Source: Alloyangia pacifica (GTDB lineage Bacteria; Pseudomonadota; Alphaproteobacteria; Rhodobacterales; Rhodobacteraceae). Taken from it: a stretch of 64,000 nucleotides of DNA. A program made the translations under genes and the position numbers. Position 1 is the first letter of the stretch; each line of letters opens with the position of its first letter. The notes under the pieces were generated by a model that saw only the letters and a list, made by a program, of their open reading frames with translations, searched no databases and was not told where the DNA came from. The stretch is taken from assembly GCF_020524285.1 (NCBI RefSeq), contig NZ_JAIVKX010000011.1, positions 124,001 through 188,000 of the forward strand. Reading direction: 5' to 3'. Shown here one piece after another: positions 1 through 64,000 of this stretch.

Positions 1-1809
1 TCCGGCCGCCGGGCTCACTTCGAAGCGCTCGGTCAGCCCCGCGGATTTCACATCGGCATCGAGCAGCAGACAGCTCTTGCCTCGCCGCGCTGCCGCCCAC
101 CCCAGTAGCATGGCCAGCGTCGACTTGTCGCCGGTATCCTGCTTCGCGGCCAATTGCACCGAGCGTGCCGGACGCCCGAGCGTCAGGTCGAAGTTGCGCA
201 CCGTCGTCAGGGCCGCCCGGGCCATCGGCCCGGCCACGGTGCCCTGCAACCTGGCGGCGAGAGTACGGGCACTGCATTGCCGCGGCAGGTTCGGAAGATG
301 TCCGAGCACCGACAGACCGGTCAGCCGGGTGATCTGGTCGGAGGTGACGAACCGCTTGGGCAGCAACTCCAGCAGGAACGCCACACCGATGCCCACGAAC
401 AGCCCCGCCGCGATCGACAGGATGATCGTGACCTTCTTGCGCGGCAGCGACGGGCTCTCCGGCGGAGAGCCGTAGGTGATCACCTCGGCATCGGCCCGCC
501 GCAGGTTCTGGATCTCGCTCGATTCCTTGAAGCGACCGAGGAAATCCTCGTAGATCCGCCGGTTGGCATCCGCGATGCGCTCCAACTGGTTGAGCTTGAT
601 CTGGTCCTTGGAGCGCGCCAGCACCGTGTTCTCGAGGCTCTTGAGGCTCTGGCGAATGGCCTGCAGGTTGACGTGCAGGACGCCGGCCTGGTTTTCCAGT
701 TCCAGCACCGCCCGGTCCACTTCGGCCCGAAGGTCTTCCTGCAGAACGGTAGCCTCGCGCCGGATGGCGGCGAGCTGGGGGCTGTCTTCCGAATAGCGGT
801 CGCGCGCGAGGGCTTCGTCGCGCCGCAACGCTGCCACCTCCGAGGTGTACCGCGAGAGCGCCTCGGAATCGAGGATCGTCGCCGCGGCCACGAGCCCCTC
901 CCCGTCGAGCAACTCTCGCGCCTTCGCGGCACGTGCCTCGGTTTCGGCCAGCCGCGCCGAGGTGTCGACGAAGCGCGTGGTCATCTCCTGCATCTGCTGC
1001 TCGAGCCGCTCGGGATTGTCGATCTCGCTGTCGGCAATCGCCTCGAAAGAGATCACCGCAGTTTCCGACTCCTCGACCACATCCGCCAGTTCTCCGACGC
1101 GGGTCTCGAGCCAGGTGGTGAACCGCTGCGCCGCCTCGAACCGCCTGTCGCTGACGAAGTCGATGTATTCGTCGACCACGGTGTTGGCGATCGCGGCGGC
1201 CTTTGCCGGGTCCTCCGACACTGCGGTCACCTCGACCACGAAGGAGTTGCCGCGCTGGCGCATCGAAAGCCGGCCACGCAGGGCGTTTACCGTATCGGCG
1301 TACTCGCCGAGCATCGAATCGCGCGCGCTCGAAGCTTCGGCAATGCCCTCCGAAGGCGCCGCGTCAGCGTCCGGGTCCGCTTCGACGGACGGCGACGTCA
1401 GCCCCCTGAGCGCTTCGAGAACCGCGCCAATCGCATTCCGGATCGGATCGATGACGGGCACCGGGTCCGGCGGCGGCCGCAAGGCGCCGTTGAATTCTGG
1501 GTCCTGGTCAAGTTCGAGGCGCTGCACCACGCGGATCAGCAGCGCGCTGGAGCCCAAGATCGCCAGCTCGCCCTGAATGGCCGAGTCGGTGAGCGCCCGG
1601 TCCTCCAGCAGGTCCGAGGAGTTCCGGTCGTTCCCGCCCTGGGTCCCGAGCAGCATCTGCGCTGAGGCAACGTACTGAGGGCTGTAGGTCGCCAGCGAGA
1701 ACACCGCCAGCGTCAGCGCGAGACCGACGCACCCGACCAGAAGCCAAACGCGCTTGCGCAGGACCGCGATGAAGTCATCCAACCCGAAGGCCGAGTTGCT
1801 TGGTGTCAC
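1..1809 (-). CDS. exoP: Polysaccharide co-polymerase with BY-kinase domain (Wzz/Wzc, ExoP type), 3' end cut by window
   Basis: Inner-membrane chain-length regulator of exopolysaccharide export. The 603 codons present show an N-terminal Wzz domain (DDFIAVLRKRVWLL, then a membrane segment at about residues 16-36), a long periplasmic coiled-coil region, a second membrane segment at about 457-477, and the start of a cytoplasmic tyrosine-kinase domain with a P-loop (DTGDKST, about 557-563) and Walker A' (LLLDAD). The frame is open to base 1, so the C-terminal Tyr cluster lies outside. I chose GTG at 1809 because a strong Shine-Dalgarno (GGAGGGAGAGGAG) precedes it; an in-frame ATG at 1881 has none. 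The P-loop GDKST is slightly unusual against the common GEGKS. Divergent from the sulfotransferase operon. Confidence 0.88.
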   Translation of the reverse strand, partial: MTPSNSAFGLDDFIAVLRKRVWLLVGCVGLALTLAVFSLATYSPQYVASAQMLLGTQGGNDRNSSDLLEDRALTDSAIQGELAILGSSALLIRVVQRLELDQDPEFNGALRPPPDPVPVIDPIRNAIGAVLEALRGLTSPSVEADPDADAAPSEGIAEASSARDSMLGEYADTVNALRGRLSMRQRGNSFVVEVTAVSEDPAKAAAIANTVVDEYIDFVSDRRFEAAQRFTTWLETRVGELADVVEESETAVISFEAIADSEIDNPERLEQQMQEMTTRFVDTSARLAETEARAAKARELLDGEGLVAAATILDSEALSRYTSEVAALRRDEALARDRYSEDSPQLAAIRREATVLQEDLRAEVDRAVLELENQAGVLHVNLQAIRQSLKSLENTVLARSKDQIKLNQLERIADANRRIYEDFLGRFKESSEIQNLRRADAEVITYGSPPESPSLPRKKVTIILSIAAGLFVGIGVAFLLELLPKRFVTSDQITRLTGLSVLGHLPNLPRQCSARTLAARLQGTVAGPMARAALTTVRNFDLTLGRPARSVQLAAKQDTGDKSTLAMLLGWAAARRGKSCLLLDADVKSAGLTERFEVSPAAG

Positions 1810-2376
1810 CCGCTCCTCTCCCTCCAGGCCGCCGGATCGCGGGTGCAGGGGCAAGGCCTTGAGACCGCCGCGCGCGTTCATGTCCGCCCCCAAGAGAGCA
1901 TCTGGGTGGCAGAGCGCAGCATGCGACGGGGGTGTTTCAGATCGCGCTCAGGACATGCGCCAAGGCGCTCCGTCTTCGATGGAGATGCCGGATAGCAGCG
2001 AACGGTGGCCGTGATTGAATCAACGGAGTTGCAAAAATCTTCCATGAAAACCCAGATAAAATAATGGAAAACAAAAGGAATGGTTTATAATCTAAAGGAA
2101 GCCGCCCAATTGCGAAACGCGAAGCGACGGATTTCCGCTTTCTGAGCTTAGACCAATAGCACTCACGGACCGAGCGAAATTTCGGCACCTCAGCCCGGTT
2201 CGGGCGACATGCACGAGAAAATCGTACAAATATTCCTCGCAGTGCTGAAAAATGCGCCATTTGCCACGGAACTGGCGCTGCTGCGCTGGCCTGGCAGGCG
2301 GAAACTCTGGATCGCGATAAAGGGGCTCGCTAGCATCGATCTATATTTTACGTGATTCATTTTTTTCGGATTTGCC
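1810..2376. other. Intergenic divergent region between exoP and sulfotransferase operon
   Basis: About 570 bases without a convincing gene. Bases 2030-2120 and 2330-2376 are clearly AT-richer than the flanks, as expected for divergent promoters of exoP (minus) and the sulfotransferase operon (plus). Short open frames here have poor codon use and no recognisable product. I see no strong hairpin or convincing -35/-10 pair. Confidence 0.5.
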
Positions 2377-3339
2377 ATGAATTTGCGCGTTGAGCACCAT
2401 GTTCGGCTGCCTGACTTCATCATCGGGGGAGCGCCGAAATGCGGCACCACCTCCCTTCATTTCATACTTGCCCAGAACCCATCTGTCGGGATCCCCGACG
2501 ACGAGATTCATTTCTTTGATGCCGACGATCCGATCGGCCATCCCGACTTTCTGTTCTGCGGCCCCGACGGGCTCGACTGGAACGACCCCCGGCCCGGCAA
2601 CCCCGAGAGCCTGAGCTGGTACGCGTCACATTTTGATGCGTTTGCAAATCATCCCTGCGTCGGCGAGGATTCCACGATCTACCTGCAGTCCGAGGTTGCT
2701 GCCGCGCGGATCGCCGAGACGCTTCCGCGCGTGAAGCTGATCTTCATGCTGCGCGATCCGGTCAAACGGGCCTACTCGCAATACTGGCATCTGGTGACCC
2801 GCGGACGCACCAGCTGCAGCTTCGAGCAAGCGCTCACCGCCTTTCCGTCGATCATTCTCGGCTCGACCTACGCGCCCCACCTGCGCCGCTATCTCGACGT
2901 GTTCGGCCCCGAACGCGTTCGGATCGGCCTGTTCGAGGATTTTCTCGCCGACCAGCAGGGTTTCGTCGACGGCATGTCCGATTTCCTCGGCGTGCCCCGC
3001 ATGCCGGTCGCCCGGACCAGCAGCTGGTTCAACCGGACCTACTATCCCACGCACCCGCGCCTGCAGCGCGCTGTGAACCGGATCAGCAGTCGCATCGTGC
3101 GCAACCAGTACCGCAATCACTTTGGCAAACGCAGCGGCGCTCAGGAGACTGCCCGCAGCAAGCTGCATTACTACTGGTTCCGCTACGCCCACCCGGTCTT
3201 CCTGAAATCGCCGGAGCAGCCGAAAATGGACCCGGGTGTGCGGCGCTACCTCGATCAGCATCTGTCCGCACGCAATGCCGGGCTGTCGACCTTGCTCGGG
3301 CGCGATCTGTCCACCGTCTGGCCGGGCTTTACCACATGA
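2377..3339 (+). CDS. Sulfotransferase (PAPS-dependent)
   Basis: Predicted cytoplasmic transfer of sulfate from PAPS to a carbohydrate hydroxyl or amine. The 320 residues carry the 5'-phosphosulfate loop GAPKCGTTS (residues 18-26, Lys21 catalytic) and the 3'-phosphate motif RDPVKRAYSQY (from Arg126), as in the heparan N-deacetylase/sulfotransferase-like family. Length is normal for a single-domain bacterial member. It is the first gene of a tightly coupled plus-strand operon; its TGA overlaps the ATG of the next glycosyltransferase (ATGA), so the polymer made here is probably sulfated. Substrate unknown. Confidence 0.88.
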   Translation: MNLRVEHHVRLPDFIIGGAPKCGTTSLHFILAQNPSVGIPDDEIHFFDADDPIGHPDFLFCGPDGLDWNDPRPGNPESLSWYASHFDAFANHPCVGEDSTIYLQSEVAAARIAETLPRVKLIFMLRDPVKRAYSQYWHLVTRGRTSCSFEQALTAFPSIILGSTYAPHLRRYLDVFGPERVRIGLFEDFLADQQGFVDGMSDFLGVPRMPVARTSSWFNRTYYPTHPRLQRAVNRISSRIVRNQYRNHFGKRSGAQETARSKLHYYWFRYAHPVFLKSPEQPKMDPGVRRYLDQHLSARNAGLSTLLGRDLSTVWPGFTT

Positions 3340-4496
3340 GCCGCAGCGGTTTCGACATCCTCGTGCTCACCGATCCACGATTCTCGGGCGGCACCGCCTC
3401 GGCGGTGATCAGCGACGTTGCGCGGTTTTCCGAACTCGGCCTGTCCGTGGGACTGATGCCGATCAGGTCGCGATTCTTCGACGGAACCGACGACCTGGAG
3501 AATCCGCACGTGCTGAAGCTGCAGGACCTGCCGGGCGTGAGCCTCGCCACCGGAACGGCGAGCGCCGAGCTGACCTTGCTGCATCATCCCCTCGCCTTCT
3601 TTCATGGGCTGCACACCCGAGCAGAGCTGACCACCCGCCGCGCGGTGGTGGTGACACACCACCCTCCGTTCCGCGGCGACGGCTCGCTCGAATACAACCC
3701 GCTGACAGTCAACCGCCAGATTTCCCGCGCCTTCGGCTGCCATCCGTGGTGGGCCCCCGTATCCGGAACGGTCCGCGCCCAGCTCCGCAGCTTCGCACCC
3801 CTGCTGACGCTGACCTCCGAGGACTGGACGAACACTTTCGATCCAGACGAGTGGCGCAGCACGCGACCGGCCTTCAGCGGGCCGCAGGCCACCGTCGGGC
3901 GGCATGGCCGCGCAGACAGCCTCAAATGGCCGGACGATCTTGCTGCAATGACCGCACCGCTCTCGCCCGGCCCGGCATGGCGGACGCGGGTGATGGGCCT
4001 GCCGGACGACGTCCGGCGCGCGCTGGGGCCGGCCGCCGATGCCTGGGAGATCGTGCGTTTCAACGCGGAGCCGGTCGGCCAGTTTCTGGAGAGCCTCGAT
4101 GCTTTTTGCTACTTCTACCATCCGCGCTGGATCGAGGCCTTCGGGCGCACAATCGCGGAGGCGATCCTGATGGAGCGCCCCTGTGTTCTCGATCCGCGCC
4201 TGCGAGCCAATTTCGGCGACCTCGGGCATTATTGCGCCCCCGGCGACGCCGCCGACTGTCTCGCGCGCCTGCACGAGAGGCCCGAAGAAAGCAGGCAACA
4301 CGCCCGCGACGCGCGGGAGCGCGCGATCACGCGTTTCGGCAATGCCAGCGTCGACGCACGGTTGCGGGCGCTGATGTCTGACCCCGGCATGAGATCTCGG
4401 CACGGAGCGAAGTCGACCTCGGCGTCGACCACCCTGCGCAAGATCGTCGGCCTTGCGCGGCGCCAGAGGGCCCGCACCACCCCGGAGATCGTCTGA
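3336..4496 (+). CDS. Glycosyltransferase, GT-B fold (GT4-like)
   Basis: 386 residues with an N-terminal Rossmann-like half (ILVLTDPRFSGGTASAVI) and a C-terminal nucleotide-sugar site, EAFGRTIAEAILMERPCVLD, that matches the conserved E-x7-E region of GT4 enzymes. It probably adds one sugar to the lipid-linked repeat unit at the cytoplasmic membrane face. Coupled by ATGA overlap to the sulfotransferase and by TGATG to the following GMC oxidoreductase. Donor and acceptor cannot be read from the sequence. Confidence 0.7.
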   Translation: MSRSGFDILVLTDPRFSGGTASAVISDVARFSELGLSVGLMPIRSRFFDGTDDLENPHVLKLQDLPGVSLATGTASAELTLLHHPLAFFHGLHTRAELTTRRAVVVTHHPPFRGDGSLEYNPLTVNRQISRAFGCHPWWAPVSGTVRAQLRSFAPLLTLTSEDWTNTFDPDEWRSTRPAFSGPQATVGRHGRADSLKWPDDLAAMTAPLSPGPAWRTRVMGLPDDVRRALGPAADAWEIVRFNAEPVGQFLESLDAFCYFYHPRWIEAFGRTIAEAILMERPCVLDPRLRANFGDLGHYCAPGDAADCLARLHERPEESRQHARDARERAITRFGNASVDARLRALMSDPGMRSRHGAKSTSASTTLRKIVGLARRQRARTTPEIV

Positions 4497-6067
4497 TGCC
4501 CTATGTGACACAAGAGACCGCCTGCCAGATCCATTACGATCTATGTGTGATTGGCGCCGGTGCAGCCGGACTCGCCGTTGCCGACTCTGCCCGGCAGAAC
4601 GGGCTTTCGGTGCTGATCGTGGAGCGCGGCGGCGAGATCGCCTCGGTGCCACGGCGCGAGCCGCTGTTGCCCGTAGGGTCGCCCCACGATCCGGCCCACA
4701 AGACCACGCGCGAGGGCCTGGGCGGAACGCTGAGCATCTGGGGCGGACGCTGCGTGCCCTTCGATCCCGAGGACTTCTCGGACCGCCCCGGGCTCGGGGC
4801 GAGCTGGCCGATCAGCTACGAGGACTACGCCGCCTGGGTGCCCGCCGCCTCTGCCCTGTTCGAGGTCGAGCCCCGGTACAACGTGGCAACGCCTGCCGAC
4901 TGGCCGACGCTCGAAGGCATCCGAATGGACACCGTCGAACTGCTCAGCCGGCACTGGTTCCCCGCCGAATTGCGGGACCGGCTGACCGGGCCGAACGGCC
5001 CCGACATCCTGCTCGACACCGAGGTGACCGGCATGAGTTGGTCGGACCGCCGGGTGCGGGCGATCAGCGTAACCGGCTCTGCGGGCGCCGTCAGCATCAG
5101 CGCGGCGGATGTGGTCCTGGCCTGCGGTGGCCTGCAATCCACCCAGCTGCTGCTCGAAGAGGAGCGGCGCAAGCCCGGCAGGCTGCGCGGTGCCTCCTGG
5201 CTGGGGCGCGGCTACATGGGACATCTCACCGGCAGCATCTCGGAGATAACTTTCCGCGATGCGCAGACCGCCGCCGCATTCACCTATAATGCGCGCCCCG
5301 ACAGCGCTCCGGGGCGGCGCCGCTTCCTCATGCTGCCGCCCGATGGTCCGCATATCGCGCTGTGGATCGAGAGCATCGCGCCCGGCGACCCACGCCACGG
5401 CAGCGCGGAAATCTCGGCGAAAACGCTGCTCCGCGGCGCCCCCTCCGGCACATGGGCCGCGCATCTGGCGAATGTGCTGCGCAGGCCGACCGAGCCGCTG
5501 AGCGGCCTGAGAGCCGCGATGCGCCGCGCGCGGCACCCGGACCAACGGTTTCCGGACCGGCTGATCGCGCGCCGGCCAGGGCCCTACAGGCTGGCCTACC
5601 ATGCTGAGCATCTGCCGAGCCCGACCAGCATCGCGGCCCTCTGCCCACGGCCCGGACCCGATGGAACCCGGCCGCTGCGCATCGATTTCGACTATGGCGC
5701 AGACACCATCCAAGGTACGGTGGAAGCGCATCGCAAGCTGGCACGGGCGCTCGAGGACAGCGGTTTCGCACGGCTCGAGCTTGACCCCGACGATGATGTC
5801 CTGGCGCAGCGCGTGCGCGCCGCCGCGCGCGACGGCTACCATCAGATCGGGCTGACGCGGATGTCGTGCAGCGCCGACAAGGGCGTGGTCGACGAAGGCT
5901 GCAGGGTCTTCGGGACAGACAATCTCTACGTCGCCTCGGCCAGCGTCTTCCCGACGTCGAGTCAGGCCAACCCGACCCTGACCATCGTTGCGCTTGCGCT
6001 GCGGCTTGCCGACCGGCTTGTGGCCAACCAGCAGCGCGGTACATCTGCCGGCAGTGCGGTCGCATGA
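4496..6067 (+). CDS. GMC-family FAD-dependent oxidoreductase
   Basis: 523 residues. It has an N-terminal FAD Rossmann motif (VIGAGAAGLAVADSARQNG, near residue 18) and a C-terminal GMC block with the active-site region YHQIGLTRMS and ASVFPTSSQANPTLTI. The family oxidises alcohols or sugars with FAD. It sits inside the polysaccharide operon, with a 1-base overlap upstream and a 4-base overlap with the polymerase, so a sugar or lipid-linked sugar oxidation step is likely. It lacks the Cys-rich insertion seen in the second GMC enzyme of this window (42478-43887) and has no adjacent Tat-exported small subunit. Confidence 0.8.
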   Translation: MPYVTQETACQIHYDLCVIGAGAAGLAVADSARQNGLSVLIVERGGEIASVPRREPLLPVGSPHDPAHKTTREGLGGTLSIWGGRCVPFDPEDFSDRPGLGASWPISYEDYAAWVPAASALFEVEPRYNVATPADWPTLEGIRMDTVELLSRHWFPAELRDRLTGPNGPDILLDTEVTGMSWSDRRVRAISVTGSAGAVSISAADVVLACGGLQSTQLLLEEERRKPGRLRGASWLGRGYMGHLTGSISEITFRDAQTAAAFTYNARPDSAPGRRRFLMLPPDGPHIALWIESIAPGDPRHGSAEISAKTLLRGAPSGTWAAHLANVLRRPTEPLSGLRAAMRRARHPDQRFPDRLIARRPGPYRLAYHAEHLPSPTSIAALCPRPGPDGTRPLRIDFDYGADTIQGTVEAHRKLARALEDSGFARLELDPDDDVLAQRVRAAARDGYHQIGLTRMSCSADKGVVDEGCRVFGTDNLYVASASVFPTSSQANPTLTIVALALRLADRLVANQQRGTSAGSAVA

Positions 6068-8280
6068 GCCTGCACTTCACCTTCCTGGGTCGGACCTACG
6101 GCATCTCGCCCGAAACCCGCGACCACGTCCTGGTCACGCTCTGGGTGATCGTGACGTTCCGCCAGTTCGACAACGACGAACTCATTCTCTACCCGCTGGC
6201 GCTCTACTTCTTCTGGGCCTTCATCCGGGACTTCCGCGAGATCTTCGTGCTCATTGCGCGGTCCTACGTGCTGTGGCTGTTCCCGATCTGGTGGTTTCTC
6301 TCGCTCAGCTGGGGCATCGAGACCGAGGAAATTCTGAAGACCGGGCTGCAGCTCGTCCTGACGCTGATGATCTGCTACGGGGCGGTGCTGCGACTCTCGC
6401 CGCGCCAGCTCCTGCTTTCGGTGTTCATCGCAGCCGGCCTGGCCGGCCTCATGAGCTTCCTTAGCGATCCGACCGGCAGCACCGCCAAAGGGGTGTTCCG
6501 AAGCAAGAATGCCCTTGGCACCGCGATGGTCTTGCTCTGGGTCTCCTCGCTGTGCATGGTGCTCGATCCCGGCTTCTCCCGGAAGTGGCGGCTGGCGGCG
6601 CTGGTGGGCATCCCGCTGTCGCTCTACCTGATCCTGTTGGCCCACAGCGCCACCGCATCGCTCTTCGCGATCGGCACCTTCGCCACGATCCTGTTCCTGC
6701 GGTTCCGGAGCGTGCTGGCGCCCCGGGCCACGCTTTGCCTGCTGTTCCTGACCGTGGGGCTGGGCCTTCTCGGGGGCATCTATGCGGCAATGACGATGAT
6801 CGAGATCGACCCCGTGGGGCAGGTGCTGCACGCCTTCGGCAAGGACACCACGCTCACCGGGCGCACGGTGCTGTGGCAATACGCGACCGAAGAGATCCGT
6901 CAGCACCCCCTGCTTGGCGTCGGGCACGGGGGTTTCTGGAAACCCGATGATGCATTCTCCGTCGCGCGACGCATCTACGACGAGTTCTTCAAGCACTACA
7001 ACTCCAACTTCTCGTTCCACAATTCCTATTACGAAGTGGCGGTGCACCAGGGCCTCATCGGGCTGGCGCTCATCTCAATAGCGACCCTTTGGATCCTCGC
7101 TCGCGTGCTGCCCGTCGCCTTCTTTGCAAGCGATATGCCAGCCATCTTCTTTTCCTGCATTGCGCTGATCAATACCGCGATCAGTTTCACGGAAGTCGCT
7201 CTCATGGTCCCCTTCCAGTTGCTGTTCATGCTCTTCGTCATCGGTGCGCTGCTGACCCTCAAGGAGCGGCCCGCGCTACAGCAGCGCCCCGCCGCGATGC
7301 GGCACCGGACGCCACCGAGGCCCCGCACCGGCATCTCCTCTCTCTCCTGCGGCGCAGGGCTTGCGCTGCTGCTGAGCTGCGCCGTTGTCCCCAGCGGCGC
7401 GCCAGCACAGACCGCGGAAGGGTTCTTCGACGACTTCGACACCTTCGACCGAGACCGTTGGCGGATCTCCGACGGTTGGGCCAACGGGTCATGGCAGAAC
7501 TGCATTTGGAGTTCGGATCGCCTGTGGGTCGAGGAAGGCATCGCGACGCTGAGTCTCGTGCGGCTCGATCCCGCTCCCGAAGACACCTCTGCACAGGGCA
7601 CGGCCCCGGAGCCGGCGCAGCCCACCGACAGCGACGCTGCCGAAGAGACCTCCCCCCCCGAACAGGCTCCTGACGCGGCTTCCGACGAACAGGATGAGCA
7701 GGTTCCGGGCCAGGTTCCGGGAGAGGACCGCGAAGAGGCCGCGCCAGAAACGGTCTATGACTTCGCTTGCGGCGAGTTCCACACCCGGACCCGATATACG
7801 CATGGCACCTTCGAAGCGCGGCTTCGCACGGATGTGGCCTCGGGAATAAATGCCGCCTTCTTCACCTACATAGGCCCCAGCCAGAACGAGCCGCACGACG
7901 AAATCGACGTGGAGGTCCTGACCCGCAAGACCGACCGGGTCAGCCTCAATACCTATGCCAACGGCGAGCCTCGCCATGGCACCGTCGTGCCCGTACCGAA
8001 CACCACCGATGCGGAGTACAACGACTACGCCTTCGTCTGGGAGCCCGAGCGGATTCGCTGGTATCTCAACGGCGAGCTGGTGCACGAGGCGACAGGCGAG
8101 CTCCCGACCCAGCCGCAGCGAATCTACTTCAGCCTCTGGAGCACCGACAAATTGACCAGCTGGATGGGCCCCCTCGAATACCCCGACCGACCGGTGGAAA
8201 TGTTCATCGACTGGGTCGCCTACACACCCCCGGGCGAGACCTGCCTGTTCCCGGACTCGATCACCTGTCACGAAGACTAA
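6064..8280 (+). CDS. Wzy/O-antigen-ligase-like polymerase fused to GH16 glycanase
   Basis: One uninterrupted 738-residue frame. Residues 1 to about 400 are polytopic membrane sequence of the O-antigen polymerase/ligase type (ExoQ-like), including TGRTVLW and LGVGHGGF in the large loop region. Residues about 412-450 hold Arg-rich sequence, then a hydrophobic segment ending LLLSC. An acidic Pro/Glu/Asp-rich linker (about 500-560) follows, then a GH16 beta-glucanase domain with catalytic motif EIDVE (Glu613, Asp615, Glu617) as in ExoK. The start overlaps the upstream stop (ATGA). An in-frame ATG at 7297 could start a separate secreted GH16 protein, but it has no ribosome site. As a fusion, polymerisation and periplasmic cleavage would share one chain. 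Confidence 0.85.
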   Translation: MSLHFTFLGRTYGISPETRDHVLVTLWVIVTFRQFDNDELILYPLALYFFWAFIRDFREIFVLIARSYVLWLFPIWWFLSLSWGIETEEILKTGLQLVLTLMICYGAVLRLSPRQLLLSVFIAAGLAGLMSFLSDPTGSTAKGVFRSKNALGTAMVLLWVSSLCMVLDPGFSRKWRLAALVGIPLSLYLILLAHSATASLFAIGTFATILFLRFRSVLAPRATLCLLFLTVGLGLLGGIYAAMTMIEIDPVGQVLHAFGKDTTLTGRTVLWQYATEEIRQHPLLGVGHGGFWKPDDAFSVARRIYDEFFKHYNSNFSFHNSYYEVAVHQGLIGLALISIATLWILARVLPVAFFASDMPAIFFSCIALINTAISFTEVALMVPFQLLFMLFVIGALLTLKERPALQQRPAAMRHRTPPRPRTGISSLSCGAGLALLLSCAVVPSGAPAQTAEGFFDDFDTFDRDRWRISDGWANGSWQNCIWSSDRLWVEEGIATLSLVRLDPAPEDTSAQGTAPEPAQPTDSDAAEETSPPEQAPDAASDEQDEQVPGQVPGEDREEAAPETVYDFACGEFHTRTRYTHGTFEARLRTDVASGINAAFFTYIGPSQNEPHDEIDVEVLTRKTDRVSLNTYANGEPRHGTVVPVPNTTDAEYNDYAFVWEPERIRWYLNGELVHEATGELPTQPQRIYFSLWSTDKLTSWMGPLEYPDRPVEMFIDWVAYTPPGETCLFPDSITCHED

Positions 8281-8346
8281 GCCCGGCTGGCGGCACTCCG
8301 TGTTCGGGCAAACCGGCGCGCAGCAAACCCCTAGGAACGATGAACC

Positions 8347-9441
8347 TCAGGCGCTCGTCGCACAGTCCGGGCCGGCGTTTGAGGCGCAATACCCCTGGGC
8401 CGGAGCCGGCTCCAACAACCGCCGTTCGCGGATGAACCCCGGCAGTTCCGCTTCGAGTCGTCCGGCGAGCCGGATCAGGGCACCGCGGGCATAGAGCTCC
8501 GCCGCCCGGCGCGACGACAGGGTGCCGCCGGCATTCGCCGCAAGATGCGCCTTTGCCAGACCCTCGGCCCTTGCTTCCGCCGAAAAGTGGAACGCGCTGT
8601 TGCTCAGGAAGCCCGCGCGCTGCGCAACGGTGGCATCGTGCCAGACGACGCCCTGCAGCTCGACGATGTTGCGCTTGAGGTCGAGCTCCCGCCGAATCTC
8701 GGACTTCTTCAACCCATTGTTGCGCGTGGAGCCCGCGCCGTTGTCGGCCCAGACCGCCTTCGGCTCCAGGCCGATGAAGATCGGCTCACGGATCGAGAAG
8801 GTGCGCAAGTGCTCCGCGAAAGTCACGTTGCACGCGTAGCCGACCTCGAGATCCGAGCGCGCGCGCCGTGACCAGAAAAGGCCGCTGTTGGAAACGCCGT
8901 GAAACACGAGCAGGGCCATGCGCAAGGTCTGGGGCGACATCACACCCTCGCGGTAGCGCTCGTCCAGCACACCGCAATCGAGCAGCCGGGCGCGCTCGCT
9001 TGCGGATTCCAGTTCGACGAACTGGTTGCGCAAAACGATTTCCACCTTGTGCCGGCGGCAATCCTCTATGCCCTGCGCCATATACTCGGGCAGCATAGCG
9101 TTGTCGTCTTCGATGATGCAGAAGTAGTCCGCGTCATGGGGGTTTTGCCGCGAGAAGCATTGGTCGATATTCCGGCTCGCGAATTTCTGGCCGGGATTTC
9201 GCGTGTAGCGGATTCTCGAATCGTCCAACTCCGCAACCACCGAGCGTGCCGACCCCTGCATGTCGTCGTCAAATACGTCGCAGACCCAGTTGCGCCAAAC
9301 CTGAGCGCGGATGCTCTCGAGACAGCGACGCAGCGCCTCCGGGCGGCGGTAGGTCGGCGTCCGTACATGAACGAGCGGCGTCCGCTCGGCGCGGGCCGGC
9401 ACGCTCAGGCGGTCGGTCGAAGCCTCCTTCGCGGCGCTCAT
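8347..9441 (-). CDS. Glycosyltransferase family 2
   Basis: 364 residues with a GT-A start (VHVRTPTYRRPEALRRCLES), an acidic site DVFDDD and the metal-binding region CIIEDDNAM. It probably transfers a sugar to the growing repeat unit in the cytoplasm. Its ATG overlaps the TGA of exoM (ATGA), so the two are co-transcribed and translationally coupled. It converges on the polymerase-GH16 gene with 66 bases between stops. No close named homologue is recognised. Confidence 0.78.
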   Translation of the reverse strand: MSAAKEASTDRLSVPARAERTPLVHVRTPTYRRPEALRRCLESIRAQVWRNWVCDVFDDDMQGSARSVVAELDDSRIRYTRNPGQKFASRNIDQCFSRQNPHDADYFCIIEDDNAMLPEYMAQGIEDCRRHKVEIVLRNQFVELESASERARLLDCGVLDERYREGVMSPQTLRMALLVFHGVSNSGLFWSRRARSDLEVGYACNVTFAEHLRTFSIREPIFIGLEPKAVWADNGAGSTRNNGLKKSEIRRELDLKRNIVELQGVVWHDATVAQRAGFLSNSAFHFSAEARAEGLAKAHLAANAGGTLSSRRAAELYARGALIRLAGRLEAELPGFIRERRLLEPAPAQGYCASNAGPDCATSA

Positions 9442-10337
9442 GCTGTCTCTCCGTAGACTTCCCGGCGGGGTGGCGCGATACAGCCGGACATGACCCCGAT
9501 ATGGAACGCCGCGCGCATGAACCAGAAAATGCAGCGGTCACTGCGCGTTACCGACAGAAGTGTCCGGACCGCGCAATATATGGCCTTTACCAGACTCTGC
9601 CCGAGCACCGCCGCGCGTTTCGCGATATCGTCCCGAGCCGCACAGCTTCCATAGATCACGCCGCCCGCGTAGCGCCGGCGCAGCAGCCAGCCAAAGTTCA
9701 TGCGCGCCGGGGTGACATGTTCGCGCACACGCGCCTCTTCGGCAATCGCCATTTCCACGCCAGCGCGGTGCAGGCGGAAGAAGAAATCGACGTCCTCCCC
9801 CCCAGTCCGCCCGTAGGCCGGATCGAAGCGCGCCAAAGCGATCTCGGCATTCCCCAGATCCAACAGGACATTGCTGGTGTAGCCGGTCTCGACCAGGCCG
9901 CTGCGATGCGTCGGGATATTGGAATGGAAATCATTATCGCGCATCCATCGCGGCGCGCTCTCGGGATAGACCGCAAGGGCCGGGCCAAAGACCACAGAGG
10001 CGGCTGATTGCCGCCAAACCGAGACCAGGCGCAGGATCCATCCAGGATCGGCCACCTCGTCGTCATCTATGAAAATGAGGCAATCCCCCCGCGCAGCTTC
10101 GAGACAGGCATTCCTCGCGATGGAAATATTCCGGGCGGGCGCATGGATATAAGTCAGGGGCAACTGCAGATACCTCGCATGCGCGGTGATGGCCTGCCGA
10201 TGCACAGGCGTCTCGTCATTGTCGGCGACAAGCACCTGCAGGGTTGCATCCGGTGGCAACTCCTGACCCGCAACGCTGTCCAGGGTGGCCAGCAAACTCT
10301 CACGCCTGAAGGTGCATATCCCCACAACTATGCGCAT
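9438..10337 (-). CDS. exoM: ExoM-like glycosyltransferase family 2
   Basis: 299 residues closely following the layout of succinoglycan glucosyltransferase ExoM: the opening IVVGICTFRRESLLATLDS, the NISIARNACLEAARGD block, the DDDE metal site, WMRDNDFHS, ETGYTSNVLLD and GGEDVDFFFRLHRAG. ExoM adds a beta-1,4 glucose during succinoglycan repeat assembly at the cytoplasmic membrane face. It is first in a two-gene minus-strand unit with the downstream GT2. The match to ExoM is from memory of the family; the exact linkage is inference. Confidence 0.8.
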   Translation of the reverse strand: MRIVVGICTFRRESLLATLDSVAGQELPPDATLQVLVADNDETPVHRQAITAHARYLQLPLTYIHAPARNISIARNACLEAARGDCLIFIDDDEVADPGWILRLVSVWRQSAASVVFGPALAVYPESAPRWMRDNDFHSNIPTHRSGLVETGYTSNVLLDLGNAEIALARFDPAYGRTGGEDVDFFFRLHRAGVEMAIAEEARVREHVTPARMNFGWLLRRRYAGGVIYGSCAARDDIAKRAAVLGQSLVKAIYCAVRTLLSVTRSDRCIFWFMRAAFHIGVMSGCIAPPRREVYGETA

Positions 10338-10451
10338 AGCTGGGTCCGCTGAAAGATTTGACGACAGGGTACAAACGAATTATTGAACTTGAATTCTGTC
10401 CTACTCGCCTTATTTGTGTGCATCTGACGATGTGCGTCTGGCGATTGGCGG

Positions 10452-10814
10452 ATGCACAGGTGGCATATTCCGGTCTTGGGACCACACGAACCAACGCAGC
10501 GATCCGACAAAGGAGCACGTAAACTGGGCAATCCCGAAGATAACGGCGCAGGACGGCATCGCCTTGGGCTAAGAGCCAAGTTGCTCTTGCCTCCGCTGAT
10601 CATGCTGCAAGTCGTTTGCATTTTGTCGAGTTTCGTCTTCGGTGGCAGCGTTTGGTGGTGGATGCTCTTCGGTTGGATCGCGGCGGCCCCCATGACCCTC
10701 CTGTGGGGTCTGCTGACCACGCGCCAGCCGCGCAAGACGCCCGGCGACACCCGCAGTCCGCTGGTCTCTGCGGAGGATACAAAATTCACTTCCCGCCACC
10801 GAGCTGACCACTGA
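10452..10814 (+). CDS. Possible small two-helix membrane protein
   Basis: A 120-codon frame whose central part has two hydrophobic stretches, LLLPPLIMLQVVCILSS and VWWWMLFGWIAAAPMTLLWG, and a basic/polar tail. Codon choice is plausible for this genome. It lies between exoM and exoY on the opposite strand, and its last 29 bases overlap the 3' end of exoY. No ribosome site is convincing; an internal ATG (about 10602, just before the first helix ends) is another possible start. No family recognised. The hydrophobic pattern supports a real gene, but weakly. Confidence 0.4.
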   Translation: MHRWHIPVLGPHEPTQRSDKGARKLGNPEDNGAGRHRLGLRAKLLLPPLIMLQVVCILSSFVFGGSVWWWMLFGWIAAAPMTLLWGLLTTRQPRKTPGDTRSPLVSAEDTKFTSRHRADH

Positions 10815-11526
10815 CAAAAGCGGACATGGTGCGCAGCAATATGGACAGGTCCCTGCCGATGCTCGCGTTCTCCACGTACCACACGTCGAGGGTCACGCGC
10901 TCTTCGTAGGACGTATCCGAGCGACCACCCACCTGCCACGGACCTGTCAATCCAGGTTTGACCGACAGGTAGTGCGTCTTGTAGCCACCATATTTCTCGA
11001 GCTCGTCGTCAATGATCGGCCGCGGTCCGACAAGGCTCATGTCCCCCCGCAGGACGTTGAACAATTGCGGCAGTTCATCGAGGCTCGTGCGCCGCAGCAG
11101 ATGCCCGACGCCATCCAGGATCCGCGGGTCGCAATCCAGCTTGTAGCTTTCTTCCCATTCCCGACGCAGGTTGCTGTCAAAGGAGAGCGCGCGCTCCAGC
11201 ACGGCATCGGAATCACGGACCATGGTGCGGAATTTCAGGCACCTGAATGGCTTGCCGTTCTTCCCAATGCGACGATGTCCAAAGAAGATCGGCGCACCGT
11301 CCTCGCGCCAGACCATTAGCGCGATCAGAGACATCAAGGGCGCGAACGCGACGAGCATCGCGAGCGCCAGAAGAATGTCGACCGTTCGCTTGACTGCATT
11401 GCGAACCGGATCTCCGACTCCTTCAACGGCCGGAACTCTGAGGCCGGGCTTAATTTCTCTGCCGATCAACAGTTCTTTCTTTCCCTCCGAAATAGGAGGA
11501 TCAGAAGGGTCAAACTGCAATGTCAT
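10786..11526 (-). CDS. exoY: Priming sugar-phosphate transferase (ExoY-like, bacterial sugar transferase)
   Basis: Starts repeat-unit synthesis by moving a hexose-1-phosphate (galactose-1-P in ExoY) from UDP-sugar to undecaprenyl phosphate. One hydrophobic N-terminal hairpin ([19 protein letters not shown]) is followed by the family blocks [40 protein letters not shown] and [15 protein letters not shown]. Length is typical of the short ExoY-type enzymes. I use ATG 11526, preceded by AGGGG; an upstream GTG at 11580 has a poor ribosome site. Monocistronic, with an AT-rich upstream region. Confidence 0.9.
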
Positions 11527-11663
11527 AATCGGAACCCCTGCAAATAAACGACTTAGGATAAAGTAGCGAAACTCATCCACTTCAATTTCGAAGAACTGAA
11601 AATTATTTTGACGTTATCGTTTGATTTTTAAATTAAACCAGTTTAGCAAAATATCAAATTCTC

Positions 11664-11678
11664 GGCGGTCGCGCCGCC
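11664..11678 (-). terminator. Possible hairpin terminator after oxidoreductase gene
   Basis: A 5-bp GC stem (GGCGG/CCGCC) with a 5-base loop lies just past the stop of the minus-strand Gfo/Idh/MocA gene. On that strand it is followed by GAGAATTTGATATTTT, a moderately T-rich run. It could separate the oxidoreductase transcript from the exoY promoter. The stem is short, so this is tentative. Confidence 0.35.
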
Positions 11679-11682
11679 CTTC

Positions 11683-12837
11683 CTAGCCTACGCTCAGCCC
11701 CGCAACTTTGCGCGGCACCGCCGCGCCGAGCCGCAAACTGGGCGATGGCACCGGCGCCCGCCATGAAATGATCTCGGATATCCGGTCCATCGTCTCAAGA
11801 ACGGCGACCGACTCCGAGATCGGCATCACCGGGCTCTCTCGCAGCCCGCCAGCCAGGCAGCGCGCTACCTCATCGGCCTCGAAGCGCAGGCCGTAACCGG
11901 TGAACGGTCGGCCGAAAAGGGCACCATCACGACCGGTTACGCGCCGCGCTATGGCGCGCGCCACGGGCCAGGCCGGGCTGCCACGCAAGGCATCCTTCAG
12001 CGCTGACGGACGTTCGGCCGCGCGCCCTTTTGGCTCGAAATGCACGTGCCGCGCCCGCGAGGCCTGGATGAAGGGCGCTTCGACCGTAATCCGCCCAGAG
12101 GCGCCGCTGACATCGAGCGTGTTGCGCAGCAGCGCGCTGTGGCTGGCCCGTATCGAACACAGCACCGGCGACTCGCCCCGATCGTGCTGCATGGTGATCG
12201 ACACGTCGCGCACGCTCCCAGTGTCGGAATACAAAGCGTCGGCCCAAATTTCCCCCGGCGCACCCAGCAAATCATACGCCATCGACGCCCCATATATGCC
12301 GAGATCAAAAAGCGCGCCGCCACCGAGTTTCGGATCGGTCAGGGAACTGGTCGATGCGTTTTCTTCGTAGGGGAACCCGAGCTCCACTCCCATCTGTGAC
12401 AGGCGCCCGAGTTCTCCGTCCCGGACCCGGCGCCGCAATTCGGTGAAGAGTGGCAGAAACCGTGTCCACATGCCTTCCATGCAGAAGCAGCCCGACGCTT
12501 GTGCGGCGTCGGCAATCTCTCTTGCCTCCGCCGCGGTGAGCGCAAAGGGCTTCTCGCAGAGCACCGGCTTGCCCGCCGCCAGCGCCATGAGAACGTGCCG
12601 GTGGTGCAGGAAGGCCGGCGTCGCGATATAGATCGCGTCCACGTCCGGGGCATGGCAGAGCGCGGCGAGACTGTCGCTTACCTGGGCGCCGCACGCGCGG
12701 GCAAGGGCCATGGCCTCGCCATGATCCCGCGAGGCAATCCGGGACACGCAGCCGGTTTTCGAATATCTCAGATCATGCGCGAAGTGCGCCGCGATCCACC
12801 CGGCACCGAGGATGCCCCATCGGATCCGCGCGCTCAT
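11683..12837 (-). CDS. Gfo/Idh/MocA-family NAD(P)-dependent oxidoreductase
   Basis: 384 residues with an N-terminal Rossmann motif (WGILGAGWIAAHFAHDLR) and the family signature CEKPFALTAAEA (EKP carrying the catalytic Lys), then the alpha/beta substrate domain. Such enzymes oxidise or reduce sugars or sugar nucleotides, so a role in precursor supply for the polymer is likely. The start ATG at 12837 overlaps the TGA of the upstream GT2 (ATGA), showing co-translation; an extended frame upstream is within that GT2 gene and is not used. Confidence 0.85.
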   Translation of the reverse strand: MSARIRWGILGAGWIAAHFAHDLRYSKTGCVSRIASRDHGEAMALARACGAQVSDSLAALCHAPDVDAIYIATPAFLHHRHVLMALAAGKPVLCEKPFALTAAEAREIADAAQASGCFCMEGMWTRFLPLFTELRRRVRDGELGRLSQMGVELGFPYEENASTSSLTDPKLGGGALFDLGIYGASMAYDLLGAPGEIWADALYSDTGSVRDVSITMQHDRGESPVLCSIRASHSALLRNTLDVSGASGRITVEAPFIQASRARHVHFEPKGRAAERPSALKDALRGSPAWPVARAIARRVTGRDGALFGRPFTGYGLRFEADEVARCLAGGLRESPVMPISESVAVLETMDRISEIISWRAPVPSPSLRLGAAVPRKVAGLSVG

Positions 12838-13808
12838 GCCCCCGGCCCCTTGCGTGAGGGCGACACGGCCGCACGACCGCGCAGAACGAACTGCTCCGCG
12901 AGGTTCGACAACAGGGTCGCGATGACGGCCGGCGGGGCCATGAAGCATCGCGCGATCTCGCCGAGGTCGCGCGATTTCACCGCTTCTATCAACCAGAGCC
13001 AGCGCCAGCGTTTCTGCGTCTCGATCTCGTGCTCCCGGAGCATCGCCCGCTCTGCGCGCGTCAGCCCGGCGAGATGGCCGAACCTCTGGTCAGCGGCCAC
13101 TAGCGCCGCAAGATCCGACGCGCTGTGCCGGCCGCTCAGCGAGTCCGCCCGCGTCAACGCATAATAGCCAAGCGGGTCGGTCAGCAGAAAACGCGCCCCG
13201 GCCGCGAGGGCGGCCGCGTAGAAGATGTAGTCCTCGCCCAAACGCAGGGTTTCGTCATATGCGACGTGGTGCCGGACCAGAAATTCGCGGCGGATGAGAG
13301 GCTTGAGAAAGCCCATCTCGCCACGGTCCCCATGCAGCCGGGACAGGTTTCCGCGAATGAAAGCCTCGAGCGTGATCTCCTGCTGGCCGATCTGTTGCTG
13401 GCTGAAGACCCGGCGCTTCGGCGCACCCTCGCGAAACGAGGCGACCTTGTAGAGATCGTCGGCCACGATGTCCCAGCCCCCGGCATCTGCAAGCGCGAGG
13501 AGCCCGGCAAGCCGCCCCTCGATCATGAGGTCATCGGCGTCGAGAACCGTCACATATCGCGCCCGGGTGCGGGACAGAGCAAGGTTGCGCGCCGCGGCGG
13601 GGCCAGCGTTGCGCGACACCTGAAGAACCGTCAACCGGGAGTCCTCGCACGCGATCGCGGAGAGGCACTGAAACGTATTATCGGTGGACGCGTCATCAAC
13701 GGCAATCACCTCGACCTCCGGCCCGAACTGGCAGAGTGCACTTCTTACCGCTGTGGAAACTGTTCGTTCTGCGTTAAATGCAGCAACGATGACGCAAATA
13801 TCAGACAT
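12834..13808 (-). CDS. Glycosyltransferase family 2 (ExoO-like)
   Basis: 324 residues with the GT-A opening VIVAAFNAERTVSTAVRSAL, nucleotide site VIAVDDASTDNT, metal site VLDADD and acceptor-side blocks MGFLKPLIRREFL and LRLGEDYIFYAAALA. The same blocks occur in the divergent neighbour at 13973-14917, so the pair look like paralogues of the ExoO type used for succinoglycan side-chain sugars. First gene of a two-gene minus-strand unit with the Gfo/Idh/MocA oxidoreductase. Confidence 0.8.
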   Translation of the reverse strand: MSDICVIVAAFNAERTVSTAVRSALCQFGPEVEVIAVDDASTDNTFQCLSAIACEDSRLTVLQVSRNAGPAAARNLALSRTRARYVTVLDADDLMIEGRLAGLLALADAGGWDIVADDLYKVASFREGAPKRRVFSQQQIGQQEITLEAFIRGNLSRLHGDRGEMGFLKPLIRREFLVRHHVAYDETLRLGEDYIFYAAALAAGARFLLTDPLGYYALTRADSLSGRHSASDLAALVAADQRFGHLAGLTRAERAMLREHEIETQKRWRWLWLIEAVKSRDLGEIARCFMAPPAVIATLLSNLAEQFVLRGRAAVSPSRKGPGA

Positions 13809-13972
13809 ATTAGGAAATCTCTTGATCCGCTGTCAAATTGCGCGGAGAATTGTATTGAAATAGAACCGAGAAATAGAGACGATTACCAGACTTCCAAACT
13901 CGAAGATATGATAGCCGTCTACTTAAAATTGCATTACCAAAAAAATTACAAGTTCAATCATATGGGTCCCGG
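13809..13972. promoter_or_regulatory. Divergent AT-rich promoter region between paralogous GT2 genes
   Basis: 164 bases between divergently transcribed glycosyltransferases. The stretch is markedly A+T-rich (for example around 13915-13960) in an otherwise GC-rich locus, as expected for back-to-back promoters. No hairpin or clear operator is visible. Confidence 0.45.
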
Positions 13973-14917
13973 ATGGACAAAGCAACGGTCATAATCGCCG
14001 CGTGGAACGCTGCAGACACTATTTTTTCGAGTATTTATTCAGCAATCGACCAAGAGGGCGTTGAATCCATTGCACTTGTTGCCGACGACGCCTCCGAAGA
14101 CCGCACTGCCGACATCGCCCAAAAATGCGGCGCGCAAGTTGTGCGCCTGGGGCGCAATGGCGGCCCCGGCGCGGCCCGCAACGCGGCTCTGGACGCGGCG
14201 GAGACGGAATGGATCGCCGTTTTGGATTCCGACGACGCCATAACCCCTGGCCGCACGCGCGCGATGATCGACCTGGCGCGGCAGTACAGGGCGGACGTGG
14301 TACTGGGAAATTTCCAAAGGGTGGATGAAACCGGGCACGCGGTCGATCCGCAGCCCTACCTGCACGGGCCGGCATTCGATGCGCCCCGCCTGATGACCCT
14401 GGAAGGCTACGTGGCCGAAGATCAGACGCTCACCGGCGGGCGCTCACTGGGCTTCCTGAAACCGATGCTGCGGCGGGACTTCCTCGAACAGCACGGGATC
14501 CGCTACGATCCCAGCATTTGGAACGGAGAGGATTTTCACCTCATTCTAGCCTGTCTGGCCGCCGGCGCCCGGGTCGTTTTCTCGCCCGCACCGGACTATC
14601 TGTACACGACGCGGCGCGGGTCGATCTCGCACCGGATCAATCCCGCACACATCGGCCCGCTCATCGCCGCGGACGACGCTTTCGTCGCACGGCATGCGGC
14701 GCGACTATCGGACGCCTCACGCCAGCTCTTCACACGGCGCCGCGCGGGGCTCCTGCGGCTTCAGCATAGCGAAATGGCGTTGCAGTCACTGAAGGGCGGT
14801 CGCCCTGCCGCCGCCCTTCATGCGCTGGCGAAACACCCTCCGGCAGCAGGCACGATCGTCACGAAATTGCTGGAGGCGGGGAGCAAGCGCCTCCGACCAA
14901 GAGGAAAGACCACGTAA
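13973..14917 (+). CDS. Glycosyltransferase family 2 (ExoO-like)
   Basis: 314 residues. It opens VIIAAWNAADTIFSSIYSAI and carries ALVADDASEDRT, the metal motif VLDSDD, and LGFLKPMLRRDFLEQHGIRY with NGEDFHLILA, paralogous to the divergent GT2 at 12834-13808. It probably adds a side-chain sugar to the lipid-linked repeat. Followed after 12 bases by the next glycosyltransferase, so both belong to one plus-strand unit. The ribosome site before ATG 13973 is weak. Confidence 0.8.
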   Translation: MDKATVIIAAWNAADTIFSSIYSAIDQEGVESIALVADDASEDRTADIAQKCGAQVVRLGRNGGPGAARNAALDAAETEWIAVLDSDDAITPGRTRAMIDLARQYRADVVLGNFQRVDETGHAVDPQPYLHGPAFDAPRLMTLEGYVAEDQTLTGGRSLGFLKPMLRRDFLEQHGIRYDPSIWNGEDFHLILACLAAGARVVFSPAPDYLYTTRRGSISHRINPAHIGPLIAADDAFVARHAARLSDASRQLFTRRRAGLLRLQHSEMALQSLKGGRPAAALHALAKHPPAAGTIVTKLLEAGSKRLRPRGKTT

Positions 14918-14929
14918 ACCAACTGAAAA

Positions 14930-16297
14930 GTGTCAAAGATTTTGGATAATTTACGCTCAGCCAACCTGCCGGATGGGGAAGTCCCCGAAGACTTCAGCCG
15001 CCCTGCCCCCACGGATACATCCCCAAAGTGCGCCACCATCCTCGTGCAGCGTCGGCTCGATGACGCGCTGTCCGGGTCAGGCGTGTATCTGTTTGCCCTG
15101 ATCGACATGCTCGTCGCCTGTGGATACGCGGTTCGCATCGTCTGCGCCCCGACCGCCGGCTTCGGCAGCATTCCCCTGTCCCGTCCAGCCGCCGCCTTCT
15201 CCGAGCGCAATTGCGAAATTCATTGGCCTCGGAGCCTGCGCATCGGTCAGGCATATGTCGCCCTGTCCGGCGCGGTCTGGCTGCGGGCGTTCCGGCGCGG
15301 GTCACGCCTGCTGGCCTGGGCGCTGTTCGCGCGGCACCGCAAACCCCGCCCCCGCTTCAAAAACACGCTCGGAAGCCCGCCCGCTCCGGCAGACCACCGC
15401 GCCCTCGCACGGGCCGAGAACGCCGCTGCCTCCACCGTGACGATCGCCGAATACAGCTCCATGGGGCCGGTGCTCTCGGACTGCATCGGCAGGACCAAGG
15501 CCGTTCTGCTGCACGACGTGTTCTCGCTTCGGGCGGACTCCTTCCGCGAAGCCGAGTTGTCCCCGGACCATGTATCCATTCCAATGGCGACGGAACTGGG
15601 CTGGCTCAAGGAGGCCGACCTGTGCATCTATGCGTCCGCGGCAGAGGCCAAGCGGCTGTCGCAGGAGCTCCCGGACAAGCGCCACATCTGGTTGCCCCCC
15701 TCGGTGCATGTGGTCAATGCCGCCGGCTCGGGCACCCCGCGCGCCGTGTTCATCGGCGTTCGCCACGGCGGCAACCGTGACGCGCTGGAATACCTTCTTG
15801 ACGAGATCTGGCCCCTGGTCCGCGCGGCGCTTCCCAGCGCCGAACTTCTCATCGTGGGCGAAATCGGAAACGACGTTCACGAACCGCCCGCCGGTGTCAC
15901 CGTACTTGGCAGGATCGAGGATCTGACACAGGTCGGCGGCGCCGCCTCAGTCGGGCTCGCTCCGGCGCGGGCCGCCAGCGGTGCCAGCATCAAGCTGGTG
16001 ACCTATATGGAGCTCGGCATGAGCGTGCTGGCCTCGAGCAAGGCACTCGAGGGCTACGACGGGGCGCTCGACCCGCTCGTGGTGAAAGCCGACAGCGCCC
16101 GCGAGTTCAGCGAGAACCTGGTGCGACTGCTCAGCGACCATGCCTATCGGGAGACCCTTGCACAGCGCTGCAGCGAACAGATCGCCGCCAGCATTCATGA
16201 CACCGAACTCGCGCGCTACCTGAACGGGCTGCCCGCGCCGGAGGCGCCCGCTACTGAAGGTACTCCGGATCGTCCAGCGGAACGATCTCGGAGCTGA
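14930..16297 (+). CDS. Glycosyltransferase, GT-B fold
   Basis: 455 residues from a GTG start. The C-terminal half has a GT4-like donor site (SGASIKLVTYMELGMSVLASS) and AVFIGVRHGGNRDALEYLL marks the start of the second Rossmann domain; AEYSSMGPVL lies in the first. It probably transfers a sugar within the same pathway as the GT2 12 bases upstream. Its 3' end overlaps the convergent exoF gene by 47 bases. The N-terminal 35 residues look disordered, so the true start may be further in. Confidence 0.7.
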   Translation: MSKILDNLRSANLPDGEVPEDFSRPAPTDTSPKCATILVQRRLDDALSGSGVYLFALIDMLVACGYAVRIVCAPTAGFGSIPLSRPAAAFSERNCEIHWPRSLRIGQAYVALSGAVWLRAFRRGSRLLAWALFARHRKPRPRFKNTLGSPPAPADHRALARAENAAASTVTIAEYSSMGPVLSDCIGRTKAVLLHDVFSLRADSFREAELSPDHVSIPMATELGWLKEADLCIYASAAEAKRLSQELPDKRHIWLPPSVHVVNAAGSGTPRAVFIGVRHGGNRDALEYLLDEIWPLVRAALPSAELLIVGEIGNDVHEPPAGVTVLGRIEDLTQVGGAASVGLAPARAASGASIKLVTYMELGMSVLASSKALEGYDGALDPLVVKADSAREFSENLVRLLSDHAYRETLAQRCSEQIAASIHDTELARYLNGLPAPEAPATEGTPDRPAERSRS

Positions 16298-17501
16298 CCG
16301 TAATCACGTCGCCGGGCAGCACGCTATCGCTCGCGCTGAGCTGCTGGACCACATCGGCCCCGTTCTCGTCGCGTCGGGCGACCTCGAAGTGAGTCACGAC
16401 CTCGGTCGCAGAGGACGTGAGCATCCCGATCCCCTGCGCCACCAGAACCTGCTCCATGACGGTCCGGGTCAGTTGCAGCTTTTCCAGCTCGGCCTGAACC
16501 TTCTGCAGCTCGAGCGTCGCATTGGTCTGCCTGCTCGCGCTCAGCTCGATGATGTCCCGCTCGTTCTCGGTGATCCGCTGCCGGGCGCGGAAGATGCTGT
16601 TTTGTAGGTCGGTGTCGCGGCTTTCCAGTTCGAACAGGTTGCGCTGCGCATCCGCCAGTCGCGACGCGGGGGCAAAGCCGCGGTCTTTCAGTTCGGACAT
16701 GTTGCCCACCGAGTCGCGCGCGATGGTCAGCTGTTCCGCAAGTCCAGACAGCTTGCTCTCCAGCCCGGCGACCTCTGCCTCGAGCAAGGCGTCCAGATCC
16801 TTGAGCGACGCCAGTTCGCGCTCGAAAGCGGCATTGCCGGACGCGAAGATCGCCTGCTCCTCCGCGAGCACCCGCTGCAAGGCCTCCCTGCCATCCGGAT
16901 GGCGCATATCTCTGGGGAAACTCAACAAGTCGGCGTCGGCAAGGATGGCCTCGAGCCGGACCTTTCGCGCCAGCGCGCGAACCATCTCGGCGAGCACGCC
17001 GCGGAGGTTGCCGGTACTGCGGATGCTGTCGATCGAGATGGTTCCGCCCTCTTCCCCGATCGCCTGCCGCGCGCCGCCTGCAAGCGCGACGGCCTGCAGC
17101 GTGGTCAGCCCCGGCCCGCCCGGGTACGCCCCCGGATGCTGCACGTCGCCGAGAATGTAGAACGGCCGGTAGCCAGTGATCTCGACCGTGACATGCGGCA
17201 CATCCCGGAGCCCGCCCTTGTCGACCAGCGTGGCGGCGATCTCATCCGAAAGCTCGCTCGCCGTGAGACCCTGGGCCACGACGGCACCCGCCAGCGGCAC
17301 GAAGATCTGCCCGCCGGCCTGGACGCTGTATTCACCGCCGAAAATGTCCCAGGGCTCGAAATTGCGCTCGGCCTCGTTCCAGACAATTGCCCGCAGGGCA
17401 ATCTTGTCCTCGACCCCGAGGCGGTAGTCATTTGCGGCGGCGCTCTGACCGATTCCGATGATTCCGATCATGAGCATCAAAGCGATAAGAAAACGCGTCA
17501 T
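16251..17501 (-). CDS. exoF: Polysaccharide export protein, ExoF-like (OPX family)
   Basis: Periplasmic/outer-membrane export component. A signal peptide (FLIALMLMIGIIGIGQSAAA) precedes a Poly_export domain (DYRLGVEDKIALRA ... FVPLAGAVVAQG) and an SLBB domain (YILGDVQHPGAYPGGPGLTT). About 150 residues of coiled coil follow (roughly 230-370), the ExoF layout rather than the shorter Wza. I use ATG 17501; a TTG six codons upstream is the only alternative. It should dock with the ExoP-type co-polymerase at 1-1809 to pass the polymer outward. Convergent overlap of 47 bases with the upstream plus-strand gene. Confidence 0.88.
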   Translation of the reverse strand: MTRFLIALMLMIGIIGIGQSAAANDYRLGVEDKIALRAIVWNEAERNFEPWDIFGGEYSVQAGGQIFVPLAGAVVAQGLTASELSDEIAATLVDKGGLRDVPHVTVEITGYRPFYILGDVQHPGAYPGGPGLTTLQAVALAGGARQAIGEEGGTISIDSIRSTGNLRGVLAEMVRALARKVRLEAILADADLLSFPRDMRHPDGREALQRVLAEEQAIFASGNAAFERELASLKDLDALLEAEVAGLESKLSGLAEQLTIARDSVGNMSELKDRGFAPASRLADAQRNLFELESRDTDLQNSIFRARQRITENERDIIELSASRQTNATLELQKVQAELEKLQLTRTVMEQVLVAQGIGMLTSSATEVVTHFEVARRDENGADVVQQLSASDSVLPGDVITVSSEIVPLDDPEYLQ

Positions 17502-17665
17502 GGTAAATATGTACTCCAAAGCAAAAAACGTCTGAAAATTCGTCCCACCCCTGGAAATGTCAGTTGGTGGCGGGGTGGTTCCTGGCTTCTATGCTGGACA
17601 ATTTTTCGCAAGCATGCACCCTAAACGAGATTTAGCACCAAGTCTTTTTTCAGGAATAGAGTTTA

Positions 17666-18886
17666 ATGACTGCGATTTCCGCAATCGTCGCGACCTGCAA
17701 TCGCCAGGTGTTCCTTGAGGAAGCGATCGACTCGCTGCAGCGCCAGAGCCGGCCGGTCGACCAGATCGTCATCTGGGACGACGGCTCGACAGACGGAACC
17801 GAAACCTACGGGCGGGCACTCGCCAAGCACGCGCCGGGGCAAATCCTCTACCGGCGCAGCCAGAACCGTGGCAAATCCTGCGCGCTGAACGCCGCCTTGC
17901 AGGAAACCACGGGCGCCTACATCTGGGTCTGCGACGACGATGACATCGCCCTGCCCTTCGCGGCGGAACGGCTCGCCGGCAGACTTGACGGAACCGATGC
18001 GGGCCTGGCCGCCGGGCGCCACGAACGCTTCCGCGACGACCCCCGGACCGGCCGGCGCGAGACCATGGGGACTGGCTACTGGCCGGACCTGAGCGAGGGA
18101 ACCGTCTTGCGCCACCTTCTCGAAGACGTATTCTTCTTCCAGAACGCGTCCTTGGTCCGGCGCGAGGCGCTCGATCGGGTCGGACCGTATCGCGAGGACC
18201 TGCCGCGCTCCATCGACTACGAGATGTTCGTGCGCCTTGCCAGCCGCTACCCCATCGAGATGATCGACGAGGTCCTCTTCCATCAGCGCAAGCACGACGG
18301 CGCCCGGGGCCCCGCCAGCCTGCGCCATGCCGCCGATACATCCGAGCAGGTCTGGATGGAGTTCGACCGCAAGATATTCGCGGACTTCCGCCAAGTATTG
18401 CCGCTGTCGCTCTATGAGGCCCTGTTCGACAGCGCCGACCCACCGTTGCGCAGCCGCGCCGCCCTTCTGCAGCGCGGCTGCGTCTATGCCCGGCGGTCCG
18501 ACTGGGAGGCCGCGCTCTGCGATTTTTCCAGCGCCGCCGGACTGCGCCCGGAGACGCCGCTCACCGAGATCGAGCGGCAGATCGCCATCCGTGCGCTGGC
18601 GGGAAAACACGGCTGCTCCACCGCGTTCCGCAATCCCATCGCCGAACGGCTGGCGCACCTTCGTCGGCGCGGTGTCGCCGGGCGCTCGCTTGCGGCCGCG
18701 CTCGGCCGTGGCGCAATGTGGCGCGGACGGGTGGCCATGGCACAGAAGGACCTGACCGAACTCGCCCGCATCGCCGGCTTTGTCGCGCGCATGTCCGGCT
18801 TTGCCCCCACGCACGCCGACCCTGCCGGCGCGGCCCACGACCTTCGCGAGAAGCGCACGCTTGCGCCGCACGACTATGCTTGGTGA
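17666..18886 (+). CDS. Glycosyltransferase family 2 with C-terminal extension
   Basis: 406 residues. The first 240 are a standard GT-A domain: AIVATCNRQVFLEEAIDSL, IVIWDDGSTDGTE, then metal site VCDDDDIALP and FFFQNASLVRREAL. The C-terminal 150 residues are helical and Ala/Arg-rich with no recognised domain. The end of the gene overlaps the start of the ExoL-like gene by 11 bases, so the two are coupled. Likely cytoplasmic repeat-unit assembly. Confidence 0.78.
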   Translation: MTAISAIVATCNRQVFLEEAIDSLQRQSRPVDQIVIWDDGSTDGTETYGRALAKHAPGQILYRRSQNRGKSCALNAALQETTGAYIWVCDDDDIALPFAAERLAGRLDGTDAGLAAGRHERFRDDPRTGRRETMGTGYWPDLSEGTVLRHLLEDVFFFQNASLVRREALDRVGPYREDLPRSIDYEMFVRLASRYPIEMIDEVLFHQRKHDGARGPASLRHAADTSEQVWMEFDRKIFADFRQVLPLSLYEALFDSADPPLRSRAALLQRGCVYARRSDWEAALCDFSSAAGLRPETPLTEIERQIAIRALAGKHGCSTAFRNPIAERLAHLRRRGVAGRSLAAALGRGAMWRGRVAMAQKDLTELARIAGFVARMSGFAPTHADPAGAAHDLREKRTLAPHDYAW

Positions 18887-20042
18887 ACCCGCGCGCAGCC
18901 TTGCGCCCGATCCCGCCGCGGCGCATGTCGCCTTCTTCGGGCACAACGCCGGCGACGCCGCGGTCCGCCGCCGCGCCAGCGCCTTCCGGCGCGCCGGCTG
19001 CACGGTGACCGGCTTCATGCCACGCCGGGGCGAGATCCCAGCACCCGACTGGACGCTGGTGGACCTCGGCGAGACCCACGACAACGATTACCTGCATCGG
19101 ATCGGCAGCATCTTCTCCGGCGCCCGCGTCGCCGCGCAGCATGCGGATCTGCTGCGACAGGCCGATGTCATCTACGCGCGCAACCTCGACATGCTGGCCC
19201 TCGCGGCGCGAACCCGCAAGCTGCTGAAGCTACGAACGCCGCTGGTCTATGAATGCCTCGATATCCACCACCGGCTCATCGGCGGGTCTGCCGTCGCGCG
19301 AACCCTGCGCCATCTCGAGGCCAAGCTGCTGCGCGATTGCAGTCTCGTAGTGGTCTCCTCGCCGCGCTTCGTGAGCGAGCATTTCGACGTCTTCTACCCC
19401 GACCTCTGCCCTTCGTTCCTGGTCGAAAACCGGCTCATCCAGGGCGACGCTTTCGGACCGCGGCCGCGGCCCGCCGCCAAAGCGCCGGGTCGCAAGCTGC
19501 GGATCGGCTGGTTCGGCAACCTGCGGTGCAAGCGCTCGCTGGCGCTGATGCGCGCGCTGGCGCAACGCTTCCCGGATCAAGTAGAGATCATCCTGCGTGG
19601 CTACCCTGCGCCGGGGGTCTTCCCGAATTTCGATCAGGACATTTTAGGACTCGCCAATCTGCGCTTTGAAGGCCGCTACAAGGCACCTGAGGACCTTGGG
19701 CGGATCTACGGCGAGATCGACCTGATCTGGGCCGGCGACTGGTATGAGGCCGGCGCCAATTCCACCTGGCTTCTGCCCAATCGCATCTATGAAGGAGGCT
19801 ACTTCGCAACGCCGGCGCTGGCCCCCGACGGGACCGAGACCGCGCGTTGGCTGACAGCGCGTGGCGCGGGGCTGATCATCGAGGCCCCGGAGGAGGAGAG
19901 CCTGCCGCGGAAGATCGCCGAACTGCTCGACGATCCAAGCCCGATTGCCGTCTGCCGCAATCAACTCCTCGCCCTGCCCCGCGAGGTCTTCGTCGAAGAC
20001 GCCGCGACAACGCGGGGCATTCTGACCGCGGTCGGGCGCTAG
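18876..20042 (+). CDS. exoL: ExoL-like glycosyltransferase
   Basis: 388 residues with blocks I associate with succinoglycan glucosyltransferase ExoL: FFGHNAGDAAVRRRASAFRR, VDLGETHDNDYLHRIGSI, VIYARNLDMLALAARTRK, VYECLDIHHRL, RIGWFGNLRCKRSLALMRAL and LIWAGDWYEAGANSTWLLPN. ExoL adds an early beta-linked glucose to the lipid-linked repeat. ATG 18876 lies inside the last codons of the preceding GT2; an earlier in-frame start would only read through that gene. It converges on the next gene with a 4-base overlap of stops. Confidence 0.8.
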   Translation: MLGEPARSLAPDPAAAHVAFFGHNAGDAAVRRRASAFRRAGCTVTGFMPRRGEIPAPDWTLVDLGETHDNDYLHRIGSIFSGARVAAQHADLLRQADVIYARNLDMLALAARTRKLLKLRTPLVYECLDIHHRLIGGSAVARTLRHLEAKLLRDCSLVVVSSPRFVSEHFDVFYPDLCPSFLVENRLIQGDAFGPRPRPAAKAPGRKLRIGWFGNLRCKRSLALMRALAQRFPDQVEIILRGYPAPGVFPNFDQDILGLANLRFEGRYKAPEDLGRIYGEIDLIWAGDWYEAGANSTWLLPNRIYEGGYFATPALAPDGTETARWLTARGAGLIIEAPEEESLPRKIAELLDDPSPIAVCRNQLLALPREVFVEDAATTRGILTAVGR

Positions 20043-21190
20043 AATTCCGTCCAGTCCATCGCCCGAACAGGCTCCGGCTCGCTGCGCGGGACGTACACGG
20101 TGCCGAACCTTTCGGGGTGCTGGATCGCCAGCGACACCTCGGTGACATGCAGGGAAAAGGCGCCCGACAGTCGGGGGGGGCGCCCGGATCGGAGCGCCTG
20201 CGCCATCTCGGCCAGACCCAGCGCGAAATCCATCGGGTAGCCGCGCTTCGCCGTCGAGATCTCGCGCTTGTGCGCCGGCTCCAGCCGTCGCCCGCCATCC
20301 CAGCCAAAGATCTTCTGAGCCTGGCGCCGCACCCGCGAGGTCGGGATCGGCACAGAGCGCACCTGCGCCTTGAAGTCCCAGGTCTCTTCGACCTCGATGA
20401 TGCCGTCCTCGCAGAAGACCCGAAGATTGTGATCGTGCGGGGCGATGATGCTGTTGGTCAGCCGCGCGACCACCCCATCGTCGAATTCCAGGCACGCGCA
20501 AGAGAAATCCGGCGTGCTGTAATTCTCGGGCGTGTCCGGCCCCTTGTCGCCGATCAGCAGCCGCGCCACGCTCACCACCCGGCGCACCGGCCCGAACAAC
20601 GCGATCAGCCAGCTCAGCGCGTAGCCCGCATGTTCCAGCGTACAGCCGGTCGCCAGCTCGTCCGTCGCCGGCCAGGTCGCGCCGGTGCGGGTCACCCAGT
20701 TCTCGTAGCCGATCCTGTGCACCATCCCGTCGTCCATCTCGGCGTAGGCGAGCACCGGCTTGCCACGCACCCGGTCGTGAACCGCCTTGCAGAAGGTCTG
20801 CGCGGCCTCTCCAAGCACGCTCGCCGGCGCAGAAACGATGTGAAGTCCGCGCGCATTGGCCAGGCGCACCAGCTCCTCGGCCTGCGCAAGGTCGAGAGCG
20901 AGGGGCTTTTCCGAATACACATGCTTGCCGGCTTCGAGCACGCGGCGCGAGATCTCGTAGTGCTGGTCGGGGTTGGTCAGATTGGCGACGATTTCGATGG
21001 AGTCATCTGCCAGCACCGCGTCGAGCGAGTCGTAGCAGTCAACCCCGTATTCGCCTGCAAAGACCTGCAGCCGCTCCGGCGAACGATCGTAGACCCCCCT
21101 GAGATCAAGCACCTGCGTCCAGTTGCTCAGCGTGTTGAGATAGAGGTCGGCGACATAGCCCACTCCGACGAACGCGATACCAACGGTCAC
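20039..21190 (-). CDS. Gfo/Idh/MocA-family oxidoreductase
   Basis: 383 residues: Rossmann motif GIAFVGVGYVADLYLN, catalytic motif SEKPLALDLAQAEELV, then the C-terminal substrate domain (ATGCTLEHAGYALSWLIALF). Probably a sugar or sugar-nucleotide dehydrogenase for precursor synthesis. I chose GTG 21190 because GAGGG lies seven bases before it; the frame extends to TTG 21256 with no ribosome site. Only moderately similar to the other family member at 11683, so not a recent duplicate. Confidence 0.83.
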   Translation of the reverse strand: MTVGIAFVGVGYVADLYLNTLSNWTQVLDLRGVYDRSPERLQVFAGEYGVDCYDSLDAVLADDSIEIVANLTNPDQHYEISRRVLEAGKHVYSEKPLALDLAQAEELVRLANARGLHIVSAPASVLGEAAQTFCKAVHDRVRGKPVLAYAEMDDGMVHRIGYENWVTRTGATWPATDELATGCTLEHAGYALSWLIALFGPVRRVVSVARLLIGDKGPDTPENYSTPDFSCACLEFDDGVVARLTNSIIAPHDHNLRVFCEDGIIEVEETWDFKAQVRSVPIPTSRVRRQAQKIFGWDGGRRLEPAHKREISTAKRGYPMDFALGLAEMAQALRSGRPPRLSGAFSLHVTEVSLAIQHPERFGTVYVPRSEPEPVRAMDWTEF

Positions 21191-21348
21191 GACAGACCCT
21201 CTACCAGAGCCGGAACCGATGCGGGAAACCCAAGCCCACTCGGGCTCAAAACACAATTTCCAAGAATTCTAGTCACTGTCACGTTCCACATCCAAAATCA
21301 AAACTACAGCCAGGTCAGATGCCACAGGGCCCGGCCGCGCGATCCACC

Positions 21349-21377
21349 CGGGGCGTTCGGCCTCAATCAGCGCCCCG
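21349..21377 (-). terminator. GC hairpin after GT-C gene
   Basis: A 7-bp perfect stem (CGGGGCG/CGCCCCG) with a 15-base loop lies about 20 bases past the stop of the minus-strand membrane glycosyltransferase and before the oxidoreductase gene. No U-run follows, so it may be an attenuator or an mRNA 3'-end structure instead of a full terminator. Confidence 0.35.
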
Positions 21378-21397
21378 ACGCCTCATCCGGGACGACG

Positions 21398-23101
21398 CTA
21401 TTCGCGGATCTCGATCTGATCCCAGGTCAGCGTGGTCACGCCGCTGTCGGCGGAAATCTCGTCGAGCCAGTCCGGCACGGCAAAGCCCGGCCAGCAATCT
21501 GCGCCCTGGCGGAACAGCACCGGCACGAACTCCGCCCGGAACCGGCGGTCGCTGAAGATGCCGTCGAAGGCATCGTCGTTGCTGGCCCAGAACACCTGCT
21601 TGCCATCGCCCAGGCATTCCCGGTTGAAGGTTGCCAGAACGTCGGGGCGGTTTGCCCAGAAGGTCGCTTTGTCAAAGCTCGCGTGGTTGCGCATGCCGGT
21701 CTTCACCGGGTTGGCATGTGCCATTTCGGTCCAGTTCAGGCCGAGAAGGTCGTAGATGTAACCCTCGTAGGCCAGCGCTATGCCGCCGGCCGGTCCGACG
21801 CCAATCGACGGCAGGGGCGTCACCCCGTTGAGATAGGTGCCGAACTCCAGCCCGTCGCGGGTCAGATCAAACTCCTTGGTGATGTCAAAGCGCGATTGGT
21901 AGTACTGCATCCAGCCGATGCCGACGACGAGCAGCCCCGACGCCAGCATCGGCGCGCGGAAGACCCCGGCGCCGCACACCCGGACGAGGCAGAGCGCAAC
22001 GCCCAGGGCGAACGCCGCCGGCAGCAGCGGCATGATCGGCTGGTAGAAGCGCCATTGCGCGAAATGGTCTCCGCCAAGCCCGGCATAGACCGCCAGGAAC
22101 CCGAAGACCCCGGCCGCGGCGACGACCACACCCCGCGCGCCGGGCTGGCCACGCAGTGCGCCGAGCAGGCCCCAAAGTGCCGCAGCACTCCAGGCCGCGA
22201 CGAAGACCGACACGAAGGGCGACCCCAGCACGAAGCTGAGCGCGTACTTGCTCCCGTCGATGATGTCTTGCATGCGGTCCGACGAGACCTTGGCGTAGAA
22301 GGTGTTCGGGAAAGGCTGCCCGAAATAGCTCAGCCGGAACAGGCTGACTGCGGCGAAGGCGGTAAGAGCCAGCAACACCGCCGCCCCGAGCCGGAGGCGC
22401 AAACCCCGGTCCAGCAATGCTGACAGCGCCAGAAGGCCCACTGCAACCGCAATCCCCTCGGGCCGGATCAACGGAAGCGCAACGGCGGCGGCATAGACCG
22501 AGGCACCGGGTGCCGCCTCTTCCGCCTCGACGCAGCGCACCAACTTGGAGATGAGCAGCAGCGCCATGCACGACCAGAGCGCCGTCTCCATCATCGTCCA
22601 GACGCTCCACAGGAAATAGGCGGGGCTGGCTGCGAGAAACACGCAAAGCGCCAATGTGGCGTGCTGCCCGGACAGGCCCAGCCGCTCGGCAAGGCAGCGC
22701 AGCAGCCGCAGCGCCGAGTAGGTCGCCAACCAGGTCAGCAGACCTGTCACCAGCAGGATGGTCACCTCGGGCGTGACGGTCAGCCGGTAGATCAGCGCGA
22801 CCACCATCGTCCACAGGAAGCTGGTCGAGCCTTCGACATGTTCGCCGCCGGCGTTGTAGACATACCCAAGCCCGTTCGCGATATTCTCCGAGTAAGAGCG
22901 GGTGATCGCCGCATCGTCGATGCCGATTGCGGGCACACCTCCGGCGAGCATCGTGGCAAGCGCCGTGCCCAAAAGCGTCAGGAGCGCCGCGGCGAGAAGG
23001 TTGACAACCCCGCTTCGATCCAGCGCCATCCACTGCCGCTGCCGAAAGGCGCCATGCGACAGCGGAACATTGTCATGTCGGGTCGTGAGGTTCGACATCA
23101 T
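21398..23101 (-). CDS. GT-C fold membrane glycosyltransferase
   Basis: 567 residues with about ten hydrophobic segments and a soluble C-terminal tail. The first periplasmic loop carries the GT-C acidic signature DDAAITRSYSENIANGLG, then VYNAGGEHVEGSTSFLW, the pattern of AftB-like and related polyprenyl-phosphate-sugar transferases. It would use a lipid-phosphate sugar on the periplasmic side to modify a glycan. A GGAGG lies just before tandem ATGs (23101, 23098). Given the DPA-type operon at 50457-54404, polyprenyl-phosphoryl-arabinose is a possible donor; that is inference. Confidence 0.75.
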   Translation of the reverse strand: MMSNLTTRHDNVPLSHGAFRQRQWMALDRSGVVNLLAAALLTLLGTALATMLAGGVPAIGIDDAAITRSYSENIANGLGYVYNAGGEHVEGSTSFLWTMVVALIYRLTVTPEVTILLVTGLLTWLATYSALRLLRCLAERLGLSGQHATLALCVFLAASPAYFLWSVWTMMETALWSCMALLLISKLVRCVEAEEAAPGASVYAAAVALPLIRPEGIAVAVGLLALSALLDRGLRLRLGAAVLLALTAFAAVSLFRLSYFGQPFPNTFYAKVSSDRMQDIIDGSKYALSFVLGSPFVSVFVAAWSAAALWGLLGALRGQPGARGVVVAAAGVFGFLAVYAGLGGDHFAQWRFYQPIMPLLPAAFALGVALCLVRVCGAGVFRAPMLASGLLVVGIGWMQYYQSRFDITKEFDLTRDGLEFGTYLNGVTPLPSIGVGPAGGIALAYEGYIYDLLGLNWTEMAHANPVKTGMRNHASFDKATFWANRPDVLATFNRECLGDGKQVFWASNDDAFDGIFSDRRFRAEFVPVLFRQGADCWPGFAVPDWLDEISADSGVTTLTWDQIEIRE

Positions 23102-23874
23102 CGCGCCCTCCGATCAGCGTGGGTCATCGGCCCGCTGGGCCGTACTGGCTGCGTGACGCGCTTGAGGACGTCATGGCCGTCAGCACGCGCAAGGCGCACG
23201 CCGGGGCGGCACACAGTGAACAGGCGCCGGCAGTCGGCGAGCTCAACGGGTCGTGGATGAGCGGCGTCGGGACCGGTAGGGAGGGGCACACAAGCGAGCT
23301 GCTGTGACGGCGGCGAAGCGGGAGAATTCGATCTCGAAATCATGTTAACCAGTGGATGAGCACCCACCGTCCGGAAAGCTTCGCGAACAAATCAGTGCTG
23401 TGAAATGGATAAAGTCAGTCTCAATGACTTAGACCATAGTGGACCGGCCGGATTTCTTCGAAAGAATTTTTGGGCCGCGCGAGGGTCATGGACGAATTCA
23501 GGCCACAGACACCGGCGCAGCGCCGGGTAGCGCCCAAAAAAACAGCGATCAGACCCCACCCCTGCAGGCCAAGGCCCCCGAACCCGGCCAGATGAAAGAT
23601 TTGTCAGGAAGCACACCCGTCCCCGGACGACGTCACGCGTCGGTACCGCATTCGCCCCTGGGCGGTGCAGCATTTCCGGCCCTTCGCGGACGGAGGGAGA
23701 TCCAGCGAGGTGGTCGCGCGCACAAGCGAAGCTTGCCGGTCCCGCGCGGGGTCCAGCACCATCTGAGACGATAACACCTTACCTTGCGGCAACAAAGACA
23801 AGGGCTCGTGGAGCGAAGCCTCCGGTCGGATGCACTCACTTCGAAGGCCCGAGCCAAAGAATAGGAGGCAAAGG

Positions 23875-23889
23875 TTGACCCTAGGTCAA
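23875..23889. promoter_or_regulatory. Palindrome TTGACC-CTA-GGTCAA, possible operator
   Basis: A perfect 6-bp inverted repeat with a 3-base spacer at the border between the GC-rich and AT-rich halves of the large intergenic region. It shares the core ACCCTAGG with sites at 24633 and 29599. A regulator-binding role is inferred from symmetry and recurrence only. Confidence 0.35.
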
Positions 23890-24486
23890 AATTAATTTCG
23901 CGCAGGATCCGCACCGGCCAGCCGAATCATCCCCAAGAGCTTCACCAATTCTCAAAAATCCTTTTACCCTACGTAATTATACTTCATTGTACCGAAATGA
24001 ACAAAGCGTCAGATATTGAATTTGACGTACTTGCGGCATTTGCGCACTTTCCGGAAAATTATAAACGGATCGAACGGAGACAACCTGAGCTTACATATCG
24101 AAACACCCAACCCTCATGAAGATGAGATTTAACTCGCAGTTTACATTTATTTTTTTACGCACAGGTCGCAGCATCGGCCCGCAAGCAACGAAAGTTCTGC
24201 GCCCTTCCATCGTGGCAAGAAATAGCCATAACACGCTAATTTCTTGTGCACGAACCTAAAAGCGCCGGTACATCCGGCATCGCGAGACGCAAGAATAAGT
24301 CAGCATTTAGGCAAGACTTGAGCTTCGAAACTGAACAACTTACGCAAGGGCATTTTCCAAATTGTTCAATTCGGTTAATTATAAAGAATATCATTTCCAC
24401 CCCCGCCCAATAAATAATCCTCCGGAATAGAAGAGGGTTTCATTTAAGCAGACACCCTAAAAAATCATGTATTTATAGAGCCTCTC

Positions 24487-24500
24487 GGCAGAAATCTGCC
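24487..24500. promoter_or_regulatory. Palindrome GGCAGA-AA-TCTGCC, possible operator
   Basis: A perfect 6-bp inverted repeat with a 2-base spacer inside AT-rich DNA about 190 bases before the G8-protein start. It is too short for a terminator and has no T-run, so a protein-binding site is more likely. No regulator can be named. Confidence 0.35.
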
Positions 24501-24632
24501 AATACATTTTTGCATGCCAGACAACCGATATGATGCCGTTCTAGCTAAGCGCACCGAAATTCCAGACGGGAGCCGGTCTCGGACTGTTCTCGTTTGGACC
24601 CAAATTGCGTCTCAGGCCGGCGACCTACCCCT

Positions 24633-24642
24633 ACCCTAGGGT
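24633..24642. promoter_or_regulatory. Palindrome ACCCTAGGGT upstream of G8-protein gene
   Basis: A 10-bp perfect palindrome about 50 bases before ATG 24692, followed by a weaker GTCA-gtttg-TGAC repeat. Its position fits an operator near the promoter or in the 5' leader. The same CCCTAGGGT core recurs before the acyltransferase gene at 29728. Confidence 0.35.
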
Positions 24643-24691
24643 CAGTTTGTGACGCTTCGAACAATTACGAGCTGAGAAACGGAGAAAGAAT

Positions 24692-27600
24692 ATGGCTTCA
24701 GACCGCATCCAGGACCTCGTTGGTCGTGGTAGCACGACGTTGGAGGCCGCGATCGAGTCGCAGCAGGCGCTCCTTCAAAGCGCGAAGATGCATGCGCACT
24801 CCAATGACGCCGACAAGAGAAGCGACCATCTGGCGATGCTCGACCTCTTCCCCGACGCCAGCGATCCGGATGTCGCCGTAGCGGTCACTGGCGGTTCCTG
24901 GTTCGATCCCTCGACCTGGGCCGACGGTCAGGTTCCCGGCGACGGCCAGAAGGTCTACATCCCGCAGGGCATTTCCGTGGTCTACGACGGTGTCAGCGAT
25001 GCTCGCCTCGACCGCGTCGGCGTCGATGGCGAACTGCATTTCGCGGTCGATACCGACACCAAGATGGTCGTCGACACGCTGCTGACCAATTCGACCTCCG
25101 TGTTCACCATGGGCACCGAAGACAATCCCGTGCAGGCCGGGGTCAGCGCAGAGATCGTCATTCACCGCGACAATGGCGCGATCAACACCGCGGAAGACCC
25201 GAACCAGCTGTCCAAGGGCATCGTGGCGCATGGCACCACCCGGATTGCCGGCCAGGACAAAACCGACCACCTGCGCACCGCCGAGGATCCGCAGGCCGGC
25301 GACACCAGCCTGATCCTCTCCGAGCAACCCTCGGGCTGGCAGATCGGCGACAAGATCGTCGTCGCGGGCACGAAGCTTACCGGGCTCAACGAATTTCAGG
25401 ACGAAACCGCGATCGTGACCGGCATCGAGGCGCAGTCCGATGGCACCTATCGCGTCACGCTCGACCGCGCGCTGCAATACGACCACAGCACGCCCGAGGA
25501 TTTCGCCGGCGAGTCCTTCTCGGTTCCGGTCGCCAACTACACCCGCAACATCCGTATCGGCACCGAAACGACCGACGACGCCTACACGCTCGACGGCAAC
25601 ACCGTTCCGATCGACGAGCGCGGGCATGTCATGTTCATGCACAATGGTGACGTCTCGGTGCAGAACGCCGAGTTCTACGAACTGGGCCGCACCGACAAGT
25701 CGGTCGCGATCGACGACGACACCAACGTCGCCTCGCGCTATGCCCTGCACTTCCACCGCACCGGCGGCCAGACCGGCGAAGACCCCGCGCTCGCCGAGGG
25801 CAACGCGGTCTGGGGCAGCCCCGGCTGGGGCATCGTGCACCACGACTCCAACCTCGATGTGATCTCCAACGCCGTCTACGGCGTAAATGGCGCGGCCATC
25901 GTCGCCGAGGCCGGGACCGAAACCGGGATCTGGGCCGACAACATCACCATGAGCACCACCGGCTCCGGCCCGGGCCCGAAGTTCAACCCCGAGGACAGCG
26001 GCTCGACCACGCACGACGGCTACCTCCAGCAGTATGAGAATGACGCCTTCGGCCAGGGGGTCGGCTTCGCGTACAAGTCGCGGATGCTCGAGAACTTCGA
26101 CAACGTCGCGGTCAGCTCGTCCGGCGCAGGTTACCTGTTCTGGCCGATGGGCACCGACGACGGCTCGGGCCGGCACATGAACTCCGACACCGACGCCTTC
26201 GAGGCGACCTACGGCTACGATCCCTTCTATGGCCAGGACGAGTCGAGCGTCTCCAAGGTGCCGATCCGCTTCTTCGCCGACAACGAAGCGCTGGTTACCC
26301 CGATCGCCTTTGCCACCACCTCCGACAAGCGCCCGTCCGACACCGACCTGTCGTCGATCATCGAGCACATGGTCGGCTGGGAAGTGAACTTCGGCGTCGT
26401 GGGCTGGTATCAGCGCGACTACCTGATCAAGGACAGCGTTTTCGTCGCCTCCGAGGACTCGCTCTACCAGGGCACGAGCAAGGGTGTGCGTGGCCACGAG
26501 TTCCACGAGGTGAAGCTGGTCGACAATGCCTTCAAGGGCTTCGAGGTCGGCATCTGGGAAGACAACAACGACCAGGGCAACGAGTACAATCACGTCATCC
26601 TCGGCAATCTGTTCGAAGACAACGGCGTTGACATGGAGCTCGACAGCGACGCCTCCGGCAGTTTCTACATCGTCTCCGACAACTCGGCGGATTGGGCCAG
26701 TGGCTATGATGTCGGTCACCTCGAGGCGCAGGTGAACCTCGACAAATCCGACCTCGTGCTCACCGCCTGGTACGACCACTTCTCCGTCGTGGTCGACAAG
26801 GTCGATACGCTCGGCGCGAAGCAACTTACCTTCGGCTCCGAGGATGACCGCAACGGCGGTGCCAGCCAGAAGAGGTGGTGGAAGGAAAACGCCGCGAACG
26901 ACGGCTACTACACCGACGGCGGCTCCTATTTCCTGATGGTCGACATTCTGGTGGGCGACCGCGTCACCGGCACGGCCGGGGTGATCTCGGTACCGGTCGA
27001 GCTTGCCTTCGTGACAAGCCCTGCGGATCTTCCGGAAGGCGCGACAAACCTCGGCGCCCTGCCTGCCTTTGACAACTCGATCACGCTGGTCGATGTGCGC
27101 GCCCCCGGCGAGGCGGGCAACCTGCTCGACGAAGATCGCTTCGACCTCGGAAGCGGCGACAGCAGCACCGACACCGGAACCGATGGTGGCACCGACACCG
27201 GAACCGACGGCGGCATTGACACCGGGACCGACGGCGGAACCGACGGTGGTACCGACACCGGGACCGACGGCGGCACTGACACCGGGACCGACGGCGGCAC
27301 TGACACCGGGACCGACGGCGGCACCGACACCGGGACCGACGGTGGTACCGACACCGGGACCGACGGTGGTACCGACACCGGCACCGACACCGGGACCGAC
27401 ACAGGAACCGGTACGGAAACCGGTGGTGGCACCGACTATGCCGTGTTCATCGAAGCCGAAGACATGGTCCTCACCAACTACCAGATCGAGAGCAAGGGCA
27501 GCATGTCCGGCAAGGAGATGATCCGAGTCTCCGATCGGAGTATCGGCGAAGGGAACGCCTCGCACACATTCAATGGACCGACCGGGACCTACGACATCAA

Positions 27601-28303
27601 GGTTGGCTACCTCGACGAAAATGACGGCCAAAGCCGCATCGAGTTGATGGTGGCCGGCCAGACCGTCGAAAGCTGGAACCTTACCGCAGACGACAACGCG
27701 GTCCACGTAGGCCTGGCTGAGGGTGTGTCGATCGCATCGGGCGACGAGATCGTTGTCGTCGGATACAACCGGCACGGCGAGCTCGCTCGGGTCGATTACG
27801 TCGATATCTCCGGGGTTTCGGACTCGGCAACCACCGAGCCGGACATCGAGGACGAGATCGAGGCCCCCGTCGGCGGCGGCGGCTTCGCGGCGCACGTCGA
27901 GCTGGAATCCATGACACTGGACAACTACGTCGTGGAGCGCAGCCCGGATGCCTCCGGAGGTGAGCGCGTGAAGGTTGCGTCGAAAGCCGACGGCGCGGGT
28001 GTCGCAAGCTTCACCTTCGACGGCCCGGCCGGGACCTATGACCTCGACCTCGGCGTCTTCGACGAAGCAGATGGCGCCGGCGAGATCGCGATCCTCGTGG
28101 ACGGCAAGGAGGTCGGCTCCTGGGCCCTCGACGCCGACACCCACGCGGCCCGCGAGCTGTCCCTCGAGGATGTCGTGATTGGCGAAAACGCGACGATCTC
28201 GATCGTCGGGCAGTGGGACCGCGGCGAATACGCCCGTGCCGACTACCTCGAGATCACCTCGACCGATCTCGATGTGACCGCGACGGACGAGTTCCTGCTC
28301 TAA
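24692..28303 (+). CDS. Large surface protein: G8 domain, right-handed beta-helix, TDTGTDGG linker, two CBM-like domains
   Basis: 1203 acidic residues with no N-terminal signal peptide. In order: a short helical N-terminus; a G8 domain from about residue 67 (GGSWFDPSTWADGQVPGDG); a long beta-helix region (about 280-700, with YALHFHRTGG and GSPGWGIVHHDSN); a low-complexity linker (about 826-910); and two related beta-sandwich modules at about 916-1045 (FIEAEDMVLTNYQIESKG) and 1065-1195 (HVELESMTLDNYVVERSP) resembling CBM6/35-type modules. The end, TDEFLL, is acidic then hydrophobic, as in type I secretion signals, but no RTX repeats are present. Ribosome site GGAG lies seven bases before ATG. 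Probably binds or cleaves polysaccharide at the cell surface; activity unknown. Confidence 0.8.
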   Translation: MASDRIQDLVGRGSTTLEAAIESQQALLQSAKMHAHSNDADKRSDHLAMLDLFPDASDPDVAVAVTGGSWFDPSTWADGQVPGDGQKVYIPQGISVVYDGVSDARLDRVGVDGELHFAVDTDTKMVVDTLLTNSTSVFTMGTEDNPVQAGVSAEIVIHRDNGAINTAEDPNQLSKGIVAHGTTRIAGQDKTDHLRTAEDPQAGDTSLILSEQPSGWQIGDKIVVAGTKLTGLNEFQDETAIVTGIEAQSDGTYRVTLDRALQYDHSTPEDFAGESFSVPVANYTRNIRIGTETTDDAYTLDGNTVPIDERGHVMFMHNGDVSVQNAEFYELGRTDKSVAIDDDTNVASRYALHFHRTGGQTGEDPALAEGNAVWGSPGWGIVHHDSNLDVISNAVYGVNGAAIVAEAGTETGIWADNITMSTTGSGPGPKFNPEDSGSTTHDGYLQQYENDAFGQGVGFAYKSRMLENFDNVAVSSSGAGYLFWPMGTDDGSGRHMNSDTDAFEATYGYDPFYGQDESSVSKVPIRFFADNEALVTPIAFATTSDKRPSDTDLSSIIEHMVGWEVNFGVVGWYQRDYLIKDSVFVASEDSLYQGTSKGVRGHEFHEVKLVDNAFKGFEVGIWEDNNDQGNEYNHVILGNLFEDNGVDMELDSDASGSFYIVSDNSADWASGYDVGHLEAQVNLDKSDLVLTAWYDHFSVVVDKVDTLGAKQLTFGSEDDRNGGASQKRWWKENAANDGYYTDGGSYFLMVDILVGDRVTGTAGVISVPVELAFVTSPADLPEGATNLGALPAFDNSITLVDVRAPGEAGNLLDEDRFDLGSGDSSTDTGTDGGTDTGTDGGIDTGTDGGTDGGTDTGTDGGTDTGTDGGTDTGTDGGTDTGTDGGTDTGTDGGTDTGTDTGTDTGTGTETGGGTDYAVFIEAEDMVLTNYQIESKGSMSGKEMIRVSDRSIGEGNASHTFNGPTGTYDIKVGYLDENDGQSRIELMVAGQTVESWNLTADDNAVHVGLAEGVSIASGDEIVVVGYNRHGELARVDYVDISGVSDSATTEPDIEDEIEAPVGGGGFAAHVELESMTLDNYVVERSPDASGGERVKVASKADGAGVASFTFDGPAGTYDLDLGVFDEADGAGEIAILVDGKEVGSWALDADTHAARELSLEDVVIGENATISIVGQWDRGEYARADYLEITSTDLDVTATDEFLL
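27167..27421 (+). repeat. 24-bp tandem repeat coding Thr-Asp-Thr-Gly-Thr-Asp-Gly-Gly linker
   Basis: About ten imperfect copies of a 24-base unit encode TDTGTDGG inside the G8 protein, between the beta-helix and the first CBM-like domain. Copies differ mostly at third positions, so the reading frame is under selection. Acts as an acidic flexible spacer, possibly Ca-binding; copy number is likely to vary between strains. Confidence 0.9.
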
Positions 28304-28332
28304 GCCCCTCAAGGGCTATGCAACAGCCTGTA

Positions 28333-28359
28333 CAGGCGCGGCACCAGCGGCCGCGCCTG
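28333..28359. terminator. Bidirectional hairpin between convergent genes
   Basis: A perfect 10-bp GC stem (CAGGCGCGGC/GCCGCGCCTG) with a 7-base loop lies in the 60 bases between the stops of the G8 gene (28303) and the convergent membrane-protein gene (28364). A smaller AGCCC/GGGCT hairpin precedes it. It lacks a T-run, but stem strength and position fit a shared transcription stop. Confidence 0.6.
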
Positions 28360-28363
28360 CACG

Positions 28364-29401
28364 TCATTCGGCCAGCGGCTTCAACTCGGGCTCCAGCGGT
28401 CTGCCGCGGGCGCCGTACTTGTCCTTGCGGTACAGGTAGACGAGACCGCCGATCGCCCCCACCACCAGGATCAAGCCGAACTCGAGCCAGGCGAGGGCCA
28501 GGGCCGGCTCGCCCCCGACACCCCAGAGCCCCAGCAGATAGACGAAGATGGTCTCTCTCAACCCGATGCCATTGATCGTGATCGGCATCATCATCACAAA
28601 GATCGCGAAGGGCACGATGACGTAGAAGGCCGTGTAGGGCACCTCGAGACCCAATGCCTGGGCAAGCATCCAGTAGAAGCTGACCACATTCACCTGCAGT
28701 GCCAAAGAGATCAGCAATAGCTTGACCATCATGCCTCCGCGACCGTGGAACACCTGAAACCCGGTGACAGACCGGTCGAGCAGGCTCGCCGCCTTCGCCG
28801 GCAGACGGCGTTTGACCCATGCCAGCCAGGCGCCATCCTCGTGCCGGACATAAAGCAGCCCGAGCATGCCAAGGATCAGTGCCACCGCGAGGCAGACCGG
28901 AACGATGACCACCGACAGCTCGGGCACCGCGTGCCGGACCCCCAACAGCGCGCAGAGTGCGAAGAGCGACAGCGACAGAAGGCCGAACAGGCGGTCCACG
29001 AAGAGCGACAGCACGGCGAACCCCGGCGTCGCGCCGGCCCGCCACGCATCATGCCCGCGCAATGCATCGCCGCCGATCACAGAGGGCAGGAACTGCCGGA
29101 AGAACAGCGACACAAGCGTCGACTTCAACAAGAAGGCATAGCCGGGCGTCACGTCCCGCATCGAGAGCACCAAGCCCCATCGCCAGGCGATAAGCGCCGC
29201 TCCGAATATCTGAGACACCAATCCAAGCAGCAGCCAGCTCATGTCTGCTCCCGAGATCGCGGTGATCACCGGCCCCAGATCGGCACGCGAAACGACCCAG
29301 CTGAAGAGCCCGACCGAGACGAACAATTTGACCCAGAAGAAGATGCGCTTGCGGCCGGGGCGGACGTTCAGATCACCGCCGTCACTATGACTTTCGACCA
29401 T
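28364..29401 (-). CDS. Flippase-like membrane protein (UPF0104 / LPG-synthase transmembrane family)
   Basis: 345 residues, about eight membrane segments, with family features SLFFRQFLPSVIGGDALRG near the first third and ITINGIGLRETIFVYLLG near the end. Members resemble the membrane half of MprF and are often found in glycan and lipid loci, where a lipid- or glycolipid-translocation role is proposed but seldom proven. I chose ATG 29401, with AGGG eight bases upstream; the frame extends 55 codons further without a ribosome site. As no Wzx is seen here, it may serve lipid-linked sugar transport, which is speculation. Confidence 0.8.
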   Translation of the reverse strand: MVESHSDGGDLNVRPGRKRIFFWVKLFVSVGLFSWVVSRADLGPVITAISGADMSWLLLGLVSQIFGAALIAWRWGLVLSMRDVTPGYAFLLKSTLVSLFFRQFLPSVIGGDALRGHDAWRAGATPGFAVLSLFVDRLFGLLSLSLFALCALLGVRHAVPELSVVIVPVCLAVALILGMLGLLYVRHEDGAWLAWVKRRLPAKAASLLDRSVTGFQVFHGRGGMMVKLLLISLALQVNVVSFYWMLAQALGLEVPYTAFYVIVPFAIFVMMMPITINGIGLRETIFVYLLGLWGVGGEPALALAWLEFGLILVVGAIGGLVYLYRKDKYGARGRPLEPELKPLAE

Positions 29402-29727
29402 GAAAATATCCCTAATGAGGAAAATTCTGAAAAATGGAACGTCTGAAAATGCCTTCGAAACGCTAGCAACATCCGCCGGCGCTTCCAAGCATCGCTTCAC
29501 GCCTATGGCGACAAAGCCAGAGATTTGAGCACCGCGCGCACCGCATCGCGCCGATCCGAGGCACAAGCACGTTTTGCGCTAGCCTTGAATCAGCGACACC
29601 CCCTAGGGTGACTGAAGTTTGAGATGTAGATTTTCCCGGCTTCAGCCCGCCCCTTTTCAAAAGACATTTCCGAACGCGCCTCGCGTTCCACCACCCTGGG
29701 CTGGCCGAAGCGCGGAAAGAGGCAGCC
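29402..29727. other. Divergent intergenic region with CCCTAGGG site
   Basis: 326 bases between the divergent flippase-like gene and the acyltransferase gene. No gene is supported. It holds the palindrome CCCTAGGG (29601-29608), followed by TGACTGA, about 120 bases before ATG 29728, and an AGAGG ribosome site just before that ATG. Promoters in both directions are expected. Confidence 0.5.
29599..29612. promoter_or_regulatory. CCCTAGGGTGA site, possible operator
   Basis: The core CCCTAGGGT followed by A at the second next position matches the site at 24634-24644 upstream of the G8 gene, and resembles the one at 23877. CTAG is scarce in coding DNA of most proteobacteria, which makes repeated intergenic occurrences notable. 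Function inferred only. Confidence 0.3.
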
Positions 29728-31743
29728 ATGGTGCACCCAGACTATCGCCCGGATATCGACGGGCTGAGATCCCTTGCGGTCATCCCGGTGGTCTTCTTCC
29801 ACCTCGGCCTCACCTGGATGCCCGGCGGCTTCGTCGGGGTCGATGTATTCTTCGTAATTTCCGGCTTCCTGATTACCCGGATCATCGCCCGCGAGATCGG
29901 AAGCGGCAGCTTCTCCATCCTCGATTTCTACGTCAGGCGGATCCATCGTATCCTGCCCGCCCTGCTGGTGATGATCGCCGTAACGCTGGCGATCACCAGC
30001 GCGTTTTTCGCACCCATCGACCTTTACAATGCAGCGCAGAGCGCTGCGGCGGCCGTGCTCTTCTCGGGCAACATCCTGTTCTATCTCGAGGCCGGCTATT
30101 TTGACGCCGCCTCCTACCAGAAGCCACTGCTGCACACTTGGTCGCTGGGCATCGAAGAACAGTTCTACATCTTCCTGCCACTGCTGCTGATGCTGCTCGC
30201 AAGACTGCGCTGGCGCATGGACATCTTCGTCGCGGTGCTCACCGCCGTCTCCCTGGCGCTCAGCGTGACGACCACCGTCAGCCAGCCGACCGCCGCCTAC
30301 TACCTGTTGCCATGGCGCGCCTGGGAGCTCGGCCTCGGAGCGCTGCTGGCGCTTGGGTTCCTGCCCGCGTGGCGCAGCAGGCTTGTGCGGGAGGCGGCTA
30401 CCTGCTGCGGCCTGCTGCTGATCCTCGGCTCGGCGCTGGTGATCACCCGGCAGACCGCCTTTCCCGGCTGGGCGGCCCTCGCCCCGACAATCGGAGCCGC
30501 GCTGATCATCCATGCCGGCAGCGCGGGCGAGTCCCGCGTCGGGCAGCTGCTCTCGACCGCGCCAGCCGTCTGGATCGGGCGGCTTTCCTATTCGCTCTAC
30601 CTCTGGCACTGGCCGGTGATCGTCGTTTTCGTCTATCTGCGCATGGCCTTTCCCGATGCGGCCGAGGCGACAGGGCTCTTCGCGCTTTCGCTCGCGCTGA
30701 GTTGGCTGAGCTGGCGCTACGTCGAGCAGCCGTTTCGCAACCCCGCAGCGGCACGCGGCCGGCGGACGGTCTTTGTGACCGCGGGAGTGGCCATGGCAGC
30801 GGTGATCGCCGGCGCCGGGGTTCTGGTGGTGAGCAAGGGATTTCCCGGCCGCCTGCCAGCCGATGCGCAACGCATTGCCGCGTTCAGCCTCGACTATCCG
30901 GACCGGATGCCAGAGTGTTTCTGGGACGTGATCGACGAAAAGTCCTGGTCCGAGCCCTGCCATTTCGGAGACGGGCAGGTGCCGGCCGAGATTGCGGTCT
31001 GGGGCGACAGCCATGCGCCAGCCCTGATGCCGGCTCTCGACGGCGCCGCGAAGGACATCGGCCTGTCGGTGGCGCTCTATGCAAACGGCGGCTGCCCCCC
31101 GATCCGAAACTTCCAGGTGTACTGGGTCGGCCAGGAACACGACTGCCTGGATTTTGTCACCCAAAGCTACCAGTCGATCCTCGCGAACCCGAACTTGAAG
31201 CTGCTGGTCATCATGGTCAGGCCGGCGATCTACACCCAGGGCTGGACCCCCTACGGGCTGGCCGAGCGTGACCGCACCGATCTGCTGATCGGCGACAAGA
31301 GCGCGCCCCTGTCCTCGGAAGCGGATCGGACCGGCTACTTCCTCGAAGGGATGGAGCAGACCATTCGCAGCTTCCAGGGCACAGGCACGAAGATCGCACT
31401 GGTCTACCCGCTCCCAGAGGCCGGATTTTCAGTGCCTGACAGCATCGTTCGAAACGCGATCCTCGGTGCGGAGCCCGCCGACGTCAGCCTGCCGCGCACG
31501 CTCTACGACGGGCGCACGTCCGATGTCATCGCCGCCTACGACCGGCTGGTCGAGGCGTATGATCTGCTGCCGGTCCGCCTCGACCAGATGCTCTGCGATG
31601 ACGACAGCTGCAGCCTGACGCTCGATGGCGACCCGCTCTATCGGGACTCCAATCACCTCAACAAGACGTCGGCGCAGCGCCTGGCCCCGCAGTTCGCCGC
31701 GGCCCTGAGGCTCGCACGGCAGGAGAAGCACGTTGAAAACTGA
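29728..31743 (+). CDS. Membrane O-acyltransferase with SGNH domain (OafA/YrhL type)
   Basis: 671 residues. The N-terminal half is an acyltransferase-3 domain with about ten membrane helices: YRPDIDGLRSLAVIPVVFFH, GFVGVDVFFVISGFLIT, RRIHRILPALL and LLHTWSLGIEEQFYIFLPLL. After about residue 380 comes a periplasmic SGNH domain (VWGDSHAPAL, ending DSNHLNKTSAQRLAP, with the catalytic Asp/His). This architecture transfers acetyl groups across the membrane and onto extracellular glycans, so it probably acetylates the exopolysaccharide. Ribosome site AGAGG precedes ATG 29728. Overlaps the next gene by 11 bases. Confidence 0.9.
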   Translation: MVHPDYRPDIDGLRSLAVIPVVFFHLGLTWMPGGFVGVDVFFVISGFLITRIIAREIGSGSFSILDFYVRRIHRILPALLVMIAVTLAITSAFFAPIDLYNAAQSAAAAVLFSGNILFYLEAGYFDAASYQKPLLHTWSLGIEEQFYIFLPLLLMLLARLRWRMDIFVAVLTAVSLALSVTTTVSQPTAAYYLLPWRAWELGLGALLALGFLPAWRSRLVREAATCCGLLLILGSALVITRQTAFPGWAALAPTIGAALIIHAGSAGESRVGQLLSTAPAVWIGRLSYSLYLWHWPVIVVFVYLRMAFPDAAEATGLFALSLALSWLSWRYVEQPFRNPAAARGRRTVFVTAGVAMAAVIAGAGVLVVSKGFPGRLPADAQRIAAFSLDYPDRMPECFWDVIDEKSWSEPCHFGDGQVPAEIAVWGDSHAPALMPALDGAAKDIGLSVALYANGGCPPIRNFQVYWVGQEHDCLDFVTQSYQSILANPNLKLLVIMVRPAIYTQGWTPYGLAERDRTDLLIGDKSAPLSSEADRTGYFLEGMEQTIRSFQGTGTKIALVYPLPEAGFSVPDSIVRNAILGAEPADVSLPRTLYDGRTSDVIAAYDRLVEAYDLLPVRLDQMLCDDDSCSLTLDGDPLYRDSNHLNKTSAQRLAPQFAAALRLARQEKHVEN

Positions 31744-32527
31744 TGCCACCCAGCCGCTCCCCCAGTCGTCCGACCGCGAGGCGGCCTATGCCTCCCCCAA
31801 GAAAGACCAGGTGATCGCCGCCCTGTCACAGGACGGAGGCGCGCTTCGGAAATACCAGGCCTTCTTCGTCGGCTCGCGGCGCCTGCGCGATCTGCTGCTC
31901 TACGAGTTTGCGACGATCCTCGCCGCCCCGCTTCCCGGCGCGCTTGGGTTCGTATTGCGCAAGGCCCTGTTTTCCCGCCTCTTCGCCCAAAGACCCGGCG
32001 GCGCCAATTTCGGCCGAAGCATTTCTCTGCGCTGTCCCCTGCGGATGCGGATCGGTGACAACGTGGCGATCGACGATGCCTGCGCCCTGGATGCCCGCGG
32101 TGCCGAGTCCGCAGAGGACTTCATCATCGGAGATCGAACGCTCATTGCCCGCGGCTCGATCCTCGTGGTCAAGCAGAACCACCTGCGTATCGGCGCCGAC
32201 TGCTCCATCGGCAGCCAATGCTGCTTCAGCGCCGTCTCCGGCATCGAGGTCGGCGATTTCACCATCATCGCCGGGCAATGCTACTTCGGCGGTGGCCGCT
32301 ACCGTACGGCGCTGGGGGCGGGTCCAATGGTCTCGCAGGGGCTGCACAGCAAGGGCCCGGTCATCATCGGCCGCGATGTCTGGATCGGCGCCGGCGTGAA
32401 GGTGCTCGACGGCGTGCGCATCGGCGACGGGGCCATCGTCGGGGCCGGCTCCGTGGTGACCCGTGATGTCCCCGCCAATGGAATCGTCGCGGGCGTGCCG
32501 GCGCGACCGATTGGTGAACGCAGATGA
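31733..32527 (+). CDS. Hexapeptide-repeat acyltransferase (LbetaH family)
   Basis: 264 residues with a short helical N-terminus, then hexapeptide repeats of a left-handed beta-helix (IGDNVAIDD, IGDRTLIARGS, IGRDVWIGAGVKVLDGVRIG) ending GIVAGVPARPIG. Soluble, likely a trimeric sugar O- or N-acetyltransferase using acetyl-CoA. The start is TTG 31733, supported by AGGAG seven bases upstream, inside the end of the membrane acyltransferase gene. Coupling to that gene suggests both act on the same glycan. Confidence 0.85.
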   Translation: MKTDATQPLPQSSDREAAYASPKKDQVIAALSQDGGALRKYQAFFVGSRRLRDLLLYEFATILAAPLPGALGFVLRKALFSRLFAQRPGGANFGRSISLRCPLRMRIGDNVAIDDACALDARGAESAEDFIIGDRTLIARGSILVVKQNHLRIGADCSIGSQCCFSAVSGIEVGDFTIIAGQCYFGGGRYRTALGAGPMVSQGLHSKGPVIIGRDVWIGAGVKVLDGVRIGDGAIVGAGSVVTRDVPANGIVAGVPARPIGERR

Positions 32528-32868
32528 CCCACCATCCGCGCCAGCTTTCACCCCGGTCCGACGCCTCACCGACCTGGCATTCGGGCGGAGTGACTATAAA
32601 GTGGGCAATACTTGCCTGATAGCTATCCGGAACTCGGGATTTATCGCCGAAAAGTTGGATTGCCATTTGATGCCCAATGAGCGCTGCGCTACCATTCTTC
32701 GATATTGAAGCAATCAAAAGTTATTTACGCGTCCACTCTCCAAATAGTTGAATTTTATCGAATCCATTTTTCGCGGGCGCCACGCAGCATCTGCTCCATT
32801 TCACATTCCCTTGCGTCGAAAGTTGGCCTCAAAGCCGGAAATCGACTCGATCAAGTCAAGGCATTTCA
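32528..32868. other. Intergenic region before the GH16-SGNH-RTX gene
   Basis: 341 bases with reduced GC from about 32600. No open frame shows a recognisable product. Presumed promoter and leader of the giant secreted protein; a weak ribosome site (AAGG) lies eight bases before ATG 32869. Confidence 0.5.
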
Positions 32869-35800
32869 ATGGCTTATTACACTTCCTTCGAAGATTCCTT
32901 CGATGACCTCAACCTCGTCGACTGGCAGATTTCGAGCTATGTGAACGCTGGAAACTGGATTGATACAGCTTGGTCGCCGACCCATGTGGCCGCTGCGAGC
33001 GGAACCATCAATTTGAGCCTGACCGACTCCGCCCTATCGGGGAAGACTTATACAGGCGGCGAAATACGCGCCGCCGATCCCACGTATTTCGGGCGCTACG
33101 AAATTGTCATGCAGCCGGCGGCGGACGACGGCACGCTGTCGAATTTCTTCGTCTACACCGGCACGCCCTATGGCACCGAAGCCAGCGAGATCGATATCGA
33201 GTTTCTCGGCAATGACACCACCAGCGTCCTGCTGACCTACTACACGCCCGAAGGTTCCGTCGGCGAGACGGTCGATCTCGGTTTCGATGCCGCCGACGGG
33301 CTGCACACCTATTGGATCGACTGGCAGCCCGACCGCATCGCCTGGTACGTCGATGGCACTTTGCTGCTCGAGGTCGCGGAGTCCGAAATTGGCTTCCCGC
33401 AGGTCCCCTCCTACATGTTCATGAGCATCTGGACGGGCAACAACAGCTTCAGTGGCACCCCGGCCAGCGGCGTGTCTGCCACCGCGATCTATTCGGAAGT
33501 CAGCTATGCCGCGCGCAGCGCGCCCGTGGCGATGGACGACAGTCTCGAGGTCGCAAGCGGCAGCAGCGGCACGGTTGACCTGCTGGCCAATGACGGCGTC
33601 ATGGGTGCCACGCTGCTGCCCGGCACCGTGGCGGTGGTCGACGGCCCGGCGCATGGCACGCTCTCGATCGATCCGGTCACCGGGCAGGCGACTTACGCCG
33701 CAGATACCGGCTACAGCGGCCCGGACAGTTTCACCTACACCGTGTCCGACGGCAGCGCGCTTTCGAACACGGCCACGGTCGCGCTGGTCGTCTCAGACGG
33801 AAACGAAGAAAACGTTGCCGCGTCCGATACGCAGATCAGCTCCGTGGAACTCTCCGCGCTGAGCCTCGCCACCACCGCCGCGGCGCCGGCGACGGGCGGC
33901 GATGCGGGGCTGGCGCTGAGCGCCCAGGGCAGCGGCAGCTCCGCGCTCGACATCGCCCAGATCACCCTTTCGGGCAGCTTCACCATCGAGGCCTGGGTCA
34001 AACTCGACAGCACCGCAACCGGCGGCATCGCGCGGCTCAACGACGACCAGGCCATCGACTTCAGCAGCGGCTACCTGCAGCTCTATTCCAAGGGCAGCGG
34101 CACCCGCACCCGCGTCGAGGCGACCAGCCCCATCGCGCTCGACACCTGGACCCATTACGCCGTCACCCGCGATGCCTCGGGCACGCTGCGCATCTACATC
34201 GACGGCGTGCTCGACGCCACGTCCACCACCGCCTGGACCAACACGCTGCGCCTCGACGCGCTCGCCGGCGGCGCCAGCGGCGCCAGCGCCGGGCTGTTCG
34301 ACAATATCCGCATCTGGACCACCGAGCGCAGCGCCGCCGAGATCGCCGCCGCCATGGGCGACACGCTGGACGGCAGCGAGGCCGGCCTGCTGCGCGCCTA
34401 CAGTTTCGACACCGCCGGGACCATCGTCGACGACACCGGCAACTCGGCCAGCCTCGCGGTGCCCACCGACATGACGCTGGTCGCCTCCGACGCCCCGATC
34501 GGGTCCTCGGGCACGCCCGACACCGGGGACACCGGGGACACCGGCGGCGACACAGGCGATACCGGGAGCAGCGGCGAGACAGGCGGCGACGACAGCGCCG
34601 ATACCGACGGCAACCTGACCCTCGCCGCGCCCGACACCGAGATCACCGCCGGCGAAAGCAACGCCGTGGCCCTCTCCGTCTCCGGCATCGACGCGGATGC
34701 CACCGCCGTGGTCACCGTCTCCGACGGCACCACCAGCGTCACCGGGGGCCTCGCCCAGGACGGCAGCCTCACGCTCGACCTCTCGGGCCTCGCCGACGGG
34801 ACGCTCACCACCTCGGTCACCGCCACCGACACCAGCGGCAACACCGCCACCGCCGCGGGCCCCGCGCTCAGTCTCGACAGCAGCACTTCGGCGCCCGTGA
34901 CAGACGACAGCGCCGATACTGACGGCAACCTCACGCTCGCCGCGCCCGACACCGAGATCACCGCCGGCGAGAGCACCGCCGTGGCCTTCTCCGTCTCCGG
35001 CCTCGACACGGATGCCACCGCCGTGGTCACCGTCTCCGACGGCACCACCAGCGTCACCGGGAGCCTCGCCCAGGACGGCAGCCTCACGCTCGACCTCTCG
35101 GGCCTCGCCGACGGGACGCTCACCACATCGGTCACCGCCACCGACACCAGCGGCAACACCGCCACCGCCTCCGGCCCCGCGCTCAGCCTCGACAGCAGCA
35201 CCGCGCCGGCGACGGGCGGCGATGCGGGGCTGGCGCTGAGCGCCCAGGGCAGCGGCAGCTCCGCGCTCGACATCGCCCAGATCACCCTCGCCGGCAGCTT
35301 CACCATCGAGGCCTGGGTCAAGCTCGACAGCACCGCAACCGGCGGCATCGCGCGGCTCAACGACGACCAGGCCATCGACTTCAGCAGCGGCTACCTGCAG
35401 CTCTACTCCAAGGGCAGCGGCACCCGCACCCGCGTCGAGGCGACCACCCCCATCGCGCTCGACACCTGGACCCATTACGCCGTCACCCGCGATGCCTCGG
35501 GCACCCTGCGCATCTACATCGACGGCGTGCTCGACGCCACCTCGACCACCGCCTGGACCAACACGCTGCGCCTCGACGCGCTCGCCGGCGGCGCCAGCGG
35601 CGCCAGCGCCGGGCTGTTCGACAATATTCGCATCTGGACCACCGAGCGCAGCGCCGCCGAGATCGCCGCCGCCATGGGCGACACGCTGGACGGCAGCGAG
35701 ACCGGCCTGCTGCGCGCCTACAGTTTCGACACCGCCGGGACCATCGTCGACGACACCGGCAACTCCGCCAGCCTCGCGGTGCCCACCGACATGGCGCTGG

Positions 35801-38535
35801 TCGCCTCCGACGCGCCGATCGGATCCTCGGGCACGCCCGACACCGGGGACACCGGGGGCAGCGGCGACACAGGCGGCGAGACAGGCGGCGACACCACCGA
35901 CGACAGCGCCGATGCCGACGGCAACCTCACCCTCGCCGCGCCCGACACCGAGATCACCGCCGGCGAGATCACCGCCGTGGCCTTCTCCGTCTCCGGCATC
36001 GATGCCGACGCCACCGCCGTCATCACCGTCTCCGACGGCACCACCAGCGTCACCGGAAGCCTCGCCCAGGACGGCAGCCTCACGCTCGACCTCTCGGGCC
36101 TCGCCGACGGGACGCTCACCACCTCGGTCACCGCCACCGACACCAGCGGCAACACCGCCACCGCCTCCGGCCCCGCGCTCAGCCTCGACAGCAGCACCGC
36201 GCCGGCGACGGGCGGCGATGCGGGGCTGGCGCTGAGCGCCCAGGGCAGCGGCAGCTCCGCGCTCGACATCGCCCAGATCACCCTCGCCGGCAGCTTCACC
36301 ATCGAGGCCTGGGTCAAGCTCGACAGCACCGCAACCGGCGGCATCGCGCGGCTCAACGACGACCAGGCCATCGACTTCAGCAGCGGCTACCTGCAGCTCT
36401 ACTCCAAGGGCAGCGGCACCCGCACCCGCGTCGAGGCGACCACCCCCATCGCGCTCGACACCTGGACCCATTACGCCGTCACCCGCGATGCCTCGGGCAC
36501 CCTGCGCATCTACATCGACGGCGTGCTCGACGCCACCTCGACCACCGCCTGGACCAACACGCTGCGCCTCGACGCGCTCGCCGGCGGCGCCAGCGGCGCC
36601 AGCGCCGGGCTGTTCGACAATATTCGCATCTGGACCACCGAGCGCAGCGCCGCCGAGATCGCCGCCGCCATGGGCGACACGCTGGACGGCAGCGAGACCG
36701 GCCTGCTGCGCGCCTACAGTTTCGACACCGCCGGGACCATCGTCGACGACACCGGCAACTCCGCCAGCCTCGCGGTGCCCACCGACATGGCGCTGGTCGC
36801 CTCCGACGCGCCGATCGGATCCTCGGGCACGCCCGACACCGGGGACACCGGGGGCAGCGGCGACACAGGCGGCGAGACAGGCGGCGACACCACCGACGAC
36901 AGCGCCGATGCCGACGGCAACCTCACCCTCGCCGCGCCCGACACCGAGATCACCGCCGGCGAGATCACCGCCGTGGCCCTCTCCGTCTCCGGCCTCGATG
37001 CGGATGCCACCGCCGTGGTCACCGTCTCCGACGGCACCACCAGCGTCACCGGGAGCCTCGCCCAGGACGGCAGTCTCACGCTCGACCTCTCGGGCCTCAC
37101 CGACGGGACGCTCACCACCTCGGTCACCGCCACCGACACCAGCGGCAACACCGCCACCGCCGCGGGCCCCGCGCTCAGCCTCGACAGCAGCACCCCGGCG
37201 ACCCCCGTCGCAACCAGTTTCGCCGGAGAGACCCGGGCCCTGTCCATCGACCTCGCGGCCGGCACCTATGCCTATGCGGCGCGGGTGCTGCCCTACGGCG
37301 ACTCGCTGACCTACGGATACCTCGGCGACACCGACTCCGAGACCGTCAACAACCGCGCGGACAGCGCAGGATATCGCGAAGTGCTCTTCGAGAACCTGTT
37401 GCAGGACGGTGCCTTCGTCGACTACGTCGGCGTCTACTCGAGCGGCCCGGAGGGGATGCTCGACTCCGATCACACCGGGGTGCCAGGCAAAGAACTGCGG
37501 CAGGCGATCAACAATGCCGCAGACGCGGCCTCCTTTCAGGCCAACTTGGCCGATCTCGATCCGGATGTCGTGCTGTTCATGATGGGCACGAACGACTTCA
37601 ACTATGGCGGCGACGCCTTCTACGCGGACATCTTCGATACGCTCATCGCGCGCATCGAGACGGTGGTCGAGCTGTTCTACCAATCCGACGTGGCCAGCAC
37701 CGCGCATCTGGTCATCTCGACCATCCCGCCGAAACCCTACCGAAACCTGCTGACGGTCTCGGAGGCCATCAACGAGGGCTACAGCATCGTCAACGGCACG
37801 CAGGTCGTCGGCGACGCCGGCAACGGCACCTATCACGCCGGGATCAAGGCCACGGTGAGCGCGCTTCAGGCCACTTACTCGACGCTGCACCTCTACGATG
37901 CGCCGTTCGACACGTCGCTGATCGGCGACGACCTCGTGCACCTGACCGCCGAGGGCTATGAAGCCTATGCGGACGGGCTGCAAACGCTGCTGGAGAGCGA
38001 GATCGGCATCTCCGGTGGCACGCTCGGCGGCAGCGCGCAGAGCCTTGCGGCAAACGATGTCGAGGGCGGCGAGGCCGGGGACAGGATCGTCGGCAACAGC
38101 TCCGCGAACATTCTCTCCGGCGGCGGCGGAAACGATGTTCTGCTCGGCGCCGCCGGAAACGACACACTGAACGGCGGGGCCGGCAGCGATCGGCTCGAGG
38201 GCGGGCCGGGTGTCGACGAGTTGACCGGGGGGCTGGACGCCGACAGCTTCGTGTTCGACAGCGGCTTCGCGAGCTCCGGCGGTGCGCCCGACCTGATCAC
38301 CGACTTCGGCCAGGGGGCCGACAAGCTCTATCTGTGGGACGGGTTCGAAGGGGATGTCACCCTCACCCAAAGCGCGCAGGGCGTGCTCATGACGCTTGCG
38401 GGCTCGCTGCAGATCGACGTGCGCGGCAGCGCCGCCACCGACCTGATCGGCCTGTCGCTCGGCGATGGCAGTTTTGCGCTGACCACGGACGAAACCCTGG
38501 TGAGTTTTTTCAGCACGGGCTCCCTGCTGGCCTAG
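32869..38535 (+). CDS. Giant secreted multidomain protein: GH16, cadherin-like, three LamG, four Ig-like repeats, SGNH hydrolase, RTX
   Basis: 1888 residues, no N-terminal signal peptide. In order: GH16 glycanase (about 1-220; catalytic EIDIEFLG from Glu107); cadherin-like domain (about 222-320, GPDSFTYTVSDG); LamG-like domain (344-545); two Ig-like repeats (from 574 and 679); LamG (779) plus Ig-like (1011); LamG (1111) plus Ig-like (1343). Then an SGNH/GDSL hydrolase with nucleophile Ser1479 (YGDSLTYG), GTND block and Asp1688/His1691 (DLVHL), and RTX nonapeptides (GGGGNDVLLGAAGNDTLNGG, about 1737-1800). RTX and C-terminus indicate type I secretion; no transporter genes are in the window. It probably cleaves and deacylates the exopolysaccharide, like a heavily elaborated ExoK. 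Confidence 0.9.
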   Translation: MAYYTSFEDSFDDLNLVDWQISSYVNAGNWIDTAWSPTHVAAASGTINLSLTDSALSGKTYTGGEIRAADPTYFGRYEIVMQPAADDGTLSNFFVYTGTPYGTEASEIDIEFLGNDTTSVLLTYYTPEGSVGETVDLGFDAADGLHTYWIDWQPDRIAWYVDGTLLLEVAESEIGFPQVPSYMFMSIWTGNNSFSGTPASGVSATAIYSEVSYAARSAPVAMDDSLEVASGSSGTVDLLANDGVMGATLLPGTVAVVDGPAHGTLSIDPVTGQATYAADTGYSGPDSFTYTVSDGSALSNTATVALVVSDGNEENVAASDTQISSVELSALSLATTAAAPATGGDAGLALSAQGSGSSALDIAQITLSGSFTIEAWVKLDSTATGGIARLNDDQAIDFSSGYLQLYSKGSGTRTRVEATSPIALDTWTHYAVTRDASGTLRIYIDGVLDATSTTAWTNTLRLDALAGGASGASAGLFDNIRIWTTERSAAEIAAAMGDTLDGSEAGLLRAYSFDTAGTIVDDTGNSASLAVPTDMTLVASDAPIGSSGTPDTGDTGDTGGDTGDTGSSGETGGDDSADTDGNLTLAAPDTEITAGESNAVALSVSGIDADATAVVTVSDGTTSVTGGLAQDGSLTLDLSGLADGTLTTSVTATDTSGNTATAAGPALSLDSSTSAPVTDDSADTDGNLTLAAPDTEITAGESTAVAFSVSGLDTDATAVVTVSDGTTSVTGSLAQDGSLTLDLSGLADGTLTTSVTATDTSGNTATASGPALSLDSSTAPATGGDAGLALSAQGSGSSALDIAQITLAGSFTIEAWVKLDSTATGGIARLNDDQAIDFSSGYLQLYSKGSGTRTRVEATTPIALDTWTHYAVTRDASGTLRIYIDGVLDATSTTAWTNTLRLDALAGGASGASAGLFDNIRIWTTERSAAEIAAAMGDTLDGSETGLLRAYSFDTAGTIVDDTGNSASLAVPTDMALVASDAPIGSSGTPDTGDTGGSGDTGGETGGDTTDDSADADGNLTLAAPDTEITAGEITAVAFSVSGIDADATAVITVSDGTTSVTGSLAQDGSLTLDLSGLADGTLTTSVTATDTSGNTATASGPALSLDSSTAPATGGDAGLALSAQGSGSSALDIAQITLAGSFTIEAWVKLDSTATGGIARLNDDQAIDFSSGYLQLYSKGSGTRTRVEATTPIALDTWTHYAVTRDASGTLRIYIDGVLDATSTTAWTNTLRLDALAGGASGASAGLFDNIRIWTTERSAAEIAAAMGDTLDGSETGLLRAYSFDTAGTIVDDTGNSASLAVPTDMALVASDAPIGSSGTPDTGDTGGSGDTGGETGGDTTDDSADADGNLTLAAPDTEITAGEITAVALSVSGLDADATAVVTVSDGTTSVTGSLAQDGSLTLDLSGLTDGTLTTSVTATDTSGNTATAAGPALSLDSSTPATPVATSFAGETRALSIDLAAGTYAYAARVLPYGDSLTYGYLGDTDSETVNNRADSAGYREVLFENLLQDGAFVDYVGVYSSGPEGMLDSDHTGVPGKELRQAINNAADAASFQANLADLDPDVVLFMMGTNDFNYGGDAFYADIFDTLIARIETVVELFYQSDVASTAHLVISTIPPKPYRNLLTVSEAINEGYSIVNGTQVVGDAGNGTYHAGIKATVSALQATYSTLHLYDAPFDTSLIGDDLVHLTAEGYEAYADGLQTLLESEIGISGGTLGGSAQSLAANDVEGGEAGDRIVGNSSANILSGGGGNDVLLGAAGNDTLNGGAGSDRLEGGPGVDELTGGLDADSFVFDSGFASSGGAPDLITDFGQGADKLYLWDGFEGDVTLTQSAQGVLMTLAGSLQIDVRGSAATDLIGLSLGDGSFALTTDETLVSFFSTGSLLA
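35203..37194 (+). repeat. Two tandem 996-bp LamG + Ig-like coding units, nearly identical
   Basis: Units 35203-36198 and 36199-37194 each encode 332 residues (LamG plus Ig-like). By eye the first 780 bases of the two copies are identical, and the first mismatch I see is at 35983. A more diverged copy starts at 33883 and carries an extra 315-base Ig-like unit. Identity even at third codon positions implies recent duplication or gene conversion. Confidence 0.92.
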
Positions 38536-38560
38536 GCGAGCACTCAGTTGAGGTAACGAG

Positions 38561-39583
38561 ATGACGGAAGACAGGTTTGCATTGGTCACCGGCGCCACGG
38601 GCTTCACCGGCGGGCACCTTGCGCGCAGGCTGCGGGCCGGCGGCTATCGGGTGCGCGCGATGGTCCGTGACCCCGGCGCGGCACCGGCACGGGCGCTGGC
38701 GGCTGACGGCATAGAGGTCGTGAAGGGCGATGCCGCCGATGGGCTGGCGATCGAGAATGCTGTGCAGGGCACCAGCCACGTGTTCCATATCGCGGCGGTC
38801 TACCGCAGCGCCAACCATCCCGACAGCCACTACTTCGCGGTGAACCGCGACTCCGTCGGCCACCTGCTGGCCGCCGCTCAGAAGCACAGCGTCCGCCGGA
38901 TCGTGCATTGTTCGACCTGCGGCGTTCACGGCGACGTCGCCGAGATCCCGGCGAACGAGGAGACCGCCTTCAATCCGGGCGACGTCTACCAGCGCTCGAA
39001 GCTCGCAGGCGAGATGCTGGCGCGCGAGGGCATCGCCGCCGGCGCGCCGGTGTCGATCGTCCGCCCGACCGGCATCTACGGTCCCGGCGACACAAGGTTT
39101 CTCAAACTCTTCAAGACGATCGAGAACCGCAGCTTTCGCATGTTCGGTTCCGGCGACATCGCCTACCATATGAGCTACATCGACGACCTGGTGCAGGGCT
39201 TCGTGCTCTGCGGCGAGCATCCGGGGGCGATCGGCGAAACCTTTCTCATCGGCTCGGACAGCTACACGACGCTCAACGGGCTGGTGCAGGAGATCGCGCA
39301 GGTGCTCGACGTGCCGCCGCCGCGGCTGCACATTCCCGTCGCGCCGCTGATGGCGGCGGCAACGCTGTGCGAATATGTCTGCAAACCGCTCGGTATCGAT
39401 CCACCGCTGCACCGGCGGCGCGTGTCCTTCTTCCTGAAGGCCCGCGCCTTCTCGGTGGAGAAGGCACGCCGGCTGATCGGCTTCGAACCCGCGGTGGACC
39501 TGCGGCAGGGCCTGGAGCGCACCGCAGAGTGGTACCGGGAGATGGGCTATCTGCGGTCCGACGCCCGCAAGGCCGCCGCATGA
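38561..39583 (+). CDS. NAD-dependent sugar epimerase/dehydratase (extended SDR)
   Basis: 340 residues with the NAD motif TGATGFTG (residues 10-17) and active-site YQRSK (Tyr143, Lys147), then the substrate block RPTGIYGPGD. Probably acts on a nucleotide-activated or lipid-linked sugar, supplying precursors. Ribosome site GAGG seven bases before ATG. Starts a three-gene unit with the methyltransferase and the GT-C enzyme, all joined by ATGA overlaps. Substrate not identifiable. Confidence 0.83.
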   Translation: MTEDRFALVTGATGFTGGHLARRLRAGGYRVRAMVRDPGAAPARALAADGIEVVKGDAADGLAIENAVQGTSHVFHIAAVYRSANHPDSHYFAVNRDSVGHLLAAAQKHSVRRIVHCSTCGVHGDVAEIPANEETAFNPGDVYQRSKLAGEMLAREGIAAGAPVSIVRPTGIYGPGDTRFLKLFKTIENRSFRMFGSGDIAYHMSYIDDLVQGFVLCGEHPGAIGETFLIGSDSYTTLNGLVQEIAQVLDVPPPRLHIPVAPLMAAATLCEYVCKPLGIDPPLHRRRVSFFLKARAFSVEKARRLIGFEPAVDLRQGLERTAEWYREMGYLRSDARKAAA

Positions 39584-40344
39584 GCGTCGCGTCGACAGAA
39601 GGGGTCTCGGATATCGGGTCCGAGTTCGCCGACCTCGATCCGTCGACCGATCGCTACGCCCGGCGGTTCCAGGGACCGGCGGGGGAATGGCTACTGTCGT
39701 GTCAGACAAAAGCCCTGCGGCGTCTCTGTGCCCCCTACCCCGGCGCGAGGGTGCTCGATGTCGGCGGCGGTCACGCGCAGGTGGCAACGCCCCTGCTGGA
39801 CGACGGCCACGAGGTCTGCGTCTACGCCAGCTCGCAAGAGGCGCTCGGCCAGATGCGCCGGCTGCACCGACCGGGCTTGACCACGGAGGTCGGCCCGCTG
39901 CGCGCCTTGCCCTATGCCGACCGGAGCTTCGACGTGGTGACCTCCTTCCGCATCCTCGCGCACGTCGGTGACTGGCAGGCGTTCCTCGGCGAGCTTTGCC
40001 GGGTCGCGCGCCGCGCGGTGATCGTCGATTTCCCGATTGCCAGCGGCGCCAACGCGCTGGAGCCCCTGCTCTTCGGTCTGAAAAAGCGTCTCGAAGGTGA
40101 CACCCGACGGTTCCAGACCATGTCCCGGCCGCAAGTCCTGAAGACCCTCGCGGCGGCCGGCTTCGCGCCGCAGGGCGAAATCGGCCAGTTCGTGCTGCCC
40201 ATGGTGGTGCACCGCAAGCTCGCGCGCCCGGCGCTTTCGGCCAGGCTGGAGGCGAAACTCCGGGCGCTCCGTCTCGATCGAAGCTTCGGCACGCCGGTCG
40301 TGCTCTGTGCCGCGCGGGACAGCGCAGGGATGCGGGCCGGATGA
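39580..40344 (+). CDS. Class I SAM-dependent methyltransferase
   Basis: 254 residues. SAM-binding motif I VLDVGGGHAQV starts near residue 58, post-motif blocks are LPYADRSFDVVTSFRILAHV, and LCRVARRAVIVDFP follows, typical of methyltransferase-11 proteins. ATG 39580 overlaps the epimerase stop; a longer in-frame reading upstream would lie inside that gene. It probably methylates a sugar or the lipid-linked product of this operon. Confidence 0.82.
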   Translation: MSVASTEGVSDIGSEFADLDPSTDRYARRFQGPAGEWLLSCQTKALRRLCAPYPGARVLDVGGGHAQVATPLLDDGHEVCVYASSQEALGQMRRLHRPGLTTEVGPLRALPYADRSFDVVTSFRILAHVGDWQAFLGELCRVARRAVIVDFPIASGANALEPLLFGLKKRLEGDTRRFQTMSRPQVLKTLAAAGFAPQGEIGQFVLPMVVHRKLARPALSARLEAKLRALRLDRSFGTPVVLCAARDSAGMRAG

Positions 40345-42086
40345 CCATGTCGACCCTGAACGAGAGAAAGCTCCCGCCCCGGCGCATCGGCCTGTCGAGC
40401 GCCTGGCTCGTCACTGCGCTTTCGGCCGCGCTGGTGTTTGCCGCCGCGCTGCTGACACGCACGGGGGTGCTCGACCTGCCGCCCATCTACGACGAACTCT
40501 ACCACCTTGTCCCGGCCATGAGCTGGCAGACCTCCGGCACGCTGGAGGTGCTGGACGGAAGCTACGAGCGCGGCGCGATCTTCACCCGGCTGGTCGCGCT
40601 CGGCTTTGCGCTGGCGGGAGAACAGAGCACCGCCGCTGCGCGGCTGCTACCCTCGGCCATTCCGGGGGCGCTTCTGGTGACGGTCATGTTCCTCTGGGTG
40701 CGCCATGTGGCCGACCGCCCGGCGGCCTGGATCACGCTGTTCTTCCTGCTGTTCTGGCCCAATGGCATCGAGGTCTCGCAGTACATCCGGTTCTACGCCC
40801 TGCACGGGCTGGTGTTCCTCGTCGCCGCGTTGGCGCTTTATGGCGCCGCGACCGCCGCGATCAGCACCAGTGCGCGCATCGGGTTCTGCGCCCTGGCCGT
40901 GCCGCTTCTGCTGCTGGCGCTGAAGCTGCAGCTGACCACGGTGATCGGCATCGGCGCCATCGGCCTTTGGAGCGCGCTGGTCTACGGTCCGGGCTGGCTC
41001 CGGCGGCATCGCTGGCTGCGTTGGGCGCTGCTGGCCGCGGCGGCGGGTGTCGTGCTGATCGCGGCCAGCGGCGCGGCCGACGAGCTGCTGGCGAAATACT
41101 GGCGGATCTACCGCTGGGAGCCCTGGCCGGTGCAGCGCGACACCACCTTCTATCACCGCGACTTCAGGGACAATTACCCGACCTTCTGGCCGCTCTTTCC
41201 CATCGCCGCCATAGCCGCCCTGCGGGCCCGCTTCATGCCGGCCTCCTTCGCGGTGACGCTGTTCTCGGTCTGCTTCGTGCTGCAGTCCTTTGGCGGGCTG
41301 AAGAACATCCGCTACCTCTACCCGGTGATGCCCTTCTTCTTTGCCACCTGGGGCATCGTGCTGTCCTTCTACGGTGGCCGCGCGCTGCGGCGCCTGCGCG
41401 GCGCGCTGCTCGAGCTGTTCCCCCATCGCTGGTCGGTGCCGCTGCGCACCGGTGCCGCGGTGCTGGCAATCGCCGCCAGCAGCCTTTTCGTCGCCGGGGC
41501 AAACACCGGCTTCTCGCGCGGCCTGAAGCTGGCGCTCGGCAGCGAGACGCAGATGCTCCTGGGCAAGCGCCGCTGGGAATGGCCCGACGCCCGCGCGCAG
41601 CTGCAGCCCTGGCTCGAAAAGCGCGCCGTGGTGGTCACCACCGAAGAGCTGCTGGCCGTGCAATGGCTGGGCGACTACGACTTTGCCCTGAATCGTCCGC
41701 GGTTCTCGGAAATGCTGTTCTCGCTCGGGCCCGACACGCAGCCCTTCGTCAGGGACTTCCGCAATGGCCGGCCGCTGGCCGGGATGGTGTCGGATTTCGA
41801 GCCGGTGCTGCATTGCGCGCCGGTCGGCGTGCTGATCTCCAATGCCAGCTTCCTTTCCACCGGCCTCGCCCGCGAGTTTGCCGCAATGGCCCGGGCGCAG
41901 GGCGCCACGATAAGCACCGAGCAATCCGGATCCAGCGCGTTGCTCGCCTGGGAGCGGGCGGGCGACCCGTCAGGGACGGCCGGGTGCCTCGAAGACGCGG
42001 GAATCTTCTACCCCGACGCCGCGGCGGCCCTCCTGTCCGGGACGCGTCAGCCCCAGAGCGTCTCATCCGCCAACGCCGAGAGGTAG
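40341..42086 (+). CDS. GT-C membrane glycosyltransferase (GT39/PMT-like)
   Basis: 581 residues, about ten to twelve membrane helices in the first 390 residues and a soluble periplasmic tail. The first loop has an acidic pair, PPIYDELYHLVP, expected of GT-C enzymes that use polyprenyl-phosphate sugars, and SQYIRFYALHGLVFLVAAL is family-like. ATGA overlap with the methyltransferase gene. Its 3' end overlaps the convergent Tat-protein gene by 40 bases. Likely adds a sugar on the periplasmic face, with the donor made by a GtrB or DPA-type route in this window. Confidence 0.78.
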   Translation: MTMSTLNERKLPPRRIGLSSAWLVTALSAALVFAAALLTRTGVLDLPPIYDELYHLVPAMSWQTSGTLEVLDGSYERGAIFTRLVALGFALAGEQSTAAARLLPSAIPGALLVTVMFLWVRHVADRPAAWITLFFLLFWPNGIEVSQYIRFYALHGLVFLVAALALYGAATAAISTSARIGFCALAVPLLLLALKLQLTTVIGIGAIGLWSALVYGPGWLRRHRWLRWALLAAAAGVVLIAASGAADELLAKYWRIYRWEPWPVQRDTTFYHRDFRDNYPTFWPLFPIAAIAALRARFMPASFAVTLFSVCFVLQSFGGLKNIRYLYPVMPFFFATWGIVLSFYGGRALRRLRGALLELFPHRWSVPLRTGAAVLAIAASSLFVAGANTGFSRGLKLALGSETQMLLGKRRWEWPDARAQLQPWLEKRAVVVTTEELLAVQWLGDYDFALNRPRFSEMLFSLGPDTQPFVRDFRNGRPLAGMVSDFEPVLHCAPVGVLISNASFLSTGLAREFAAMARAQGATISTEQSGSSALLAWERAGDPSGTAGCLEDAGIFYPDAAAALLSGTRQPQSVSSANAER

Positions 42087-42478
42087 AGCCCGCAGGTCGG
42101 TTGCCAGGGGTCGAGCTCGGTATATTCGAAGTCTTCGGAGCGGCCCTGGTAGAGGGCAATGATATTGCTGCGCACCAGGATTGTCTGCAGGAACAGCTGC
42201 TCGAGCGCTTCGGCCTGCGGGATCATCTTCACCGCGTCGCCATGCCAGGCAAAGTAGAGCTCGGCGCCGGCCTTCTTGAGGAAGCTGCCGGTGCCCGTCT
42301 GCGCCGCATATTCCGCCACGAAGTCGTCCACGCCCGCCACCTCGAGTATCTGCGGCCCGAAATGGCCCGCCAGTACGCGGCGCAGGAACGCCTCGAGCCC
42401 CCCCATCGCGACCGGGACCGCCGCCACCGAGACGAGGGCGGCGCCGCCGAGCAGCATGGCACGTCTGGTCTGTCTCAT
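42047..42478 (-). CDS. Small Tat-exported partner of GMC dehydrogenase (gluconate 2-dehydrogenase subunit 3-like)
   Basis: 143 residues with a twin-arginine signal (TRRAMLLGGAALVSVAAVPV) and then a compact helical domain. It starts at ATG 42478, the base shared with the stop of the upstream GMC gene (TGATG). In FAD glucose, fructose and gluconate dehydrogenases a small Tat-bearing subunit carries the folded catalytic subunit to the periplasm; length and context fit that role. Overlaps the convergent GT-C gene by 40 bases. Confidence 0.75.
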   Translation of the reverse strand: MRQTRRAMLLGGAALVSVAAVPVAMGGLEAFLRRVLAGHFGPQILEVAGVDDFVAEYAAQTGTGSFLKKAGAELYFAWHGDAVKMIPQAEALEQLFLQTILVRSNIIALYQGRSEDFEYTELDPWQPTCGLYLSALADETLWG

Positions 42479-43887
42479 CACAGTCTGCTCCCCAGATACA
42501 AGGACAGGGCCGACAGCGTCAGCGTCGGGTTGGCCGCGGCGCCGGTCGGAAAGCTGCTCGCCCCCAGGCAGGCAACATTCGGAACGTCGAACAGGCGGCA
42601 CTCGGCATCGACCACGCCGTCTTCGCGCCGCAGGGCCATGGGCGTACCGCCGATGATATGCGCTTCGGTGGGCTCGAAACCGCCGAACTCGATCTCTTCG
42701 GCGAAGGGAAGAAGACCCCCGATCTGGTCGCGGGCCCGCGCAAGCCCGGCGAAGGCATAGGCACTGTGGCCGGCCCAGAGCAGATGCGGCTCGTCGTCGG
42801 TGAGCACCACCCGGTTTTCCGGCCGCGGCAGGTCTTCGGCGACAAACTTCAGCTTCAGCCGCTGAAGCCATTTGCCCGGCTCCAGCCTCAGCGAGGGCGG
42901 GGCGTTCCAGCTTTCGATCAGCACCGAGGCGGACTCGCGGCGGAAGTCGCCGTCGTAAAGCGCGTAGCCCGCCCCGGTGATCGACGTGCCGCCGTAGTAA
43001 TTGTCGAACGGCACATTGGCCCAGAGGAACTGGCCGAGCTGTTCATGGACCCCCTGCCCGACTCGCGCGCCGCCAAGCCCGGAGCGCAGCAGGATCGCCG
43101 AGGTGCCGATGGGGTTCGCCGCAAGCCCGACGAAATCTGCGCGCAGCTCGGTTTCCGCACCCGCAGCATCCCGGACCACGATCCCCGTCGCCAGTCCTGC
43201 GGCGGTGCTGATCGCGCGGCACTCGGCGCCCGTGACCACGTGGAACCGGTCGTCCTCGAAGGCCGACAGCCCGTTGAGAATGGTGAATTTCGCATTGACC
43301 GGGCACAGCGAGCAAGCCCCCGACACGCAGCAGCCGCCGCGATCGCCGCCATTGGCGCGGGCGGTCGGCATCGGCGTCCAACTCGGGTCGATCTGCGACA
43401 AGCGGCGCTCGGCCCGCGTCGGCACATGGGCGGGAAACGGGTAAGGACGCGAGCGCGCAAAACCCGCCGCCGTGTCATCGCCCGCGACCTGCATGATCTC
43501 TTCCGCGTCGCAAAGCCAGGGCTCGAGGCTGTCATAGGATATCGGCCAGTCGGCCCCGACCCCGTAGCGACTCGCCAGGGCGAAATCCGAAGGGTGGAGC
43601 CGCGGCGTGTTTCCCCACCAGCAATTCGAGCATCCCCCGAACTGGTGTCTCAGCGCCCAGTCCTTCCGCTGGCCCGAAGTGTTGGTCTGCCGAAGCTGCG
43701 CCGGGGTCTCTTCGTGCCGATGCGCCAGCTGGTGGTCCCAGTCGAGATAGGCCCCGCGTTCGACGAACAGCACGTCGAGATCCCGTCCGCGCAGCGCCCG
43801 CGCGAAGAAGCAGGCTGCGAAGCTCGTGCCGACCAGCACGACGTCCCAGCGGCGGCCGGCGGCCTGGGAGAGTTCGATCCGCTTCAT
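42478..43887 (-). CDS. GMC oxidoreductase with Cys cluster (FAD-dependent sugar dehydrogenase-like)
   Basis: 469 residues: N-terminal FAD motif (VVLVGTSFAACFFARALRG), the block HQFGGCSNCWWGNTPRLHP, and C-terminal GMC signature ASSFPTGAAANPTLTLSAL. An insertion holds Cys186, Cys187, Cys192 and Cys195 (CCVSGACSLC), comparable to the Cys region that binds a 3Fe-4S cluster in FAD glucose dehydrogenase complexes. The protein lacks its own signal peptide, fitting hitch-hiker export with the Tat-bearing subunit encoded next. No cytochrome subunit is adjacent, so the electron acceptor is unknown. ATGA overlap with the GT4 gene. Confidence 0.82.
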   Translation of the reverse strand: MKRIELSQAAGRRWDVVLVGTSFAACFFARALRGRDLDVLFVERGAYLDWDHQLAHRHEETPAQLRQTNTSGQRKDWALRHQFGGCSNCWWGNTPRLHPSDFALASRYGVGADWPISYDSLEPWLCDAEEIMQVAGDDTAAGFARSRPYPFPAHVPTRAERRLSQIDPSWTPMPTARANGGDRGGCCVSGACSLCPVNAKFTILNGLSAFEDDRFHVVTGAECRAISTAAGLATGIVVRDAAGAETELRADFVGLAANPIGTSAILLRSGLGGARVGQGVHEQLGQFLWANVPFDNYYGGTSITGAGYALYDGDFRRESASVLIESWNAPPSLRLEPGKWLQRLKLKFVAEDLPRPENRVVLTDDEPHLLWAGHSAYAFAGLARARDQIGGLLPFAEEIEFGGFEPTEAHIIGGTPMALRREDGVVDAECRLFDVPNVACLGASSFPTGAAANPTLTLSALSLYLGSRL

Positions 43888-45065
43888 CCGGCAACCGCCG
43901 GGCTGGGAGGCCGCGGCAGCCGCGGCTCGATCGTGGTTTCCAGGAATCCCAGCAGCTTGCGCCGGTAGGCTTCCGGCGTGAACTCGGCCTCGACCCGCTC
44001 CTTCGCGGCTGCGACCAGCCGCGCGCGCAGTTCGGGATCCTCCAGCAGCGCGGTAAGCCCGCGCGCCATGTCCTCGGGCGTCGGCTCCACCAGAAGGGCG
44101 ATCTCCTCGTCGAGCACCTGCGTGTGGGTTGGCAGCCGCGTGGCCAGCAGGGCCCGTCCGCTGTCGAGATAGGAATAGATTTTCATCGGCGTATTGCGGC
44201 CCTGCCGGCGCGGCGAGACGGTGATCGTCGCGGCGCCGAGATAGGACCCCAGTTGATCCACCGGACGTGGCCCCAGGAAGCTGGAGCGTCCCGCGATGCC
44301 AAGCGCCGCCGCCCGCCGCTGCGCTGCCGCGACATCGGCCTCGCTGCCGCCGATCACCACGAGGCGCGCCGGAGTCCGGGCCGGGTCCACCTGGGCAAAC
44401 GCCTCCATCAGCAGGTCGACGCCCTGGTAGGGTTCGAGATTGCCCACGTACATCACGACCGGCACGTCAAAGCTGCAATCGACCGGCGCCTGCAGTTTTT
44501 CGGAGCCCAGCATGGTGACGTCCTCCAGGGTGCGCACGGGCAACTCCGGCGCATGGGTGCGGACGATCTGCTCCAGCGCCTGGCAACAGGTGATCGCCCC
44601 CACCGCCCGGCGCATCGCCGCGCCCTCGGCGCCCTCGAACCAGCGGCGCAGCCAGGACGGCAGGGCGAACTTGTCGTTGAGTTGCTCGGGCATGGAGCTG
44701 TCGACATCGGCGATGTAGGGCACTCCGAAGATCGGCTTCAGCGCCATCGCCATGAAAGCGGCCTCCTCGACCGCGATGACCAGATCATAGCGCCCGCGCG
44801 CCAGACGCGCCGCCGCCATCGGGAACATCAGCGCATCGGCCACCAGCTTCTTGAGCGAAAATCCGGGCCGGAAGCTGCCCAGCCCCGGCAGGGACGGCAC
44901 GCGGAACACCCGGCACCGCGCAATGTCGATATCCTCGCCTTCGGGAAAGCAGATCACGTCCGCCTCGTCCCCGCGCGAAGACAATGTCTCGAGAAGCATA
45001 TGCGTGGCGATGGGCGTGCCGCGCTGCGCCATGAAGGGCTGCGGCGCCAGAACGAGAATTTTCAT
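43884..45065 (-). CDS. Glycosyltransferase family 4
   Basis: 393 residues with the GT-B opening ILVLAPQPFMAQRGTPIATH, the linker VVMYVGNLEPYQGVDLLMEA and donor-site block GRNTPMKIYSYLDSGRALLA. First gene of a three-gene minus-strand unit ending in the GMC enzyme and the Tat protein. ATG 45065 is preceded by a G-run; the frame extends 49 codons further through AT-rich, cysteine- and phenylalanine-rich sequence that does not look coding. Probable cytoplasmic mannosyl- or glucosyltransferase; sugar unknown. Confidence 0.8.
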   Translation of the reverse strand: MKILVLAPQPFMAQRGTPIATHMLLETLSSRGDEADVICFPEGEDIDIARCRVFRVPSLPGLGSFRPGFSLKKLVADALMFPMAAARLARGRYDLVIAVEEAAFMAMALKPIFGVPYIADVDSSMPEQLNDKFALPSWLRRWFEGAEGAAMRRAVGAITCCQALEQIVRTHAPELPVRTLEDVTMLGSEKLQAPVDCSFDVPVVMYVGNLEPYQGVDLLMEAFAQVDPARTPARLVVIGGSEADVAAAQRRAAALGIAGRSSFLGPRPVDQLGSYLGAATITVSPRRQGRNTPMKIYSYLDSGRALLATRLPTHTQVLDEEIALLVEPTPEDMARGLTALLEDPELRARLVAAAKERVEAEFTPEAYRRKLLGFLETTIEPRLPRPPSPAVAG

Positions 45066-45477
45066 CTGCAACCCCCGCAAATCCGGAAAGGGCTGCGCAC
45101 AACCAAGAAAAGAATAGCTACGCCGGCCATGGCAAAAGAACCCACTTTGAAAAAAGAAGTGTAAGAAATTGGCATCCAAAAGAATCGCGCAAAGAACTAA
45201 ATCATGATGCAAAACAGGCGGGGCCTTGTCACGCTTTCACCAAGAAATCCGAAAGATCTGCCTTCAAAATGTGCACGTGCTGCTGAAATTGCAGACCCCC
45301 GGTACACGATGGCCCCAGCGTACGCGCGTTAACTGACTGCGCAAAAACCACTTTCTCTATAACCGCCGAATTCTCGCAGGACTCGAGGCTTAAAGACCTT
45401 TTGGAGTCTTAGAGATTTTGCGTATTCTGGATCGGCATTCTTTTACACAACTTCATTTTCTTTAAGCGATATCCGAT
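45066..45477. other. Divergent intergenic region
   Basis: 412 bases between the GT4 gene (minus) and the GtrB-like gene (plus), AT-rich from about 45110. A small hairpin AAGAC/GTCTT with an 8-base loop lies near 45393-45410, about 70 bases before ATG 45478. No gene or known regulatory element recognised; divergent promoters expected. Confidence 0.5.
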
Positions 45478-46428
45478 ATGCCTATCGATATTTCCGTCAT
45501 CGTTCCGATCCTGAACGAAGAAGAAAGCGTTGGCCTGATGCGCGACCGGGTGTTCGAGGCGCTCATCCCCACGGGCCGGCCCTTCGAACTGATCTTCGTC
45601 GACGACGGGTCCACGGATCAGAGTTACCCCCGCCTCGCAGCCATGGCGCGCGAGGATCCCCGGGTCGTCGTGCTGAAGTTCCGGCGGAACGCCGGACAGA
45701 CCGCCGCGATGACCGCCGGCATCGAATATTCCCGCGGCCGCCTGCTGGTCACGATGGACGGCGATCTGCAGAATGATCCCGCCGACATCCCGATGATGAT
45801 CGAGAAGATCGACGAGGGCTACGACCTCGTGGTCGGCTGGCGGATGAAGCGACAGGACAAATGGTTGTCACGCAAGCTGCCCTCGATGATTGCCAACCGC
45901 CTGATCGGCAAGGTGACCGGCCTGCCGATCCGCGACAACGGCTGCTCGCTGAAGGTCTACCGTGCCGACGTGATCAAGAAGGTCCCTCTCTACTCGGACA
46001 TGCACAGGTTCATTCCGGCAATGGCCTCTCCGCTGGGGGCGCGTGTCGCGCAGGTCGGGGTCCGGCACCACGCCCGGCAGTTCGGTGAATCCAAATACGG
46101 CCTGTCGCGGATCTACAAGGTTCTGCTCGACCTGATCGCGATCAAGATGATCCTGCTCTTCGCCCACAAGCCGTTGTCGCGCTTCGCCGGCCTCGCCGGT
46201 CTGGCCGCCTGCGCCGCCGCCATCTTCGGCTGGCAGGTGTTGTTCGGCGACGGGGCCACCGGCAGCGGCAGCGTGATGATCCTCACCGCCGTCGCCATGC
46301 TTTTCGGGTCTCTGGCCATTTTTCTTGTTCTTCTCGGCACCGTCGCATCGCTGATTTTCCAGCGCGCGCCCAAGATGGTGCCGACCTGGCTCGACGGAGC
46401 GCCAGGGTCTCATTTTGACCGAGGGTAA
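45478..46428 (+). CDS. GtrB-like polyprenyl-phosphate glycosyltransferase (GT2, DPM-synthase type)
   Basis: 316 residues: GT-A domain with VIVPILNEEESV, FVDDGSTDQS (Asp42/43), metal motif MDGDLQ (Asp94, Asp96) and the block RDNGCSLKVYRADVI, then two C-terminal membrane helices (about 232-300). Such enzymes make polyprenyl-phosphate glucose, mannose or related donors for GT-C transferases, two of which are in this window. A GtrA-type partner is encoded at 52531. Followed after 4 bases by a degenerate paralogue. Confidence 0.85.
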   Translation: MPIDISVIVPILNEEESVGLMRDRVFEALIPTGRPFELIFVDDGSTDQSYPRLAAMAREDPRVVVLKFRRNAGQTAAMTAGIEYSRGRLLVTMDGDLQNDPADIPMMIEKIDEGYDLVVGWRMKRQDKWLSRKLPSMIANRLIGKVTGLPIRDNGCSLKVYRADVIKKVPLYSDMHRFIPAMASPLGARVAQVGVRHHARQFGESKYGLSRIYKVLLDLIAIKMILLFAHKPLSRFAGLAGLAACAAAIFGWQVLFGDGATGSGSVMILTAVAMLFGSLAIFLVLLGTVASLIFQRAPKMVPTWLDGAPGSHFDRG

Positions 46429-46432
46429 TTTC

Positions 46433-47425
46433 ATGACAGTCCACAACGCATTCAGCGAAGCCACCACGGCGGATCCGCAACTCACCGTCATCATCGCCGC
46501 CGACGGGGACGGCGGCGGGCTGGCAGCCCTGATCGACAGCTACATTGCGGCGATCGACAACACCGGCCTGAGCTACGAGATGATCCTTCTCTACGAGGAC
46601 CGCGATCCCGGCATGCGCAAGGCCATCTGCGACCTCGGCGAACGACCGGGGCTGCGGACAACCGCGCCCCGCCCGTGGCGCGGGCTCGACGCCGCGCTGA
46701 TCCATGGCATCCGCCGCGGGTCGGGCGATATCTTCCTGACCCTTCCGGCCTGGCGCGAAATCGCTCCCGGCGATATCTCCAAGCTGATCGAGACCGCTTC
46801 GCGAGACGACGTGGACATGGCGACCGGCGACCGTACCGGCCTCGAGCTTTCGGCGGTGCAGCGGCCGCGCATCGCTTTGACTCACGGCCTGCTGAAGGGG
46901 CTCTTCGGACAAAACCTCAAGGACATCTTCTGCCGCAGCCGCGCCGGCAGCAAGGACGTGCTGCAGAAGGTCGCCGACCTTGGCGTGCGCCAGCATTTCC
47001 TGCCGTTGATCGCCGCCGCCGAGGGATACAACGTCCAGCCCGTCCCCGTCGCGACCGCCGAAGGTGCCGTGACCCCGACGCTGCACCGGCTGAATGCCGC
47101 CTCGCATCTCAGCGCGCTGGTCGACATGATCTCGCTCTACGTTGCGCTGAAATTCCTCAAGCGACCAATGCGGTTCTTCGGGGCGATCGGCCTGCCGCTG
47201 CTCACCGCGGGTTTCCTGTTCACCGCGTGGCTGATCGTGACGCGGCTGTTCCTGGGCACGCCGCTGGCCGACCGTCCGGCGCTGGTGTTCTCGGTGATGA
47301 TGATGGTCCTGGGGATCCAGGTGATGGCGCTCGGCCTCATCGGCGAGATCATCATCTTCGCGTCCAGCCGGCGCATGCGCAGCTACGAGATCGACAAGAT
47401 TCTGCGCGGCCGTCCGGGCGAATGA
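46433..47425 (+). CDS. GtrB-like GT2 paralogue lacking catalytic acidic motifs
   Basis: 330 residues with the same layout as the preceding gene: a GT-A-like domain and two C-terminal membrane helices (FFGAIGLPLLTAGFLFTAWL and MMMVLGIQVMALGLIGEI). The nucleotide-site aspartates are replaced (LLYEDRDPG), and where the neighbour has MDGD this protein has LPAW (Pro105-Trp107), so metal-dependent catalysis seems lost. ATG 46433 has GAGGG seven bases upstream, better than TTG 46415. Probably a regulatory or structural partner of the active enzyme; a shifted active site cannot be excluded. Confidence 0.75.
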   Translation: MTVHNAFSEATTADPQLTVIIAADGDGGGLAALIDSYIAAIDNTGLSYEMILLYEDRDPGMRKAICDLGERPGLRTTAPRPWRGLDAALIHGIRRGSGDIFLTLPAWREIAPGDISKLIETASRDDVDMATGDRTGLELSAVQRPRIALTHGLLKGLFGQNLKDIFCRSRAGSKDVLQKVADLGVRQHFLPLIAAAEGYNVQPVPVATAEGAVTPTLHRLNAASHLSALVDMISLYVALKFLKRPMRFFGAIGLPLLTAGFLFTAWLIVTRLFLGTPLADRPALVFSVMMMVLGIQVMALGLIGEIIIFASSRRMRSYEIDKILRGRPGE

Positions 47426-47468
47426 TGCCGCGCGGAACCGGGATGGGCGGCGTTGCGTGCGACGTGGC

Positions 47469-48356
47469 CTATCCGCGGCGCCACAGGCAGCGGAGCCACC
47501 ACCCGAGGATCAGCACCAACCCAACGTAAGACGCGTAGTCGCGCAGCCCGCCGTGGTGCGCATGCGATGCGCCGATCACGACCGTGCCCGGGTCGGCAAA
47601 GAGCCCCCGCACCGAAAAGCGCCCCGGCTCATCGGGGAGGTTGCCCTCGAGCCCCAGGCTCTCACCGGTCCATAGCTGCAGGTGGAGGCCATCCGCCTCC
47701 GCGCTGACCCGCCCGCGATCGACCTCGACCTGCCGGCCGGCCCGAGTTTCGACCTGCCGCAGCGTCTGGGTGAAATGCACGTCGGCACGCTCGGCCGCCG
47801 CAAGAAACGGCAGCGGCCCCGCAAGGTAGGCCACCAGCGCGACGGGCGCGAGCAGCGCGCCCGCCCCCCGTGGCCACCTCAGGTCGGCACCGCTCATCGG
47901 CAACCGGAAGACTGCAAAACCCGCGACCGCGAGCCCGAGGAGGGTCAACGCGCCGCTGGGCCAGTCCTCGGGCCAGAACAGGCCAAAATTCAGCAGTTCC
48001 CAGTTCAGCGGCGCGAACAGCACGACACCGTTGGCCCATTTCGTCTGCAGCGCATCAAGCAGCAGGTGCAAGAGACTCCCGCCGGCAAGAAGGGCAAAGC
48101 TGCGCAGCCAAGCGCGACTGAAGGCCGCCAGCGCCATCGACAGCAGCAGGCAGAAGACAAGCGAGCTCTGCACCACGGCGTAGAGGCGCAGGTCGATCGG
48201 ATCGACGCCCGCGGAGAACGCCCGCACGATCCGTTGGCCGATCCAGGGCAGGTCCGGGATGATGCAGGCCAGCCAGACCCATTTCACGTCCGCATCGCGC
48301 AGCAAGCCGCGACTGATCAGCGTCTGAACCCCGATATGTCCAAGCGTGTTCGGCAC
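47469..48356 (-). CDS. Membrane-bound metal-dependent hydrolase-like protein (YdjM/DUF457-like)
   Basis: 295 residues, about six membrane segments. N-terminal NTLGHIGVQ, then CIIPDLPWIG, and GSLLHLLLDALQTKW resemble the His/Asp motifs of YdjM-type predicted membrane hydrolases. The C-terminal quarter is a soluble domain with no recognised fold. GTG 48356 is supported by GGAG eight bases upstream, at the very end of the PHP-like gene, so the two are co-translated. Enzymatic role unproven for this family. Confidence 0.62.
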   Translation of the reverse strand: MPNTLGHIGVQTLISRGLLRDADVKWVWLACIIPDLPWIGQRIVRAFSAGVDPIDLRLYAVVQSSLVFCLLLSMALAAFSRAWLRSFALLAGGSLLHLLLDALQTKWANGVVLFAPLNWELLNFGLFWPEDWPSGALTLLGLAVAGFAVFRLPMSGADLRWPRGAGALLAPVALVAYLAGPLPFLAAAERADVHFTQTLRQVETRAGRQVEVDRGRVSAEADGLHLQLWTGESLGLEGNLPDEPGRFSVRGLFADPGTVVIGASHAHHGGLRDYASYVGLVLILGWWLRCLWRRG

Positions 48357-48360
48357 GGGG

Positions 48361-49149
48361 TCAGCTCCAGCGCTTGCGCCATTGCATCGCAACCTGCTGC
48401 CGCAGGAATTGCGGGCCCGATGCAAGGCTTCCATAGATGTCCGGCGAGGCGGAGGCGCCGCAAAGCCGTTCGGCGATGCCACGGAAACTCAGGTCGGTGT
48501 AGGGCACATCGTGCAGAACGATGCCGAAGCGCCCCGGGTCAATGTCGCCCCGCCGCAGCGGCAGCGGGTCGGTCCCCGCCAGCACCCGCCAGCCCTGTGC
48601 CTCGGCGCTCGCAAAGCGCGCCGGGCGCGGCAGGATCGTCGGGCGCACGCCGCTCTCGGCCAGGAACACGCCGGGCTGGCCCCTGCGCGCCTCGATGAGG
48701 CGGTCGATGCAGGCGCCGCGCGCGCCGTGCCACTTGCCGACACCCCAGGGCAGCACCGCCAGCGCGCCTTCGGCAACGACCGCGTCGATCACCTCTTCGG
48801 CCGCCTGCCCCTCGGCCGGCGCCGCGCGCAGTCCGATCCCCAGGACCTCCAGCCCTTCGCGCGTCACGATCTGCCGGCCGGCGACCAGCAGCAGGTGCGT
48901 ACCGTCCAGATGCACGGCCTTGCGGGTCACCGCTTCGAGGGTCTCGCTCACCTGCCAGTCGCCATAAGCGCCGCGCAGCGTGCCGAAGACCTCGAGACCG
49001 CTGTTCTCGACGATACAGAGCACGCCTCGCTGCCGACTGCCCGTCACCGCGGCCATGTGATGCGCCGCGCTGGAGAAGCAGCGCTCGATGCTGAACCCCG
49101 GGTAGAGATGCACATGCGTGTCGACGGGAAGGCGGGCAATCTGCTGCAT
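48361..49149 (-). CDS. PHP/amidohydrolase-like metal-dependent protein
   Basis: 262 residues opening with VDTHVHLYPGFSIE (Asp10, His12, His14), the metal-binding start of PHP or amidohydrolase-like phosphoesterases. Later there is TDPLPLRRGD; other metal ligands are hard to place by eye. It is the first of a two-gene unit with the membrane protein at 47469 and is divergent from the FAD oxidoreductase gene. A phosphatase or deacetylase role on a sugar or lipid intermediate is possible but not shown. Confidence 0.6.
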   Translation of the reverse strand: MQQIARLPVDTHVHLYPGFSIERCFSSAAHHMAAVTGSRQRGVLCIVENSGLEVFGTLRGAYGDWQVSETLEAVTRKAVHLDGTHLLLVAGRQIVTREGLEVLGIGLRAAPAEGQAAEEVIDAVVAEGALAVLPWGVGKWHGARGACIDRLIEARRGQPGVFLAESGVRPTILPRPARFASAEAQGWRVLAGTDPLPLRRGDIDPGRFGIVLHDVPYTDLSFRGIAERLCGASASPDIYGSLASGPQFLRQQVAMQWRKRWS

Positions 49150-49277
49150 TTGGGTACGCGTGCCTCAAAAATATCCTATGATAGGTCAATCACTTGCGGT
49201 CTGGCGTCGCAGGCATTGCGCCGCGTAGGCGGTCGGGTATTCTCACTCCGTCGACGCTTCCGCAGAGAGACGGCAGC

Positions 49278-50438
49278 ATGCAGAATGAGACCTTTGACTT
49301 GATTGTCGTCGGTGGCGGCATCCACGGCTTGATCATCGGCCTCACGGCGGCCGAGGCGGGCCATCGCACCCTGCTGCTCGAGCAGCGGCAGCTCGCAAGC
49401 GACGCCTCGGGCGGATGGTTTCGGATCCTGCATGGCGGTCTGCGCTACCTTCAAAATCTCGACCTGCCGCGGTTCCGCGCTTCGCTGCAAGACAGCCGCT
49501 GGTTCCTGCGCGAGTTTCCCGAGCTGGTGGAGCGTCAGAAGTTCCTCATGCCGCTCTACGGTCAGGGGCTGAAGCGCCCCGCCGTGTTCCGCCTCGCCTT
49601 TCAGCTTGAACGGATGCTCGGCCCGGACCGCAACCGCGGCGTTCCCGCCGCCAAGCGCATTCCGCGCGGCCAGGTACTTGCCGCCGAGGCGACGGCCCGG
49701 CTGTTTCCCGCAGTCTCCCGCGACGGGCTGCAGGGCGGCGCGCTCTGGGAAGAGCTTGTCGTGCCGGGTAGCGATGCGCTCATCGCCGCGATGGCGGCGC
49801 GGGCGAGGGTCGCCGGACTGGCGATCCGCGAGTACAGTGAGGTGACGCATCTGGTCAGCGCGCAGGGGCGGGTTACCGGGGTGCGCGCGGCGGGCACCGA
49901 GGTCAACGCTGCGAAGGTGATCCTCGCCGCCGGCCCCGCGAACAGTGTGCTGACCCGGGCCGTCGATCCCGGCGCCGGCACCAAGCTGGGGTTCCCGGCT
50001 CTCGCGTTCAATCTGCTGCTCGACCGCCCCTGCCCCGCGACGACCGGCCTGTCGCTGGCCATTCCCGGAAAAGCCGGCGGGATGATCTTCCTCTACCCCA
50101 TGGACGGCGGCTGCTTTGCCGGCACGGCCTACCAGCCGTGCCCACGGGGCACGCTGAGCGGCTCGGTCCCGGCGGAGGCCATCCGCGACTTCCTCGCGCA
50201 GTGCAATGCCGCCTGTCCAGAGCTCGGCGCGCGCGAGGACGACGTGCTTTCGGTGACCAGCGGGTTGCTGCCGGCGGCCACGTCCGGCGATGTCGATTTG
50301 CTCGACCGGGACGTGATCCATGATCACGGCGCGCACGGCGGCCCCAAGGGGCTGATAAGCCTGACAAGCGTCAAGTTCACCACCGCCCCCAGCATTGCGC
50401 GGCGGGTGCTTCACAGGGCCTTCGGCACCGGAGGATGA
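49278..50438 (+). CDS. FAD-dependent oxidoreductase, GlpD/DAO-like
   Basis: 386 residues with FAD motif LIVVGGGIHGLIIGLTAAEA and the glycerol-3-phosphate-dehydrogenase-like block GGWFRILHGGLRYLQNL, then VILAAGPANSVLTRAV. Shorter than GlpD (about 500), lacking its C-terminal cap, so the substrate probably differs. Start ATG 49278 follows GAGAGACGG. It sits between the PHP/membrane pair and the DPA-type operon, converging on dprE2 with 18 bases between stops. A sugar- or polyol-phosphate oxidation is likely. Confidence 0.75.
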   Translation: MQNETFDLIVVGGGIHGLIIGLTAAEAGHRTLLLEQRQLASDASGGWFRILHGGLRYLQNLDLPRFRASLQDSRWFLREFPELVERQKFLMPLYGQGLKRPAVFRLAFQLERMLGPDRNRGVPAAKRIPRGQVLAAEATARLFPAVSRDGLQGGALWEELVVPGSDALIAAMAARARVAGLAIREYSEVTHLVSAQGRVTGVRAAGTEVNAAKVILAAGPANSVLTRAVDPGAGTKLGFPALAFNLLLDRPCPATTGLSLAIPGKAGGMIFLYPMDGGCFAGTAYQPCPRGTLSGSVPAEAIRDFLAQCNAACPELGAREDDVLSVTSGLLPAATSGDVDLLDRDVIHDHGAHGGPKGLISLTSVKFTTAPSIARRVLHRAFGTGG

Positions 50439-50456
50439 CTGCGCGCCCGACATGTC

Positions 50457-51203
50457 TCAAAGCTGGGTTTTCTTGAAGATCGGTTCGGGGATATTGCGGA
50501 TCACCGCCATGATCAGGGCCCAAATGCGGCGGACGTAGATCTCGTTCCGCCGCCGCGCCACGGCCCGGAAGATCGCCTCGGCCACCTCCGCCGGGGCGGC
50601 GGTCAGCCGCTGCGGCAGGTCCATGCCCTCTGTCATCCGCGTGTCGACGAAGCCGGGCTTGACGGTCAGCACATGTACCCCCTTTCCCGCCAGGCGGTTG
50701 CGCAGCCCCGACAGGAAGGCGGTGAACCCCGCCTTGGCAGAGCCGTAGACGTAGTTCGACGCCCGTCCCCTGTCGCCGGCCACCGAGCTCACGCCGACGA
50801 TCACGCCGCTGCCCTTGCCCGCCATCAGCTCGGCGAAATGGCCCAGGATCAGGGCCGGCCCCTCATAGTTGGTGCGCATCACCAGCGTCGCCGCATCGAG
50901 CGAGGCCTCGCTCTCCGCCTGGTCCCCCATTGCGCCCACCACCGAGATCACGATGCCCGGCGGCGGTGACAGCTGCGCGGCAAAATCCGCCATGGCCGCG
51001 GTGTCGAGCACGTCGAATTCCGCCAGGGTCACCTCCACGCCGTGACGCAGCGCGATGTCCGAGCGATCCGCGTCGAGCTCGGCGGCGCGCCGGGCGGCGA
51101 GGATCACCGGGTGCTCCGCAGCGGCGAACCGGTGGGCGATGGCAAGGCCGATATCGCTGCGGGCGCCAAGAACGAGTACCGGTACAGAAGTCTCACTGGT
51201 CAT
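50457..51203 (-). CDS. dprE2: DprE2-like short-chain dehydrogenase
   Basis: 248 residues. NAD(P) motif VLGARSDIGLAIAHRF, catalytic SSVAGDRGRASNYVYGSAKA (Ser...Tyr-x-x-x-Lys) and the tail RRIWALIMAVIRNIPEPIF typical of DprE2. With DprE1 it epimerises polyprenylphosphoryl-ribose to -arabinose by reducing the 2-keto intermediate. ATG overlaps the dprE1 stop by 4 bases; last gene of the operon 54404 to 50457. Confidence 0.87.
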   Translation of the reverse strand: MTSETSVPVLVLGARSDIGLAIAHRFAAAEHPVILAARRAAELDADRSDIALRHGVEVTLAEFDVLDTAAMADFAAQLSPPPGIVISVVGAMGDQAESEASLDAATLVMRTNYEGPALILGHFAELMAGKGSGVIVGVSSVAGDRGRASNYVYGSAKAGFTAFLSGLRNRLAGKGVHVLTVKPGFVDTRMTEGMDLPQRLTAAPAEVAEAIFRAVARRRNEIYVRRIWALIMAVIRNIPEPIFKKTQL

Positions 51204-52534
51204 AGCAAAAGCCTATTCGATTGGCCGGAGGCGAAGGCGCGATCCAGGCTGGCCTCCTGGCGCATGGCAACAAACTCGGCGGCGCGCGGGTCGGCGGCAT
51301 GGAAGGTGCGTGCCGGCAGCCGGGCGTCCTTCGCAAGATAGAAGCGCCCGCCATGCTCGAGGGTGATCCGGTCCAGCCGGTCGAGCAGCGCAAGGGTCGT
51401 TGGGTTGGCGGGAAAATCAAGCGCCAGCGTGTAGCCTTCCATGGGGAAGGAAAACCGGCTTTCCTGTGCACCGAGCCGCTTCAGCACCGCCAGGAAGGAG
51501 CCTTGCCCGGCACGGGCGGTCTCGGTCAGCAGCGCGGCCAGGCTCCTCTCAGCCCCGTCCAGCGGCACCACGCACTGGAATTGCACAAAGCCGCGCCGTC
51601 CGTAGATGCGGTTCCAGCCCAGGATCGCGTCGAGCGGGTAGAAATAGGTATCCCAGTCGATCAACGTCTCGGCGGGGCCCCTGCACCCCTTTCGCCAGTA
51701 GAGCGCGTTGAACGCCCGCACCGTGTGCCGGTTGAGCGCCTTGGCCGGTGCATCGAACGGAACGCGGCGCTTGCGCTTGAGCGGGCTGCTCAGCGGCGCG
51801 GCGCGATATGCCGCGGGCAGCTCATCCGCCTCGGCGTGCTCGCCCAGCATGACCAGCGAGCGGCCCAGGGCCGCGCCCGAGGCCAGGCAATCGATCCACG
51901 CCACGGAGTAGGTTGCCTCCTGCGCGCCTTCGAAGGCGTCGATCGCCGCGCGCAGGTTCTCGGCAACGATCGTCCGCTGCCGGATCCATGCGCTTTGCAC
52001 CGGGCGCAACCGCAGCGCGGCGCGCAGGATGATCCCGGTCAGCCCCATGCCGCCGAGTGTCCATTCGAAAAGCTGCGAGTTGTCGCGCCGGCTGACGCGC
52101 TTAACCGCGCCGTCCGGCCCCATGAGATCGAGCCACTCCACGAAGCTGCCGAAGGCCCCGTCCCGGTGGTGGTTCTTGCCGTGCACATCCGAGGCAATGG
52201 CGCCGCCCAGGCTGACGAACTTGGTGCCCGGCGTCACCTGCAGAAACCAGCCGCGCGGCAGGAAGGCATCAATGATGTCGGCCAGCAGAACGCCCGCTTC
52301 GGCCACCAGCACGCCACTGTCGGGATCGAAGGACAACATCCGGTTCAGGCGGCGCATGTCGAGCGTCGCGGCGCCGCCGACTGCGCTGTCGCCATAGGCC
52401 CGGCCGTTGCCCCGGGCGATCACGCCGCCATGGCCGGCCAACCCGGCCAGTTCCTGCGCATCGCGCGGAGCGGACACCATGCAATGCTTTTGGGGATACC
52501 GCCCCCAACCAGAAAGAACCTGTCTGTGCATCAT
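51200..52534 (-). CDS. dprE1: DprE1-like FAD-dependent decaprenylphosphoryl-ribose 2'-oxidase
   Basis: 444 residues. An N-terminal FAD-binding-4 domain has ARGNGRAYGDSAV and the hallmark SDVHGKNHHRDGAFGSFVEW. The C-terminal oxidase domain has RGFVQFQCVVPLDG and FSFPMEGYTLALDFP, very close in layout to mycobacterial DprE1, the first half of the ribose-to-arabinose epimerase. The Cys of FQCVVP seems to match the reactive Cys of actinobacterial DprE1, to be confirmed by alignment. The start overlaps the gtrA stop (ATGA); tandem ATGs at 52534 and 52531. Confidence 0.9.
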   Translation of the reverse strand: MMHRQVLSGWGRYPQKHCMVSAPRDAQELAGLAGHGGVIARGNGRAYGDSAVGGAATLDMRRLNRMLSFDPDSGVLVAEAGVLLADIIDAFLPRGWFLQVTPGTKFVSLGGAIASDVHGKNHHRDGAFGSFVEWLDLMGPDGAVKRVSRRDNSQLFEWTLGGMGLTGIILRAALRLRPVQSAWIRQRTIVAENLRAAIDAFEGAQEATYSVAWIDCLASGAALGRSLVMLGEHAEADELPAAYRAAPLSSPLKRKRRVPFDAPAKALNRHTVRAFNALYWRKGCRGPAETLIDWDTYFYPLDAILGWNRIYGRRGFVQFQCVVPLDGAERSLAALLTETARAGQGSFLAVLKRLGAQESRFSFPMEGYTLALDFPANPTTLALLDRLDRITLEHGGRFYLAKDARLPARTFHAADPRAAEFVAMRQEASLDRAFASGQSNRLLL

Positions 52535-52953
52535 GCCGGTCGCGCTACCGCCCCTTCGGTGAAGACAAACCGACGGTCGAGCCGGTACTTGACGACATAC
52601 CCCACCGCAAGGCCGAGCACCGCGCCCAGTTCGCGCATCGTGTCGGTCCCCCAGAGCAGCCAGAACAGCGTCTCGGTGCCCCAGAAGATCGCCGTGGTGA
52701 CGAGGCCCATCGCGGTGTAGAGTGAGAATTTCCGCCCGTGCGCGGCGAGCCCGCCCGAGTAGTCCGCGAAGATCCAATGCTTGTCGAGAAGGTACTTGAT
52801 GACAAGCCCGGTGAGCGTGCCCAGAAACACCGCCGCGGCATAGGCCCCCGGTTGGTCGCTGCCGGCGAGCACCAGGCGTTGCATGCCCAGGTTCGCCAGC
52901 GTCGCGACCACTGCAAAGGCGCTGTAGCGCAGGACCAAATGAAGCGGGCTCAT
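52531..52953 (-). CDS. GtrA-family membrane protein
   Basis: 140 residues with four membrane helices; GtrA features are YLLDKHWIFADY after helix 2 and GYVVKYRLDRRFVF near the end. GtrA proteins are thought to help move polyprenyl-phosphate sugars across the inner membrane; in mycobacteria Rv3789 of this family sits beside dprE1/E2. Overlaps of 4 bases on both sides tie it to HAD-UbiA and dprE1. A longer frame upstream is only a reading through the HAD-UbiA gene. Confidence 0.87.
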   Translation of the reverse strand: MSPLHLVLRYSAFAVVATLANLGMQRLVLAGSDQPGAYAAAVFLGTLTGLVIKYLLDKHWIFADYSGGLAAHGRKFSLYTAMGLVTTAIFWGTETLFWLLWGTDTMRELGAVLGLAVGYVVKYRLDRRFVFTEGAVARPA

Positions 52954-54404
52954 AGCACGGCCCCGACCATGGCCAGCACGAAGATCAGCAGCACGCAGAC
53001 CAGCGAGACCCGGTCCTTGGCGGCGAACACCACCGGGTCGTCCTGCATCCAGCCGCGATGGGTGATCATCACGGTCCGGCTGATCCAGAACAGCAGCACC
53101 AGGCAGATGCCCCAGAGCGGCGCCGTCTCGCTGTAGAGTTTCCGCACCGCGTCGGTGTTGAGGTAGAGCGCCATCACGAGCACCGAGATATAGCCCGAAG
53201 ACACCGCCATGTTGGCAACGATCGGCGTGTCCGTCGTCCGGTAGCCGCGCCCATGCGCCTGATCCTTGCCCTCCGCCGCGCCCGAAACCAGCTCGGCCTG
53301 GCGCTTCACCGCTGCGAGCGAGAAGAAGAAGAATACCGAAAACGCCAGCAGCCAGACCGACAGCGGGATGCCCGTTGCCACACCGCCGGCGATGATCCGC
53401 AGGGTGTAGAGCCCGGCCAGGGTGCAGACGTCCACCACCAGCTTTCGCTTCAGCACCAATGAATAGGCCGTGGTCATCGCGAAATAGAAGCCCATGACCG
53501 CGAGGAAGGCCGGGCCGAGCACCGCCGCGATGCCAAAGCCCGCCGCCATAAGCGCCGGCGTCATCACCGTGCCCCACGACAGGGGCAGGCGACCCGAGGC
53601 GAAGGGCCGCTTGCACTTGCGCGGATGCGCGCGGTCCGAGGCAAGGTCCAGCAAGTCGTTGAACAGGTAGACCGACGAGGCGATGAGGCTGTAGGAAATG
53701 AAGGCCAAAGCCGCCTGCCCGAAGGTCCAGAGATCGAACTGATGCGCCGCCAGGAGCGGCAGGAAAATCAGCGCGTTCTTCAACCATTGATGCGGGCGCA
53801 GCGCTTTCATCGCGGCGACGCCGTAGCCTTGATCGGCCGACCCCAGATGCTCGACCTGCGCGTTGCCGCTTTCCACGCGGTCGGCAAGGCTTGCAGGCAC
53901 ATTCACGGTGATCGCCTTGGCCGCGACGTTCCACACCGCGACATCCGCCTCTGAATCGCCGACATAGGCAAACCGGCCCGGGCCGTAGAGTTCGATGAGG
54001 CGCTGCGCCTTGCGATCGCCCTTCAGGTTTTCCTGCCCGTCGGATCCGTAGACTTCATCAAAGAGCCCCAGGTGCGCCGCAATGCGCTCGACCACCCGTC
54101 GGTCCGAGGCCGAGACCAGCGCCGTGCGCCCGCCGCGGCGGCGCCAGTCCTCGACATAGGCAATCACGTCTTCATTGTAGGGCAAAGAGGCCGGATCAAC
54201 CGGACCAAGGGCGTCGAGCTGTTGCTTGAGCGCGGCGCGGCCCTGCGACAGGGCCGAGATCGCCGGGAAGAGATTGAGCCAACGCCTCGAAATCGCGGAC
54301 CAAAAAGTCTCGAACAGCATGTCTGTTCGGATCAGGGTCCGGTCCAGATCCACGACAAGGATCAAATCCTCGGCCGCGACTCGGAATTCGCGCGCATCGT
54401 CCAT
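52950..54404 (-). CDS. HAD phosphatase fused to UbiA-family prenyltransferase
   Basis: 484 residues in two parts. Residues 1 to about 200 form a HAD hydrolase (DLDRT with Asp19/Asp21; GDSEADVAVW as the final Asp motif). From about 215 there is a nine-helix UbiA domain with the first aspartate motif NDLLDLASDRAHPRKCKRP (Asn249, Asp250, Asp253, Asp257), as in Rv3806c-type polyprenyl-phosphate phosphoribosyltransferase. It would attach phosphoribose to polyprenyl phosphate and remove the 5-phosphate, both early DPA steps in one protein. First gene of the operon with gtrA, dprE1 and dprE2. I use ATG 54404; the upstream frame lacks coding character. Confidence 0.88.
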   Translation of the reverse strand: MDDAREFRVAAEDLILVVDLDRTLIRTDMLFETFWSAISRRWLNLFPAISALSQGRAALKQQLDALGPVDPASLPYNEDVIAYVEDWRRRGGRTALVSASDRRVVERIAAHLGLFDEVYGSDGQENLKGDRKAQRLIELYGPGRFAYVGDSEADVAVWNVAAKAITVNVPASLADRVESGNAQVEHLGSADQGYGVAAMKALRPHQWLKNALIFLPLLAAHQFDLWTFGQAALAFISYSLIASSVYLFNDLLDLASDRAHPRKCKRPFASGRLPLSWGTVMTPALMAAGFGIAAVLGPAFLAVMGFYFAMTTAYSLVLKRKLVVDVCTLAGLYTLRIIAGGVATGIPLSVWLLAFSVFFFFSLAAVKRQAELVSGAAEGKDQAHGRGYRTTDTPIVANMAVSSGYISVLVMALYLNTDAVRKLYSETAPLWGICLVLLFWISRTVMITHRGWMQDDPVVFAAKDRVSLVCVLLIFVLAMVGAVL

Positions 54405-54826
54405 GAAAATCTCTCGCCAAAATGAGTTAAAAATCAGTATTAAAGAATTGGTCAACAAATGCCGCCCGAAATCCGGGTTATTGAAAATTCTCAGAGATAT
54501 GTGGTCTCTGGGCAAGAGCTTTGACCCGGCCCGAGGGCCATCACGTTCAAAAACACGCAGAAAGCCCACAAACAGGGCGAGACCGGGGCCATGACCCATG
54601 CCACAAGCCATGATCCGGTCGGCGTCGAAGGCGAAGATCGTCCCGGCGCGGGAAGCGGACGGTTGCAGGGGCCGGTGTCGGCCACCGTCGATGTTCACAA
54701 TGGATCACGAGACGTGCACGGGAGCATAGAGGGCCATCGCGGCCGACCTCTTACGCAGGCAGAAGTCCCGGCGCTCGGCGACACTGATCGGGCTAAGAAC
54801 GCCTGGTCCGGCGACCGCGACCAGTC
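54405..54826. other. Intergenic region between DPA-type operon and cobF
   Basis: 422 bases. The 54405-54490 part is AT-rich and probably holds the promoter of the HAD-UbiA operon. Bases 54590-54826 are GC-rich with short frames on both strands and no recognisable product. A weak TGGTC/GACCA hairpin about 15-35 bases past the cobF stop is the only terminator-like structure. No cobalamin riboswitch fold is expected here, since this is downstream of the cob genes. Confidence 0.5.
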
Positions 54827-55561
54827 TCACGCGCCCTGACGGATAAGATAGGTGTCCATGATCCAGCCGTGCCGGGCCCGCGCCTCGGCGCGTCGGGTGA
54901 CGATCTTCGGCCCGGCCTCGGCCAGCGGGCCGCTCTCTAGCACCTGCTCGGGCATGCCGAGAAAACCGCCCCACCAGATGTGCCGCCCCTTGGGCGCCAG
55001 CGCCTGAAAGCTGCAGTCGCCGTCGAGCATCACCACAACCGTCTCGGCCCCCGCCGGCCATCCATGATCGCGCAGGCGGCGCCCCGTGGTCACCGTGACC
55101 GCGCCGTTCACCGTGTTGAACGGAATGGCATGCGCCGCCGTAAGCGCCTGCAGCGCGGTGATCCCCGGCACGACCCTAAGCTTCGGGACCGGCGCCAGCC
55201 GCGCCGCGATGCGCAGGGTGGAATCGTAGAGACCGGGATCGCCCCAGACCAGCAGCGCCACCGGGCCATCGGGCGCCTCGGTCAGCGCCTCCTGCCAGCG
55301 CCGCGCGATCGCGTCGTGCCAGCGTTCCACCCGTTCGGCATAGGGCAGCGCCGGGTCGCGCAGGGGCATGTCAAAGGGGATCACCTTTGCCGCCGCACCC
55401 GCCGCGCGCAGGATGGCAAGGCGCAGATGCGCGAGGTCTTCCTTGCCCGCGCCCTTGCGCGGGATCAGCACCGCCGCGGCCCGGCGCAGCGCCTCCGCGC
55501 CTTCCAGCGTGACGTGTCCGGGGTGCCCCGTGCCGATGCCGACCAACCAAAGCTCGCTCAT
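54827..55561 (-). CDS. cobF: Precorrin-6A synthase (deacetylating), CobF
   Basis: C1-methyltransferase of the aerobic corrin pathway: methylates precorrin-5 with loss of acetate. 244 residues with the tetrapyrrole methylase opening WLVGIGTGHPGHVTLEGA, VLIPRKGAGKEDL, the GDPGLYDST block and PGITALQAL. ATG 55561 overlaps the stop of the small upstream gene (ATGA). CobF occurs only in the oxygen-dependent pathway, agreeing with cobG. Last gene of the cob operon here. Confidence 0.95.
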   Translation of the reverse strand: MSELWLVGIGTGHPGHVTLEGAEALRRAAAVLIPRKGAGKEDLAHLRLAILRAAGAAAKVIPFDMPLRDPALPYAERVERWHDAIARRWQEALTEAPDGPVALLVWGDPGLYDSTLRIAARLAPVPKLRVVPGITALQALTAAHAIPFNTVNGAVTVTTGRRLRDHGWPAGAETVVVMLDGDCSFQALAPKGRHIWWGGFLGMPEQVLESGPLAEAGPKIVTRRAEARARHGWIMDTYLIRQGA

Positions 55562-55686
55562 CGCGGCCCCGCCCCATCCCGGCCCGCGGGCATGAAAGCA
55601 CCGCCGCCGGGATAAGCCGTCCGATCTGCCGCCTCGCCCTTCGTACAGCGAAGGCAGAACCGGGCGTGGCCGACAAACCCGCTCAT
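55558..55686 (-). CDS. 42-residue protein of unknown function between cobB and cobF
   Basis: Start ATG 55686 overlaps the cobB stop and its own TGA overlaps the cobF start, both as ATGA, the same coupling used by confirmed genes of this operon. The product is short and basic, with a Cys-x-x-Cys (RFCLRC, Cys11 and Cys14) and a Gly/Pro-rich tail. No family recognised. The double overlap argues for real translation; it could be a metal-handling peptide or simply keep ribosomes moving from cobB to cobF. Confidence 0.6.
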   Translation of the reverse strand: MSGFVGHARFCLRCTKGEAADRTAYPGGGAFMPAGRDGAGPR

Positions 55687-56987
55687 GACTCCTCCTGCGA
55701 GATGAGGTGAAAGAAGGTCCCCGTGGCACGGCCCCGGCGCGAGCCGGTTTCGGGAACGGCCTTGCCGTCGGCGTCGGTCACATCGGCAAGCGGCGCGTCG
55801 GGCTGTTCGAGGATCGTGGAATAATGGAATTCGTGCCCGCGCAGCATCACGCCGGGGGCGACACCCTGCAACGGCCCGCGCAGCGCCGCCCGGCGATAGC
55901 CGAGGTGCAGCTTCCGGGTCTCGTAGCTGGTCACAAGCCCGAGCAGCCCGGCCATCTCGTGCCGCGCGCCCTGCTTGTCGATCAGCGCCGCGCCGAGCGC
56001 CATGTAGCCACCGCACTCGCCATGGACGGGCCGGTCCTGCGCGTGGCGGCGCAGCCCGGCGCGGAACCGCTCCGCCGCCGCAAGCCGCCCTGCGTGCAGC
56101 TCGGGGTAGCCGCCGGGCAGCCAGACCAGATCGGCCTGCGGGTCCGGCGGCTCGTCCGCCAGCGGCGAGAACGGCCGCACCTCGGCTCCGGCGGCGCGCC
56201 AGCCCTCGAGCAGATGCGGATAGGTGAAGGAGAACGCCGCGTCCTGCGCCAGGGCGATGCGCTGCGCCGGAGGTCGCGGCAGCGGCGCCGTCGCCGGCAG
56301 CGGCGCCCCGGCGGCGGCGGCACGGATGGCGTCAAGGTCCACATGCGCGCGCAGGAAGGCCGCGTAGCCCGCGATAGCCGCCTCGAGGTCGGGATGCTCG
56401 ACCGCCTGGATCAGCCCAAGGTGCCGCTCGGGCAGGGTCAGATCGCCGCGCCTTGGCAGCACCCCCAGCACCGGCAGCCCCGCGCGCTCCATGCCGAGCC
56501 GCGTCAGCCGCTCGTGCCGTGGCGAGGCGACACGGTTGAGGATCACCCCGGCGAAGGGCAGATCCGGCATGTACTGCCGGAACCCCAGTGCCGTCGCCGC
56601 AGCGCTCTGCGCCTGCCCGCCGACGTCGAGCACCAGCACCACCGGCCAGCCCATGCGCCGCGCCGTCTCGGCGCTGGACCCGAAACCCGACTGCCCGCGC
56701 GTCGCCACCCCGTCGTAGAGCCCCATCGAGCCTTCGGCGACGCAGATCTCGGCGCCCTGCGCCTGCGCCGCCACCGCATCCAGCAGCCGCGGACCCATCG
56801 CCCAGGTATCGAGGTTGAACGACGCCCGCCCGCATGCGGCGCGGTGAAAGGCCGGGTCGATGTAATCGGGGCCGGACTTGAACGGCTGCACCGCCAGCCC
56901 CGCGTCCGACAGCGCCCGCAGCAGCCCCAGCATCACCGTTGTCTTGCCGGTGCCCGAAGCGGGGGCAGAGACCAGGACCCCGCGCAT
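55683..56987 (-). CDS. cobB: Hydrogenobyrinic acid a,c-diamide synthase, CobB
   Basis: 434 residues. Amidates side chains a and c of hydrogenobyrinic acid with ATP and glutamine. N-terminal P-loop SAPASGTGKTTV (Lys15), FKSGPDYIDPAFH, EGSMGLYDGV, and a C-terminal type-3 glutamine amidotransferase domain with nucleophile Cys325 (HGECGGYMALG). It shares one base with the cobM stop (TGATG). Length normal for the family. Confidence 0.96.
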   Translation of the reverse strand: MRGVLVSAPASGTGKTTVMLGLLRALSDAGLAVQPFKSGPDYIDPAFHRAACGRASFNLDTWAMGPRLLDAVAAQAQGAEICVAEGSMGLYDGVATRGQSGFGSSAETARRMGWPVVLVLDVGGQAQSAAATALGFRQYMPDLPFAGVILNRVASPRHERLTRLGMERAGLPVLGVLPRRGDLTLPERHLGLIQAVEHPDLEAAIAGYAAFLRAHVDLDAIRAAAAGAPLPATAPLPRPPAQRIALAQDAAFSFTYPHLLEGWRAAGAEVRPFSPLADEPPDPQADLVWLPGGYPELHAGRLAAAERFRAGLRRHAQDRPVHGECGGYMALGAALIDKQGARHEMAGLLGLVTSYETRKLHLGYRRAALRGPLQGVAPGVMLRGHEFHYSTILEQPDAPLADVTDADGKAVPETGSRRGRATGTFFHLISQEES

Positions 56988-57775
56988 CAGTCCTCACTCC
57001 AGCCGGCCCAGGGGCTGGTCGCATCTTGAGGTCGATAGCGCCGGTCGTAACCGGGGGCATAGAGGCAGCTCTCGTCGAACCCCTCGCCCGCCAGCGCCGG
57101 GCCGACGAGGATCAGCGCGGTGCGGCTGATGCCGGCATCCATGCGGGCCTCGATGTCGGCGAGCGTGCCGCGCAGGATGCGCTCATCCGGCCAGCTCGCC
57201 CGCCAGACCACCGCGACGGGGCAGCCCGCGCCGTAGAACGGCGTCAGCTCGGCGACCACCGCCGCAAGGTTCTGGATCGACAGGTGCAGCGCCAGCGTCG
57301 CGCCAGTGGCGGCGAAATTGGCCAGCGTCTCGCCCTCGGGCATCGACGACGCCCGCCCCGGCGTGCGGGTCAGCACCACCGACTGCGCGAGCCCCGGAAG
57401 CGTCAGCTCGGCACCGAGCGCAGCAGCGGCGGCGGCAAAGGAGGGCACGCCGGGCGTAACCGAAACCGGGATGCCGAGCCCCCGCAGCCGCCGCAGCTGC
57501 TCTCCCATCGCGGACCAGACCGACAGGTCGCCCGAATGCAGCCGCGCCACGTCGAGGCCCCGCGCATGCGCCGCCTCGATCTCGGCGACGATCTGGTCAA
57601 GGCTCAGCGGCGCGGTGTTCACGATCCGCGCACCCTGCGGGCAATGGGCAAGCACCGCCTCGGGCACCAGCGAGCCGGCGTAGAGACAGACCGGGCAGGC
57701 CGCGATCAGGTCGCGCCCGCGCAGGGTCAGAAGGTCGGGCGCGCCGGGACCGGCGCCGATGAAATGAACGGTCAT
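56987..57775 (-). CDS. cobM: Precorrin-4 C11-methyltransferase, CobM
   Basis: 262 residues with the methylase opening [29 protein letters not shown], the [16 protein letters not shown] block and [19 protein letters not shown], diagnostic of CobM/CbiF. Uses S-adenosylmethionine to methylate C11 of precorrin-4. Overlaps the cobE stop by 4 bases. Confidence 0.96.
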
Positions 57776-58134
57776 GAGGGGTCTCCTGTGGCGATGGCGC
57801 AGGTGGCCATCCGGTCGGCTGAAATCACGCGCGGGCCAAGCAGCCGCGCGCCGGGGCCCGCTGCCGCAAGCGCCGCCGCCTCGGCAAGGCTGCCGGTGCC
57901 GCGCGCGCGCTTTGCGGCGGCGGAGCGGGTCAACGTGGGCTGCGCGGCCAAAGCGCTTTCCGACAAGCCGAGAACCGGCAAGCGAAGCGTTTCGGCAAGC
58001 GCGCGGAAGGCGGCGGTCTCGGTCTTGTCTCTGGCGGTGGCCAGCGCCTCCGCCCCGCCACCAGCGCGGGCGTAGGCCTCCGCGAGGCTTTGCGCGCTGG
58101 CCCCGCTGCGAAATCCGAACCCCGCGACGATCAC
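57772..58134 (-). CDS. cobE: CobE / CbiG C-terminal-like cobalamin biosynthesis protein
   Basis: 120 residues, the usual size of CobE, opening [20 protein letters not shown] and containing [20 protein letters not shown], matching the C-terminal domain of CbiG. Its exact step in the aerobic pathway is unsettled. I use GTG 58134, which overlaps the cobL stop (GTGA) and has GGAG nine bases upstream; an ATG at 58149 has no ribosome site. Confidence 0.88.
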
Positions 58135-59327
58135 AGGCTCACGCTCCATTGCACGATCGGGCGCGCCGCGGCCCAGCCGGTGCGCGGCCCGAGCGGCGCG
58201 GCGTGCGCCAGCTCGATGCGCAGCAGCTCGCCGCCGTGCTGCGCCCGCGCGCCCAGAAGCAGCGCCTCGGTCTCCAGCGTCACGGCATTGGCCACCAGCC
58301 GCACGCCCGGCGCCAGTTGCGCGAACAGCCAGCCCAGCAGCGCCGCATCGAGCCCGCCGCCGACGAACACCGCATCCGGGGGCGCCAGCCCGGCGAGCGC
58401 CCCCGGGGCGCTGCCGGTCACCACGGCCAGCCGGTCCATCCCGAGCCGCGCGGCGTTGGCCTCGATGCGCCCCGCCCGCTCGGGGCGCGGCTCGATGCTG
58501 GTGGCGCGCAGCGAGGGGTGCGACAGCAGCCATTCCAGCGCGATGCTGCCCGAACCGCCACCGATGTCCCACAGGTGCTCACCGTGGCGCGGGGCCAGCG
58601 CCGAGAGCGTCAGCGCCCGCACGGGGCGCTTGGTCATCTGCCCGTCGCTCTGGAACCAGTCGTCCGCGCGGCCCGAGGCCAGCGGCAGCGCCGCGCCGCC
58701 GCCCTGCACCTCCAGCGCCGCGCAGACCGGATGGGAGAACGCCCCCTGCAGGCGATCGGCGCGGACCGCCGTCACCCGCTCGCGCGGGCCGCCGAGCGCT
58801 TCCATGATCCAGAGACGCGATGCGCCGAAACCGGTCTCACAGAGGTAGCCCGCCAGGCCCGCCACCGCCGCGCCATCACGCAGCGTGACCAGCGCCCGCC
58901 GGGCCGGCGCCAGATGCGGCCGCAATCGCGCCAGCGGCGCCGCGTGCAGCCCGAGGCAGAGCACCTCCTCGAGCGCCCAGCCCAACCGGCTGGCGGCCAG
59001 CGCAAAACACGACGGCCCCGGCAGGGCACGCCATTCCTGCGGCGCCAGGTGCCGGGCCAGCACCGAGCCTGCGCCGAACCAGAACGGATCGCCCGAGGCC
59101 AGCACGACCACCCGCCGCCCGCGCAACGCCAGCAGCTTGGGGAGGCCCTCGGCAAAGGGCACGGGCCAGGCCACCCGCTCGGCACCAGCCTCCGGCAGCA
59201 GTGCCAGGTGCCGCGGCGGGCCGATCACCACCTCGGCCTCGGTGAGGGCCGCAAGGCTTGCGGAGCAGAGCCCTTCCGCGCCATCTTCCCCAAGACCCAG
59301 GATCGTCACCCAAGGAACGTCAGACAT
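58131..59327 (-). CDS. cobL: Precorrin-6Y C5,15-methyltransferase (decarboxylating), CobL
   Basis: 398 residues, two domains. The N-terminal half is a CbiE-like tetrapyrrole methylase ([32 protein letters not shown]); the C-terminal half is a CbiT-like Rossmann methyltransferase ([27 protein letters not shown]). It methylates C5 and C15 and decarboxylates the C12 acetate. The ATG at 59327 overlaps, on the other strand, the ATG of cobK through the palindrome CATG (59325-59328). Confidence 0.96.
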
Positions 59328-60072
59328 GCCCCGCCCCCTCATTCTCGGAGGCACGACCGAAGCTGGCGTGCTCGCGGCCCTGCTGGCCGAGGCGCAGGTC
59401 GAGGCCACGCTGTCGCTCGCCGGGCGCACCCGCCACCCCGCCGCGCAGCCGCTGCCGACGCGGGTCGGCGGCTTCGGCGGGGCCGAGGGGCTGGCGCGCT
59501 ACCTGAAGGACCAGCGGATCACCCACGTCGTCGACGCCACCCATCCGTTTGCCGCGCAGATGAGCCGCAACGCCGCCGAGGCCTGCGCGGTCCTGAGGCT
59601 GCCGCTGATCGCGCTGACCCGGGCCGCCTGGCAGGCGCAGCCCGGCGACCGCTGGCAGCATGTGCCCGACATGGCCGGCGCCGCCCGGGCGCTGGACCGG
59701 CCCGCCACGCGGGTCTTCCTTGCGGTGGGCCGGATGCAGCTTGCCGCCTGCGCGGCGCAGCCCCAGCATCACTACCTGCTGCGCCTCGTCGACGCACCGC
59801 AGGCACCCCTGCCACTGCCGCAGACCGAGGTCGTCGTGGACCGCGGCCCGTTCACCGCCGAGGGGGATCTTGCGCTTATGCGGCGGCACGGCACCGAGAT
59901 CGTCGTCGCCAAGAATGCCGGGGGCCCCGGCGCCTTGTCGAAGATCACCGCCGCGCGCGCCCTGCGCATCCCGGTGATGATGATCGACCGCCCCGCCCTG
60001 CCGCAGCGCCCCGAGACCCATGACCCGGCAGAGGTCTTGCGCTGGCTCGCTCATGCCGACCTCGGCGTGTAG
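59326..60072 (+). CDS. cobK: Precorrin-6A reductase, CobK
   Basis: 248 residues: LILGGTTEAGVLAALLAEAQ for NADPH, DATHPFAAQMSRNAAEAC and VAKNAGGPGALSKITAAR, standard CobK/CbiJ blocks. Reduces the precorrin-6A macrocycle with NADPH. It is the only cob gene here on the plus strand, inserted between cobL and cobJ. Its start codon overlaps that of cobL and its 3' end overlaps cobJ by 22 bases, so its promoter must lie inside cobL coding sequence. Confidence 0.95.
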   Translation: MPRPLILGGTTEAGVLAALLAEAQVEATLSLAGRTRHPAAQPLPTRVGGFGGAEGLARYLKDQRITHVVDATHPFAAQMSRNAAEACAVLRLPLIALTRAAWQAQPGDRWQHVPDMAGAARALDRPATRVFLAVGRMQLAACAAQPQHHYLLRLVDAPQAPLPLPQTEVVVDRGPFTAEGDLALMRRHGTEIVVAKNAGGPGALSKITAARALRIPVMMIDRPALPQRPETHDPAEVLRWLAHADLGV

Positions 60073-60797
60073 ACGAAGGGCGCCCCGGCGCGCGGGATCA
60101 CCCGCGTCCGCGACGAGCCGACGATAACCACGGTACGCATGTCCGCCATCTCGGGGGTGCACTCGGGCAGCGGCACGACGCTCAGCGCCTCGTCGGGGGT
60201 CGAGACCGCCCGGGCGAAGATCACCGGGCGGGCATCGCCGCAGGCCTCGGTGAGCACCGCCAGCGCGCGGGCAAATCCCTCGGGACGTGCCTTCGAGCGC
60301 GGGTTGTAGAAGGCCATGGCGAAATCCGCCTCGACCGCGAGCCGCAGGCGCTTCTCGATCAGCGTCCAGGGCTTGAGGTTGTCGCTGAGGTTGAGCGCGC
60401 AGAAATCATGCCCCAGCGGCGCCCCCGCCCGCGCCGCCGCCGCGAGCATCGCGGTGATCCCCGGCAGCACCGAGATCTCGAGCCCGCGCCAGGCAGGCGG
60501 GCCGGCCTCCAGCGCCTCGAACACCGCCGCGGCCATGGCGAAGACGCCGGGATCCCCCGAGGAGACCACCACCACGCGCCGCCCCGCCGCGGCCAGCTCC
60601 AGCGCGTGCCGGGCGCGCTCCAGCTCGACGCGGTTGTCCGAGGCGTGTTTCACCAACCCGGGGCGATCCGCGACGCGGGCGACATAGGGCAGATAGCCGA
60701 TCACATCCGTCGCCTCGGCCAGCGCGGCGCCGGCCTCGGGCGTGACCAGGCGGTCGGCCCCCGGCCCCAGGCCCGCGATGACGAGCCGCCCGCTCAT
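60051..60797 (-). CDS. cobJ: Precorrin-3B C17-methyltransferase, CobJ
   Basis: 248 residues with LVIAGLGPGADRLVTPEAG, VIGYLPYV, VVSSGDPGVFAMAAAVFEAL, LPGITAMLAAAARAGAPLGH and LNLSDNLKPWTLIEKRL, matching CobJ/CbiH. Catalyses C17 methylation and ring contraction. ATG overlaps the cobI stop (ATGA); converges on cobK. Confidence 0.96.
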   Translation of the reverse strand: MSGRLVIAGLGPGADRLVTPEAGAALAEATDVIGYLPYVARVADRPGLVKHASDNRVELERARHALELAAAGRRVVVVSSGDPGVFAMAAAVFEALEAGPPAWRGLEISVLPGITAMLAAAARAGAPLGHDFCALNLSDNLKPWTLIEKRLRLAVEADFAMAFYNPRSKARPEGFARALAVLTEACGDARPVIFARAVSTPDEALSVVPLPECTPEMADMRTVVIVGSSRTRVIPRAGAPFVYTPRSA

Positions 60798-61534
60798 GGC
60801 CGCCGCCCCTGGCCGTGCACGACGATGATCGAGAAATAGGGGGTCACCCTGCGCTCGGCCTCGGCCAGGCGCTGCACGGTCTGCCCGGGCATCGAGGCGA
60901 ACTCGATCAGCCAGGCCGCGTCGTAGCGCCCGGCGCTCTGCAGGGCCCGGCACACCTTGTCGATATTGCGTCCGATCTTCATCACCACCAGCGCGTCGCT
61001 GTCCGCCATCCGCTGCGCCAGCATCTCCTCGGGCAGCGTGCCCATGAGCACGGTCAGCACGTCGTCGCCCCAGGTGATCGGCGCGCCGGTCGCGGTCCAG
61101 GCCGCCGACATGCCGGTGATCGCCGGAACCACCTGCACCGGCACCTGATCCACCAGCCGCATGTAGAGGTGCATGAAGGAGCCATAGAAAAACGGATCAC
61201 CCTCGCAGAGCACGACCACGTCCTCGCCCGCCTGCGCGAGGGCGGTGAGCCGCGTGGTGCATGCTTCGTAGAATGCGGCGAGCAGGCGGTTGTACTCGGG
61301 ATCCGAGACCGGGATCTCGGTGGTGACGGGATATTCCATCGCGTGTTCCTGCGCGCCCTCGGGGATCAGCCCCTGCGCGATGCGCCGTGCCTGCCCGGGC
61401 CGCCCGGCCTTGCGGAAGAAGGCCACATGCCGCGCGCCGCGCAGCAGCCGGTCGCCGCGCACGGTCATCAGGTCCGGGTCGCCCGGGCCGAGGCCGACGC
61501 CCCAGATCGTGCCCGTTTCCACCTCGGCGCTCAT
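60794..61534 (-). CDS. cobI: Precorrin-2 C20-methyltransferase, CobI
   Basis: 246 residues: GTIWGVGLGPGDPDLMTVRG, VLCEGDPFFYGSFMHLYMRL, VVPAITGMSAAWTATGAPI and VVMKIGRNIDKV, typical CobI/CbiL blocks. Methylates C20 of precorrin-2, the first committed corrin step here. 4-base overlaps with cobH and cobJ. Confidence 0.96.
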   Translation of the reverse strand: MSAEVETGTIWGVGLGPGDPDLMTVRGDRLLRGARHVAFFRKAGRPGQARRIAQGLIPEGAQEHAMEYPVTTEIPVSDPEYNRLLAAFYEACTTRLTALAQAGEDVVVLCEGDPFFYGSFMHLYMRLVDQVPVQVVPAITGMSAAWTATGAPITWGDDVLTVLMGTLPEEMLAQRMADSDALVVMKIGRNIDKVCRALQSAGRYDAAWLIEFASMPGQTVQRLAEAERRVTPYFSIIVVHGQGRRP

Positions 61535-62160
61535 TCGGCGCGGCTCGCGATGGCATTGACCGCCGCGACGGTGATCGCGCTGCCGCCGAGCCGCCCCTCG
61601 ACGATGCAGCAGGGCGCCGGTTGCTCGGCCCAGAGCGCCGCCTTGCTCTCGGCGGCACCGACGAAGCCCACCGGGCAGCCGATGATCGCGGCAGGGCGCG
61701 GGCAGGCCGGATCCTCGAGCATGTTCAGCAGGTGAAACAGCGCGGTCGGCGCGTTGCCGATGGCCACCAGCGCGCCCTGAAGGTGCGGTCGCCAGAGCTC
61801 GAGCGCGGCGGCCGAGCGGGTGTTCGCCATCTCCTGCGCAAGCCCCGGCACCGCCGGATCCTGCAGGGTGCAGATCACCGCGTTGCCCGCGGGCAGGCGC
61901 GACCGGGTGATCCCCTCCGAGACCATGCGCGCATCGCACAGGATCGGCGCGCCGGCCTCCAGCGCGGCGCGGGCGCGGGCGGCGAACCGCGCGGAGAAGC
62001 GGATGTGCCGCTCCAGTCCGACCATCCCGGCGGCGTGGATCATCCGCACGGCGAGCTGTTCCTCGTCGCGCTCGAACCGCGCAAGATCGGCCTCGGCCCG
62101 GATGGTGGCAAAACTCTCGGCGTAGATCGCCGCGCCATTGGTCTGATAGCTGTGGGGCAT
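61531..62160 (-). CDS. cobH: Precorrin-8X methylmutase, CobH
   Basis: 209 residues. Moves the C11 methyl group to C12, giving hydrogenobyrinic acid. The catalytic His is His42 in VRMIHAAGM; AGNAVICTLQD, GNAPTALFHLLNML and AIIGCPVGFVGAAESK are family blocks. Begins six bases after the cobG stop and overlaps cobI by 4 bases. Confidence 0.96.
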   Translation of the reverse strand: MPHSYQTNGAAIYAESFATIRAEADLARFERDEEQLAVRMIHAAGMVGLERHIRFSARFAARARAALEAGAPILCDARMVSEGITRSRLPAGNAVICTLQDPAVPGLAQEMANTRSAAALELWRPHLQGALVAIGNAPTALFHLLNMLEDPACPRPAAIIGCPVGFVGAAESKAALWAEQPAPCCIVEGRLGGSAITVAAVNAIASRAE

Positions 62161-62166
62161 GGTGGT

Positions 62167-63288
62167 CTAGGGGACTCCGATTGCAAGGTCGTCGGGCGTC
62201 AGCCCGGTGCGGCAGGGGGCATCCCCCGCGCAGCCATTTTCAATGAGGTCGAAACGCCCGTCGCGCCCGACCAGCGTACGGCGCGCGGCGCGCCGGCGGG
62301 CACAGCCCTTGGCGCAGCCCGAGACGTGCAGCGTGCCCTCCAGGCGCCTCGCCAATGCGCGCGCGAGCGGGCGCGTCTCCACCGTCGCCGCGCTGCAAAG
62401 CGGTGCGCCCGGGCAGGCATCGACGGCAAGAAACGGATCGCCCGCCGCGGTGACAAAGCGCCCCGGCCCCGGCAGCGCGCCGCCTTCGAGCAGGAGCATC
62501 CGCCAGGGCGTGAGCCGGATCGCAGCCGCGCCGCTGGCCGTCAGCACCTCTGCCAGCGCCGCCGCATCAAGCTGGCCGAAGGCGGCGCCGATCAGCGCCC
62601 CCTCCGGCCGCAGACCCGGCTCCGGGAGGTCCGCAGCAGGCAGGGGCGGCACCACGTTCCAGCCGCGCGGCAGGACGGACCGCGCCAGCACGCCCGCCAT
62701 GCGGCGGCGCTCCGGCGTGCGGTGGGCGTCGAACCAGCGCACCATCTCGAGCAGCGCCGGGATCGCCTCGGCCTCGGTCACCGCGCGTCCCGCCGCGGCG
62801 CCATCGGCGCGCAGGATCAGCCCCGAGGCTGAGCGCTCGAACCGGAAATCCGCCGAAGCCCCTCCAAGCAACGGCGCCGCGCCGGTGTCGACGGCAAAGC
62901 CGACCTTGGCGGGCAGATCGGGCATGTCGGGCAGCGCCGCCGTCAACGCCCGTGTCAGGCGCACGGTCAGATCCTCCGCCTGCCAGAAGGGCGACACGAG
63001 GATGTTGCGCCGCCGTTCGGCCTCCGCGCTCGCGTCGAGCAGCTCGAGCGCCGCGAGGCCGTCCAGCAGGCCGGCATGGGCCGCCTCGGACACGCCCCTG
63101 ATCTGCAGGTTCGCGCGGCTGGTCAGGTCGATCACACCGCTGCCGTGAAACTGCGCCAGCGCGCAGAGCCCCAGCGCCTGCCGCAGACCCAGCCGCCCCA
63201 AACGTGGGCGCACGCGGACCACCAGCCCGTCGCCCGACAGCATCGGGCGGTGCGCGCCGGGGCACCAGCCCTTGACCGCGCCACTCAT
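62167..63288 (-). CDS. cobG: Precorrin-3B synthase, CobG
   Basis: 373 residues of the nitrite/sulfite reductase-like fold: GWCPGAHRPMLSGDGLVVRV at the start, SRANLQIRGV, and Fe-S/siroheme-type cysteines in ACPGAPLCS and HVSGCAKGCARR. Oxygen-dependent monooxygenase forming the hydroxy-lactone precorrin-3B, which marks the aerobic pathway. ATGA overlap with cobN upstream. Confidence 0.94.
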   Translation of the reverse strand: MSGAVKGWCPGAHRPMLSGDGLVVRVRPRLGRLGLRQALGLCALAQFHGSGVIDLTSRANLQIRGVSEAAHAGLLDGLAALELLDASAEAERRRNILVSPFWQAEDLTVRLTRALTAALPDMPDLPAKVGFAVDTGAAPLLGGASADFRFERSASGLILRADGAAAGRAVTEAEAIPALLEMVRWFDAHRTPERRRMAGVLARSVLPRGWNVVPPLPAADLPEPGLRPEGALIGAAFGQLDAAALAEVLTASGAAAIRLTPWRMLLLEGGALPGPGRFVTAAGDPFLAVDACPGAPLCSAATVETRPLARALARRLEGTLHVSGCAKGCARRRAARRTLVGRDGRFDLIENGCAGDAPCRTGLTPDDLAIGVP

Positions 63289-64000
63289 CGGTCCTGCTCC
63301 AGCGTCGCGCGGATTGCGTTGCGGCGGCTGACCCAGAGCCCGGCATCGAGCAGCGCCCGGAACCGCACCCGCAGCGCCTCGAGCGCGGCGGGATTGGCCT
63401 CGGCCATGAAGGCGGCCACCTCTTCATCGCCAAACGTGGCGTCGAAGTAGAGATCGAACAGATGCGGGCCGACCACCCCCGCGAGATGCGCGAAGGCCGC
63501 CATGTGATCGAGCGTCGCCGCGATCTCGGCCGCTCCGCGGAAGCCATGCGCGCGCATGCCGTCGATCCAGCCGCGAGACCCTGCCCGCGCCAGCACGGTA
63601 CGGGCGATTTCTTCGGTCAGCGCCCGGGCGCGGGGGCGCGCGGGGTCGGTGTTGTCGAGATGATAGAGACGCGCCGCGCCGCCGGTGATCGCCTGGGCGG
63701 CGGCAAAGCCTGCCTCATGCGCGGCGTAATCGGCGGCAAGCAGAAGGTCGGTTTCAGGCAAATCCTGGCTGTGCACGAAGACGTCGGCCGCGGCGACACG
63801 CGCCCGCAGCCCCGCCTCGTCGGGCGTTGCGCTATCGCCGTCCAGCGCCCAGGCCGAGGCCGCGAGCCAGGCCTCGCCCGCCCGCTGCCGCCCGGTGGCG
63901 CTGTAGTCCTCGAGGGTCTCGGTCATGCCCAGCCCGAAACTGCCCGGGCGCGGCCCGTAGACCCGCGCGCCCTGCTGCCCGGCATAGGGGTTGAAATCCG
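63285..64000 (-). CDS. cobN: Cobaltochelatase subunit CobN, C-terminal part (5' end beyond window)
   Basis: The last 238 codons of the large ATP-dependent cobaltochelatase subunit. The frame is open to base 64000, and residues around RVYGPRPGSFGLGM match the conserved CobN C-terminal region; HSQDLPETDLLLAADYAAHE and TLDHMAAFAHLAGVV follow. It inserts cobalt into hydrogenobyrinic acid a,c-diamide together with CobS and CobT, which are not in this window. Its TGA overlaps the cobG start. Confidence 0.95.
   Translation of the reverse strand, partial: DFNPYAGQQGARVYGPRPGSFGLGMTETLEDYSATGRQRAGEAWLAASAWALDGDSATPDEAGLRARVAAADVFVHSQDLPETDLLLAADYAAHEAGFAAAQAITGGAARLYHLDNTDPARPRARALTEEIARTVLARAGSRGWIDGMRAHGFRGAAEIAATLDHMAAFAHLAGVVGPHLFDLYFDATFGDEEVAAFMAEANPAALEALRVRFRALLDAGLWVSRRNAIRATLEQDR

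Follow-up and report, generated by a model that had tools for sequence, protein, structure and literature searches.

A Polymerase and a GH16 Glycanase in One Open Reading Frame at an Alloyangia pacifica Exopolysaccharide Locus: a Candidate Polyprotein from Translationally Coupled Genes

The locus and its two-domain frame

The analysed window is a stretch of 64,000 nucleotides from Alloyangia pacifica (contig NZ_JAIVKX010000011.1, positions 124,001 to 188,000). The genes near its left end that are relevant here are listed below in window coordinates.

1..1893, minus strand: divergent Wzz-type co-polymerase, 752 aa in all, extending past the left edge of the window
2377..3339, plus strand: sulfotransferase, probably the gene that opens the operon
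3336..4496, plus strand: gene without a Pfam or NCBIfam match, its synteny kept in several relatives
4496..6067, plus strand: GMC-type oxidoreductase, its stop overlapping the polymerase start by 4 nt
6064..8280, plus strand: fused ORF, Wzy_C polymerase and GH16 glycanase, 738 aa
6064..7296, plus strand: polymerase half of the fused ORF, residues 1-411

A single open frame runs in the window from the ATG at 6064 to the stop at 8280 and encodes 738 residues. Pfam matches were found for Wzy_C (PF04932) at residues 185-337, with 60.7 bits against a cutoff of 31.7 and an E-value of 1.7e-16, and for Glyco_hydro_16 (PF00722) at residues 564-712, with 105.6 bits against a cutoff of 22 and an E-value of 2.6e-30. 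A chance frame is ruled out because both halves score above the Pfam cutoffs in the same frame. The original prediction, made from the sequence alone, of one open frame linking a polymerase to a GH16 domain with an intact EIDVE site is confirmed by these matches. The Wzz-type regulator that it placed nearby is also there, as a 752-aa protein with Wzz and GNVR matches above the Pfam cutoff and an AAA_31 match below it.

The polymerase half is complete when set against unfused homologues. A fold search with the model predicts a WaaL-like helical fold for residues 14-404, and the identity to the WaaL O-antigen ligase (7tpg) is 14%. Twelve helices were counted from the secondary structure of the AlphaFold model; this number comes from the model, since a plain hydropathy scan left the helices unseparated. 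A profile search of PDB sequences with the polymerase returned one weak, unconvincing row only (ArcB, E 0.065). The loop at residues 397-423 carries seven K/R against one D/E. In the predicted topology, the 12 helices of the WaaL-like half are followed by this loop, which is positively charged, and by a further hydrophobic segment. It supports a periplasmic GH16 part, the point of the topology check that the original prediction had proposed. In WzyE, a distant polymerase, a C-terminal tag is described on the cytoplasmic face (PMC10030265). The locus also encodes a Wzx-like Polysacc_synt_3 protein in addition to Wzz, and on this basis the Wzy_C half would be a polymerase of lipid-linked repeat units; a ligase activity is possible.

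The GH16 half and its signal-like peptide

The features of the second part of the frame, including the junction, are as follows.

7258..7296, plus strand: junction, from the conserved LLT codons to the old GH16 start, 39 nt, counted by hand
7297..7407, plus strand: signal-like peptide of GH16 with its inherited start codon, residues 412-448, with AxA before Q449
7408..8277, plus strand: mature GH16 domain, residues 449-738, a licheninase/ExoK-like jelly roll
7567..7755, plus strand: acidic insertion in the GH16 domain, predicted to be disordered, about residues 502-564
7900..7914, plus strand: GH16 catalytic motif EIDVE, residues 613-617

The E, I, D and last E of the EIDVE motif are invariant in an eight-row GH16 alignment, and its E, D and E are invariant across 30 rows. 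The motif aligns with EIDIE of 3o5s, and its E-x-D-x-E residues are the catalytic residues of GH16. The joint AlphaFold model has a pLDDT below 50 over residues 413-566, and the GH16 part was hence modelled alone. A full jelly roll is predicted, with target-normalised TM values of 0.93-0.95 to the lichenases 1gbg, 3o5s and 1u0a. Against the ExoK equivalog (NCBIfam NF052392) the GH16 half scores 305.5 bits, below the curated cutoff of 350. The proteins of relatives also stay under 350 (A. pacifica DSM 26894, 326.4 bits; L044, 333.2 bits). Because of these scores the half is named ExoK-like here, and not ExoK.

Two elements of the proposed joint turned out to be different from what had been described. 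The acidic stretch, first read as a linker between the domains, is ruled out in that role since it sits inside the GH16 jelly roll: in the model, the strands on both sides of it (GH16 residues 43-89 and 156-310) form one jelly roll. It is a predicted disordered insertion, absent from five of the eight rows of the GH16 alignment. The hydrophobic segment belongs to a signal-like peptide of the glycanase itself, which extends from M412 (nt 7297) to the AxA, with a basic n-region that precedes a hydrophobic core at about residues 424-442. In the alignment, Q449 TAEGFF falls on QTGGSF, the mature N-terminus of lichenase 1gbg. Because the junction keeps this signal-like peptide complete, with an AxA at the point where the mature lichenase starts, processing of the chain into two proteins is probable, with signal peptidase I probably freeing GH16 between A448 and Q449. 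This reading follows from the AxA rule and from the mature end of the homologue, and it argues against a lasting joined chain; the original prediction had itself named processing into two proteins as evidence against its claim. A literature search on internal signal peptides found no paper.

Unfused relatives and the junction

Alloyangia pacifica DSM 26894 (genome G005), of the same genus, has a syntenic locus with the halves as two genes, in the same order and with the same catalytic residues and a similar signal-like peptide. The name of this genome comes from its polymerase DNA, which L060 and the named contig L076 share without a difference. Its polymerase is 63% and its GH16 protein 46-52% identical to the halves in the window. 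Both GH16 N-termini are signal-peptide-like, and the first FF of the mature part follows their start at nearly the same distance (42 vs 43 residues). In contrast to the one frame of the window, the relative has two frames with an overlap, the polymerase stop and the GH16 start sharing ATGA; the old GH16 start here reads ATGC. The junction is 39 nt in the window and 50 nt in DSM 26894, a difference of 11 nt. DSM 26894 is the only close relative found with this order and a similar GH16. In the other polymerase-first locus (L034) the GH16 protein is only about 31% identical.

The search for the same joined architecture in related genomes, one of the checks originally suggested, found none: in each of the 50 distinct loci fetched with both a polymerase and a GH16 gene, the halves are separate. 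The two genes lie within 400 nt on one strand in 33 of these 50 loci, and in 31 of these close pairs the polymerase gene follows the GH16 gene. The genome sets held 61 relatives and 20 genus, 394 family, 385 class, 390 order and 398 phylum genomes; they overlap, each contains the window's own genome, and they may omit near relatives of that genome. A scan of genome contigs gave 25 loci. In the family, class, order and phylum searches, at most two best candidates were scored per genome at E-value limits of 1e-25, 1e-12, 1e-40 and 1e-8, and these searches could miss a fusion whose halves are different or more diverged. The genomes, plasmids and phages searched gave no further match that spans the chain as a single hit. 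On the plasmid side, 321 records match, 40 of which were listed, and in none does a single place span 80% of the chain. Several candidates were rejected. In G947 the GH16 domain lies in a 676-aa open frame, but the adjoining polymerase is in another frame; the long polymerase frames of G886, G1276, G1120, G1305 and G1161 have no GH16 match at E 1e-5 in the 7-8 kb covered around them. A phage origin was set aside, with no match among phage records and none confirmed of the 14 viral-contig stretches that fit a pattern. No Wzy-GH16 fusion was found in the literature searched, and the words 'fused', 'fusion', 'GH16' and 'modular' do not occur in PMC10920833. As the joined architecture occurs in no relative searched, its conservation offers nothing in favour of a length-setting device maintained by selection.

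The 20 nt upstream of ATG 7297 pair with the anti-Shine-Dalgarno sequence at +0.3 kcal/mol, compared to -6.1 kcal/mol (with bulges) at the GH16 start of DSM 26894 and to -2.7 kcal/mol or stronger at 13 of 13 other assumed starts tested in the window. It should be mentioned that this evidence is soft: among 2000 random 20-mers from the window, a quarter show pairing of -1.7 or weaker, and several starts that look real do not surpass the median of this random set, -2.8 to -3. Because ATG 7297 has almost no Shine-Dalgarno pairing, read-through from the polymerase is the likeliest route to the glycanase, and the independent start at 7297 that the original prediction had considered becomes less likely.

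Comparison with known systems and interpretation

The succinoglycan system of Sinorhizobium meliloti, as described in PMC1403797, has the same division of labour between a polymerase and a glycanase: high-molecular-weight polymer requires ExoQ, and the endoglycanase ExoK cuts the polymer. ExoQ and ExoK are encoded there by separate genes, in contrast to the one frame of the window. That account also describes a second secreted glycanase, ExsH, and the window encodes a second GH16 protein, with RTX repeats. In the Wzy-type promonan cluster of Sphingomonas LM7, PrmQ is described as a GH16 protein with a predicted signal sequence, whose gene overlaps the upstream prmP by 29 bp and whose deletion gives rugose, non-mucoid colonies that retain Congo Red binding (PMC11340318). 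Unlike the glycanase of the window, prmQ is a separate gene, and the overlapped prmP encodes a glycosyltransferase and not a polymerase.

With moderate confidence, we favour a lineage-private stop loss in an operon with translational coupling. Its product would be a polyprotein from which GH16 would be freed by signal peptidase I. The sequences show one frame with both domains and an intact active-site motif, a signal-like sequence that has been kept, and two genes in the relative; the fold and topology are predicted. The putative Wzx/Wzy exopolysaccharide operon would run from the sulfotransferase through the 3336 gene, the GMC oxidoreductase and the polymerase to GH16. Its last two genes would have been fused when an 11-nt-shorter junction put the glycanase in the polymerase frame and removed the stop. 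The ribosome would make one chain that consists of the 12 helices of the polymerase, a basic loop in the cytoplasm, the former signal peptide and GH16. The former signal peptide would serve as an export signal inside the chain and bring GH16 to the periplasmic side. A cut by signal peptidase I after A448 would leave the polymerase and a free periplasmic glycanase at a ratio of about 1:1, an outcome resembling the two proteins made by the unfused relative. We infer the direction from split to fused, the cleavage, the stoichiometry and the action on the locus's own polymer.

It is possible, but unlikely, that the fused chain is never split, with the old signal peptide as a thirteenth membrane helix and the glycanase cutting the emerging chain beside the polymerase exit to set its length, possibly in a Wzz ring. 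The single frame, the intact EIDVE, the predicted periplasmic side of GH16 and the Wzz protein encoded nearby are consistent with this, and WzyE of another system is described as located in a Wzz octamer (PMC10030265). However, a canonical AxA is kept where the mature lichenase begins, the spacer from signal peptide to GH16 is no longer than in the unfused enzyme, and the architecture was seen in no other locus searched although the two genes are common neighbours. A permanently joined polymerase-glycanase, with GH16 on the thirteenth helix and perhaps in the Wzz ring, trimming extruded chains so that length is set in cis, is distinctly doubtful. The original proposal that one chain extends and cuts the polymer to set its length, next to Wzz, stands as to the single frame, the predicted periplasmic GH16 and Wzz; the probable processing and the lack of a conserved fusion speak against the rest.

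We consider it quite improbable that an assembly or sequencing error of one base within 7258-7296 hides two genes. DSM 26894, the closest relative, does have two, and codon usage, uninformative in about 7255-7315, cannot vouch for the frame there. Nevertheless, a shift would not restore the ATGA overlap, the base after the ATG being C, and the polymerase frame would reach 7373 or 7671, overlapping the glycanase by about 80 or 380 nt. No homopolymer in the junction exceeds CCCC, and the quality rating of the genome is 100% completeness with 0.82% contamination. Least probable is a translation restart at ATG 7297 that makes most glycanase separately and the fused chain a by-product: this ATG is the inherited start codon and AAGGAG lies upstream at 7261-7266, but AAGGAG ends 30 nt before it, too far for normal Shine-Dalgarno spacing, the pairing is nearly absent, and termination-reinitiation would be lost because ribosomes finishing the polymerase no longer terminate at the junction.

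The pairing of a polymerase gene with a GH16 gene is recurrent in alphaproteobacterial exopolysaccharide loci, and the frame described here is a warning for annotation, as a two-domain frame need not be a two-domain protein. If the chain is cleaved, it would be a natural bacterial polyprotein processed by signal peptidase, and an example of how coupled overlapping genes become fused. If it stays intact, cutting would be held at the site of extrusion.

The fused frame and its locus

The fused ORF is one uninterrupted frame of 738 aa in which Pfam places, above its cutoffs, Wzy_C at residues 185-337 and Glyco_hydro_16 at residues 564-712, bearing out the original prediction of a single open frame carrying both a polymerase and a GH16 glycanase. 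It closes a gene run with successive overlaps of 4, 1 and 4 nt.

Gene run closing with the fused ORF
2377-3339: sulfotransferase
3336-4496: gene without family match
4496-6067: GMC oxidoreductase, directly before the polymerase start at 6064
6064-8280, +: fused polymerase-GH16 ORF

Nearby are genes for a Bac_transf sugar transferase, several glycosyltransferases, a Poly_export protein and a Wzz-type co-polymerase, the regulator predicted to be there, and a Polysacc_synt_3 (Wzx-like) protein is encoded just beyond the window edge. Because of these neighbours the locus is, as judged from the domains encoded, a Wzx/Wzy-type exopolysaccharide (EPS) locus.

Other features of the window
21401-23101, -: polytopic-looking protein without Pfam match
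24692-28303, +: protein of 1203 aa, part of an EPS locus, carrying G8 and CEMIP beta-helix domains
29728-31743, +: Acyltransferase 3 joined to an SGNH domain, perhaps an EPS O-acetyltransferase
32869-38535, +: protein of 1888 aa that combines a second GH16 domain with Laminin_G_3, Ig-like, GDSL lipase and RTX repeats

The GH16 of the 1888-aa protein is the only one found in the genome besides the fused one, and we take the protein to resemble the secreted glycanase ExsH, with an extra esterase-like domain. It also scores marginally against a receptor-binding family of clostridial toxins (24.4 bits, cutoff 23.8), which seems to reflect no more than a lectin fold in common. The product of 21401-23101 and that of 3786-5516 (-) in L109, outside the window, are similar polytopic-looking proteins of the same locus, with the stretch GIDDAAITRSYSENIANGLGYVYNAGGE in common.

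The junction compared with A. pacifica DSM 26894

The genome compared, A. pacifica DSM 26894 (G005), belongs to the same genus, and its polymerase DNA is identical to that of the named contig. The first 22 kb of the window supplied 18 query proteins, each of which has a match in a 19.9-kb stretch of that genome. Its polymerase has 415 aa, and the TGA stop overlaps the GH16 ATG as ATGA. According to one report, a 4-nt overlap is a typical feature of unidirectional pairs; it supports termination-reinitiation, and complex-forming pairs are enriched in it (PMC10666635). The stretch from the conserved LLT codons to the GH16 ATG measures 50 nt in A. pacifica DSM 26894 and 39 nt in the window. In the window this ATG shares the reading phase of the polymerase and has C as its next base; therefore both stop and overlap are gone. 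Anti-Shine-Dalgarno pairing in the 20 nt before ATG 7297 amounts to +0.3 kcal/mol; the values are -6.1 (a bulged duplex) at the A. pacifica GH16 start and -2.7 to -6.9 at 13 other assumed window starts, while 2000 20-mers drawn at random from the window have quartiles of -4.1, -2.8 and -1.7. The fusion replaces coupled translation with obligatory read-through.

Codon usage backs the frame as far as about 7255 and from about 7315 onwards; its silence in between is compatible with an assembly error behind the single frame. Such an error is nevertheless less likely than a true change, because a one-base shift would not restore the ATGA arrangement and would carry the polymerase frame into the glycanase, to a stop at 7373 (about 80 nt of overlap) or at 7671 (about 380 nt). 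As assembled, the frame is real.

The GH16 half

Modelled alone, the GH16 half is a licheninase jelly roll, with target-normalised TM-scores of 0.93-0.95 to 1gbg, 3o5s and 1u0a; its EIDVE aligns with EIDIE of 3o5s, and the mature lichenase N-terminus aligns with Q449, immediately after the AxA motif. Since it scores 305.5 bits against the ExoK equivalog, below the cutoff of 350, it is called ExoK-like on its sequence, rather than ExoK. Its opening strands occupy GH16 residues 43-89 and the others follow from 156; almost every block has pLDDT >90. The acidic stretch, taken in the original prediction for a linker joining the domains, instead falls between these two strand groups in the predicted structure, as an insertion within the GH16 domain (pLDDT 43-70). 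Three of the eight aligned GH16 sequences carry an insertion here: the fused protein, A. pacifica DSM 26894 and genome G174. That of G174 is a row of QTEAG repeats (locus L073, GH16 gene near 9134-10114, -), so this variable loop may change through expansion of the tandem units.

Distribution and proposed working of the fused chain

The locus survey searched 136 of 145 loci, the remaining 9 all belonging to the window's own genome. Both genes were present in 50 distinct loci, and none of the 50 had them fused. The stop-to-stop frames lay <=400 nt apart in 35, on the same strand in 33; GH16 came first in 31 of these and the polymerase in 2, namely A. pacifica DSM 26894 (L002) and a Marinibacterium MAG (L034; GH16 only about 31% identical). 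An earlier survey of 125 loci gave identical counts (50, 35, 33, 31 and 2). The polymerase/GH16 pairing thus recurs, though gene order differs among loci. Locus L140 (G1276:C9, about 3614-6697, -) has a Wzy_C-like match in a 1028-aa stop-to-stop frame with no GH16 match.

Whole-chain searches of 61, 20, 394, 385, 390 and 398 genomes, overlapping sets that include the window's own genome, gave no other match spanning both halves; in the last four (E-value limits 1e-25, 1e-12, 1e-40 and 1e-8) at most two best candidates per genome were scored. None of 321 matching plasmid records had one place covering 80% of the chain, and no phage matched it. The joined architecture was therefore absent from the other genomes and loci searched, and within the reach of these searches the fusion appears confined to this lineage.

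We propose that the fused ORF yields one polypeptide, in which 12 helices and a basic loop would be followed by the old signal peptide, which would span the membrane and place GH16 on its periplasmic side. With n-region, core and AxA all retained, cleavage by signal peptidase I at A448|Q449 would be the simplest expectation. An uncleaved, tethered cutter setting polymer length in cis is compatible with the geometry, but we consider it unlikely. With cleavage, the product pair would be the same as in the unfused relative, in fixed supply.

The polymerase-GH16 fusion is rare, and its component parts are already known; the ORF shares the pairing of Wzy-type polymerase and ExoK-like glycanase with known systems. 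In published reports, an EPS-locus GH16 with a predicted signal sequence is required for smooth, mucoid colonies of Sphingomonas LM7, whose authors suggest that it cleaves the polymer during secretion (PMC11340318), and succinoglycan of S. meliloti is cut by ExoK (PMC1403797). By analogy, the window's GH16 may have an equivalent polymer-cutting role.
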